Shown piece by piece: positions 1 through 38,410 of a stretch of DNA of 38,410 nucleotides (positions are counted from its first letter, which is position 1; the number at the start of each line of letters is the position of its first letter). Origin of the DNA: Bacteroidaceae bacterium (GTDB lineage: Bacteria > Bacteroidota > Bacteroidia > Bacteroidales > Bacteroidaceae). The DNA lies in contig JAKSLO010000012.1 in the NCBI GenBank assembly GCA_024401185.1, positions 1 to 38,410 of the forward strand. Reading direction: 5' to 3'. The notes under the pieces were generated by a model. It worked only from the letters and a program-made list of their open reading frames with translations, did no database searches and had not been told where the DNA came from. Both the position numbers and the translations under genes were made by a program.

Positions 1-210
1 CCTTAGAGTCCCTCTTAGAGCCATAGAGGTTATTTACATTATGAAACCATCGAAAGACTAAATGTTTCTGATGAGAAATGGAGAATCATTTCCATCTAAA
101 AAATCTAATCTAGAGAAAACAGTAATTGTTTTGCCATTTTAACCATTATATCGTTTTCACGAATGGACAAAATGGACACAATTGTGATAGCATAGACAAC
201 TTGAAAATGC

Positions 211-219
211 TAACTTTGC
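211..219 (+). promoter_or_regulatory. Bacteroidales -7 box (TAACTTTGC)
   Basis: TAACTTTGC fits the Bacteroidales sigma-70 -7 consensus TAnnTTTG and lies 37 nt before the ATG at 257. No good -33 TTTG is found at the usual 19-20 nt distance; the nearest TTG (182-184) is too far. I see nothing else convincing in bases 1-210, which are AT-rich and carry only short direct repeats (CTTAGAG twice at the edge). Confidence 0.5.
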
Positions 220-256
220 AAAAATTAAAGTTAATTCAGAATACCTTTGTTACAAA

Positions 257-397
257 ATGGAACCTTCAAAAGTCGATATGTTTTTAATTGCAAATGGGGA
301 ATTGCTTCCATCTGCCAGATTAATTATTGTTAGAGAGAATCTACTTGCAGCAAGTGACAGCAAGTGGCCTATCATATCCTTACAGACCAATGTATAA
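257..397 (+). pseudogene. 46-residue fragment resembling the N-terminus of TM2-domain proteins
   Basis: An ATG at 257 opens a 46-codon frame ending in TAA at 395-397. It starts MEPSKVDMFLIANGELLPS and contains ENLLAASDSKWPII. This closely resembles the cytoplasmic leader of Bacteroidota TM2-domain proteins, which typically begin MxxSKVDMF(L/M)xxN and continue with an L..DDSK segment before a K-D-P-T-T stretch and two membrane helices. Here the frame stops where the helices should begin, and I find no trace of the GSLGxDRF or GGxGxWTxxDWF segments in any frame downstream. It has its own upstream -7 box (211-219) and is followed by a hairpin-T-tract terminator (419-450), so it may be transcribed as a free-standing small protein rather than being dead. 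Family assignment is from memory of the motif. Confidence 0.45.
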
Positions 398-418
398 GGG
401 CTGAAATTTAAGATGAAC

Positions 419-450
419 GGTACGACAAAATCGTACCAAGTTATTTTTTT
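419..450 (+). terminator. Rho-independent terminator
   Basis: A 7-bp perfect stem GGTACGA (419-425) / TCGTACC (431-437) with a 5-nt loop is followed by AAGTTATTTTTTT. It sits 21 nt after the stop of the small frame at 257-397 and 24 nt before the start of the next gene, so it separates the two transcripts or attenuates entry into the gene at 474. Confidence 0.65.
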
Positions 451-473
451 ATCATTACTTAATAAGATACAGA

Positions 474-3116
474 ATGAAAAAGTTTCTCTTTTATTTATTC
501 TCGTTGTTTGTGCCCTTTTTTGCCCATGCAACAGAAGAAAACGATTGGCGCACAGGTGACTGGTATGCCAAGTATTACACCAGCGGAATTCAAGGAGACA
601 ACACACCTCCTGCAGAAAACTGGTATGCCACAGATTTCGATGATAGTAGTTGGCCCACTATGCATGGTCCATTATTTGATAACGGAGTCAACACATTTTT
701 CCCAGAAAGTACGACTTTCTTCACAAGAAGAACAATCAACATTAACAACATAGGAGAATATGCAAGTTTCAAAGTACGTTATAATATTGACAACCACGCG
801 AAATTCTACATAAACGGAGTTCTTGTTCGCGATATAGAATACGTCGGAGAAAACTTCTTTGAAATAGATAAAGCATATTTTAAAAAAGGTAAAAACCTAT
901 TTGCTGTATCTATTGAAGATTATTATGGTGGACGTTGTCTTGACTATGGAATCTTTTTAGAATACACCGTAGCAGGCAACACATACCAACGATACGGCAA
1001 TGAACTAACGCTTGTTTCATCCACGAACAAAACACTTACAACAATAGATTTATCTTCTTCTATCATCATTGATGGGCAAGTATGCAATATTACTGAAATT
1101 GCAGATGAGGTGTTCAAAGGATTCAGCAAATTGGAAACAATAAAACTGCCTACTACATTGAAGAAAATCGGCAAAGGGGCGTTTCAAAACTGCATAAAAC
1201 TGACTTCTGTTTCGGGATTAGAGAATATTGAATCCATTGGTGAGTTCGTATTCGCCGGTTGCAAAAACCTGCCCTCTATCTATGCGCCTAAATGTTTATC
1301 CGTTGGAAAACAAACATTCTACAACTGCGTAAAGCTTGCCAAAGTGAATATGGTGAATCTTGAGAAAGCAGATGAGAAAGCATTCCAAAACTGCAAAAAT
1401 CTCCAAGCACTTAACGTGCCTGTACTCTATGATGTCAAGGAAAACACCTTTGATATGGGTACAACAGGAAGCGGCACGATAGGCAACTACACATACGAAA
1501 TACTCGACGTATTTGCTGGCGATTGCGTCATGCAAGGTGCCAAGATTACCAGTTACTTAGGTGAAGAAGGGCAATACATATACTTCCCCAATACCGTGAC
1601 TTATGACGGCACAGAATATCCAGTATTAGCAATAGGAGAAAGACTATTTGAAGACAAGAAAGTCAATGGGGTCAAATTCCCAGAAGGACTAATTTCCATT
1701 GAAGGTGCAGCTTTTCATAACACACAGGGATTTGGTGTTATCAATCTACCCGCTTCTTTGGTGTTTATAAGGGGTGATGAGGTTTTTGAAGGAACCGAAT
1801 TTTCAAAATTAAATTTGCCAAGTGATTCCAAGTTAAGGTACATTGGTCCGCATGCATTTTATTATCACTACCAAAAAGACGAGATAAGTCTCCCAAAATG
1901 CATTGTATGCATTGGCGGAGGTGCTTTTTGGCAAACAAGTATAAGAGTAAACATTCCATTAGATTCAAATTTGCGAATTATAGAAAGTGCAGGATTATGG
2001 GCTCACGGCAACCCGTATGAGGAATTCAAAGTTCCAGAAAATGTGCGCTTTCTTGGGGAAGACTTCGTTTGTTGTGGAGGAACTCTTGATTACACGACAA
2101 ATAGCAAAATAGAAAAGCTGCCAGGCAGATGTTTTGGCAGTTGGGACGGCATGTACACAAAAAAAGTAATTATACCTTCAACAATAACAGAAATAAGTGA
2201 CAATGCATTTGAATGCTCAAGAAACTTAGAGGAGGTCTATAATTACGCAAGTATTCCACAAGCCATTACCGAAAATACTTTTTCCGAATATGGCACTCTT
2301 CATGTCAAGAAGGGTTGTGCAGACATCTATGAAGATACTGAATACTGGAACTACTTTGTCATTGTAGAAGACCTTGACGAAGAAGATGCCATTCACGAAG
2401 AGTGCACTATCGAAGATAGCCAGACAAATTTTGCCAACTACAAAAACACGGGCTACAAGAAGATTATCTACAACCGCACATTCAACAATACAAACTGGCA
2501 GGCATTCTATGTGCCGTTCCCCATGAACCACTCTGATTGGAGCGACAAATTTGAAATAGCAAGAATCAATGATGTTCACCAATGGGACAACAATGATGAC
2601 GGCATTGCAGACAAGACAGAAATGGAATTCTTCAAAGTGAAGAGTGGTAGTATAGCCCCAAATACGCCATACCTCATAAGGGCTAAGAATACTGGTAGGA
2701 AGTCAATAGTGCTCAGCAATTCCACTTTATATACGTCCACAGAGAAAAGGTACAATGTATCAAGTTGGGATACCGATTATAATATCATAGGTACATACAA
2801 GACCATCAACGGCGCAGAGATGGTAGCACAAGGCTACTATGCACTTGGCGGTGGTTCCTTGAAACAGGCAGCATCAGGAAGCAGCAATCTCAATGCGTTC
2901 AGATGGTACATGAGTGTTACAGATAGAAACGGCAACACCAAGAACATCAACGAGGTGAAAGTCTGCGTATTCGACTTTGACGAAGAAGAAACAGGTATGA
3001 CGATACAGTCAGCAGAAAAAGAAAACGACAAAGTGTTTGATCTGAGTGGACGCAGAGTAAACAAAGCTGCGAAAGGTATCTATATAAAGAACGGAAAGAA
3101 AATCGTTATACATTAA
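474..3116 (+). CDS. Secreted BspA-type leucine-rich repeat surface protein
   Basis: 880 residues. A clear signal peptide ends near residue 19 (MKKFLFYLFSLFVPFFAHA). Residues about 20-170 look like a jelly-roll/GH2-type sugar-binding sandwich (WYATDFDDSSWP, FYINGVLV, KGKNLFAV). Residues about 175-620 hold BspA-like LRR_5 repeats of the form IxxIGxxAFxxCxxLxxVxLP (for example LKKIGKGAFQNCIKLTSV). Residues about 660-830 form a module also present in the proteins at 15504 and 16390, with WQAFYVPF, an Asp-rich loop WDNNDDGIADKT and NTPYLI. The last 42 residues are a Prevotella-style tail (FDLSGRRV ... GIYIKNGKKIVIH) resembling type IX secretion sorting tails. BspA-family proteins act in adhesion to host proteins or other bacteria; the ligand here is unknown. 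ATG 474 is chosen because the signal peptide begins exactly there. No promoter consensus is visible in the 76 nt upstream. Confidence 0.88.
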   Translation: MKKFLFYLFSLFVPFFAHATEENDWRTGDWYAKYYTSGIQGDNTPPAENWYATDFDDSSWPTMHGPLFDNGVNTFFPESTTFFTRRTININNIGEYASFKVRYNIDNHAKFYINGVLVRDIEYVGENFFEIDKAYFKKGKNLFAVSIEDYYGGRCLDYGIFLEYTVAGNTYQRYGNELTLVSSTNKTLTTIDLSSSIIIDGQVCNITEIADEVFKGFSKLETIKLPTTLKKIGKGAFQNCIKLTSVSGLENIESIGEFVFAGCKNLPSIYAPKCLSVGKQTFYNCVKLAKVNMVNLEKADEKAFQNCKNLQALNVPVLYDVKENTFDMGTTGSGTIGNYTYEILDVFAGDCVMQGAKITSYLGEEGQYIYFPNTVTYDGTEYPVLAIGERLFEDKKVNGVKFPEGLISIEGAAFHNTQGFGVINLPASLVFIRGDEVFEGTEFSKLNLPSDSKLRYIGPHAFYYHYQKDEISLPKCIVCIGGGAFWQTSIRVNIPLDSNLRIIESAGLWAHGNPYEEFKVPENVRFLGEDFVCCGGTLDYTTNSKIEKLPGRCFGSWDGMYTKKVIIPSTITEISDNAFECSRNLEEVYNYASIPQAITENTFSEYGTLHVKKGCADIYEDTEYWNYFVIVEDLDEEDAIHEECTIEDSQTNFANYKNTGYKKIIYNRTFNNTNWQAFYVPFPMNHSDWSDKFEIARINDVHQWDNNDDGIADKTEMEFFKVKSGSIAPNTPYLIRAKNTGRKSIVLSNSTLYTSTEKRYNVSSWDTDYNIIGTYKTINGAEMVAQGYYALGGGSLKQAASGSSNLNAFRWYMSVTDRNGNTKNINEVKVCVFDFDEEETGMTIQSAEKENDKVFDLSGRRVNKAAKGIYIKNGKKIVIH

Positions 3117-3136
3117 AAGTGTTAAAAGTGAACTAC

Positions 3137-3307
3137 ATGAAAAAAGCATATTGCCGTCCCAACACAAGGTGCATCAAGCTAAACACTTCCCATAATCTAA
3201 TGGAAATTAGCGGAGGCAACATTGACATAGGTGGAAAAGGAGATTTCGACGTAAAAGAAGAATTCTTTGACACTTCATCCTTCTGTTGGGATTCTGAAGA
3301 TGACTAA
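3137..3307 (+). CDS. Small 56-residue protein with acidic C-terminus
   Basis: ATG 3137 is preferred over an in-frame GTG at 3119, because the product then begins MKKAYCRPNTRCIKL, the usual opening (MKKxYxxPxxxxxxL) of a widespread group of short Bacteroidales proteins that I recognise only as hypothetical. The middle is glycine-rich (ISGGNIDIGGKGDFDVKEE) and the end is aromatic plus acidic (SSFCWDSEDD). It has no signal peptide or membrane helix. It starts 20 nt after the stop of the BspA-like gene, so the two are probably co-transcribed. Function is unknown. A short charged protein with conserved ends next to a surface-protein gene could be a precursor peptide, a chaperone-like partner or a regulator; the sequence does not decide. 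Confidence 0.55.
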   Translation: MKKAYCRPNTRCIKLNTSHNLMEISGGNIDIGGKGDFDVKEEFFDTSSFCWDSEDD

Positions 3308-3367
3308 AACCCCATATTGACAGAAGTTATATGTAAAAATTGTTTAACATTCAAAAAAGAGATCATT

Positions 3368-4042
3368 ATGAAAGTTACAAAGATTATGACAGTTGCAGCA
3401 ACAATGTTTATGGCAACTGTGGCTAATGCCCAAATGGTAAAAAGTTCTGCGACCTCCATTTATGCAAATGAGTGTGATAACTATACACGCGTTTATGCAG
3501 ATTATGGAACAACAACTTTTAAAGAAAGCGAAGATGGCTTTAGTGCAACCGACGATAATGCCATGAAAGGTTTCAACATTGGTGCTTTAAGAGCATTTAA
3601 TGTAACAGGAAAGAAACTGCCCGTCTTTGTTGAGGCTGGTTTGGAGTTTTCAGCACGTTTCTATACTGAAGACAAGTATAGCGATGCAACCCAAAAAGAC
3701 GAATTGATGCGCCTCACCATTCCTGTGAACCTAACCTACAAGTTGTCTTTCAAAAATGGCATGTACGTTTCTCCATTTGCAGGTGCGCGCTTGGCTTATA
3801 ATATGATAGGAAAGAGCATCTACAAATACGATGGTGAAAGTTATAGCGAAGACTGGTTAAATGGCGAAGATGACGAAGATTCGTGCAACAAAGTTCAAAT
3901 AGGAGCTCAGGTAGGTGCAACTATTGGTTACAAAAAGCTTAGCATCTCTTTTGGATACCAGTGGGATGGCAAGCTGTATAGCGAAGAGGATGCTAAAATT
4001 ACAACAAATGGCTTTCGTGTAGGAGTTGGTTACAGTTTCTAA
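3368..4042 (+). CDS. Outer-membrane beta-barrel protein (porin/OmpA-barrel-like)
   Basis: 224 residues from ATG 3368. Upstream in-frame TTG codons (from 3317) are rejected because the signal peptide MKVTKIMTVAATMFMATVANAQ begins at 3368. The mature part alternates polar and hydrophobic residues in strands with glycines and aromatics at strand ends (YTRVYADYG, GFNIGALRAF, PVFVEAGLEFSARFY, LSFKNGMYVSPFAGARLAYN, IGAQVGATIGYKKLSISFGYQW). It ends in a classical barrel C-terminus, GFRVGVGYSF, with a terminal Phe for BAM recognition. Length suits an 8-stranded outer_membrane_beta_barrel family member. The gene follows the small acidic protein by 60 nt and is followed by a strong hairpin. No specific function is assignable. 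Confidence 0.8.
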   Translation: MKVTKIMTVAATMFMATVANAQMVKSSATSIYANECDNYTRVYADYGTTTFKESEDGFSATDDNAMKGFNIGALRAFNVTGKKLPVFVEAGLEFSARFYTEDKYSDATQKDELMRLTIPVNLTYKLSFKNGMYVSPFAGARLAYNMIGKSIYKYDGESYSEDWLNGEDDEDSCNKVQIGAQVGATIGYKKLSISFGYQWDGKLYSEEDAKITTNGFRVGVGYSF

Positions 4043-4177
4043 GCACATGATTATCTGAAATATTGTATAATACAACATTACTTATCTGCAGGTATAAGGT
4101 GGCAAATAGCAACACCGAAAGAGGTATTTGATTTCCACATTATACGATTACGCAGAAAAACATTATCACCTGCAATC

Positions 4178-4216
4178 ATCCGCAAGGCTCTCCACCTCGG
4201 AAGCCTTGCGGATTTA
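4178..4216 (+). terminator. Hairpin terminator after the beta-barrel gene
   Basis: A 12-bp perfect stem, ATCCGCAAGGCT (4178-4189) and AGCCTTGCGGAT (4202-4213), has a 12-nt loop and is followed by only a short T run (TTTAAAGG). It lies in the 298-nt gap before the next gene, whose promoter starts at 4291. The weak T tract makes termination efficiency uncertain. Confidence 0.6.
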
Positions 4217-4290
4217 AAGGCATGACATTTAATGTGGGATTTGTCTTCTAAATTCTTTCAACACATTTAGGCACAAAGATTATAATTCAA

Positions 4291-4322
4291 TTTGCTATAT
4301 TCAGGAAAATGGTTAACTTTGC
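4291..4322 (+). promoter_or_regulatory. Bacteroidales promoter, TTTG-N19-TAACTTTGC
   Basis: TTTG (4291-4294) and TAACTTTGC (4314-4322) are separated by exactly 19 nt, a textbook Bacteroidales promoter. The predicted start of transcription, a few nt downstream, gives a very short leader before ATG 4341. Confidence 0.8.
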
Positions 4323-4340
4323 ACTCACTTTGGCATCCTA

Positions 4341-4892
4341 ATGAAAATGATACTACCACAAATAAAAGCAAAACTAGAAGAAAGGCTGGGGCAGCAGATT
4401 TGCAGCCCCAGTGATTGCCATGCACTTTCTATAGACATCGAGAAGCGCACTGGACAGCATCTGGGCGTCAACACGATAAAACGAATGCTTGGAATCTTAG
4501 GCGATGAGGTAGAACCACGTACCAGCACACTCAATCTCATAGCTCAATATTTGGGATATGCAAACTGGAACGTGTTAAAGCTGATTGCTGATGGCGAAGG
4601 TAACTCAGATTTTGACAGTATCCCACAAATTATCACATGTGAGCTAAAAGTGGGACAACATGTCATCCTAACCTACGAGCCAAAGCGGAAAGTTACTCTT
4701 AAATACATAGGAGATGGCACATTCTGCGTCACCGAAAGCCTGCTAAGTAAAATGCAGACAGGCGACATAGTACGTACGCAACAATTCATTTTAGGGCAAC
4801 TGCTTTATTGTATCGTACAACGAGATGGGGTCACGCTTGGCAACTTAACAGCAGGAAAAATAGGAGGACTTACTTCTTTGAAATGCAAATGA
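4341..4892 (+). CDS. Helix-turn-helix-like putative regulator paired with the downstream kinase
   Basis: 183 residues. The N-terminal 80 residues are helical and resemble a Bacteroidota DNA-binding-like family often seen near signalling genes: a first helix (KAKLEERLGQQ), then VNTIKRMLGIL where a recognition helix would sit, then STLNLIAQYLGYANW, which is the hallmark STLxxxAxYLGYxxW segment. Residues about 100-183 form a small beta-rich domain (KVGQHVILTYEPKRKVTLKY, LGQLLYCIVQRDGVTLG) with no signal peptide. The stop codon overlaps the kinase start by 4 bp (ATGA at 4889-4892), so the two are translationally coupled. A likely role is a transcription factor or kinase substrate/adaptor acting with that kinase; this is inferred from the overlap and fold only. 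Alternative: a cytosolic protein-binding domain that does not bind DNA. Confidence 0.65.
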   Translation: MKMILPQIKAKLEERLGQQICSPSDCHALSIDIEKRTGQHLGVNTIKRMLGILGDEVEPRTSTLNLIAQYLGYANWNVLKLIADGEGNSDFDSIPQIITCELKVGQHVILTYEPKRKVTLKYIGDGTFCVTESLLSKMQTGDIVRTQQFILGQLLYCIVQRDGVTLGNLTAGKIGGLTSLKCK

Positions 4893-6526
4893 AAAAACAA
4901 CAAATATCGGAAGTGTCTGTATTTGAAAAAATCGAGTCGTCGAGATTCTCTCACGAGGATAGTTCTTTGGATACCCCTTCTGCAAAAAAAATTGCAGAAG
5001 GGAGTACTTGTGTAACAACATTAGTTCGTGAACACGGCAAACTACTAATAAAAAAGCAACTTCGTGACGCATACGTTAACAATAGCTTTTATCGCGATTT
5101 AATCGAGAAAGAGTTTGAAATAGGCTTCAATCTGGAACACCCCACACTGGCACGATATGTCCAGAAAGGAGAAGACGAAAACGGACCTTTCCTTCTCATG
5201 GAGTATATTGATGGTACCCCACTGGATCGCTTTCTAAAAGAATCACCCGACTATTTCAATAAAAAGAGTACACGCAAGAAGTTCGCCCAGCAACTACTTC
5301 AGGCTCTCGCTTACTTACATTCACACCACATCTTGCATCTCGACATTTCTCCAAGCAACATTATGCTTACACGCATAGGAAATGACGTAAAGTTGCTTGA
5401 TTTCGGCTATGCCTATACCAGTATTTTCGACCTCAGCACAGGCCACACTCCTCTATACGCTGCTCCAGAACAGTTGGAGGGGCAACGGCCATACGACGAA
5501 CGTACGGACCTCTACGCCGCAGGTAAGATGCTGGAATTGGTGTACGGTACGAGCACCCCATTAACAAGGCGCTTATTGGCACAAGACCGTGATAAACGTC
5601 CTGCAAGCGCCAACGAAGCTCTCTGTCAGTTGAACTCAATATCTGACAATGCTAAGAAAACATTACTGGCATCAGTTCTTGTATTACTCACCACTTTCAT
5701 ATTACTCTATAGTATGTCCGAAAAGAAAAAGAAGGAAATGCCCACCATTCCTAACATTAGCGGTACAGCCACGGTCACGGCTACTGTGGCAGGTTCAAGC
5801 AGCATTGTGAAAAGTGCCAAAGTGAATATTGCTGATAACATGATAGAAGGCTACTTCAGCGTAAGCTCAAGCAAGAAGGTGGAGTTCAGCAAAGGCAACC
5901 TCTGGTGGGATGGCTCTGCCTACCACTTCGAGGCCAACCAGACGGACTATCCCACCTCGTGGAATGCTAACCATGTAGGCTATTTCTACTGGACCAATCT
6001 CACCGACTATCAGTCGGGCAATGCCGCTTACATGCCTTACGCAGAGTATTACTCATTCTCAAACCAGAGCACCAGCGACAAGTTCTTCTGTGACGAGAGC
6101 AATCCTCTTACCGTGGAGGGCATCAGCGGCTTTTTCGCCTTGAGCCAGAGCGAGTGGGATTACCTTATCTCAAGCCGTAACAATGCAAGCAATCTCTGCA
6201 AACATGGCGTGACGGTGGATGCCATGACAGATAGCAAGAAGAACTGTCTTATTATTGCCCCCGACAACTTCAGCGATACACTCAAGTCATCGTACACTTT
6301 GGATGAACTGAGTTCTCTTGGCCTGGTTTGTCTGCCCGCTGCGGGCTACCGCGATGGTTCGAGCTTTTACGGCATAGAGCAGTGGAGCACCTATTGGTGG
6401 GCTACGCCTGCTCCGAGTGAATCGTGTCGTGCGAGTCAATTAGAAACTTATGCAGATCACATTCGTACTGTCAACGGCTTTCGTAGCGATGCTCATAATT
6501 TGCGCCTCGTGCGGCTGGCTCAGTAA
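4889..6526 (+). CDS. Transmembrane Ser/Thr protein kinase with FISUMP-like extracytoplasmic domain
   Basis: 545 residues from ATG 4889, the start that overlaps the preceding stop. The kinase domain spans about 30-250: probable VAIK lysine K55 (LLIKKQL), alpha-C glutamate near E75, hinge LMEYIDG, catalytic loop HLDISPSN (D152, N157; HLD replaces HRD), DFG at 171-173, APE at 192-194 and DLYAAGKML. The N-lobe is short and lacks a clear glycine-rich loop. One membrane helix lies at about 258-275. After a Ser/Thr-rich linker, residues about 325-545 match the domain seen in many Bacteroidota/Fibrobacter surface proteins (Fib_succ_major/FISUMP type): VEFSKGNLWW, ALSQSEWDYLISSR, CLPAAGYRDGSSF, STYWWAT, NLRLVRLAQ. 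The expected topology is kinase inside and this domain in the periplasm, as in PASTA-type receptor kinases but with an unusual sensor. Co-transcribed with the HTH-like gene. Confidence 0.82.
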   Translation: MKKQQISEVSVFEKIESSRFSHEDSSLDTPSAKKIAEGSTCVTTLVREHGKLLIKKQLRDAYVNNSFYRDLIEKEFEIGFNLEHPTLARYVQKGEDENGPFLLMEYIDGTPLDRFLKESPDYFNKKSTRKKFAQQLLQALAYLHSHHILHLDISPSNIMLTRIGNDVKLLDFGYAYTSIFDLSTGHTPLYAAPEQLEGQRPYDERTDLYAAGKMLELVYGTSTPLTRRLLAQDRDKRPASANEALCQLNSISDNAKKTLLASVLVLLTTFILLYSMSEKKKKEMPTIPNISGTATVTATVAGSSSIVKSAKVNIADNMIEGYFSVSSSKKVEFSKGNLWWDGSAYHFEANQTDYPTSWNANHVGYFYWTNLTDYQSGNAAYMPYAEYYSFSNQSTSDKFFCDESNPLTVEGISGFFALSQSEWDYLISSRNNASNLCKHGVTVDAMTDSKKNCLIIAPDNFSDTLKSSYTLDELSSLGLVCLPAAGYRDGSSFYGIEQWSTYWWATPAPSESCRASQLETYADHIRTVNGFRSDAHNLRLVRLAQ

Positions 6527-6685
6527 GTACTGGCACTTCCTTGGTTAATGTAGGGGGTGTTGCCAAAATCATTTTTCTTGAAAATATTTACAAAACGAAC
6601 AATCAGTTTGTGTCTTTGCAGAGAGAAGAAAGACGCAGTTTCCCTACGTTTTTCCTCCTATCAGCACCCTATGAGCGCACAATTG

Positions 6686-6729
6686 GCTTACGTCTGGCTT
6701 ACGTGTTTTGACGTAAGCCAGACGTAAGC
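6686..6729. repeat. 19-bp perfect inverted repeat (hairpin)
   Basis: The left arm (6686-6704, GCTTACGTCTGGCTTACGT) and right arm (6711-6729) are perfectly complementary over 19 bp with a 6-nt loop GTTTTG. Each arm also contains an internal direct repeat of GCTTACGT, so alternative registers of pairing are possible. It lies 160 nt after the kinase stop. No T tract follows, so it is not a standard terminator. Confidence 0.85.
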
Positions 6730-6789
6730 AAACTGAGTGAAGACTGAGTGCAGGGAGTAAGATCATAAGAGGGAAATAAAAGTGTTTTA

Positions 6790-6943
6790 CAATTTGCAAT
6801 GCACAATGCATAATTTTCAACTGGCTGGTGCAGAATAATGCACAATGCACAATTCATAATTCACGATTATCTGGTGTTGCATAATTCACGATTCACAATT
6901 AGCTGGCACGATGACGCAAATGGCAATTGACTTCGTCGAGCCC
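6790..6943. repeat. Dispersed AATTCAC-type repeat block with TGACTTCGTCGAGCCC core
   Basis: Short imperfect repeats of CAATGCACAATGCATAATT and CATAATTCACGATTCAC are followed by GGCAATTGACTTCGTCGAG and CCC. A second copy of the same arrangement (AATTGACAAT repeats then GCAACTGACTTCGTCGAG and CCC) is at 36651-36728, and an inverted AATTCAC block at 36871-36920. This is a non-coding dispersed repeat of the genome. Confidence 0.6.
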
Positions 6944-7095
6944 ATCGGCTTTCATAAGGCACAAATATGAACTTTACGCCTTTGCGTCTTCGCGTTAAAA
7001 TACATCTAAATACGTCCAAAAACCAGATATAAGACACACAAAAGGCGGAAATAGCGTGTCAGGAGGAGAAAAACAAAAATAAAACACACAAAAAC

Positions 7096-7127
7096 TTGTT
7101 TGTAAACCATAAAATTGCTATCTTTGC
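7096..7127 (+). promoter_or_regulatory. Bacteroidales promoter, TTG-N20-TATCTTTGC
   Basis: TTG (7096-7098) and TATCTTTGC (7119-7127) are 20 nt apart and 31 nt upstream of ATG 7159. This supports 7159 as the start of the ABC transporter gene. Confidence 0.7.
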
Positions 7128-7158
7128 AAAATAGGTTTTATGTTCTATCCTGAATCTA

Positions 7159-8991
7159 ATGACATTGTTCCAACTAATAAGGAAGATATCACCTTTTGTC
7201 AAGCCATACAAGGGGTTGGTGGTGGCCACGCTGGCACTCACGCTGGTGGGGTCGCTCATTGCACAGGTCAATGCGGTGGTGCTCGATTGGACCGTCGATA
7301 CCATCAACGGACTTATTGTGCACAACGGAACGGGCGACATCGGGGAGCAGCACTTTGCCTGGGGCACCACGGCACGCATTCTGACCACGATAACCGCCAT
7401 ACTGCTTGGCAAGGAGGTGCTTAGTGTCATCATCTCGTATGCGCAGAACTACTATGGGGAGAGGATGCGAGTACATGTGTCGAAGGATCTTGCCCAGAAT
7501 GCCGTTGACCGCATACTGCGCTACCGGATGGCATTCTTTACGCGGAGTGGCAACGAGGCAGGTCGCCTTCAGTCGCGCATCGACCAGGGCGTGGGCAGCT
7601 TGTCAACCACCGTGCAGAGCATCTTCATAGACCTGCTGCCCCTGTTCACGTCGGCCTTCCTGGCACTCGTGCTGATGTTTCTCGCCAACGTATATGTGGG
7701 ACTTGCAGCCTTGCTCATCGTACCTGTTTACATCTTCATCACGGTGCGGCAAGCCAAGCGCCTGAAAGGATGGCGGCAGGAGATGCGGAAGCACCGCGAG
7801 CAGAAGAGCCACGGCATAGTGAACATCATCGAGTCGATAAGCGTCATCAAGTCGTTCAACCGCGAGGAGATAGAGAGCGACAAGCAGATGGACATCCAGA
7901 CACAGCTGACCGACAACCAGTTGCGCACACGCAAGGTGATGCTCTTCTTCGACGGCTGGAAGCGGTTCGTTCAGCAGATAGGCACCGTCATCATCATCAT
8001 CATCACAGCCTACCTTGTGCTCATCGACTATCCCGGCATGACCATCGGTAAGATTATGTACCACGTGATGCTCTTTGCCAACGTAACAGCACCCATCACC
8101 CAGTTGCAACGCGTGTTCGACACGCTCAACGACGCGCTCATCTATGCCGAGGGCTACTTTAGCGTGGTGGAGGCAGACGGAGAGGTGGAGGAAAGCGGAA
8201 GCTACCGGCCCGAACGAGTGGAGGGAAAGATCGAGATAAGGGGCGTTGACTTTACATACCCCAACGGCACAAAGGCCTTGCACGACATCAACATGAACAT
8301 CGAACCGGGAAAGATTACCGCCTTCGTGGGTCTGTCGGGAGCGGGAAAGTCCACCATTGTCAATCTGCTCGACAAGTTCTACACGCCCGACAAGGGCACC
8401 ATCCTGCTCGATGGCATAGACCTCAAGGAATACGACACACAGTTCCTGCGCGACAACATCGGTCTTGTGTTGCAGAAAAACCACATCTTTGACGGCACCA
8501 TCGAGGAGAACATACGCTACGGGCGTCCCAACGCCACACAGGAGGAGGTGGAGCAGGCAGCACGCAGCGCCTACATCTACGACCAGGTGATGCACCTGCC
8601 CAAGGGCTTCCAGTCGCAAGCCTCCATGCTGAGCGGCGGACAGCAGCAACGCATCGCCATAGCACGCATGTTCCTGAAGAATCCTCCCATCATCTTCCTT
8701 GACGAGCCAACTGCCTCGCTCGACGCCATCGCTACCGAGCAGATCAAGGCCTCGCTCGACGCCATCAAGCAGGGGCGCACCGTCATCATCATCTCACACT
8801 CCGTGTCGCAGATCATCGACTCGGACGTGATATACGCCTTGCGCGACGGACACGTGGAGCAGAGCGGAGCGCCAGACAGCCTCTACCAGAAGGGCGGCAT
8901 CTACAAGGACATCATTGATGCCTCGGCACGCAGCCTCAACGTGGACAAGCTTGCCATGATACACCAAAGTATAACTCTCAAAAACAAATAA
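7159..8991 (+). CDS. MsbA-like ABC exporter, fused permease-ATPase
   Basis: 610 residues, the usual size of a half-transporter that dimerises. Residues 1-330 form an ABC_membrane domain of about six helices (VVATLALTLVGSLIAQVNAV near the N-terminus, LLPLFTSAFLALVLMFLANVYV, ALLIVPVYIFITV, TVIIIIITAYLVL). The ATPase follows: Walker A GLSGAGKST (about 392-400), Q-loop region VLQKNHIFDG, signature LSGGQQQRIAIAR (about 491), Walker B IIFLDEPTASLD (about 511) and H-loop IISHS (about 546). Family members export lipid A, lipids, peptides or drugs across the inner membrane; the substrate here cannot be told. The promoter at 7096-7127 and the 6-nt gap to the next gene indicate a two-gene operon. The gene is clearly richer in G+C than its left neighbours. 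Confidence 0.9.
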   Translation: MTLFQLIRKISPFVKPYKGLVVATLALTLVGSLIAQVNAVVLDWTVDTINGLIVHNGTGDIGEQHFAWGTTARILTTITAILLGKEVLSVIISYAQNYYGERMRVHVSKDLAQNAVDRILRYRMAFFTRSGNEAGRLQSRIDQGVGSLSTTVQSIFIDLLPLFTSAFLALVLMFLANVYVGLAALLIVPVYIFITVRQAKRLKGWRQEMRKHREQKSHGIVNIIESISVIKSFNREEIESDKQMDIQTQLTDNQLRTRKVMLFFDGWKRFVQQIGTVIIIIITAYLVLIDYPGMTIGKIMYHVMLFANVTAPITQLQRVFDTLNDALIYAEGYFSVVEADGEVEESGSYRPERVEGKIEIRGVDFTYPNGTKALHDINMNIEPGKITAFVGLSGAGKSTIVNLLDKFYTPDKGTILLDGIDLKEYDTQFLRDNIGLVLQKNHIFDGTIEENIRYGRPNATQEEVEQAARSAYIYDQVMHLPKGFQSQASMLSGGQQQRIAIARMFLKNPPIIFLDEPTASLDAIATEQIKASLDAIKQGRTVIIISHSVSQIIDSDVIYALRDGHVEQSGAPDSLYQKGGIYKDIIDASARSLNVDKLAMIHQSITLKNK

Positions 8992-8997
8992 CCCTAT

Positions 8998-11900
8998 ATG
9001 ACAAAGATAGAGATTAGTGCGGAATACATCAAGACGGTCAACTACGCCCTTGTAAATGGCAGAATACCCATCTGCAAGCTATTGGAGCTGACAAACAGCA
9101 CCGAAGCGGCCGTCAGCGGGCTGCAGGTGATGTGCACCGGCGAATACATCAAGCCCTGTGTGAGCAACCTGACAGAGACGCTGGAAGCAGGGCAAACCAT
9201 GCAGGTGCCCAACATGGACATACTGCTGGATGTACAGGAGATGCTGACCCTGCCCGAACACACCACCACAAGTTTCAAGATACGCGTGATGGAGCAAGGC
9301 GACTGCGTGGGCGAGCAAGACTTTGAACTGGAGTTGGTGCACGACCACTATGACCTGAACATGATAAGCAACGGCAAGCGCGAACTGACCAAGATGGACA
9401 TCTGGGAGCGTAAGCTGCTCGACTTCTCATTGCGCAATTCTCTGCTCAACCTCTATCTGCGTACCCGTGCCATACAGTTCATCTCGTTCGACGTAAGCAA
9501 GATAGAAGACCACCTGGCAAGCGGAGAGGAATACTGCATCATGCCCAAGCCCGAGGTGGACTTCAAGATAAACAGCGAGGAGCGACTGATACACTCGAAG
9601 AAGCTGGCAGAGTCGCTTCACGACCTGATAAGCGACGGCATAGAGCATCACCGTCTGCATACCTACCAAACGGAAACAGAGACGAAGAATACGCTGAAGA
9701 ACATCTACCGCGGAGCACGCAATGCCATAGAGGAGACGGGTGCCAACTCACTCTTCCTCTCCATAGGTACTCTGCGCTGGTACGAGGAAGGACAAAGCGA
9801 CACGCCACGCTACGCCCCCGTCATCCTGCTGCCCGTGGAGATGGTGTACAAGAAGGGGCAGTACTTCATACGTACACGCGACGAGGAGACCAACCTCAAC
9901 ATCACCCTGATGGAGTTTCTGCGCCAGAACTACAACATACGCGTGGAGAATCTCGACACGCTGCCCAAGGATGAGCATGGCATCGACGTGAACCTGATAT
10001 TCACCATACTACGCGAGTCGCTGAAGGAACATCCCACATGGGACATCGAGGAGGAGTGCATACTCGGCACCTTCTCGTTCAGCAAGTTCCTGATGTGGAA
10101 TGACGTGCACAACCACCGAGAGGAGATGATGCAGAGCCAGGTGGTAAGCAGCTTGGTAGAGAACCGACTGACCTGGACGCCCGACCCCGTAAACGTCAAC
10201 CTCAAGGAGATGGACAGCGTGACACCTCCCACCGAACTGGCGTTGCCTGTAGCCGTGGATTCGTCTCAGATGGCAGCCGTCATTGAGGCGGGCAAGGGCC
10301 ACTCGTTTATTCTATACGGCCCTCCCGGAACCGGTAAGTCGCAAACCATCACCAACCTCATCGCCAACGCCTTGTTCCAAGGCAAGCGCGTACTCTTTGT
10401 GGCCGAGAAGATGGCCGCCCTGAGTGTGGTACAGAGTCGTCTGGCCAAGATAGGGCTTGACCCCTTCTGCCTGGAGATGCACTCGAACAAGGTAACCAAG
10501 AAGCACATCCTGGAGCAGTTCAGCAAGGCTTTGGGCGTGACCCACATCGTGTCGCCGGCAGAATACAAAGACAAGGCCGAAAAGATATTCGCCCTGCGCA
10601 AGGAACTCATCGAGTACCTCAAGGCGCTTCATAACGTAGATGGCAACGACAACCTGTCGCTTTACGACTGCATCAAGCACTATGAAGCCATCGATGCCGA
10701 GCCAATGGCAACCTTTGCTCCCAATGCCAAGCTCGACGCAGCGCTGGTGCAGCATGGATTGGACGAACTGGAGGACATACTGAACGGAAAGCTGGACACC
10801 GTGACAAAACTGGTGGGACAGCCTTCGGAAAGTCCGCTGAAGGGACTCGTGCTGGAACAAAGCAACTTTGCTCCCGACGAGTTGGTGGCCAAGTTGCAGA
10901 AGGCAAAGGCTATAGTAAGCGGAAGTCGCAAGCAAGCTGCCGACCTGCAACAGGTAAAAAGCCTGCGCGCCGCCCTTCTGCGCGACAACAGCGAGGCACT
11001 TCTGAAACAAAATGCCAAGGCGCTCTACGACGAATGGAGAAGCGTTAAGACCAAGTGGTTCCTTCCACGCTTCTTTGCCAAGAAGAACTACCTCAACAAA
11101 CTGCGTGAGTTTAACAAGCTCATCACCGATGCTGATGTTGACAAGACGCTCGACAACCTCATGCAGTATCAGGAGAAGCATAAGTCAATCGAAGAGCTGC
11201 GCCTTATCCTGTCAACCCACCTTGGCATTGACACACCCTCGGACGTAATGCCCGAAGACTATCTGCTGCAAGATGCAGAGGAGAAGATGGAGCGCTGGAT
11301 TGCTAACAAGGACAAGATGCGCGACTGGCTGCATTACTGCAACTACAACAGCCTTCTCAAGGAGATGGGTATGGAATGTGTGCAGAAGGCGCTGGAGGCA
11401 GAGAACTGTGAGCCAGACGCTATCAGGAAATCGTTCTTCAAGGCACTCTTCAAGCATAAGGCTGAGCGAAAGATGGACAAGGCACCTCTGCTGACCACTT
11501 TCGAGGGCATGATATTCGACGAGAAAGTGAACAGCTACAAGCGACTCACGGAGGAGTTCCAGATGCTTACCCAGAAAGAGCTTTATGCCCGACTGGCGGC
11601 ACGCATACCCCGTGTGGGCGAAAACCTTGACAGCAGCAGCGAGATAGGTCTGCTGAACCGCAACATCTCGAATGGCGGCCGTGGCATGTCTCTGCGCGAA
11701 CTTCTGAAGCAGATACCCACGTTGCTACCCCGCATCTGTCCCTGCATGCTGATGAGCCCTATGAGCGTGGCACAGTATCTCGACCTGTCACAGGAGAAGT
11801 TCGACCTCGTGGTCTTCGACGAAGCATCGCAGATGCCTACCAGCGAGGCAGTAGGCGCCATCGCCCGTGGCAAGGCTCTCATCGTGGTGGGTGACCCGAA

Positions 11901-13584
11901 GCAGATGCCTCCCACCAGCTTCTTCTCGTCAACCAACGTGGATGAGGAAGAAGCCAACATCGATGATATGGAAAGCATCCTGGAAGACTGTCGCACGCTG
12001 GAGATGCCATCATTGCAGCTCAACTGGCACTACCGTTCACGCCATGAGAGTCTGATTGCCTTCTCAAACCGTGAATACTACGACGGCTCGCTCATCACCT
12101 TCCCATCGGTGGACGACCAAAAGACGAAGGTAAGCTACATCCCCGTGGATGGATACTATGACAAGGGAGGCAAGCGTTCGAACCGTGCTGAGGCAGAGGC
12201 CATCGTCAACGAGATAGAACGTCGACTGAAGGATGAGAAGCTGCGCCAGCAGAGCATTGGCGTCATCGCCTTCAGCGTGGTGCAGCAGGCACTCATCGAA
12301 GACCTTCTTGTGGACAGAATGGACAACGACAAGACGTTGCACGATGCCGCTGACGAGATGTATGAACCCATCTTCATCAAGAACCTGGAGAATGCCCAGG
12401 GTGATGAGCGCGACGTCATACTGTTCAGCATAGGCTATGGCCCTAACAAAGAGGGCGTTGTGTCTATGAACTTCGGTCCGCTGAACAACGTGGGTGGCGA
12501 ACGACGTCTGAATGTGGCAGTAAGCCGTGCACGCTGCGAGATGATGGTATTCTCAACTCTCAAGGCATCGCAGATTGACCTGCGTCGCAGCAAGGCAAAA
12601 GGCGTGGAAGGGCTGAAGCACTTCCTTGAGTTTGCCCAGACACAAACCCTGTCAGGAAACGCCGCATCGGTACAACAAGATAAAAAGTCGATGGTGGCAG
12701 AGAAGATTGCCGAGGCTTTGCAACAACGTGGATATAAGACACAAACCTACATCGGACGCTCTATGTTTAAGGTTGATGTGGCCATCTGCGACAAGCAGAA
12801 CCCAGAGGTGTATAGTATGGGACTCCTGCTCGACGGCGAAGGCTATCGTGATACGCAAACCACCCGCGACCGCGAAATCGTGCAGCCATCCGTCCTGACT
12901 GGTTTGAAATGGAAGGTAATGCGCATCTGGAGCGTAGATTGGTTTAACAACCCTGAGCGTGTCATCAACCGCATCGTGGAACAGCTGGAGGCAGAACCTG
13001 CTAAAGAGAAGCCTGCACAGAAGCTGCATTTTGACATCTCGAAAGAGAAGGTAGAGGAAACGGTATCGAAGGCCAAGCCCTACATTGAGTTCAAAGCCAA
13101 CGCTGCCAGCAAGGCCAAGGTGCAGAAAGAGAGCATCTGCAAGGACATCGTGGCTGCCGAGCAACCCATCTCGATGATGCAGCTATGCCGCAAGGTGTGT
13201 GCACTGCGTGAGATGCAACGCGTAACACCCACCCTGCAAAGCGAGGTGGCCAACTATTGCGCCAACAACCTCTACACGCAGGCCGATCGTCAAGGACAAG
13301 TGGTGTGGCTCGACCAAGCCAGCAGCATGAACTATCCCTGGTATCGTCCTGACACGATGCGCGACATTGCCGACATACCCATGATTGAGATTAAGAATGC
13401 CGTGCTGGAGGCCATCACCGAACAATTCAGCATAGCTACCGACAACCTCTCTCTCATTGCCGTCAAGAAGTTAGGCTTCACCCGTCGTGGCAACAATGTG
13501 GACGCGGCCTTCCGCATAGCCGTGGATGAATTGGTAAAGGAAGGACTCGTGAAGGAGGAAGATGGTAAGATGAAAACGGTTTAG
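8998..13584 (+). CDS. DUF4011 / superfamily 1 helicase / Vsr-like nuclease / DUF3320 protein
   Basis: 1528 residues with the full architecture of a large DUF4011 helicase. The DUF4011 region begins near residue 130 (WERKLLDFSLRNSLLNLYLR). Helicase motif I is LYGPPGTGKSQTITNLI (about 439-455), motif II VVFDEASQMP (about 940), motif III VVGDPKQMPP, then WHYRSRHESLIAFSN, QGDERDVILFS (about 1134) and motif VI GERRLNVAVSRAR (about 1167). Residues about 1235-1335 match the MTES_1575/Vsr-like restriction-endonuclease fold (FKVDVAICD, LLLDGEGYRDTQTTRDRE, WKVMRIWSVDW). The C-terminus is DUF3320-like (about 1460-1520, VDAAFRIAVDELVKEGLV). Together these suggest ATP-driven nucleic-acid translocation coupled to cleavage. 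I recall this architecture among tested anti-phage genes (from memory). It starts 6 nt after the ABC exporter stop. Alternative: a DNA repair enzyme. Confidence 0.9.
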   Translation: MTKIEISAEYIKTVNYALVNGRIPICKLLELTNSTEAAVSGLQVMCTGEYIKPCVSNLTETLEAGQTMQVPNMDILLDVQEMLTLPEHTTTSFKIRVMEQGDCVGEQDFELELVHDHYDLNMISNGKRELTKMDIWERKLLDFSLRNSLLNLYLRTRAIQFISFDVSKIEDHLASGEEYCIMPKPEVDFKINSEERLIHSKKLAESLHDLISDGIEHHRLHTYQTETETKNTLKNIYRGARNAIEETGANSLFLSIGTLRWYEEGQSDTPRYAPVILLPVEMVYKKGQYFIRTRDEETNLNITLMEFLRQNYNIRVENLDTLPKDEHGIDVNLIFTILRESLKEHPTWDIEEECILGTFSFSKFLMWNDVHNHREEMMQSQVVSSLVENRLTWTPDPVNVNLKEMDSVTPPTELALPVAVDSSQMAAVIEAGKGHSFILYGPPGTGKSQTITNLIANALFQGKRVLFVAEKMAALSVVQSRLAKIGLDPFCLEMHSNKVTKKHILEQFSKALGVTHIVSPAEYKDKAEKIFALRKELIEYLKALHNVDGNDNLSLYDCIKHYEAIDAEPMATFAPNAKLDAALVQHGLDELEDILNGKLDTVTKLVGQPSESPLKGLVLEQSNFAPDELVAKLQKAKAIVSGSRKQAADLQQVKSLRAALLRDNSEALLKQNAKALYDEWRSVKTKWFLPRFFAKKNYLNKLREFNKLITDADVDKTLDNLMQYQEKHKSIEELRLILSTHLGIDTPSDVMPEDYLLQDAEEKMERWIANKDKMRDWLHYCNYNSLLKEMGMECVQKALEAENCEPDAIRKSFFKALFKHKAERKMDKAPLLTTFEGMIFDEKVNSYKRLTEEFQMLTQKELYARLAARIPRVGENLDSSSEIGLLNRNISNGGRGMSLRELLKQIPTLLPRICPCMLMSPMSVAQYLDLSQEKFDLVVFDEASQMPTSEAVGAIARGKALIVVGDPKQMPPTSFFSSTNVDEEEANIDDMESILEDCRTLEMPSLQLNWHYRSRHESLIAFSNREYYDGSLITFPSVDDQKTKVSYIPVDGYYDKGGKRSNRAEAEAIVNEIERRLKDEKLRQQSIGVIAFSVVQQALIEDLLVDRMDNDKTLHDAADEMYEPIFIKNLENAQGDERDVILFSIGYGPNKEGVVSMNFGPLNNVGGERRLNVAVSRARCEMMVFSTLKASQIDLRRSKAKGVEGLKHFLEFAQTQTLSGNAASVQQDKKSMVAEKIAEALQQRGYKTQTYIGRSMFKVDVAICDKQNPEVYSMGLLLDGEGYRDTQTTRDREIVQPSVLTGLKWKVMRIWSVDWFNNPERVINRIVEQLEAEPAKEKPAQKLHFDISKEKVEETVSKAKPYIEFKANAASKAKVQKESICKDIVAAEQPISMMQLCRKVCALREMQRVTPTLQSEVANYCANNLYTQADRQGQVVWLDQASSMNYPWYRPDTMRDIADIPMIEIKNAVLEAITEQFSIATDNLSLIAVKKLGFTRRGNNVDAAFRIAVDELVKEGLVKEEDGKMKTV

Positions 13585-13652
13585 GCAAAGAGTCTATTTC
13601 ACATAGTCAACTTACAATCTGTCACATTTTGGTAGAATATTTTCATGAAATA

Positions 13653-13684
13653 TTTGTGCTTTACCTAAAAATGTGTAACTTTGC
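13653..13684 (+). promoter_or_regulatory. Bacteroidales promoter, TTTG-N19-TAACTTTGC
   Basis: TTTG (13653-13656) and TAACTTTGC (13676-13684) are separated by exactly 19 nt. It drives ilvE and leaves a leader of about 170 nt. Confidence 0.8.
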
Positions 13685-13792
13685 ATTTTGAAGGTCGGTA
13701 ACTCGGTATGGAGTTTCAGCATACTTTTGTCATCATAACTGTATGAAAGCAAAGGGACGACAGCAAGGATGTACCGATTGGAAAAGGCAAGT

Positions 13793-13816
13793 GGAGAACT
13801 TGTAGGAGAACTTGTA
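13793..13816 (+). repeat. 12-bp tandem duplication in the ilvE leader
   Basis: GGAGAACTTGTA occurs twice in perfect tandem (13793-13804 and 13805-13816), 46 nt before the ilvE start. This may be a replication-slippage product or part of a leader structure; no hairpin with it is obvious. Confidence 0.75.
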
Positions 13817-13861
13817 AGACAGAAAAAATAAAACGTTTAATTACAAAACAGATATAGAAAT

Positions 13862-14884
13862 ATGGAAGAGTTGGATTGGTCAAATCTCGGTTTTGGCTAT
13901 CGCAAGACCGACTATAACGTAAGATGTTACTATCGCAATGGTGCGTGGGGTGAGATTGAAGTATGTAGCGAGGAGACAATTCCCATGCACATGGCAGCCA
14001 CCTGTCTGCACTATGGACAGGAGAGTTTTGAGGGTTTGAAGGCATACCGTTGCCCCGACGGCAAGGTACGTGTGTTCCGTCCCGATGAAAATGCAGCTCG
14101 TATGCAGAGCACCTCACGTGGCATCCTGATGCCCGAGATGCCTACCGACAAGTTCATTGAAATGGTTGAGAAGGTAGTACGTCTCAACGAGCGTTTCATC
14201 CCCCCCTATGAGAGTGGTGCAACCCTGTATATCCGTCCCTTGATGGTGGGTACTGGTGCTCAGGTAGGTGTACATCCTGCCAACGAATACCTGTTCGTCA
14301 TCTTCGTAACACCCGTAGGTCCTTACTTCAAGGGTGGTTTCTCTGCCAATCCCTACGTCATTATCCGTGAGTTCGACCGCTCTGCTCCTTTAGGTACTGG
14401 TATCTACAAGGTAGGTGGCAACTATGCTGCCTCTCTGCAAGCTAACAAGAAAGCTCATGACATGGGTTACGCTTGCGAGTTCTACCTCGATGCCAAGGAA
14501 AAGAAGTACATCGATGAGGCTGGTGCAGCCAACTTCTTCGGTATCAAGAACAATACATACATCACTCCTAAGTCAAGTTCTATCTTGCCCTCTATCACCA
14601 ATAAGTCATTGATGCAGTTGGCAGAGGATCTGGGCATCAAGGTGGAGCGCCGTGCCATTCCTGAGGATGAGCTCGAAACATTCGAGGAGGCTGGTGCTTG
14701 CGGTACCGCAGCCGTAATCTCTCCCATCTGCCGCATTGATGATGTAGAGACAGGCAAGAGCTATGTCTTCGGAGATGGAAAAAATCCTGGTCCTGTATCA
14801 GAGAAGTTGTTCAACAAGCTTCGTGGCATCCAGTATGGCATTGAGCCCGACATCCATGGATGGACACGCGTTGTCATTGAATAA
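13862..14884 (+). CDS. ilvE: Branched-chain amino acid aminotransferase (type II)
   Basis: 340 residues, PLP-dependent class IV aminotransferase. It interconverts leucine, isoleucine and valine with their 2-oxo acids using glutamate/2-oxoglutarate in the cytosol. The PLP-binding lysine is K183 in GIYKVGGNYAASL. Other family landmarks are LHYGQESFEGLKAYR near residue 51, TLYIRPLMVGTG (substrate pocket), YLDAKEKKYIDEAGAANFFG (about 208-227) and ACGTAAVISP (about 280). Length and motif order match the large type II (BCAT/IlvE II) group rather than the shorter type I. It has its own promoter (13653-13684) and terminator (14910-14946), so it is monocistronic. Codon choice (ggt, cgt, aag, gct) looks like that of a well-expressed gene, similar to gdhA at the right end. 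Confidence 0.95.
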   Translation: MEELDWSNLGFGYRKTDYNVRCYYRNGAWGEIEVCSEETIPMHMAATCLHYGQESFEGLKAYRCPDGKVRVFRPDENAARMQSTSRGILMPEMPTDKFIEMVEKVVRLNERFIPPYESGATLYIRPLMVGTGAQVGVHPANEYLFVIFVTPVGPYFKGGFSANPYVIIREFDRSAPLGTGIYKVGGNYAASLQANKKAHDMGYACEFYLDAKEKKYIDEAGAANFFGIKNNTYITPKSSSILPSITNKSLMQLAEDLGIKVERRAIPEDELETFEEAGACGTAAVISPICRIDDVETGKSYVFGDGKNPGPVSEKLFNKLRGIQYGIEPDIHGWTRVVIE

Positions 14885-14909
14885 GAAACAGCATCATACA
14901 ATACATACA

Positions 14910-14946
14910 AGCGGACGTAACCCCAAAAAGTTACGCCCGCTTTTCT
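14910..14946 (+). terminator. Rho-independent terminator of ilvE
   Basis: AGCGGACGTAAC (14910-14921) pairs with GTTACGCCCGCT (14930-14941) over 12 bp with one mismatch and an 8-nt loop, running into TTTTCTGTT. It lies 26 nt after the ilvE stop. Confidence 0.85.
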
Positions 14947-14983
14947 GTTAAAAGGTATCGCATACGTAAGGGGGACAAAGAGA

Positions 14984-15085
14984 TTTGGAAGTTAAAGGAG
15001 TTTAAGACGAATAGGACGAATGTATTAGCCCATTGCCAGGCATGTCATATCGTCCTTTAACTTCTTCAACTCCAGAAACTCCAAA
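14984..15085. repeat. About 100-bp imperfect palindromic element
   Basis: The left part (TTTGGAAGTTAAAGGAGTTT followed by AAGACGA...GGACGA) is an imperfect inverted copy of the right part (TCGTCCTTTAACTTCTTCAA then CTCC...AACTCCAAA). The longest perfect pairings are GAAGTTAAAGG (14988-14998) with CCTTTAACTTC (15054-15064) and GGACGA (15014-15019) with TCGTCC (15050-15055). The centre is ATTAGCCCATTGCCAGG. There is no coding potential. It looks like a miniature dispersed palindrome of the intergenic type common in Prevotella. The rest of the gap 14947-15234 shows nothing else convincing. Confidence 0.6.
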
Positions 15086-15234
15086 CTTCTTGGCACATAT
15101 CACAAAGTGCCTCAGTTTTATCAATTTGCACATAAAACATGTAATAAATCGAACTTTTAAGGGTAACTAATGTTAAAAACATGTTAAACATCACATTTTT
15201 ATGTGTTAAAAAGATACAATTCATAAATTTTTTG

Positions 15235-15243
15235 TACCTTTGC
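15235..15243 (+). promoter_or_regulatory. Bacteroidales -7 box (TACCTTTGC)
   Basis: TACCTTTGC matches TAnnTTTG; an AT-rich tract precedes it, but no proper -33 box is visible at 19-20 nt. It would give a leader of about 255 nt before ATG 15504. Confidence 0.6.
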
Positions 15244-15503
15244 AGCGGTATTAAGAAAGGATGTATCAAAATTACAATATACGATCTTCTTTACGAAAGG
15301 ATAATCAACCTCATAAGAGGTTTAGAAACGGATAGCGAAATTACATTGATCGTATAAAACAAAAAAATTATTAGGTATTAGGGACAGTACTTTCAAAGCC
15401 AAGAATTTCGCCGAGCATCGGCCTTTGCCTCAGTTCATGTAATGATACAGGGCAAAAGAAGGTGTGAAGCAAGAATTAGTAAATTTAATTTAACTAAGGA
15501 TAT
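15244..15503 (+). promoter_or_regulatory. Long structured 5' leader of the secreted-protein cluster
   Basis: There is no ORF of note in this 260-nt leader. It can fold: TATACGATC (15278-15286) pairs with GATCGTATA (15348-15356) and encloses a hairpin AACCTC-ATAA-GAGGTT (15307-15322); a second hairpin is GCCGA-GCA-TCGGC (15410-15422). AAGGA at 15496-15500 is a possible ribosome-binding site just before ATG 15504. It does not match any riboswitch class I can recognise. Confidence 0.45.
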
Positions 15504-16325
15504 ATGAAACTTAAAGGTAAAATGTTGGATGTAATCGTCATGGCAAGTGCTATGATGGCTCTGCTCCCCACCAAGGCATCGGCAGAGATTGAAAATTTGA
15601 AAAACCTTACTATCACTGATGCAACCGCCTACGAAAACGTCGTAGACAGCAAAGTAGAGAAATTCACCTATCGCCGTTCAATCAACGCTAACGAGTGGAG
15701 TTCATGGTTCACCCCCTTCTCTATCGACGTCAACATACTTACCAAAAATGATATTGAGGTATCTGCCATCGAGAATATCCGCAACTACGACGATGACGAG
15801 GATGGAGAAATCGATCGTACCGTGCTTGAGGTCATCAAGGTTAACGGTGGAAACCTCAACGCCAACACACCTTATATTATATACTCCAGCAAGACTGCTA
15901 TGGTGGAGATTGAACTCGAAAACGTAGATTTGAAGTCGGCTGACAATACCAACGACGTAGTCATTGAGTCTGCCACAACAACCTATACTTTCCGCGGCAC
16001 ATACAGCACTATGTATCCCGAAGATACAAAATACATCGTCTCAGAGAATGCCATCACAGAGGCAAGAAAGATTCAGCCCCAGCGTTGGTACATGGAGGTG
16101 GAGGGCAGAGAGAATCCCTACATCGAAACTCCTGCTGCCATGGTTCGTGAGTTCTCGCTCCAGCTTGTAGGTGAGGAGAACCTTGAGACCGGCATCCGCA
16201 CCATCTATCCCCAGTCTCAGCAGAAGACAGTCAGCGCTAATGGCATCTTCGACCTGAGCGGACGCAAAATGAACACAACCCAGAAGGGCATCAACATTAT
16301 CAACGGAAGAAAGGTTCTTAAGTAA
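15504..16325 (+). CDS. Secreted protein consisting of the shared Asp-loop module and C-terminal tail
   Basis: 273 residues. The signal peptide MKLKGKMLDVIVMASAMMAL continues to KASA near residue 28. From about residue 50 to 225 the protein is one module, YRRSINANEWSSWFTPF ... NYDDDEDGEIDRTVLEV ... NTPYIIY ... FRGTYS ... RWYME. It matches the C-terminal parts of the proteins at 474 and 16390. The Asp-rich segment (DDDEDGEID) looks like a D-x-D-x-D-G-x-x-D calcium loop. The last 45 residues are the tail (ETGIRTIYP ... GIFDLSGRKM ... KGINIINGRKVLK). This is the minimal member of the group: export signal, module, tail. It is first in a probable operon with 16390 (64-nt gap). Function unknown; surface or secreted location is inferred. 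Confidence 0.75.
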   Translation: MKLKGKMLDVIVMASAMMALLPTKASAEIENLKNLTITDATAYENVVDSKVEKFTYRRSINANEWSSWFTPFSIDVNILTKNDIEVSAIENIRNYDDDEDGEIDRTVLEVIKVNGGNLNANTPYIIYSSKTAMVEIELENVDLKSADNTNDVVIESATTTYTFRGTYSTMYPEDTKYIVSENAITEARKIQPQRWYMEVEGRENPYIETPAAMVREFSLQLVGEENLETGIRTIYPQSQQKTVSANGIFDLSGRKMNTTQKGINIINGRKVLK

Positions 16326-16389
16326 TCAAAATCTTCAAAATAGGTATTAGGTAAGAAACATTAAATAAGGAAACAAGATTATTACGATT

Positions 16390-18636
16390 ATGAACAACAT
16401 ACATTTTTCAGTTAAAAATCTAATGGCAGTCATCCTGATGATGATTGCAATAGCAATGCCTCAGAACGCTTCGGCAGCATGTAGTCATACTGCCACAGCA
16501 GAAAACGCAACATACGATTGGGCTGGTTCAAATGTAAAAGTAGGTAAGTGCGTAGCTAAGCTTTATTGCAGCAAGTGCAAGGCTCTGCTCGAAACCGTAA
16601 CGCTCACCGTAAGTTCAAAGTCATACATTGAACCTACCTGTGAAACAGAGGATGAGCAGATCTGGAAGGCAACCGGTAAGAGTACAAAATACCCCAGCAT
16701 CACCTATTATTCTGAGAGTACTACATATACTTGGGGAAAGAAAGGTCATGGTACAAAAGGTTACAACGCTGTGTACAGCTGGACCGGCAACTATATGGAT
16801 GCCCATTGCTTTATGCAATTGACCTGCCTTGACTGCCGTCAAATGGTGTGCAACATAGCCGCAAACACAGTTGAGAAGGATCCAAATGGTCACAAAGAGC
16901 CTACATGTACACTCGAAGGCAAAGAAACATGGGTTGCAACATTTGATATTGACATGAAGGGTTATGTTACATATAAAAGTCAAAACTCCAAGGCCTTTGC
17001 AACTCCTTGTAACGGACACGGTAACACATTGAACTACACCCCTACCTATACTTGGTCCACCAACGCCAGCAACCCCACTTGTAAGCTGACGCTTATGTGT
17101 AACGATTGTCACAACAATGTGTTGGAAAATTATCCCATGACAGTCGTCGAGGCAGAGGCTTCACGCGTTGAGCCCGGTTGCGAGAAAGCAGGTCAAGCTG
17201 TGTATAACGCTAAGTACACATTCACTGAGAGAGTGTACGAAAGCAGAAGATACGCTGCTAAATCAGACAGAACCTATGAGTTGGCTGCATGTGGTCACGG
17301 ACACACAGAAGGTTATACTCCCACTTTCAGTTGGACAGGAAACGAGATTGAGCCTCTCTGTGACTTTACACTTAAGTGTAACGATTGTAGCAAGGTAGTG
17401 GTAAATGCACAAAAGGTGACTCCCGCATTGGTAGAGGGTAGCCGCGTTGAACCCACCTGTGAGGACTTAGGTTCTATTGATTTCAGCGTAACTGGAAACT
17501 ATAGCACAACCAAGGACGCCTCTTTCAAGGAGACAAACAAGCACACATTCAGCATCAGACGTAAGGGACATGGCTTGAAGGGTTACAAGGCTGACTATAC
17601 ATGGGCAGAGAACTATGAGGATCGTGCTTGCTCACTCACAGTAGTTTGCTTGGCTTGTAACAAGAAGGTCATCGACAATAAGTCACTCGAACTCGTTGAG
17701 GATGAGGAAGAGCATGTAGACGCTACCTGCGAGGAGGACGGTCACGCTAAGTTCAGCGTAAGCGGCGAGTTCATCGAACCTGGGTTCAGCAGAGCTAAAT
17801 ATAGTGGTACAAGCAGCAAGGAGTATGTAATCCTCGCATTTGGTCACGATATCGACGAGAACAGCCAGTGCACACATTGTGGTACCTCATTCAAGGATCC
17901 TGAAATCTTTGAGTTGAACGAGGATGAGGTTTACGAAGCAGTAGCTTCACACGTAGTAGATGGCATGATTTACAACCGCAGCTTCAATGGTGGCATCTGG
18001 AACACTTGGTACGTTCCCTTCGAGACTTCGGTTGAGAAACTGGCTGAGAGCTATGTCAAGGCTGCCTACATTGAGAGCGTTCACAACTATGACGATGACA
18101 AGGATGGCACTTACGATCGCACCGTGCTCAACGTTATGACTCTCAGCAATGGTAACATCCATGCCGGTACTCCCTACCTGGTAATGGCTGATTGCAACCT
18201 CGACAAGATTGAGTTGGGTAAAACCACAATGGCTGCAGCAGATGACGTTAAGAACATTCGCATGAAGTCAGCTTCTCACACCTTCGACATCATTGGTTCT
18301 TACTGTGGTATTGATGCCAGCGAGATGACAGCAAATACAAACTTCACATTGGACGAGGAGGGTATGATGAACGTAGCCGAGGACGCGCTTGCACCCTATC
18401 GCTGGGCAATCAAGCAAACCAACGGTCAGATTATCGCTGACGAGGCAAACAACGTGAAGGCTCTGCAGATTCTTGTTATCGGTGAAGAGGATCAGGAAAC
18501 CGGCATTCGCACCATCTATCCTGCAAATGAGCAGAAGACATACAACGCCAATGGCATCTTCGACCTCAACGGACGCAAGTTGGACGTTGCACGTAAGGGT
18601 GTGAACATCGTCAACGGCAAGAAGATTGTTAAGTAA
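16390..18636 (+). CDS. Secreted five-repeat cysteine-rich surface protein with Asp-loop module
   Basis: 748 residues. The signal peptide ends near MPQNASA (residue 29). Five repeats of about 91 residues (31-118, 119-207, 208-301, 302-392, 393-485) each read GHG..GY...Y.W......C.....C..C......V.....EPTCE..G. The cysteines are regular: C54-C60-C63-C84, C140-C146-C149-C173, C231-C237-C240-C264, C324-C330-C333-C357 and C414-C420-C423-C447, four per repeat. This could be a zinc site or two disulphides. Similar W-W/CxxC/ATCTEDG repeats are common in Firmicutes cell-surface proteins. A sixth CTHCG motif lies near 494. Residues about 525-705 are the shared Asp-loop module (YNRSFNGGIWNTWYVPF, NYDDDKDGTYDRT), and 705-748 the tail (GIFDLNGRKL ... 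NIVNGKKIVK). No lipobox. Likely an adhesin or surface-layer-like protein; ligand unknown. Confidence 0.82.
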   Translation: MNNIHFSVKNLMAVILMMIAIAMPQNASAACSHTATAENATYDWAGSNVKVGKCVAKLYCSKCKALLETVTLTVSSKSYIEPTCETEDEQIWKATGKSTKYPSITYYSESTTYTWGKKGHGTKGYNAVYSWTGNYMDAHCFMQLTCLDCRQMVCNIAANTVEKDPNGHKEPTCTLEGKETWVATFDIDMKGYVTYKSQNSKAFATPCNGHGNTLNYTPTYTWSTNASNPTCKLTLMCNDCHNNVLENYPMTVVEAEASRVEPGCEKAGQAVYNAKYTFTERVYESRRYAAKSDRTYELAACGHGHTEGYTPTFSWTGNEIEPLCDFTLKCNDCSKVVVNAQKVTPALVEGSRVEPTCEDLGSIDFSVTGNYSTTKDASFKETNKHTFSIRRKGHGLKGYKADYTWAENYEDRACSLTVVCLACNKKVIDNKSLELVEDEEEHVDATCEEDGHAKFSVSGEFIEPGFSRAKYSGTSSKEYVILAFGHDIDENSQCTHCGTSFKDPEIFELNEDEVYEAVASHVVDGMIYNRSFNGGIWNTWYVPFETSVEKLAESYVKAAYIESVHNYDDDKDGTYDRTVLNVMTLSNGNIHAGTPYLVMADCNLDKIELGKTTMAAADDVKNIRMKSASHTFDIIGSYCGIDASEMTANTNFTLDEEGMMNVAEDALAPYRWAIKQTNGQIIADEANNVKALQILVIGEEDQETGIRTIYPANEQKTYNANGIFDLNGRKLDVARKGVNIVNGKKIVK

Positions 18637-18700
18637 AGATAGACAAAGCTTTACAGATAGATTTTAAGGTATCAGGGAAATTAGAAGTGTAATATAAGAG

Positions 18701-18766
18701 AATAACTTGGCATAATTCGGGGCAAACAACAATGCCGGAAAAACAATTGTGCCAAGTTATTTTTAT
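18701..18766 (+). terminator. Strong stem-loop with T tract between 16390 and 18801 genes
   Basis: AATAACTTGGCATAATT (18701-18717) pairs with AATTGTGCCAAGTTATT (18745-18761) over 17 bp with a single T-G wobble. The loop contains a smaller GGCA/TGCC hairpin, and TTTTTATT follows. It ends only 35 nt before the next start codon, and no TAnnTTTG box is seen in between, so it may work as an attenuator instead of a full stop. Confidence 0.75.
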
Positions 18767-18800
18767 TACATATAGGTAACAACCTACAAAGAAAATAACT

Positions 18801-20723
18801 ATGAACAGAATTCAGAATTCAATTAAGGGTTGGTGGGCAGCCATGCTGCTCGTGGTAACCATGGTCATGCCTCAAAACGCAACGGCACAAACCAAAAAGA
18901 TAGGCACAATAGATGAATTAAAAGCATTCATCGAAGCAGTTAACAACAACGTAAAAACCAATGAACAATTCAATGCACAACTTACAGCAGACATCGATGC
19001 TACTGAGTTGGGCAACGATGTTGTAATAGGCACTAAGGATAACCCCTATCAGGGTACTTTTGACGGAAAGAACTACACCATTACCGTCAACATCAACATG
19101 AGCGGTAATGACAATATCGGACTATTCGGTTATATAAGTAATAGCAGCATTGAAAACCTTGTTGTGAGTGGAGCTATTACTGGTAAGAGCAATGTAGGTG
19201 CTATTGTGGGTTACAGCAAGACAGATGCTGGCAAGGAGACTGTCATCAGAAACTGTGCTACCAATGCCACCATCAATGGTAGCACAAATGTAGGTGGCAT
19301 CATTGGTGAAATGACAGGTGTATTACCAGGTAACGTCAGCAGCGGTGCCAACGAAAAAGGACATGTGACAATAGACCGTTGTGCGTTCAGCGGCAACGTA
19401 GAAGGTACTTCGAGCACGGCAGGCATCGTGGGACGCATATTGGAGAAGAACACCACTACGGATGCTAATGTTACCATCTCCAACTGTCTGACTACTGGTA
19501 CCATTTCGAGCAAAAATGGTGGTAGCGCAGGCATTGTAGCAATCATCAACAGCTCAGAAGTTGGTACAGGCATAAATGCATTAGCTGCCATCAGTAGCTG
19601 TCTTAGCCTTTCAGAAACAGACTATGCCATTGCTTCCAACATAGCCTATGCTAACGTGGAGAACTGCTACTACGAACAGGAGAAGAGCAATGGTCTTTTT
19701 GGAAACAATGCATCCACAACAAAATGCGACACAAACAGCGGGGCTAAGTCAACTACCGAAATCACAAGCGGTGAGATTGCATATATCCTCAACAATGGTG
19801 TAACAGATGGTTCACAAGCTTGGTATCAAGCTATCGGTAGTGACAAAGCCCCATCATTAGTAGCATTTAAAGGTGGTACTGTCTTTGCAGAAGGTGAAGG
19901 CTTTGGTAACTTCTGCGACATGCATAGTGCAGATGACGACTCTACTTGTCCCGTGTGTGGTACTGAACTTGCCGCTATTGTAAAGACAACCGACAAAAAC
20001 TATGGTTTTGAAACTATTCAGGAAGCAGTAAACGCAGTTGTCAATACCACAGATGAAGGTATCATAACCTTGAAATTGTTAAGCGATGGTATAATACAGA
20101 ACACCATCAGCCTCACCAAAGGTGAGGTGGTAATTGACTTGAACGGATTCAACATCACCAATGAACAGCCCAGTCAGGATGCACTTTGCATTAACGGCGC
20201 ACAAGTTACTATCGTGGACAATTCTAAGGCCAAGAATGGTAAGTTAATCGCCGCATATGGTAATGCCATCACATTTACTGATGGAAAATTGACTATCAAT
20301 GAGGGCGAATTCAACACTAAAAAAGAAGGTTCATACGGATTGGAAATCTCTGCAACAGAGATTGATAACAACATTATCCTGCGTGGTGGTAACTACAGTA
20401 GCATTTACAACGCAGCAAACTGGAGTGATATCAATCTGGTTGGAAATGTACTTTATGACGCAAGCGAAAAATACCTCGTTAGCATAGATTTGGAAGAAAC
20501 TACAAACGAGATCGACCATAAGGTTTGCATTCTGTTGCCTTTCAATTATGGTGATGCCAATAACGATGAGAAATATACCATCTCAGACATTATCTTGCTG
20601 GTTAAGGCATTGCAGGCAGAGGAAGTTGTTTACGTGCATGCCTTGGATGCAAACCGCGATGGTAAGATCGACATGGATGACATTGAGGCAATGCGTGAAA
20701 ACGTACTGAACACCACATACTAA
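18801..20723 (+). CDS. Secreted GLUG-repeat / beta-helix protein with C-terminal dockerin-like domain
   Basis: 640 residues. The signal peptide ends MPQNATAQ (residue 30), echoing MPQNASA of the preceding protein. Residues about 85-270 hold GLUG-type repeats typical of right-handed helices (NIGLFGYISNSSIENLVVSG, SNVGAIVGYS, TNVGGIIGEMTG). A short Cys/His segment (CDMHSADDDSTCPVCGTELA, from about 372) leads into a second beta-helix (FETIQEAVNAV, GEVVIDLNGFNI, KLTINEGEFN), an arrangement familiar from Clostridia surface proteins. Residues about 583-640 are dockerin-like with two Ca loops, GDANNDEKYTISD and DANRDGKIDMDD. There is no DLSGR tail. Probable surface or secreted polysaccharide-associated protein; the dockerin-like part suggests docking to a cohesin-like partner such as those encoded at 26833-31511, but this is inference. 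Confidence 0.82.
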   Translation: MNRIQNSIKGWWAAMLLVVTMVMPQNATAQTKKIGTIDELKAFIEAVNNNVKTNEQFNAQLTADIDATELGNDVVIGTKDNPYQGTFDGKNYTITVNINMSGNDNIGLFGYISNSSIENLVVSGAITGKSNVGAIVGYSKTDAGKETVIRNCATNATINGSTNVGGIIGEMTGVLPGNVSSGANEKGHVTIDRCAFSGNVEGTSSTAGIVGRILEKNTTTDANVTISNCLTTGTISSKNGGSAGIVAIINSSEVGTGINALAAISSCLSLSETDYAIASNIAYANVENCYYEQEKSNGLFGNNASTTKCDTNSGAKSTTEITSGEIAYILNNGVTDGSQAWYQAIGSDKAPSLVAFKGGTVFAEGEGFGNFCDMHSADDDSTCPVCGTELAAIVKTTDKNYGFETIQEAVNAVVNTTDEGIITLKLLSDGIIQNTISLTKGEVVIDLNGFNITNEQPSQDALCINGAQVTIVDNSKAKNGKLIAAYGNAITFTDGKLTINEGEFNTKKEGSYGLEISATEIDNNIILRGGNYSSIYNAANWSDINLVGNVLYDASEKYLVSIDLEETTNEIDHKVCILLPFNYGDANNDEKYTISDIILLVKALQAEEVVYVHALDANRDGKIDMDDIEAMRENVLNTTY

Positions 20724-20803
20724 GCTTCGATGGAAAAGTAAATCCATAATCAATTACCCCAAAAGGTAGGATTTAATTAGAATCAAAAAAAATACACAAT
20801 AAA

Positions 20804-20840
20804 AGAGAGCGTGTCAGATGTGCTTACTGACACGCTCTCT
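20804..20840. terminator. Bidirectional terminator between convergent genes
   Basis: A 14-bp perfect stem, AGAGAGCGTGTCAG (20804-20817) and CTGACACGCTCTCT (20827-20840), with a 9-nt loop. It lies between the + gene ending at 20723 and the - gene ending at 20871. A-runs on the left give a T tract for the minus-strand transcript; the plus side is less T-rich. Confidence 0.8.
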
Positions 20841-20870
20841 CTGCATTTATCATGAACTACTGATTGCAAA

Positions 20871-21932
20871 TCAGGGTCTAACCATACCTATCTTAACGGG
20901 TATTCCGTCAGGGCTGTCAAAGGTACCGATGGCATACTGCTTACCATTCTGCTCCCAGAATGATGTGATACTGAGCGAACCTGCACCACTGGCAGTAATC
21001 TTTCCATTCTGCCACTTACCCATGAAGATGTCTTCTGACTCACCTTCTTCATTGATAACTTCGCCAGAAGAGAGGAAACGAGTGGTGTGACGCTTGATGC
21101 CAAACTTCAGATTGTCCTTAGTACCCGACACATTTACATTTGCAAAGCCATACGCCTTCACATCATATTTATTATTGGGATCCTGATAGAAAAGAGCTTT
21201 CCATGAACCCGAAATACTACCAAGGTCATTTAGCGCTTTCACATTCTTAGGCATACCACTCTTGGATGCTCCATTGATAAACCAACCCTGGAAATCTGAC
21301 TCTTTAGGAGTGTCCAGAGTGCTCAACGATGATGTGGAAGATTCTGCCACAGGTTCATTTTCCGCCACAGCATCAGTTTTAGAAATCTCCTTTACTTCTT
21401 CCTTTTGAGCGCTACTACCTTTCTCGGCATCCATTTGTTCCGTTTTGGGCGTATAAGTCAATTCTACGTCATCCGTCTTCTTATCAAAAACGAAAAGCCA
21501 TAAAGCTGCACCCACTCCTGCCAGAATCAATACTGACAGGATGATGATGAGCGGCAAGCGACTTGTCTTACGCGTATCACTCTCGAATGGTGACCGAAAC
21601 TCTTGTTGTGGCTGATTTACGATAGGAGGAATCGCTACTGGCTCTGGTGTGGGTTGTGGAGCTGGAGCTTCCACTACAGGCTCTGGTTGAGGCACAACAG
21701 GAGGAACTGCTACTGGCTCAGGTGTGGGTTGTGGAGCAGGTGCTTCTACTACAGGCTCTGGTTGAGGCACAACAGGAGGAACTGCCACTGGCTCAGGTGT
21801 GGGTTGTGGAGCTGGAGCTTCCACTACAGGTTCGGGCTGAGGTTGAGAAGGCATCACTACAGCTTGGCCACAGTTTCTGCAAAACTTGGCACCCAAAGGT
21901 ATTTCAGAACCACAAAACTTGCAAAAAGGCAT
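20871..21932 (-). CDS. Zinc-ribbon, proline-rich, single-TM membrane protein
   Basis: 353 residues. The N-terminal zinc ribbon has C4-x2-C7 and C18-x2-C21 (FCKFCGSEIPLGAKFCRNCG style). Residues 33-107 are three 25-residue repeats (PEPVVEAPAPQPTPEPVAVP type) encoded by a 75-bp tandem repeat. One membrane helix spans about 127-149 (LPLIIILSVLILAGVGAALW), followed by an acidic Ser/Glu-rich linker. The C-terminal domain (about 205-353) is beta-rich (FQGWFINGASKSG, GSWKALFYQDP, GKWQNGKITASGAGSLSI, YAIGTFDSPDGIPVKIG) and unknown to me. Expected topology: zinc ribbon and proline arm in the cytosol, C-terminal domain outside. Such zinc-ribbon membrane proteins are common but uncharacterised. Its promoter is at 22088-22119; it converges on the terminator at 20804. 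Confidence 0.78.
   Translation of the reverse strand: MPFCKFCGSEIPLGAKFCRNCGQAVVMPSQPQPEPVVEAPAPQPTPEPVAVPPVVPQPEPVVEAPAPQPTPEPVAVPPVVPQPEPVVEAPAPQPTPEPVAIPPIVNQPQQEFRSPFESDTRKTSRLPLIIILSVLILAGVGAALWLFVFDKKTDDVELTYTPKTEQMDAEKGSSAQKEEVKEISKTDAVAENEPVAESSTSSLSTLDTPKESDFQGWFINGASKSGMPKNVKALNDLGSISGSWKALFYQDPNNKYDVKAYGFANVNVSGTKDNLKFGIKRHTTRFLSSGEVINEEGESEDIFMGKWQNGKITASGAGSLSITSFWEQNGKQYAIGTFDSPDGIPVKIGMVRP
21612..21836 (-). repeat. 3 x 75 bp in-frame tandem repeat
   Basis: Three consecutive 75-bp units inside the zinc-ribbon gene encode 25-residue Pro/Glu/Val/Ala units. The units are nearly identical at DNA level; the third diverges at its end (AIPPIVNQ instead of AVPPVVPQ). Copy-number change would keep the frame and only alter the length of the proline-rich arm. 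Confidence 0.9.
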
Positions 21933-22087
21933 ATTTTTAAAGTTAGTTTAAAAGGTTAAAATGTTTTGATAGAACTCGAAGAAGCTACGACTAAGAGATG
22001 CTGTACCACTTTACAAAAAGCAAAGAAGAAACAACTATACAATCAATTTCTTTTGCATAAAAATGAAACTCTCACATCGTAACTTTT

Positions 22088-22119
22088 GCAAATATAGCAA
22101 TTTATTTTCAACCCACAAA
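22088..22119 (-). promoter_or_regulatory. Bacteroidales promoter of the zinc-ribbon gene
   Basis: On the minus strand TTTG (complement of 22116-22119), 19 nt, then TATATTTGC (complement of 22088-22096). Spacing is exact. It leaves a leader of about 150 nt before the start at 21932. Confidence 0.8.
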
Positions 22120-22538
22120 TATGTAATAGCACAAATTTAGCTATGTAACACAAATATTAGGCAATGATATACAATTTGGCACGAACTGATAATCGTCTTT
22201 GCGTTCAAAAAATGCATTCTGTGCATAATCGTATATCGTTCCCTAAATTAAAGGATAAGGGAGCCAAGTTTATTATTTCACCCTTACTAAGGGTTATTTG
22301 ATGGCTCTATATTCAGTCTATAATCCGTCTATATCGAGTGTGGGAGAATTTGGCGTGTCAGGGCATTTTGTTTTGTTTTAGTAGCGCTACCGTATTACTT
22401 ATACCGACGGAAAAATGTGCTGTCCCTTTACGGTTCACCTATATGTAGCTCAAAATGATTGCATGTATCACCGTCTAATCCCCACAATGAAAGTGAACAC
22501 ACACCCCTATATGCGTATTCTACTCGCCCATCTCACCC

Positions 22539-22569
22539 ATTTCACTAATTTCAATTATTTCAGTGAAAT
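22539..22569. repeat. Hairpin ATTTCACT/AGTGAAAT
   Basis: An 8-bp perfect stem, ATTTCACT (22539-22546) and AGTGAAAT (22562-22569), with a 15-nt loop. AATTTCAATTATTTCA at 22547-22562 recurs exactly at 22728-22743 inside the larger hairpin. Confidence 0.6.
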
Positions 22570-22600
22570 TTGGACACGCATAGTGGTGCGAATTGAGGTC

Positions 22601-22633
22601 TAATATTATATATAAATATTTATATATATATTA
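22601..22633. repeat. AT-only palindrome
   Basis: A 33-nt run made only of A and T that reads as an imperfect palindrome around position 22617 (TAATATTATATATAAAT / ATTTATATATATATTA, one-base offset). It would melt or extrude easily. Confidence 0.6.
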
Positions 22634-22686
22634 GAATTTCATTCTCACTTTCTCATCACCCCCCAATGTGCGTGCATCTTTTCGCG

Positions 22687-22743
22687 TGAAATTATTGAAA
22701 TTGTTGAAATGAGTTCGTCATTTCATAAATTTCAATTATTTCA
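22687..22743. repeat. 25-bp imperfect inverted repeat (TGAAATTATTG type)
   Basis: The left arm 22687-22711 pairs with the right arm 22719-22743 at 22 of 25 positions around a 7-nt loop AGTTCGT. Sequence units TTTCAATTATTTCA and TGAAATTATTGAAA recur here and at 22547, suggesting a small family of palindromic units. Confidence 0.7.
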
Positions 22744-22818
22744 ACCAAATATGAGCACACCTATCTACTTGCCAAACGTGAGCTTATACTAACTACATAG
22801 CCTATGCTACAGAGGTCA

Positions 22819-23048
22819 TTAAGTAATTATGAAATAATAAGTTCCGAAAGATTTGGTATGTATTTTTGAGATAGTTTGCGCTGTCTTGAAGGACGGCATT
22901 TTGCACGTCTGCAAAGCAGCGGGCTATGTGACTTTCTCCTACGGGACGAAAGCAGAAGGACAGGGCAAAAATAGTCAAAAAGACAAACAAAGCTGAAGGA
23001 AGCATCGTACTATGAACTTTAGGAAGTTATTTTTTTACCATTACTAAA
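22819..23048. mobile_element. Candidate 230-bp miniature element with terminal inverted repeats
   Basis: The outer 27 nt on each side (22819-22845 and 23022-23048) are inverted copies matching at 21 of 27 positions (TTAAGTAAT...AAGTTCC against GGAAGTT...ATTACTAAA). The interior has a different base mix from the AT-rich flanks. It encloses most of a 67-codon minus-strand frame (22802-23005) that starts with a hydrophobic stretch, MLPSALFVFLTIFALSFCF, and continues RPVGESHIARC. I cannot place that frame in a family. No transposase and no clear target duplication are seen. Alternative: a structured leader or terminator region before the gene at 23118. Confidence 0.35.
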
Positions 23049-23052
23049 TATC

Positions 23053-23083
23053 TTGCCGTTTGAAAAAATATCTGTATATTTGC
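23053..23083 (+). promoter_or_regulatory. Bacteroidales promoter, TTG-N19-TATATTTGC
   Basis: TTG (23053-23055), 19 nt, TATATTTGC (23075-23083), 34 nt before ATG 23118. Confidence 0.7.
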
Positions 23084-23117
23084 AGAAAGAAATAAGAACT
23101 AATAGATATTTATAGAT

Positions 23118-23552
23118 ATGGAAAAGAATAACATGAATATTATAACCGAAAAGCAAATTGCCAAAACAATAAAAAATGTAATAAATGAGTACATTGAGGG
23201 TAATCTTGCAACGCCATTAGTTGACAATTCAGAAATGATAGTCGAAATGGCGCGAATCAACATGAATGAGAATGGAAAGAAGTTTATATTTCCATCTAAC
23301 GCTTGGGAAATTAAAATATGGAGTGATGACCATAACCCTCCTCACTTCCATATTATGCGTAATGGATGGAATGTTAGTTTTGTAATCGAGACAGGAGAAC
23401 GATTAGAAATCTTATCAAGAGGAAGTGAAAGTACTGACCTTGACTATATGTGTGCAAACGTAACCAAATGGTTAGATTCACCATGCGCATTGCTTCCACA
23501 AATTACAAATAGGCAAAACGCTAACATACAATGGATTCAGATACACGGATAA
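23118..23552 (+). CDS. DUF4160-like small cytosolic protein
   Basis: 144 residues, no signal peptide. Residues 68-79 read WSDDHNPPHFHI, followed by GWNVSFVIETGERLEIL. This is the hallmark of DUF4160, whose members carry the (D/E)HxPPHFH motif and are often found with DUF2442 partners in toxin-antitoxin-like or mobile pairs. No DUF2442 partner is present here. The N-terminal 60 residues (helical, ITEKQIAKTIKNVINEYI) are an extension beyond the usual compact domain. It has its own promoter 34 nt upstream and stands alone. The two histidines and the aspartates could bind metal, but this is speculation. Function unknown. Confidence 0.72.
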   Translation: MEKNNMNIITEKQIAKTIKNVINEYIEGNLATPLVDNSEMIVEMARINMNENGKKFIFPSNAWEIKIWSDDHNPPHFHIMRNGWNVSFVIETGERLEILSRGSESTDLDYMCANVTKWLDSPCALLPQITNRQNANIQWIQIHG

Positions 23553-23950
23553 CTTCGCTTTACAATATGTTTGTTTTGATAACTGCAAAAAACAGAGAAT
23601 GCTACTTTATTTCACATTCTCTGTCCGAAATTCGGCTTAGAGTCTATCAACTCTTCGCATCAAGTCTAAGGCTCTTTGCCTCCATTCTGAAGTAAACAAA
23701 ATGTTCTATTTATTTGGAACTATCTCCTTTGTGTCACTTAATTGGCAAGCAAGGTAAAAAGAAAAATACGTAGTATGTATTGTACTACGTATTAACATTA
23801 ACATCACGACATAGCGACCACTCTCAAAGAGGTGGGAAAAATCTGTTATTAAGGCTACACTTAATTGCTTCCACCATCTCACGTTTTGCCCAATCCAAGC
23901 GTTAGTTTTCCAAAACTCACATGACAAGTGTAAAATGAATGAGCTAACTG
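23553..23950. other. Non-coding gap with two inverted repeats
   Basis: No gene seen. ACAGAGAATG (23592-23601) / CATTCTCTGT (23615-23624) is a 10-bp hairpin with A-runs on its left, so it would make a terminator on the minus strand and perhaps a weak one for the plus gene at 23118. AATACGTAGTA (23765-23775) / TACTACGTATT (23783-23793) is an 11-bp perfect inverted repeat with a 7-nt spacer, operator-like or a hairpin. Confidence 0.6.
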
Positions 23951-23982
23951 TTGCTTATTTCAACCATTATACTTATCTTTGC
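23951..23982 (+). promoter_or_regulatory. Bacteroidales promoter, TTG-N20-TATCTTTGC
   Basis: TTG (23951-23953), 20 nt, TATCTTTGC (23974-23982), 41 nt before ATG 24024. A TTG within the promoter at 23979 is in frame with the gene but cannot be the start because it overlaps the -7 box. Confidence 0.75.
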
Positions 23983-24023
23983 AAAACAAAAACATAAATC
24001 GGATAAAAACAAAAAACGTAACC

Positions 24024-24905
24024 ATGAAGAAAGTCTTTTTATTAGGCGCTCTGCTGATAACGTCGATGAGCAGCATGGCACAATGGCCGGGCATGCGACG
24101 CCCACAGAAGGAGCCCGCTGAGAACTATGAACTGAAGGCTGCCGCAGGGCACGTGACTATGACCATCGATGCCGCCAACGGAGCACGCATCATGTCGCTC
24201 AAATACGACGACACGGAGGTGCTTTCGCAAAACCCACAACCCAACATGTATGGCAGCACGTTCTGGACAAGTCCGCAGAAGGAGTGGAACTGGCCTCCCG
24301 TACGTGAGCACGACATGGCACGCTATGCCGTGGAACAGACCGACGGAAAGATTATAATGACCAGTCAGCTGTCGGAGAAGATACCCTTGCGCATACGCAA
24401 GACCTTTGAGGTGGACAAAAAGAACGACTGGATATGCATTACCTACACCATAACCAATGAGGGAAAGGAAGACCGCAAAGTGGCTCCCTGGGAGGTAACG
24501 CGTGTGCCGGGCGAAGGAGTGATATCTTTCAATGCCGCAGCACAAAGCATCTGGCCCGCCGACTTGATGGACTTCAAGCAGGTAAAGGACGAGTCGGTAT
24601 TCGCCATCGACAAGGTGGACAAGCAACGCAAGATAAATGCCAATGGTGCACCCGACAAGAAGTCGAAGCTGAAGAAACCCTACAACGCCATGAGTGTTCT
24701 GCGTTACAGTCACAATGGTTTGCTTCTTACCAAACTCTTCCCCGACCTGAAGGAAGGCGAACCAGCACCTGGCGAGGACGAGATTCAGGTTTACGTGCAT
24801 CAGGACGCACTCTATTGCGAGCTTGAGGAACAGGGCGCATACACACTATTGCACCCCGGCGACAGCATGGATTGGACCGTAATCTGGAGCCTTACAAAAC
24901 AATAA
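24024..24905 (+). CDS. Secreted DUF4380-like (galactose-mutarotase-fold) protein
   Basis: 293 residues from ATG 24024, where the signal peptide MKKVFLLGALLITSMSSMAQ begins. The mature part follows the pattern of DUF4380 proteins: GARIMSLKYDDTEVL near the start, GSTFWTSPQKEWNWPP (aromatic pocket), then RIRKTFEVD, YTITNEGKEDRKVAPWEVTRV and a C-terminal YTLLHPGDSMDWTVIW. The fold is that of galactose mutarotase-like carbohydrate-binding supersandwiches; family members usually lack a proven activity. A periplasmic or secreted sugar-binding or epimerase-like role is an inference from the fold. It has its own promoter and ends at a strong terminator facing the minus-strand gene at 25002. Confidence 0.75.
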   Translation: MKKVFLLGALLITSMSSMAQWPGMRRPQKEPAENYELKAAAGHVTMTIDAANGARIMSLKYDDTEVLSQNPQPNMYGSTFWTSPQKEWNWPPVREHDMARYAVEQTDGKIIMTSQLSEKIPLRIRKTFEVDKKNDWICITYTITNEGKEDRKVAPWEVTRVPGEGVISFNAAAQSIWPADLMDFKQVKDESVFAIDKVDKQRKINANGAPDKKSKLKKPYNAMSVLRYSHNGLLLTKLFPDLKEGEPAPGEDEIQVYVHQDALYCELEEQGAYTLLHPGDSMDWTVIWSLTKQ

Positions 24906-24939
24906 GCCTTGCTGCTCTTTTGGCATGCAAGCTACGAAA

Positions 24940-24985
24940 ATGGTGGACAAGCAACTTTGCATTACTTGTCCACCATGTTCTTTTT
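24940..24985. terminator. Bidirectional terminator between convergent genes
   Basis: A 12-bp perfect stem, ATGGTGGACAAG (24940-24951) and CTTGTCCACCAT (24965-24976), with a 13-nt loop. It is followed by GTTCTTTTT on the plus side and, on the minus side, by TTTTCG. It serves the + gene ending at 24905 and the - gene ending at 25002. Confidence 0.85.
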
Positions 24986-25001
24986 GATCACCAAAACCGT
25001 A

Positions 25002-26645
25002 TTACCTGATTACGGCAAAAGGCTCTGAGATGGTAAAGGTACGCTCATAATCTTTGGTCACCACCTTGTAAGTGCCATTCATCTTGAACGAGGGGTGGGT
25101 GAGCAAACTTGAACTGTTGTTGAACGAGAAGGGAGCATTCATCTCAAACACCACCTTGTTGCCCTCAAACAACTGTATCTTTTCGCCCTTCAAAAGGTTA
25201 AGACCTACCAACAGCACCGTGGGTTGCTTTGCCGTCTCGGCTGTGGGAACGGAAGGCATCTCGCCCATGCCCGCACCCATAGAGAAGATGGTTCCACCCG
25301 AAACCTCAATGGGTGAGAAATCGCAGTCAAGACCCTCCTCGGGTGAGCCGACATGACTCCAGGCATACACCTCGCCACCACGTATGATGATAGCGGGATC
25401 GGGATCCTTCTTCTCGTCCGATTGCTGACTCTGTCCGAAACCTCCAAAGCCGAAGCCCATCATACCACTACCATAATTAGCATCTACGGCATCATTATCG
25501 TAACTCTCAGAAATAACCTTACCGCCATTAAACTGGATGGGAGCATTCGCGTTGATAGCATCATCGATGGCACTTACAGTTACCTCACCACCATTGATGA
25601 TGACGCCTTGCTTACCCTCAATGCCTTCGGCACCTGCCGAGACGGTCTTTACATTCACCTTACCGCTATTGATGGTGACCGTTGTCAATGACTTGATGGC
25701 CTTTGTCTTGCCAATGTAGCGCTGCTTACCGCCCCAGCCGCCTTCACGATCGGGATCACCAGAGTCGCCCCCGCCAAAACCGCCGAAGCCACCAAAGCCA
25801 CCACCGAAATCGGGCATGCCGCCGCCAAAGTCAGGGAAACCGCCGCCAAAAGGAGGCATACCGCCATTCTCGCCACCGCCAAACTGCTTACGCATCTCTT
25901 CGAAATGTGCCTTCATCTCTTCGGGCATCTCATCCATGTTGAAGCCGGGGAAACCACCAGGGCCGCCAAAACCATGATGAGCAGTACTGTCACCCTCGCC
26001 GCCACCAAAGCCGGGGAAGCCACCAAAGTCGGGGAAACCACCCCCAGGGAAACCGCCAAAGCCACCAAACGAAGTCGTATCACGACCCAGGTTCTGCCCG
26101 AGCGTTGTGACATCAAGTGTCAAATCATTTACTACAATATCCTTCTTGGCATTGATACCCTTCACGCCATCAGCCTTTGCCAGTACGTTTAGTTTTCCCT
26201 TACCCGAAATCTTGATCTTATCCTTGGTGAATATTACGGCAGCCTTCATGGTAGCCGTGTCAGGGCAAGCCTCCACACAAAGTAAATTTTCCGTACCTGC
26301 CTTAGCTACAATATGGGCACGCTTCTTGTTCTTGAGCCACAAAGTAGCCCCTTCCTTACTGGTAAGGCTAACACCATTGAGCGTAACTTTCAGCTTGTCT
26401 TTCGTGTTGATTACAAGGCGACCGTTATCGCTCTTACCCTTAAGCTCAACACTTACCTCATGTGCCTTATAACGACTAAGGATGTTGACAAGAGCGCCCT
26501 TGGTTTGTACCGTCACGCTATCCTTGCAGTTGTTCTTCACATCCACCTTGTTGCCTTTGAAAGTCACCACCACATCATCGGCTTTAGCATTCATGCTGCC
26601 GAGCAAACTCGCAAAGAGTATGAAACCAAATACTGTCTTTTTCAT
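25002..26645 (-). CDS. Secreted Cthe_2159-like carbohydrate-binding beta-helix protein with Gly/Phe-rich insert
   Basis: 547 residues with signal peptide ending KADD (MKKTVFGFILFASLLGSMNA). The flanking halves match the Cthe_2159/DUF4353 carbohydrate-binding family, known from a polygalacturonate-binding, calcium-dependent beta-helix. Repeating rungs include KLKVTLNGVSLTSKEGATLW, AAVIFTKDKIKISGKGKLNV, KADGVKGINAKKDIVVND, SAGAEGIEGKQGVIINGGEV and AIDDAINANAPIQFNGGKVI. Residues about 192-308 interrupt the helix with a low-complexity Gly/Phe/Pro/Asp stretch (GGFGGFPGGGFPDFGG units) containing one short charged helix (EEMKAHFEEMRKQF). The C-terminus is a small beta domain (MNGTYKVVTKDYERTFTISE). 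Likely surface-exposed or secreted and pectin/sugar-binding. No promoter consensus is seen upstream. Confidence 0.8.
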   Translation of the reverse strand: MKKTVFGFILFASLLGSMNAKADDVVVTFKGNKVDVKNNCKDSVTVQTKGALVNILSRYKAHEVSVELKGKSDNGRLVINTKDKLKVTLNGVSLTSKEGATLWLKNKKRAHIVAKAGTENLLCVEACPDTATMKAAVIFTKDKIKISGKGKLNVLAKADGVKGINAKKDIVVNDLTLDVTTLGQNLGRDTTSFGGFGGFPGGGFPDFGGFPGFGGGEGDSTAHHGFGGPGGFPGFNMDEMPEEMKAHFEEMRKQFGGGENGGMPPFGGGFPDFGGGMPDFGGGFGGFGGFGGGDSGDPDREGGWGGKQRYIGKTKAIKSLTTVTINSGKVNVKTVSAGAEGIEGKQGVIINGGEVTVSAIDDAINANAPIQFNGGKVISESYDNDAVDANYGSGMMGFGFGGFGQSQQSDEKKDPDPAIIIRGGEVYAWSHVGSPEEGLDCDFSPIEVSGGTIFSMGAGMGEMPSVPTAETAKQPTVLLVGLNLLKGEKIQLFEGNKVVFEMNAPFSFNNSSSLLTHPSFKMNGTYKVVTKDYERTFTISEPFAVIR

Positions 26646-26748
26646 TATTTTTCATGTAAATTTCTTTTAATATGACGAAAGAAACTGCATTTGGTTTAAT
26701 TGGAGAGAAGGAATTAATGTCTATTGATGCAAGAAACAACAGAAATGG

Positions 26749-26788
26749 AAAAAAAACGGCTATCGCCTCCCTACGGAAACGATAGCCG
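26749..26788 (-). terminator. Rho-independent terminator of the 31511-26833 operon
   Basis: The stem CGGCTATCG (26780-26788 on the minus strand) / CGATAGCCG (26757-26765) of 9 bp runs into a T8 tract on the minus strand (A8 at 26749-26756). It lies 45 nt after the stop at 26833. Confidence 0.85.
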
Positions 26789-26832
26789 GTATGGTCAACT
26801 TGCATGGCGCATGCAAGTCATGATTTTCAGGT

Positions 26833-28869
26833 TTACTTCTTCATCAACATTATCCTCAGAAGCTCCGTACAGTCCTTGATGGTAATCTTGCCATTGCCAT
26901 CGATATCTGCAGCCAATTTGTCGCAAAGAGGAGCATTATCGTTCTGCAACAACGCATCGCGCAAGAACTGCACATCATTTATGTCAGACACGCCATCCAT
27001 ATTGATGTCCTCAGGGATGGGAGTACCCAAATACGAAAGACGCAGGTTGTCGAAAGCCATCCAGTCGCTACTAACAGCCACATCCTTCTTGAAGCCCAGT
27101 TTCAGCACGCCATCGCTGCCCACTCTTACCTTCAGGGAGTTGTTGTAGGCGCTTGCCTGAAAATGTCTCACAGCGCCGCTCATGCTGTTAGGGCAGTACC
27201 CCAAGCCATCCACATAGTGGTCGCTTTCATCAAGGCTCGACTCGCTTAGGTCGCTTGCTATGGACATCAAAGGTATCTGGTTGTCATTACCGTAGAGATA
27301 GACATTACTCTCGCTGCTCTTCTCGTCTAAGCCTTTGCGATAGAATCCTTGCACATCTATGCGATAGATGCCTTCGGGCAAGCCTGTGATAATCTGGTAG
27401 GCATCAAAGGTACAGTCATAGAATTCTGCACAATAATCGCCATACTCAGAATCGCTACCCGTAACGCCACCTATAGCGGGTTGGCTGTTCTGCCACAAAG
27501 AGTTTCTTGAATCTACTCGCGAACAGTTAGCGCCTTTTATGACAAAGGTGACATCCTTTGGAGAAGTGAACGAAGCTCCGTTGCTCAATTCCTTCATCAG
27601 ATCCTCTGCCTTGACGAATTCCCAGTATGACTTTCCTGAGAACATATTCAGCTCAACCAATCCGTTGTTTGCCTCTGTAAGATAGTATCTTACGCCATCC
27701 TTCTTGACGGATATCATATACAGGTTGCCAAACGCACGATCTACCTGATAGTAGTAGAGAGTCTGGTCGCAATATACGTTGCTCAGCACGTTGTCAACAG
27801 CACATAGGTAATGTGCAGAGCGGCTTCCGTCATTCTCCAGGTAAAGACCGGTATCAAAAGAGGTTCCGTCCATGGTATTTGTTACCTTGACATCCATAAC
27901 GGGATAGTCGGCGGCCACGGCATGGGTACCCCAAAAGGCTCCAGGTTGCAGGAAATGGCCCGTCTGTGAATTCTTGAGGAAGTAAGTTCCCTCTTCAAGG
28001 TCAAACTTGCGTATGGCACCCTCACCATCACGAACGTGTACCTTTGTGCCATCCTCGAGCACGAAGATTACGTTCTTCCATTGGAAGGAGGCTATGTTAT
28101 CATCGTCATACGAATCGACCTCGTAAGAGAAGCTGAGAACCTTGGAATTGCTGAACTTATTGTTGGTCATGGAACCAATCATGACACGATACGAACCATC
28201 CTTCTGCTTTGCGCTCATCAAGTTCTGATGGCCGTTCAGGGGCGACGCATCCAGTTTTCCTTCCTTTATTACGGGCTTTATGGCTCCATCAAAATAAAGG
28301 TCTAACTGCACACCCACTACTGGCTTCATGCCCTCCTTGCATTGCAGGGCGAGGTAGTAAGTGTTGGCAGAGCCTTCCATCTCGGCACCCACCAAAGCAT
28401 TTCCCTCGTCCACGATGTACGACTTACTGTCAGCATGCTTTGTCTTGACACCACTTATACTTACCAACACGGTATTCTTCATCGCAAGAGTCAAATTGAC
28501 AGATGAAGGATCGGATATCTTAATCTGACACAGAACTTGCTGAGAACCAAAAGCCTGCAGTTGCTGAGAGCTAACCATGACACGGTATGAGCCATCCGAT
28601 TTTTGAACACAGCTTACCTGATGGTCGGTTTTGCAACTGGGGATGGAGAAAGCGTCGATGGTAACTCCCGAAGGCAGATACAAGTCTGTCTGAAACATGG
28701 TCGTTTCGTTTCCCCAGCTACCCAACTGTAGGGTTATCGTACCCGAAGTGCCAGACGAAGCCACTAAGCCATTGGCAACCAGCGCAGACGTTGCCGATAA
28801 TGCCCATTGTGCCGGATAGAGCAATCCGATAAGGCACAGGGCGAACATTCGTATATAATTCTTGATCAT
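26833..28869 (-). CDS. Secreted protein with cohesin-like sandwiches and C-terminal dockerin-like domain
   Basis: 678 residues. The signal peptide ends near residue 25 (YPAQWALSA). Two beta-sandwich repeats (about 30-150 and 160-290) have the cohesin-like pattern of Bacteroidota surface proteins: FQTDLYLPSGVTIDAFSIP ... KSDGSYRVMVSS and VQLDLYFDGAIKPVI ... KQKDGSYRVMIGS. A middle region (about 300-430) begins EEGTYFLKNSQTGHFLQPG, like the ricin-type or fascin-like modules that follow such repeats. Residues about 435-615 look like a carbohydrate-binding jelly roll (TGLPEGIYRIDVQGFYRKG, SDWMAFDNLRLSYLG). The end (about 618-678) is dockerin-like with Ca loops DINMDGVSDINDV and DIDGNGKITIKDC. It lies 38 nt downstream of the DUF285 gene, so the two form one transcription unit. 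Likely surface complex member; partner unknown. Confidence 0.8.
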   Translation of the reverse strand: MIKNYIRMFALCLIGLLYPAQWALSATSALVANGLVASSGTSGTITLQLGSWGNETTMFQTDLYLPSGVTIDAFSIPSCKTDHQVSCVQKSDGSYRVMVSSQQLQAFGSQQVLCQIKISDPSSVNLTLAMKNTVLVSISGVKTKHADSKSYIVDEGNALVGAEMEGSANTYYLALQCKEGMKPVVGVQLDLYFDGAIKPVIKEGKLDASPLNGHQNLMSAKQKDGSYRVMIGSMTNNKFSNSKVLSFSYEVDSYDDDNIASFQWKNVIFVLEDGTKVHVRDGEGAIRKFDLEEGTYFLKNSQTGHFLQPGAFWGTHAVAADYPVMDVKVTNTMDGTSFDTGLYLENDGSRSAHYLCAVDNVLSNVYCDQTLYYYQVDRAFGNLYMISVKKDGVRYYLTEANNGLVELNMFSGKSYWEFVKAEDLMKELSNGASFTSPKDVTFVIKGANCSRVDSRNSLWQNSQPAIGGVTGSDSEYGDYCAEFYDCTFDAYQIITGLPEGIYRIDVQGFYRKGLDEKSSESNVYLYGNDNQIPLMSIASDLSESSLDESDHYVDGLGYCPNSMSGAVRHFQASAYNNSLKVRVGSDGVLKLGFKKDVAVSSDWMAFDNLRLSYLGTPIPEDINMDGVSDINDVQFLRDALLQNDNAPLCDKLAADIDGNGKITIKDCTELLRIMLMKK

Positions 28870-28907
28870 GGTATTCTGTCTTTTGTTTTTTTATGGGTAC
28901 TTCTAAC

Positions 28908-31511
28908 TTACTTCACAACCACTTTCTTGCCACCCACTACATAGATGCCAGCCTTCATGTTTTTGTCGGCCATCTTTACGCCAGAGAGGCTATAGATGCC
29001 TTCTGCACCCTTGCCATCGGCAAAGCTTTCTATGCCAGTCACGGTGTCGTCAAATGAGACGGCAGAGGCACAGACAGTAGCCATAGAGGGTTCAACAAGC
29101 TGTATGTTATCGACGAGAATACCCTCGCTACCTTCACCGCTCAGCACCAAGCCCAGCAGTTCACCATTCTCACGTTCAAAGAGAGCACTCTGCATGGAAG
29201 TTACCAGCACACGCCATACTCCATTGGCCATCTCACGATAGCTAATGCTGTGTGAACCAGAAAGACACTCACCACGCATCACGCTATTGATCGTCACATT
29301 CTCGGGCAAGGTGACGTCCATCTGCAGAGCCGTATAGTCACGTCCGCCGGCAAGGCTAAGCATCAGGCAACCCTCTTGCATTTCTGCCGTTATGGCTACA
29401 TGGCCAGCCTTCTCTGCCGACTTAGCCTTTCTCATGGCGCGAACTTCAGCCACGCCCAAACCGATGTTGGCCACGCCCACAAAATCTGCGGCGGTGATAG
29501 CCTTGTCACCATTGACGTCGGCAGCCATGAAGAAAAGATCCTCGTCCTTATACATCATGATGCCCTTGGCTACATGGTAGAGGTCTGCCACATCCACGTC
29601 AGAATCGTTATTGACATCACCCCTGATGTAGATGCCTGATGAGGGCTCGCGTTTTACCACATAATAGTTGTTCCAGAACTCGCATGTGCTATATGCGTCG
29701 TACAACAGCTCTGGGCAGGTGATGATGGCATTTGCGCTAAGGGTGCTACCAGCACCAGGGACGAATATGTTTGGAGAAACACTTACGTAAGAGAGAGAGG
29801 TACAGTCCTCAAACATGCCAGCCACGTTTGCCGTGTTTTTCACGTTAAATTTGCTAATGTCGAGAGAGGCAAGACTTGTGCAACCCTTAAACATGCCCTT
29901 CAGGCAAGTTGCACTACTGGTATTGAAATGGCTCAGGTCGAGCGACTCCAGCGACTCACAGCCCTCAAACATACCACAATACTCAGGATGTCCGAATGCC
30001 TCTACGCTCTCTGTATTGAAGCTGCTCAGGTCAACAGACTCAAGTGAAGTACACCATGCAAACATTGTATCCATGGTTTTCACCTTACTTGTGTTGAAAC
30101 TGCTCAGATCAAGGGTAGTAAGACTTGCACAATCACGAAACATTGAACCCATCCATTCTGCACTTTCAGTATTAAAGTTCTTCAAATCGATGGAAGTCAG
30201 CTTGTTGCAATTCTGAAACATGTTCTGCATGCTTACCACCTTGCTTGTAACAAAATTGCTCACGTCAAGAGAAGTAAGACTGCAGCAACTTAAGAACATA
30301 GAGTTCATGGCAGTTACGTTCTGCGTGTCGAAACCGCTTGCATCAAGAGAGGTAAGAGACGAGCAACCAGAGAACATTCCTTCCATGCTTTCTACCTGGC
30401 TTGTGTTAAAATTGCCCACGTTGAGATTCTTGAGCGAATGGCAATTGTAGAACATACCCTTCATGTTGGTAACGTTCTGTGTGTCAAAAGATGAGAGAAT
30501 GACAAAATCAAGATCGTTACATCCTGAAAACATGTCATACATAGTAGTCACCTTGCTTGTATTGAAATTGCTCAGGTCAAGAGAGGTGAGAGAACTACAG
30601 TTGCTAAACATACCCCTACTTGCACCATCGCCCATGTTCTCCACATTACTTGTATTGAAGCTGCTCAAATCCAAGGATGTAAGGCTGGAGCAACCCGAGA
30701 ACATACTTGCCATAGTATAGGCATTTTCTGTGTCAAACGAGGTCAGGTTCAGAGTGGTGAGATGATCACATCCCGCAAACATACCTGTAAGCTCGGCATG
30801 CTCAGCTACAGAACTGAAACTTGAGCAATCCAGCGATGTGAGCGAGGAGCAACCAGAAAACATCCAGCTGAGGTTGTCTGCCGACTGGGTGCTGAAATGG
30901 CTGACATCAAGAGTTTTAAGTGACGAGCATCCCAGAAAGACAGCATTCATGCAGCTCACCTTATCCGTATTGAAGTTACTCAAGTCGAGAGAGGTAAGAG
31001 ACACACATCCTTGGAACATGTACTGCAAAGTGGTTACATTATATGTGTTCAAATTGCTGACATTTACTTTCTCAAGCGACGTGCAGTCTGAAAACATATA
31101 GCTCATGTCCGTCATGTTTATAGTATTCAGGGAGTTGAGGTTGTCAATCTCCTTTAGGGAGTAAAAACCATGGAAAAGTCCACGTCCATTACCCCCTTCT
31201 GCTTCATAATCAAATATTGAAGGAGCAAGGAATGCCATGCCAGAAGTGTGGATGGTTATCTTCTTCTTTTTCTTGTCGTAAACTGCATACACAGGATGAA
31301 TGCCGTCTGAAACCATTCTACCTGGAGTCAGGAAACTGTTTGCCTTAAACTCAATGGTCTTCAAATCGGCTTCTGGGATATCTCCAGCCGTTGTAACAAG
31401 GTCACACATGATTTCGTGCATGTTTTTTGGTAAATCACCATAACTCTGCGCGGACATAGCATTAGATAACGATAGCAAGATCGCAACAACACATAATTTT
31501 AAATTCTTCAT
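28908..31511 (-). CDS. Secreted BspA/DUF285 repeat protein with dockerin-like and cohesin-like domains and tail
   Basis: 867 residues. The signal peptide ends NAMSAQ (residue 22). Residues about 130-575 hold 17 copies of a roughly 25-residue DUF285/BspA-type repeat, consensus NVTxMxxMFxGCxSLTSLDLSxFNTS (for example YMFSDCTSLEKV, SMFSGCSSLTSLDLSSFNTS). Next comes a dockerin-like pair of loops (GDVNNDSDVDVADL, ADVNGDKAITAADF; about 618-665), then a cohesin-like sandwich (YTALQMDVTLPENVTINSVM ... ANGVWRVLVTS), and finally a tail GIYSLSGVKM ... GIYVVGGKKVVVK. DUF285 repeats form elongated adhesive solenoids. It is first in an operon with the gene at 26833-28869 (38-nt gap) and driven by the promoter at 31624-31656. 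The regular repeats produce spurious antisense frames on the plus strand. Likely a surface adhesin or scaffold protein. Confidence 0.88.
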   Translation of the reverse strand: MKNLKLCVVAILLSLSNAMSAQSYGDLPKNMHEIMCDLVTTAGDIPEADLKTIEFKANSFLTPGRMVSDGIHPVYAVYDKKKKKITIHTSGMAFLAPSIFDYEAEGGNGRGLFHGFYSLKEIDNLNSLNTINMTDMSYMFSDCTSLEKVNVSNLNTYNVTTLQYMFQGCVSLTSLDLSNFNTDKVSCMNAVFLGCSSLKTLDVSHFSTQSADNLSWMFSGCSSLTSLDCSSFSSVAEHAELTGMFAGCDHLTTLNLTSFDTENAYTMASMFSGCSSLTSLDLSSFNTSNVENMGDGASRGMFSNCSSLTSLDLSNFNTSKVTTMYDMFSGCNDLDFVILSSFDTQNVTNMKGMFYNCHSLKNLNVGNFNTSQVESMEGMFSGCSSLTSLDASGFDTQNVTAMNSMFLSCCSLTSLDVSNFVTSKVVSMQNMFQNCNKLTSIDLKNFNTESAEWMGSMFRDCASLTTLDLSSFNTSKVKTMDTMFAWCTSLESVDLSSFNTESVEAFGHPEYCGMFEGCESLESLDLSHFNTSSATCLKGMFKGCTSLASLDISKFNVKNTANVAGMFEDCTSLSYVSVSPNIFVPGAGSTLSANAIITCPELLYDAYSTCEFWNNYYVVKREPSSGIYIRGDVNNDSDVDVADLYHVAKGIMMYKDEDLFFMAADVNGDKAITAADFVGVANIGLGVAEVRAMRKAKSAEKAGHVAITAEMQEGCLMLSLAGGRDYTALQMDVTLPENVTINSVMRGECLSGSHSISYREMANGVWRVLVTSMQSALFERENGELLGLVLSGEGSEGILVDNIQLVEPSMATVCASAVSFDDTVTGIESFADGKGAEGIYSLSGVKMADKNMKAGIYVVGGKKVVVK

Positions 31512-31623
31512 AATAGTTCATATTTTTAGTTTTTCACAGATTACTAAGAAAGCACAACTGAACCCTTCCATGTAGCCAGGCATTAATGTTCTTAACGACC
31601 AGGCGTACTCAACATATACGGTG

Positions 31624-31656
31624 GCAAATTTAGCATATTATTATTATGTGAACAAA
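31624..31656 (-). promoter_or_regulatory. Bacteroidales promoter of the DUF285 operon
   Basis: On the minus strand TTTG (complement of 31653-31656), 20 nt, TAAATTTGC (complement of 31624-31632). It gives a leader of about 105 nt to the start at 31511. Confidence 0.75.
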
Positions 31657-31844
31657 AAAAAATGAAAAAAAAGCAAAAAAAAGCATAAAAAAAGTAAAAT
31701 TTAGGTCTTAAACTGCAATAATTGCCACTAAAACGGGCATTTATGGCACTTATAACTCACACCTGTTGCCATTTTGCCGCCTATCTGTTGCTCCAAGCGC
31801 CCGTCATCTCCAGTCATCTCTCTATTGGAAAAACAAAAACAGAC

Positions 31845-31897
31845 AAAAAAATCCCCCAACAAGAGAGACTATGATGAAATCTCACCCGTTGGGGGAT
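31845..31897 (-). terminator. Rho-independent terminator of the esterase gene
   Basis: ATCCCCCAAC (31888-31897 read on the minus strand) pairs with GTTGGGGGAT (31851-31860 read on the minus strand) over 10 bp. The 27-nt loop holds an inner GAGA/TCTC pairing, and a T7 tract follows (A7 at 31845-31851). It lies 85 nt after the stop at 31983. Confidence 0.85.
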
Positions 31898-31982
31898 GTA
31901 TGATTCGAAAGCCACGCCTCGCAAACTCTGCTCGGCTTGCCGCTACGCAGCTCGCTTGCAGAAGAACCTGCGAGAGTTGAAT

Positions 31983-34070
<2,088 letters not shown>

Positions 34071-34098
34071 TTATATACGTTATATTATATTATGACCT

Positions 34099-34132
34099 CA
34101 AAATGTAAAAATGGTTTATTTTGCTTGACAAA
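34099..34132 (-). promoter_or_regulatory. Possible promoter of the esterase gene
   Basis: On the minus strand TTTG (complement of 34129-34132), 21 nt, TACATTTTG (complement of 34099-34107). The -7 box has one extra base compared with TAnnTTTG and the spacing is slightly long, so the call is weak. Confidence 0.35.
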
Positions 34133-34142
34133 AAAATGTAAG

Positions 34143-34185
34143 AAAAAATAACGCGCGGAGAACCCTTTCGGAAGCCTCCACGCGT
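34143..34185 (-). terminator. Rho-independent terminator of the GH43 gene
   Basis: The stem ACGCGTGGAG / CTCCGCGCGT on the minus strand (34176-34185 with 34151-34160), 10 bp with one mismatch, is followed by TTATTTTTTC. It lies 48 nt after the stop at 34233. Confidence 0.8.
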
Positions 34186-34232
34186 CATTTATTTCATTTT
34201 CAATTCATTATTCGTGTGTAATGAACCGTCTC

Positions 34233-35684
34233 TTACTTAATGCCGTTGAGCTGCCACTTGCTGTTATCGCTGTTGAAGTCGAAGGCACCCAGGGTGGGGG
34301 TACTGTCGGCAATAGAGATAAGGCAGAGCTTCTCGCTGCAACCGGGGATAGCCTTAGGCATGATGCGATAGGTACCATCGGTCAGCTGGTCGATCTGCCA
34401 CAGCTGCTCAGGAGCACCGGTGTACTCAGCCACGGTGGTAACCTCCTTGTCGGCAGTTGCTGCCAAGGCACGGTTGGTGCCGTTGATGGTAATCTTGAAA
34501 TAGGGCTGACCCAGGAAGCCACCTACGCCATCCACGGGAGTAATCTTCCACTGCTGGTGAGGACGAGCCAGGAAGTCGCCGTTGCGAACGCCAATCTCAC
34601 CTGCTGCCCACTTACCCTGCACGTCAGCAAGTGCCTGGTTTGCAATAGGCTCAATCTTCTGGTTGGGGTCACGACGGCCAAAGCCACCACGGCGAGCCAC
34701 GTTCAGACGCTCAAAGTCAACAGCCAGCTCCAATGAGTAGCCATGGCGCTGCGACTCGATGTCGTACACACCCTCTGCCACGTTCTTGCCAGCCTCGGGC
34801 CATCCGTTCTTCCATACGATGGGGCGGATAGCCAGGGTGCTCATGCCAGAACGCTCGAAGTCGGCCTCCCAGTGGAATGACATCTTCTCAAGACCATCGG
34901 CCACGACGGTACGGCCAAAGTGACCAGCACCTACCTGGCGCAAACCACCCTTGACAACCATCTTGCCACCACCCTGCAACATGGGGCGACCCACATTGTC
35001 AAGATAAGGACCCGTTACGGTCTTTGAGCGGCCACATACAATATTATAGGTAGAGTTCACACCATCGCAGCAGGTGCCGTGTGTGCCGAGCAGGTAGTAC
35101 CAGCCATCCTTGTAGAAGAGTGCCGATGCTTCGCAGTCGATGGCAACGTCCAGCTCCTTGTTGCCCTCAACACGCTTGCCGGTCTTGGGGTCGAGCTCGA
35201 ACAGACGGATGTGGCCGAAGTAGGTACCACAGGTCAGCCACAGACGACCGGTAGTGGGGTCGAGGAACAGGCAGGGGTCGATGCAGTCGAAGTCATCGCC
35301 ATCCACACTACCAGCCACCTCCACAGGCTCGCTGAACTTGAAGTCGGGCGACTTGGGGTCGAGTGTCTTGTTCCACATGGTCAGCATTCGGCCGCTGTGA
35401 GAACCACCCAAACCACCACCGGTAGCACCATAGGCAATGAGGTAGCGGTCGCCAATCTTCATGGCATCGGGAGCCGCACCACCACCGGGGCGCTCAGCAC
35501 CGCTGTCCCAGGTCCAACCGCCATCGGCAGAAATCAAACCGCCGCCACCGGTACCAAAGGTGTAATACTTGCCATCACACTCTACCAGGGTAGATGGGTC
35601 GTGAATATAGGGATTGCCTGTCTGTGCATTAGCATTCAGAAGTGAGCCGCAAGCAGCTATAGATAATAATAAGAACTTTTTCAT
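34233..35684 (-). CDS. Secreted glycoside hydrolase family 43 protein with ricin-like C-terminus
   Basis: 483 residues with signal peptide MKKFLLLSIAACGSLLNANA. The five-blade propeller has the three acids of GH43: D29 in YIHDPSTL (base), D136 in DCIDPCLF (pKa modulator) and E185 in IDCEASALFYKDGWYYLLG (acid). Conserved AGH255F lies in the last blade. This suggests an alpha-L-arabinofuranosidase, arabinanase or beta-xylosidase acting on arabinan or arabinoxylan side chains. A short sandwich/linker with Gly-Arg-rich GGFGRRDPN leads into a ricin-type beta-trefoil-like domain (about 395-483: YFKITINGTNRALAAT, GAPEQLWQIDQL, GTYRIMPK, NSKWQLNGI), probably sugar-binding. It starts 9 nt after the stop of the 35694 gene, so the two share a transcript that ends at the terminator 34143-34185. 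Confidence 0.88.
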   Translation of the reverse strand: MKKFLLLSIAACGSLLNANAQTGNPYIHDPSTLVECDGKYYTFGTGGGGLISADGGWTWDSGAERPGGGAAPDAMKIGDRYLIAYGATGGGLGGSHSGRMLTMWNKTLDPKSPDFKFSEPVEVAGSVDGDDFDCIDPCLFLDPTTGRLWLTCGTYFGHIRLFELDPKTGKRVEGNKELDVAIDCEASALFYKDGWYYLLGTHGTCCDGVNSTYNIVCGRSKTVTGPYLDNVGRPMLQGGGKMVVKGGLRQVGAGHFGRTVVADGLEKMSFHWEADFERSGMSTLAIRPIVWKNGWPEAGKNVAEGVYDIESQRHGYSLELAVDFERLNVARRGGFGRRDPNQKIEPIANQALADVQGKWAAGEIGVRNGDFLARPHQQWKITPVDGVGGFLGQPYFKITINGTNRALAATADKEVTTVAEYTGAPEQLWQIDQLTDGTYRIMPKAIPGCSEKLCLISIADSTPTLGAFDFNSDNSKWQLNGIK

Positions 35685-35693
35685 TGCCGTATT

Positions 35694-36440
35694 TTATTTG
35701 ATTGTGTAACCACTCTTGATAACTTTTCCGTTCTCGTCAACAATGCGAACACAGAAATCACTCATACCGGGACCATTGATGATGGCACCACGGATAACGT
35801 TCTCGCCCTTCTTGAGGTTGATGCGACGCGACATGCAATCGTCAGCCACCATACGGCGGTCGCTCGACATCAGCAGCACATCCTCGCCATTCACCCACCA
35901 TTGAGAGGCAGAGTTTGAACCTACAGAGAGGCGCACGTTGTTCATGTCCTCATCGCAGTTGATTACGGTAACGGCCCAGTAGATCACACCATACACACGC
36001 TTGATCTCGTGCTCGCCAAAGCGCATCAGCTTGAAGTTGTAGTTCTTGCTATCCAGCTTGTGCCACTTCAGGGTCTCGGTAGCCTTCTCAAACTTTGGGG
36101 GCTCCATTGACATGCGACGGAAGTCCATAGGCTGACCGGCAGGACGGGGTTGCTCCACCTGCTTGTCGAAGGTTACCTTCACCTTCTGGCCATCCTTGGG
36201 CAGAATGGTCATCTGATTCTTGAAATACTCCTTTGCGAAGACCTCACGCAAATATGAATCCACGAAAACGGTATTCGAGCGGTTTGTTTTACTAATGGGC
36301 TCCAAAACAGTCCATCTCCTGATAAATCCTTCGCCATCGGGCGATACTGCTTCCGTTCCTGCAGGAAGGAAGTACTTCTCTTGTGCATTAGCCGACATGC
36401 AACTGAGGGCCAAAAGCACTCCCACAAATAGTTTTTTCAT
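35694..36440 (-). CDS. Secreted jelly-roll protein, first gene of the hemicellulose operon
   Basis: 248 residues with signal peptide MKKLFVGVLLALSCMSANAQ. The mature protein reads FLPAGTEAVSPDGEGFIRRW, then a GH2/galactose-binding-like sandwich in its second half: YGVIYWAVTVINCDEDMNNV, SNSASQWWVNGEDVLLMSSD, SRRINLKKGENVIRGAIIN, FCVRIVDENGKVI. The pattern W.VNG ... L.KGEN ... R is the same used by the N-terminal sandwich of the BspA protein at 474. No catalytic motif is visible. It is probably a carbohydrate-binding accessory protein of the GH43 enzyme, with which it shares an operon (9-nt gap). Genes of this kind beside GH43/esterases are often annotated only as hypothetical or acetylxylan-esterase-like. 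Exact role unknown. Confidence 0.72.
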   Translation of the reverse strand: MKKLFVGVLLALSCMSANAQEKYFLPAGTEAVSPDGEGFIRRWTVLEPISKTNRSNTVFVDSYLREVFAKEYFKNQMTILPKDGQKVKVTFDKQVEQPRPAGQPMDFRRMSMEPPKFEKATETLKWHKLDSKNYNFKLMRFGEHEIKRVYGVIYWAVTVINCDEDMNNVRLSVGSNSASQWWVNGEDVLLMSSDRRMVADDCMSRRINLKKGENVIRGAIINGPGMSDFCVRIVDENGKVIKSGYTIK

Positions 36441-36498
36441 TTTGTACTTATGATATTAGTTTCACGATGATTTTCACATAGTATCATGATATCGGCTA

Positions 36499-36506
36499 CA
36501 AAGGTA
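36499..36506 (-). promoter_or_regulatory. Bacteroidales -7 box (TACCTTTG) of the GH43 operon
   Basis: The complement of 36499-36506 reads TACCTTTG, 58 nt before the start at 36440. No clear -33 TTTG is present at 19-20 nt. Confidence 0.5.
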
Positions 36507-36650
36507 CAAAAAAAGCGCCTTATAACACTTTGGATTTTGATACAAAAACTATTGTAAATTGTAACATTGGCACTAATTTGGGCCAAAATATGCCTTTTTG
36601 GGTGCCATTCGGGACGAATGCAGACACGAAAGAGTGCCTTTTCTTATAAT

Positions 36651-36728
36651 TGACAATTGGCAATGCAAAAATACAATTGATAATGTATAATTGACAATTG
36701 ACAATACGCAACTGACTTCGTCGAGCCC
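36651..36728. repeat. Dispersed repeat copy 2 (AATTGACAAT block + TGACTTCGTCGAGCCC)
   Basis: TAATTGACAATTGGCAATGC and TATAATTGACAATTGACAAT are followed by GCAACTGACTTCGTCGAG and CCC. The core at 36713-36728 is identical over 16 bp to 6928-6943, and the flanking GCAA is also shared. Confidence 0.65.
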
Positions 36729-36870
36729 TTTGGCCCTCACAATGCAACAATAGGCAGCCCTTTGCCAAAACGCGGCAGAAAGAGCTACACCTTATTATAT
36801 ATAAAAGAGGGCATGCAAATAGTGACATGAGTTATTCTCCAAAAGCGCATAACTTCCACGAGTTCTTCTG

Positions 36871-36920
36871 TATTGTGAATTCTGCATTGTGAATTATGAA
36901 TTGTGAATTGCCAGTTGCGC
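36871..36920. repeat. Inverted AATTCAC repeat block
   Basis: TATTGTGAATTCTGCATTGT, GAATTATGAATTGTGAATTG and CCAGTTGCGC form the reverse complement of the CAATTCATAATTCACAATGC-type block seen at 6790-6905. With 36651-36728 it brackets about 270 bp in opposite orientation. Confidence 0.55.
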
Positions 36921-37075
36921 ATATCATTTTTCCAACAATATGGTGCCATTTGCTTACATTTTGCTACAAAGCGTCATTATAGGTGCAGAAAAGTCGAAAA
37001 AAGTAAGCACGAATAGGTAAAAAGTAGCAAATTCACGTTTTTTTTAGCTAAATACAAACTTTTTTCTATTTTTTC

Positions 37076-37107
37076 TTGGGTGGTTACTTGTTTTTTGCTA
37101 CCTTTGC
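37076..37107 (+). promoter_or_regulatory. Bacteroidales promoter of gdhA, TTG-N20-TACCTTTGC
   Basis: TTG (37076-37078), 20 nt, TACCTTTGC (37099-37107), 65 nt before ATG 37173. Confidence 0.75.
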
Positions 37108-37172
37108 AACATCAATTAAGATAAAAATCAAAAAACAACAAGTTTAACTAAAACCAACAAAAGATTCCGACT

Positions 37173-38410
37173 ATGGACGCAAAAAAGGTTTTGGAAGATC
37201 TGAAAAGACGCTTCCCCAATGAGCCTGAGTATCATCAGGCAGTAGAAGAGGTACTTGGCACTATCGAAGAGGAGTACAACAAGCACCCCGAGTTTGACAA
37301 GGTTAATTTGATCGAGCGTCTTTGCATCCCCGATCGCGTATATCAGTTCCGTGTTAGCTGGATGGACGACCAGGGTAACGTGCAGACCAACATGGGTTAC
37401 CGTATCCAGCACAACAATGCCATTGGCCCCTACAAGGGTGGTATCCGTTTCCACCGCAGCGTTAACCTCAGCATCCTGAAGTTCCTTGCTTTCGAGCAGA
37501 CCTTCAAGAACTCTCTGACAACCCTCGCTATGGGTGGTGCTAAGGGTGGTTCTGACTTCAGCCCCCGTGGCAAGTCTAACGCCGAGGTAATGCGTTTCTG
37601 CCAGGCATTCATGTTGGAGCTCTATCGTCACATTGGTGCTGACTGCGATGTTCCCGCTGGTGACATCGGTGTTGGTGGCCGTGAGGTAGGTTACATGTTC
37701 GGTGCTTACAAGAAGTACACTCGTCAGTTCGAGGGTGTCCTCACTGGTAAGGCTCTCGAGTTCGGCGGTTCACTCATCCGTCCCGAGGCAACCGGTTATG
37801 GTACCGTATATTTCCTCCGTGCTATGTTGAAGACTAAGGGCTTGGAGGTTGCTGGCAAGAAGGTGCTGATCTCTGGTTCAGGTAACGTAGCTCAGTATGC
37901 TGCTGAGAAGGTTCTGCAGCTCGGTGGTACCGTAATGACTATGTCTGACTCTGACGGTTACATCTACGATCCCGAAGGTATCGATCGCGCTAAGCTCGAC
38001 TACATCTTCGACCTCAAGCAGGTACAGCGTGGCCGTATCAAGGAGTATGTTAACGAATATCCCAACGCTAAGTACGTTGAGGGTGCTAAGCCCTGGAACG
38101 AGAAGGCTGATATCGCTCTTCCCTGCGCTACTCAGAACGAGTTGAACGAGGAGCAGGCTAAGGCTTTGGTTGCTAACGGCTGTATCGCTGTTGCCGAGGG
38201 TGCTAACATGCCTACCACTCCCGATGCTATCAAGGTATTCCAGGATGCTAAGATCCTCTACTCTCCCGGTAAGGCTTCTAACGCTGGTGGTGTATCAGTA
38301 TCTGGTCTCGAGATGGCTCAGAACAGCCAGCGCCTCTCTTGGACTTCTGAGGAGGTTGACGCTAAGTTGCTCTGGATCATGGAGAACATCCACGAGAACT
38401 GCGTGAAGTA
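37173..38410 (+). CDS. gdhA: Glutamate dehydrogenase, 3' end beyond window
   Basis: 412 complete codons from ATG 37173 to the window edge, with no stop; the usual length is about 445, so some 30 residues are missing. It catalyses reversible reductive amination of 2-oxoglutarate to glutamate with NAD(P)H in the cytosol, the main ammonia-assimilating step in gut Bacteroidota. Hallmarks: GPYKGGIRFH (about 85-94), FKNSLTTLAMGGAKGGSDF with catalytic K124, DVPAGDIGVGGREVGYMFG, the Rossmann motif ISGSGNVAQYAAEK (about 233-246) and AEGANMPTTPDA. This is the hexameric bacterial type (small subunit). Strong use of ggt, cgt and gct codons suggests high expression. It is preceded by a good promoter and a 65-nt leader. 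Confidence 0.96.
   Translation, partial: MDAKKVLEDLKRRFPNEPEYHQAVEEVLGTIEEEYNKHPEFDKVNLIERLCIPDRVYQFRVSWMDDQGNVQTNMGYRIQHNNAIGPYKGGIRFHRSVNLSILKFLAFEQTFKNSLTTLAMGGAKGGSDFSPRGKSNAEVMRFCQAFMLELYRHIGADCDVPAGDIGVGGREVGYMFGAYKKYTRQFEGVLTGKALEFGGSLIRPEATGYGTVYFLRAMLKTKGLEVAGKKVLISGSGNVAQYAAEKVLQLGGTVMTMSDSDGYIYDPEGIDRAKLDYIFDLKQVQRGRIKEYVNEYPNAKYVEGAKPWNEKADIALPCATQNELNEEQAKALVANGCIAVAEGANMPTTPDAIKVFQDAKILYSPGKASNAGGVSVSGLEMAQNSQRLSWTSEEVDAKLLWIMENIHENCVK

Follow-up and report, generated by a model that had tools for sequence, protein, structure and literature searches.

An unnamed domain ahead of predicted short T9SS signals in proteins with unlike N-terminal parts from a Bacteroidaceae bacterium

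Gingipain R, a cargo protein of the type IX secretion system (T9SS), carries an Ig-like domain directly before its CTD. Shorter signals have been described in Prevotella intermedia (Ye et al. 2025, PMC11969387); according to the available part of that paper, no other species of the phylum has been reported to carry long and short CTDs side by side. According to the same text, the short CTDs have the consensus cut PT/GI, with Ile as its most conserved residue; Gly is absolutely conserved in motifs B and D, B also has a Tyr, D takes the form GxY or GxN, and motif E is basic. For Asp-rich loops, the closest description is that of Dx[DN]xDG as a calcium-loop pattern in many folds (Rigden et al. 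2011, PMC3123361); the accessible part of that work favors convergence for the motif, so that such a loop is no sign of kinship.

The window analyzed here is the whole stretch of 38,410 nucleotides from Bacteroidaceae bacterium assembly GCA_024401185.1 (contig JAKSLO010000012.1, positions 1 to 38,410 of the forward strand), probably a relative of Prevotella. Three of its proteins, P0001 to P0003, end in a shared region that consists of a module of ~175 residues and a separate tail, the last 40–44 residues to the C-terminus. These features, and those of a fourth protein, are as follows.

474..3116 (+): P0001, secreted protein; signal peptide (by eye), BspA-type LRRs (LRR_5, 1.3e-47), module, and predicted short T9SS CTD
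2457..2975 (+): module in P0001 (profile A2, 239 bits)
2586..2612 (+): Dx[DN]xDGxxD loop of P0001, DNNDDGIAD (from sequence)
2994..3113 (+): predicted short T9SS CTD of P0001, 40 aa from the predicted T/GM cut, GxY type (tail profile 7.5e-19; motifs as in the available part of PMC11969387)
15504..16325 (+): P0002; signal peptide (by eye), module, and predicted short CTD, with cargo almost absent
15654..16178 (+): module in P0002 (profile A2, 181 bits)
15789..15815 (+): Dx[DN]xDGxxD loop of P0002, DDDEDGEID (from sequence)
16191..16322 (+): predicted short T9SS CTD of P0002, 44 aa from the predicted T/GI cut, GxN type (tail profile 2.9e-17; motifs as in the available part of PMC11969387)
16390..18636 (+): P0003; signal peptide (by eye), Cys-rich repeats, module, and predicted short CTD; no Pfam match above cut-off
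17959..18489 (+): module in P0003 (profile A2, 178 bits)
18091..18117 (+): Dx[DN]xDGxxD loop of P0003, DDDKDGTYD (from sequence)
18502..18633 (+): predicted short T9SS CTD of P0003, 44 aa from the predicted T/GI cut, GxN type (tail profile 2.5e-15; motifs as in the available part of PMC11969387)
28908..31511 (-): P0005; LRR/DUF285, dockerin-like domain, and predicted short CTD at 28911–29018; module undetectable

The module and its copies

A sequence-only reading of this DNA had proposed that three proteins with entirely different N-terminal parts share a C-terminal segment. The three ORFs and the segment lie where it had placed them (ORF list, sequence comparison), and BLASTP matched P0002 to P0003 at 36% over 237 aa (E 2e-52), P0001 to P0003 at 31% over 225 aa (E 8e-27), and P0001 to P0002 at 29% over 247 aa (E 3e-24). 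The N-terminal parts are unlike, as it had stated: the next-best pair matches reach only E 4.2, 0.57, and 0.40, and the sequence ahead of the module is thus not detectably related. The segment had been ended too early, since similarity extends to the stop codons, and what it delimited is most likely the domain just ahead of a predicted cleavage site. The near-identity in DNA that had been pointed out between 15783–15805 and 18085–18107 is present (21 of 23 bases the same); because the residues there are near-identical too, it is by itself no proof of recent exchange.

A profile search of the contigs found ten full modules (156–254 bits) and one partial match in this genome, and with ten full copies the notion of a C-terminal domain behind differing N-terminal parts holds. 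Relatives were fetched by the module alone from four close rows, an 18-row alignment being too diverse for the contig scan, and the set is thereby biased to loop-bearing copies. It comprised 80 loci with record titles of Prevotellaceae, Bacteroidaceae, other Bacteroidales, or uncultured organisms, rumen and gut being frequent sources. In these loci, 87 distinct ORFs carried the module, and a stop was in view for 85 of them. Across a wider, redundant set of ORFs with a stop in view, many of them cut N-terminally by the locus end, the last module copy ended ≤110 residues from the C-terminus in 127/127. Two copies occurred in one of these ORFs, and further copies could lie beyond the loci.

Neither in the three whole proteins nor in the 79 rows of alignment A5 did any Pfam-A or NCBIfam family match the module above its curated cut-off, so the earlier remark that it was not recognized as a named family survived a search for known domains: in the libraries searched, the sequences form an unnamed domain family. 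The best sub-threshold family was HVO_2922 (E 0.0012, 1/79 rows; in P0003 E 0.007 and 16.4 bits against a cut-off of 90). EF-hand models, as expected from the loop, were the commonest weak Pfam matches (EF-hand_6 in 19/79 rows, best 0.0075) within the 25 of 48 families among the matches listed for these rows. A PDB sequence search returned nothing outside the tail part at E < 0.1.

The cargo ahead of the module is varied. Of 70 ORFs with a stop at either end, 55 were scanned; within the 25 of 39 families among the matches listed, LRR_5 occurred in 34, LRR_8 in 26, Big_2 in 8, and peptidase M6 in 2, with single cases of at least GH20, peptidase C10, CotH, and RCC1. The copies in this genome follow LRR; LRR with Big_2 and MBG_2; DUF285 (two neighbors); Big_2; Cys-rich sequence; in one case, cargo with a weak MBG_3 match; and, in the rest, sequence that matched nothing. 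In a tree of 98 modules, P0001 grouped (98/86) with three copies of its own genome on other contigs, whose cargo is unlike (LRR; LRR with Big_2; a weak MBG_3 match only). P0002 and P0003 sit on long branches with no settled placement in this tree, whose bootstrap had not converged. The pattern looks like that of one C-terminal unit shuffled among secreted proteins. A crude Chou-Fasman count, which took in the tail as well as the module, assigned 63 columns to strand, 25 to helix, and 153 to neither, a weak hint of a beta domain.

In another family (genome G095, SprA present), a remote copy of the module, lacking the loop, follows GH43 and laminin-G-like domains. The C-terminus behind it matched neither tail profile and gave sub-cut-off matches to DUF6383 (E 0.00065) and Por_Secre_tail (0.0037), and pairing of the module with T9SS signals may accordingly predate the short tail. 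Locus L167, searched without filters, scored 27.9 bits with the A2 profile and 15.5 with the A5 module profile and matched neither tail profile; with default filters, neither module nor tail appeared.

The Asp-rich loop that had been noted in the segment is real. Dx[DN]xDG occurs in 9/10 module copies of this genome, with Asp at position 9 also in 8/10, and A5 shows D1 in 77, D/N3 in 77, D5 in 75, G6 in 74, and D9 in 74 of the 79 rows, counts that are biased, since the loop fell within one of the two patterns used for searching. Position 14 is Glu in 55/79 rows. Residue 12 is mixed (the five commonest of 79 being V 18, E 16, I 10, Y 10, and T 8), which leaves no regular acidic residue at the position where an EF-hand has one. 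As a defining feature of the domain, the loop was rejected: a loopless sister group, A7, aligns with the module over 164 columns (hhalign, probability 98.9), its rows having been chosen through a module-profile match and A2 itself containing four loopless rows. Absent from this remotely related group, the loop is an accessory feature. With its D1, D/N3, D5, G6 pattern, it is a candidate calcium-binding loop.

The tail, its pairing with the module, and the T9SS

Judged by its sequence, the tail is most likely a short T9SS CTD, and its members are new ones of an already known kind. The suggested link of the segment to secretion or attachment is thereby retained, with the signal most likely in the 40–44 residues after the segment and not in the segment itself. 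A profile built from ten rows, three of which are the tails of P0001, P0002, and P0003, found 44 tails in this genome at E ≤ 1e-4; with the threshold relaxed to E ≤ 1, the total was 57. All of the 30 best-scoring loci of the 57 end ≤2 residues from a stop, and the three window proteins likewise carry the tail at their extreme C-terminus. The predicted cut, counted by position over the 79 rows of A5, has T in 61, G in 51, and I in 62; it reads T/GM in P0001 and T/GI in P0002 and P0003. Motif B has Gly in 79/79 rows and an aromatic residue, Tyr in 56 rows and Phe in 20 (P0001–P0003 all have Phe), motif D has Gly in 79/79 followed by Tyr in 57 or Asn in 8, and motif E has Lys in 76.

Against the PDB, the tail profile matched 4kca (1.5e-9) and 7jvi (4.6e-7), then the gingipain R2 chain 5hfs (E 0.013), a chain of 72 residues that we take to be the gingipain CTD. 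An unrelated reductase (0.037) ranked between gingipain chains, the further ones lying at 0.14 to 0.53. In 4kca_A, an arabinanase, and 7jvi_A, a beta-helix protein, the short tail is found near the C-termini. The standard model responds poorly to these sequences: neither TIGR04183 nor PF18962 matched P0001–P0003 at E ≤ 1; even at that threshold, TIGR04183 matched 9/79 rows of A5 (best 0.0017), and PF18962 matched 5/79 (best 0.026), in each case below the curated cut-off. Above its cut-off, TIGR04183 picks out four sites in this genome; one contains an inner stop and is a tail-profile match too. At E ≤ 1 the model rings in 13/14 control genomes as well.

Although they were fetched without the tail, 82/85 distinct module ORFs with a stop in view carry one, 41–62 residues past the module (median 48), which puts the end of the module near the predicted PorU cut. 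The three without a match are L091, which is cut inside the module, L086, which has a divergent tail, and L125, with tail-like sequence in another frame downstream. The wider redundant set has a tail match in 121/127 module ORFs, the other misses being the C139 and C94 copies of this genome, where 8/10 modules have a match at E ≤ 1 and C139 and C94:25981 end in divergent, tail-like sequence (by eye) below threshold. Seen from the tail, the association is looser. Ahead of the 30 best tails of this genome lay a full module in 7 cases, a weak remote match in 5 (E 7e-8 to 0.003; best reversed-sequence control 2.5), and neither in 18, two of these 18 having only about 55 residues in view. Module and tail as one inseparable unit was rejected on the grounds of these 18.

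Searches for the T9SS components SprA and PorU found both in this genome. SprA scored 2634 bits and rang in 0/14 control genomes; PorU scored 967 bits and rang in 2/14, in none above cut-off. When 99 genomes were drawn from 98 families across the order, our own included, 94 had SprA, 8 the tail, and 2 the module, indicating that short tail and module are mostly features of the genome's own family. Within that family, 62 of 101 genomes (our own, the source of the tail profile, counted among them) held two or more tails. All 62 had SprA or PorU above cut-off, 61 of them SprA, and sub-cut-off PorU matches (G174, G191, G203) were not counted as T9SS. Thirty genomes with neither component included none with two tails and two with one tail each; nine T9SS genomes had 0 or 1 tail. 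The Fisher p for this co-occurrence, 5e-18, ignores ancestry within the one family and is no real probability. Counted by hand at the genus level, a genome with two or more tails occurred in 16/19 genera with SprA versus 0/11 without. Because short tails are widespread in the sampled family, T9SS cargo missed by the standard model can now be listed; in this genome, 44 tails (E ≤ 1e-4) compare with 4 TIGR04183 places.

Some genomes depart from this pattern. G147, of the same genus, has 62 short tails, PorU at 1017 bits, and no SprA match though it is listed as 100% complete; a gap or a divergent translocon may account for this. The genera g105, g108, and g115 of the same family have T9SS genes, but their 8 sampled genomes showed no short tail at E ≤ 1e-4; they may use long CTDs only.

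Within the window, P0005 is a fourth predicted T9SS cargo protein. Its dockerin-like region is another calcium-type domain inside a tail-bearing protein. A C-terminal dockerin-like domain (5.6e-6) also marks P0004 (18801–20723, +), which adjoins P0003 and has a similar signal peptide by eye; no T9SS-like tail was found in its sequence. The Cys-rich part of P0003 (16390–17950, +) consists of CxxC-pattern repeats, five and a partial sixth by eye, with no Pfam match above cut-off. Scans of 14850–20900 gave no signal for promoters (13 versus 11.9 expected) or terminators (4 versus 4.8 expected), and P0002 had no match to phage records at E ≤ 1e-5. Elsewhere, 8998–13584 (+) encodes a protein with DUF4011, helicase, and REase_MTES_1575 parts that matches the PADLOC candidate defense model PDC-S37 (1089 bits) and Hhe (510 bits); a protein-kinase gene (4808–6526) lies upstream of it.

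Role of the module and competing readings

We consider it fairly likely that the module is the membrane-near foot of T9SS cargo, probably calcium-stabilized, which is left at the mature C-terminus after PorU cleavage. This proposal joins what the sequences display directly (module, tail, their order and spacing, T9SS genes, and co-occurrence) to a route, cleavage, and attachment that we infer from the available part of the published P. intermedia work (PMC11969387); calcium binding, fold, and foot role are our interpretation of the module. A signal peptide would take each cargo protein across the inner membrane by Sec export, and the short CTD of 40–44 residues would direct it through SprA to the surface, where PorU would cut at T/GI and the new C-terminus would be joined to surface polysaccharide. 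As the last domain before the PorU cut, the module would lie nearest the membrane in the mature protein. There it would act as a stable structural foot, probably beta-rich and in one subfamily calcium-stabilized, that keeps unrelated cargo off the surface and the cleavage linker accessible. We prefer a structural foot because of the module's fixed place, mostly single copy, and indifference to cargo; with a short T9SS signal right behind it, it probably serves as the surface-fixing foot for varied proteins. An unnamed domain that recurs in relatives behind adhesin-like and enzyme cargo would thus receive a function-linked place.

In an improbable further form of this idea, the module would be a dedicated T9SS anchor that folds only on extracellular calcium, its folding pulling cargo from the SprA pore, stopping it from slipping back, and presenting the T/GI linker to PorU. 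If true, a calcium-folding module would be both folding ratchet and docking foot common to unrelated surface proteins. We know of no report of such a part for the T9SS.

The same place at the mature C-terminal end could suit an adhesin-type or carbohydrate-binding domain whose binding site has calcium within or beside it. Since P0002 contains little besides signal peptide, module, and tail, the module may act alone, and among its cargo partners are many adhesin-like or glycan-active ones. The calcium-dependent binding module CBM60 matches 3/79 rows (best E 0.039), although such matches are at chance level. The fixed C-terminal place throughout the redundant set of 127 ORFs, with two copies in only one of them, also speaks against binding, a role we judge rather unlikely. 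Under another reading, the module belongs to the secretion signal, as an extended CTD read with the short tail by PorV, PorZ, or the translocon. In its favor are the near-obligate pairing with the tail (82/85) and the narrow spacing, and the C-terminus after the remote copy in G095 is of another type, matching DUF6383 and Por_Secre_tail below threshold. The five weak remote matches ahead of further tails in this genome suggest that the module is commoner than full copies indicate, and they make the foot slightly less and a signal role slightly more likely. Yet 18/30 of the best tails here have no detectable module ahead, which weakens a signal role, and in the available text on P. intermedia (PMC11969387) short CTDs are cleaved and glycosylated with no such domain named. 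On balance, a share in the signal seems unlikely.

Mere descent of neighboring paralogues, with no shuffled domain, is the reading to which we give very little credence. P0002 and P0003 are adjacent and the most alike, and the two DUF285 copies, also neighbors, group together. However, P0001 groups (98/86) with copies on other contigs that have unlike cargo, the window proteins show no alignment in their N-terminal parts, and P0002 and P0003 occupy long branches without a settled place in a tree whose bootstrap had not converged.

Comparison with known systems

The Ig-like domain of gingipain R is a beta domain right before a T9SS CTD, the place that the probably beta-rich module takes ahead of its predicted CTD; the module part of the profiles found no gingipain in the PDB at E ≤ 10. 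With the T9SS type A sorting domain (TIGR04183, PF18962; RgpB CTD), the tail has motifs B, D, and E in common at about half the length, and TIGR04183 and the tail profile coincide at one site in this genome, C116. The module's loop shares Dx[DN]xDG and Asp 9 with the calcium loops of EF-hands, integrin-like blades, and others (available part of PMC3123361). In EF-hands position 12 is acidic, whereas in the module it is not regularly so, and the flanks are strand-like by a crude propensity count.

The closest counterpart of the tail is the short CTD of P. intermedia, as set out in the accessible text of Ye et al. 2025 (PMC11969387). Both lie at the extreme C-terminus, at 43–55 aa there (40–51 in a first set) versus 40–44 aa here, and they have in common the T/GI cut with Ile at +2, a motif B with Gly and a basic residue, GxY or GxN in motif D, and a basic motif E. 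Phe is common in motif B here (20/79 rows), whereas that text gives Tyr, and cleavage and glycosylation, demonstrated for P. intermedia, are predicted for the tails described here. A wider report of short CTDs was absent among the literature matches listed, which were titles and abstract beginnings, mostly from outside subscription journals. P. intermedia stands alone in that part of PMC11969387, whereas two or more short tails occur in 62/101 sampled genomes of one family here, which extends predicted short T9SS signals beyond one oral species.
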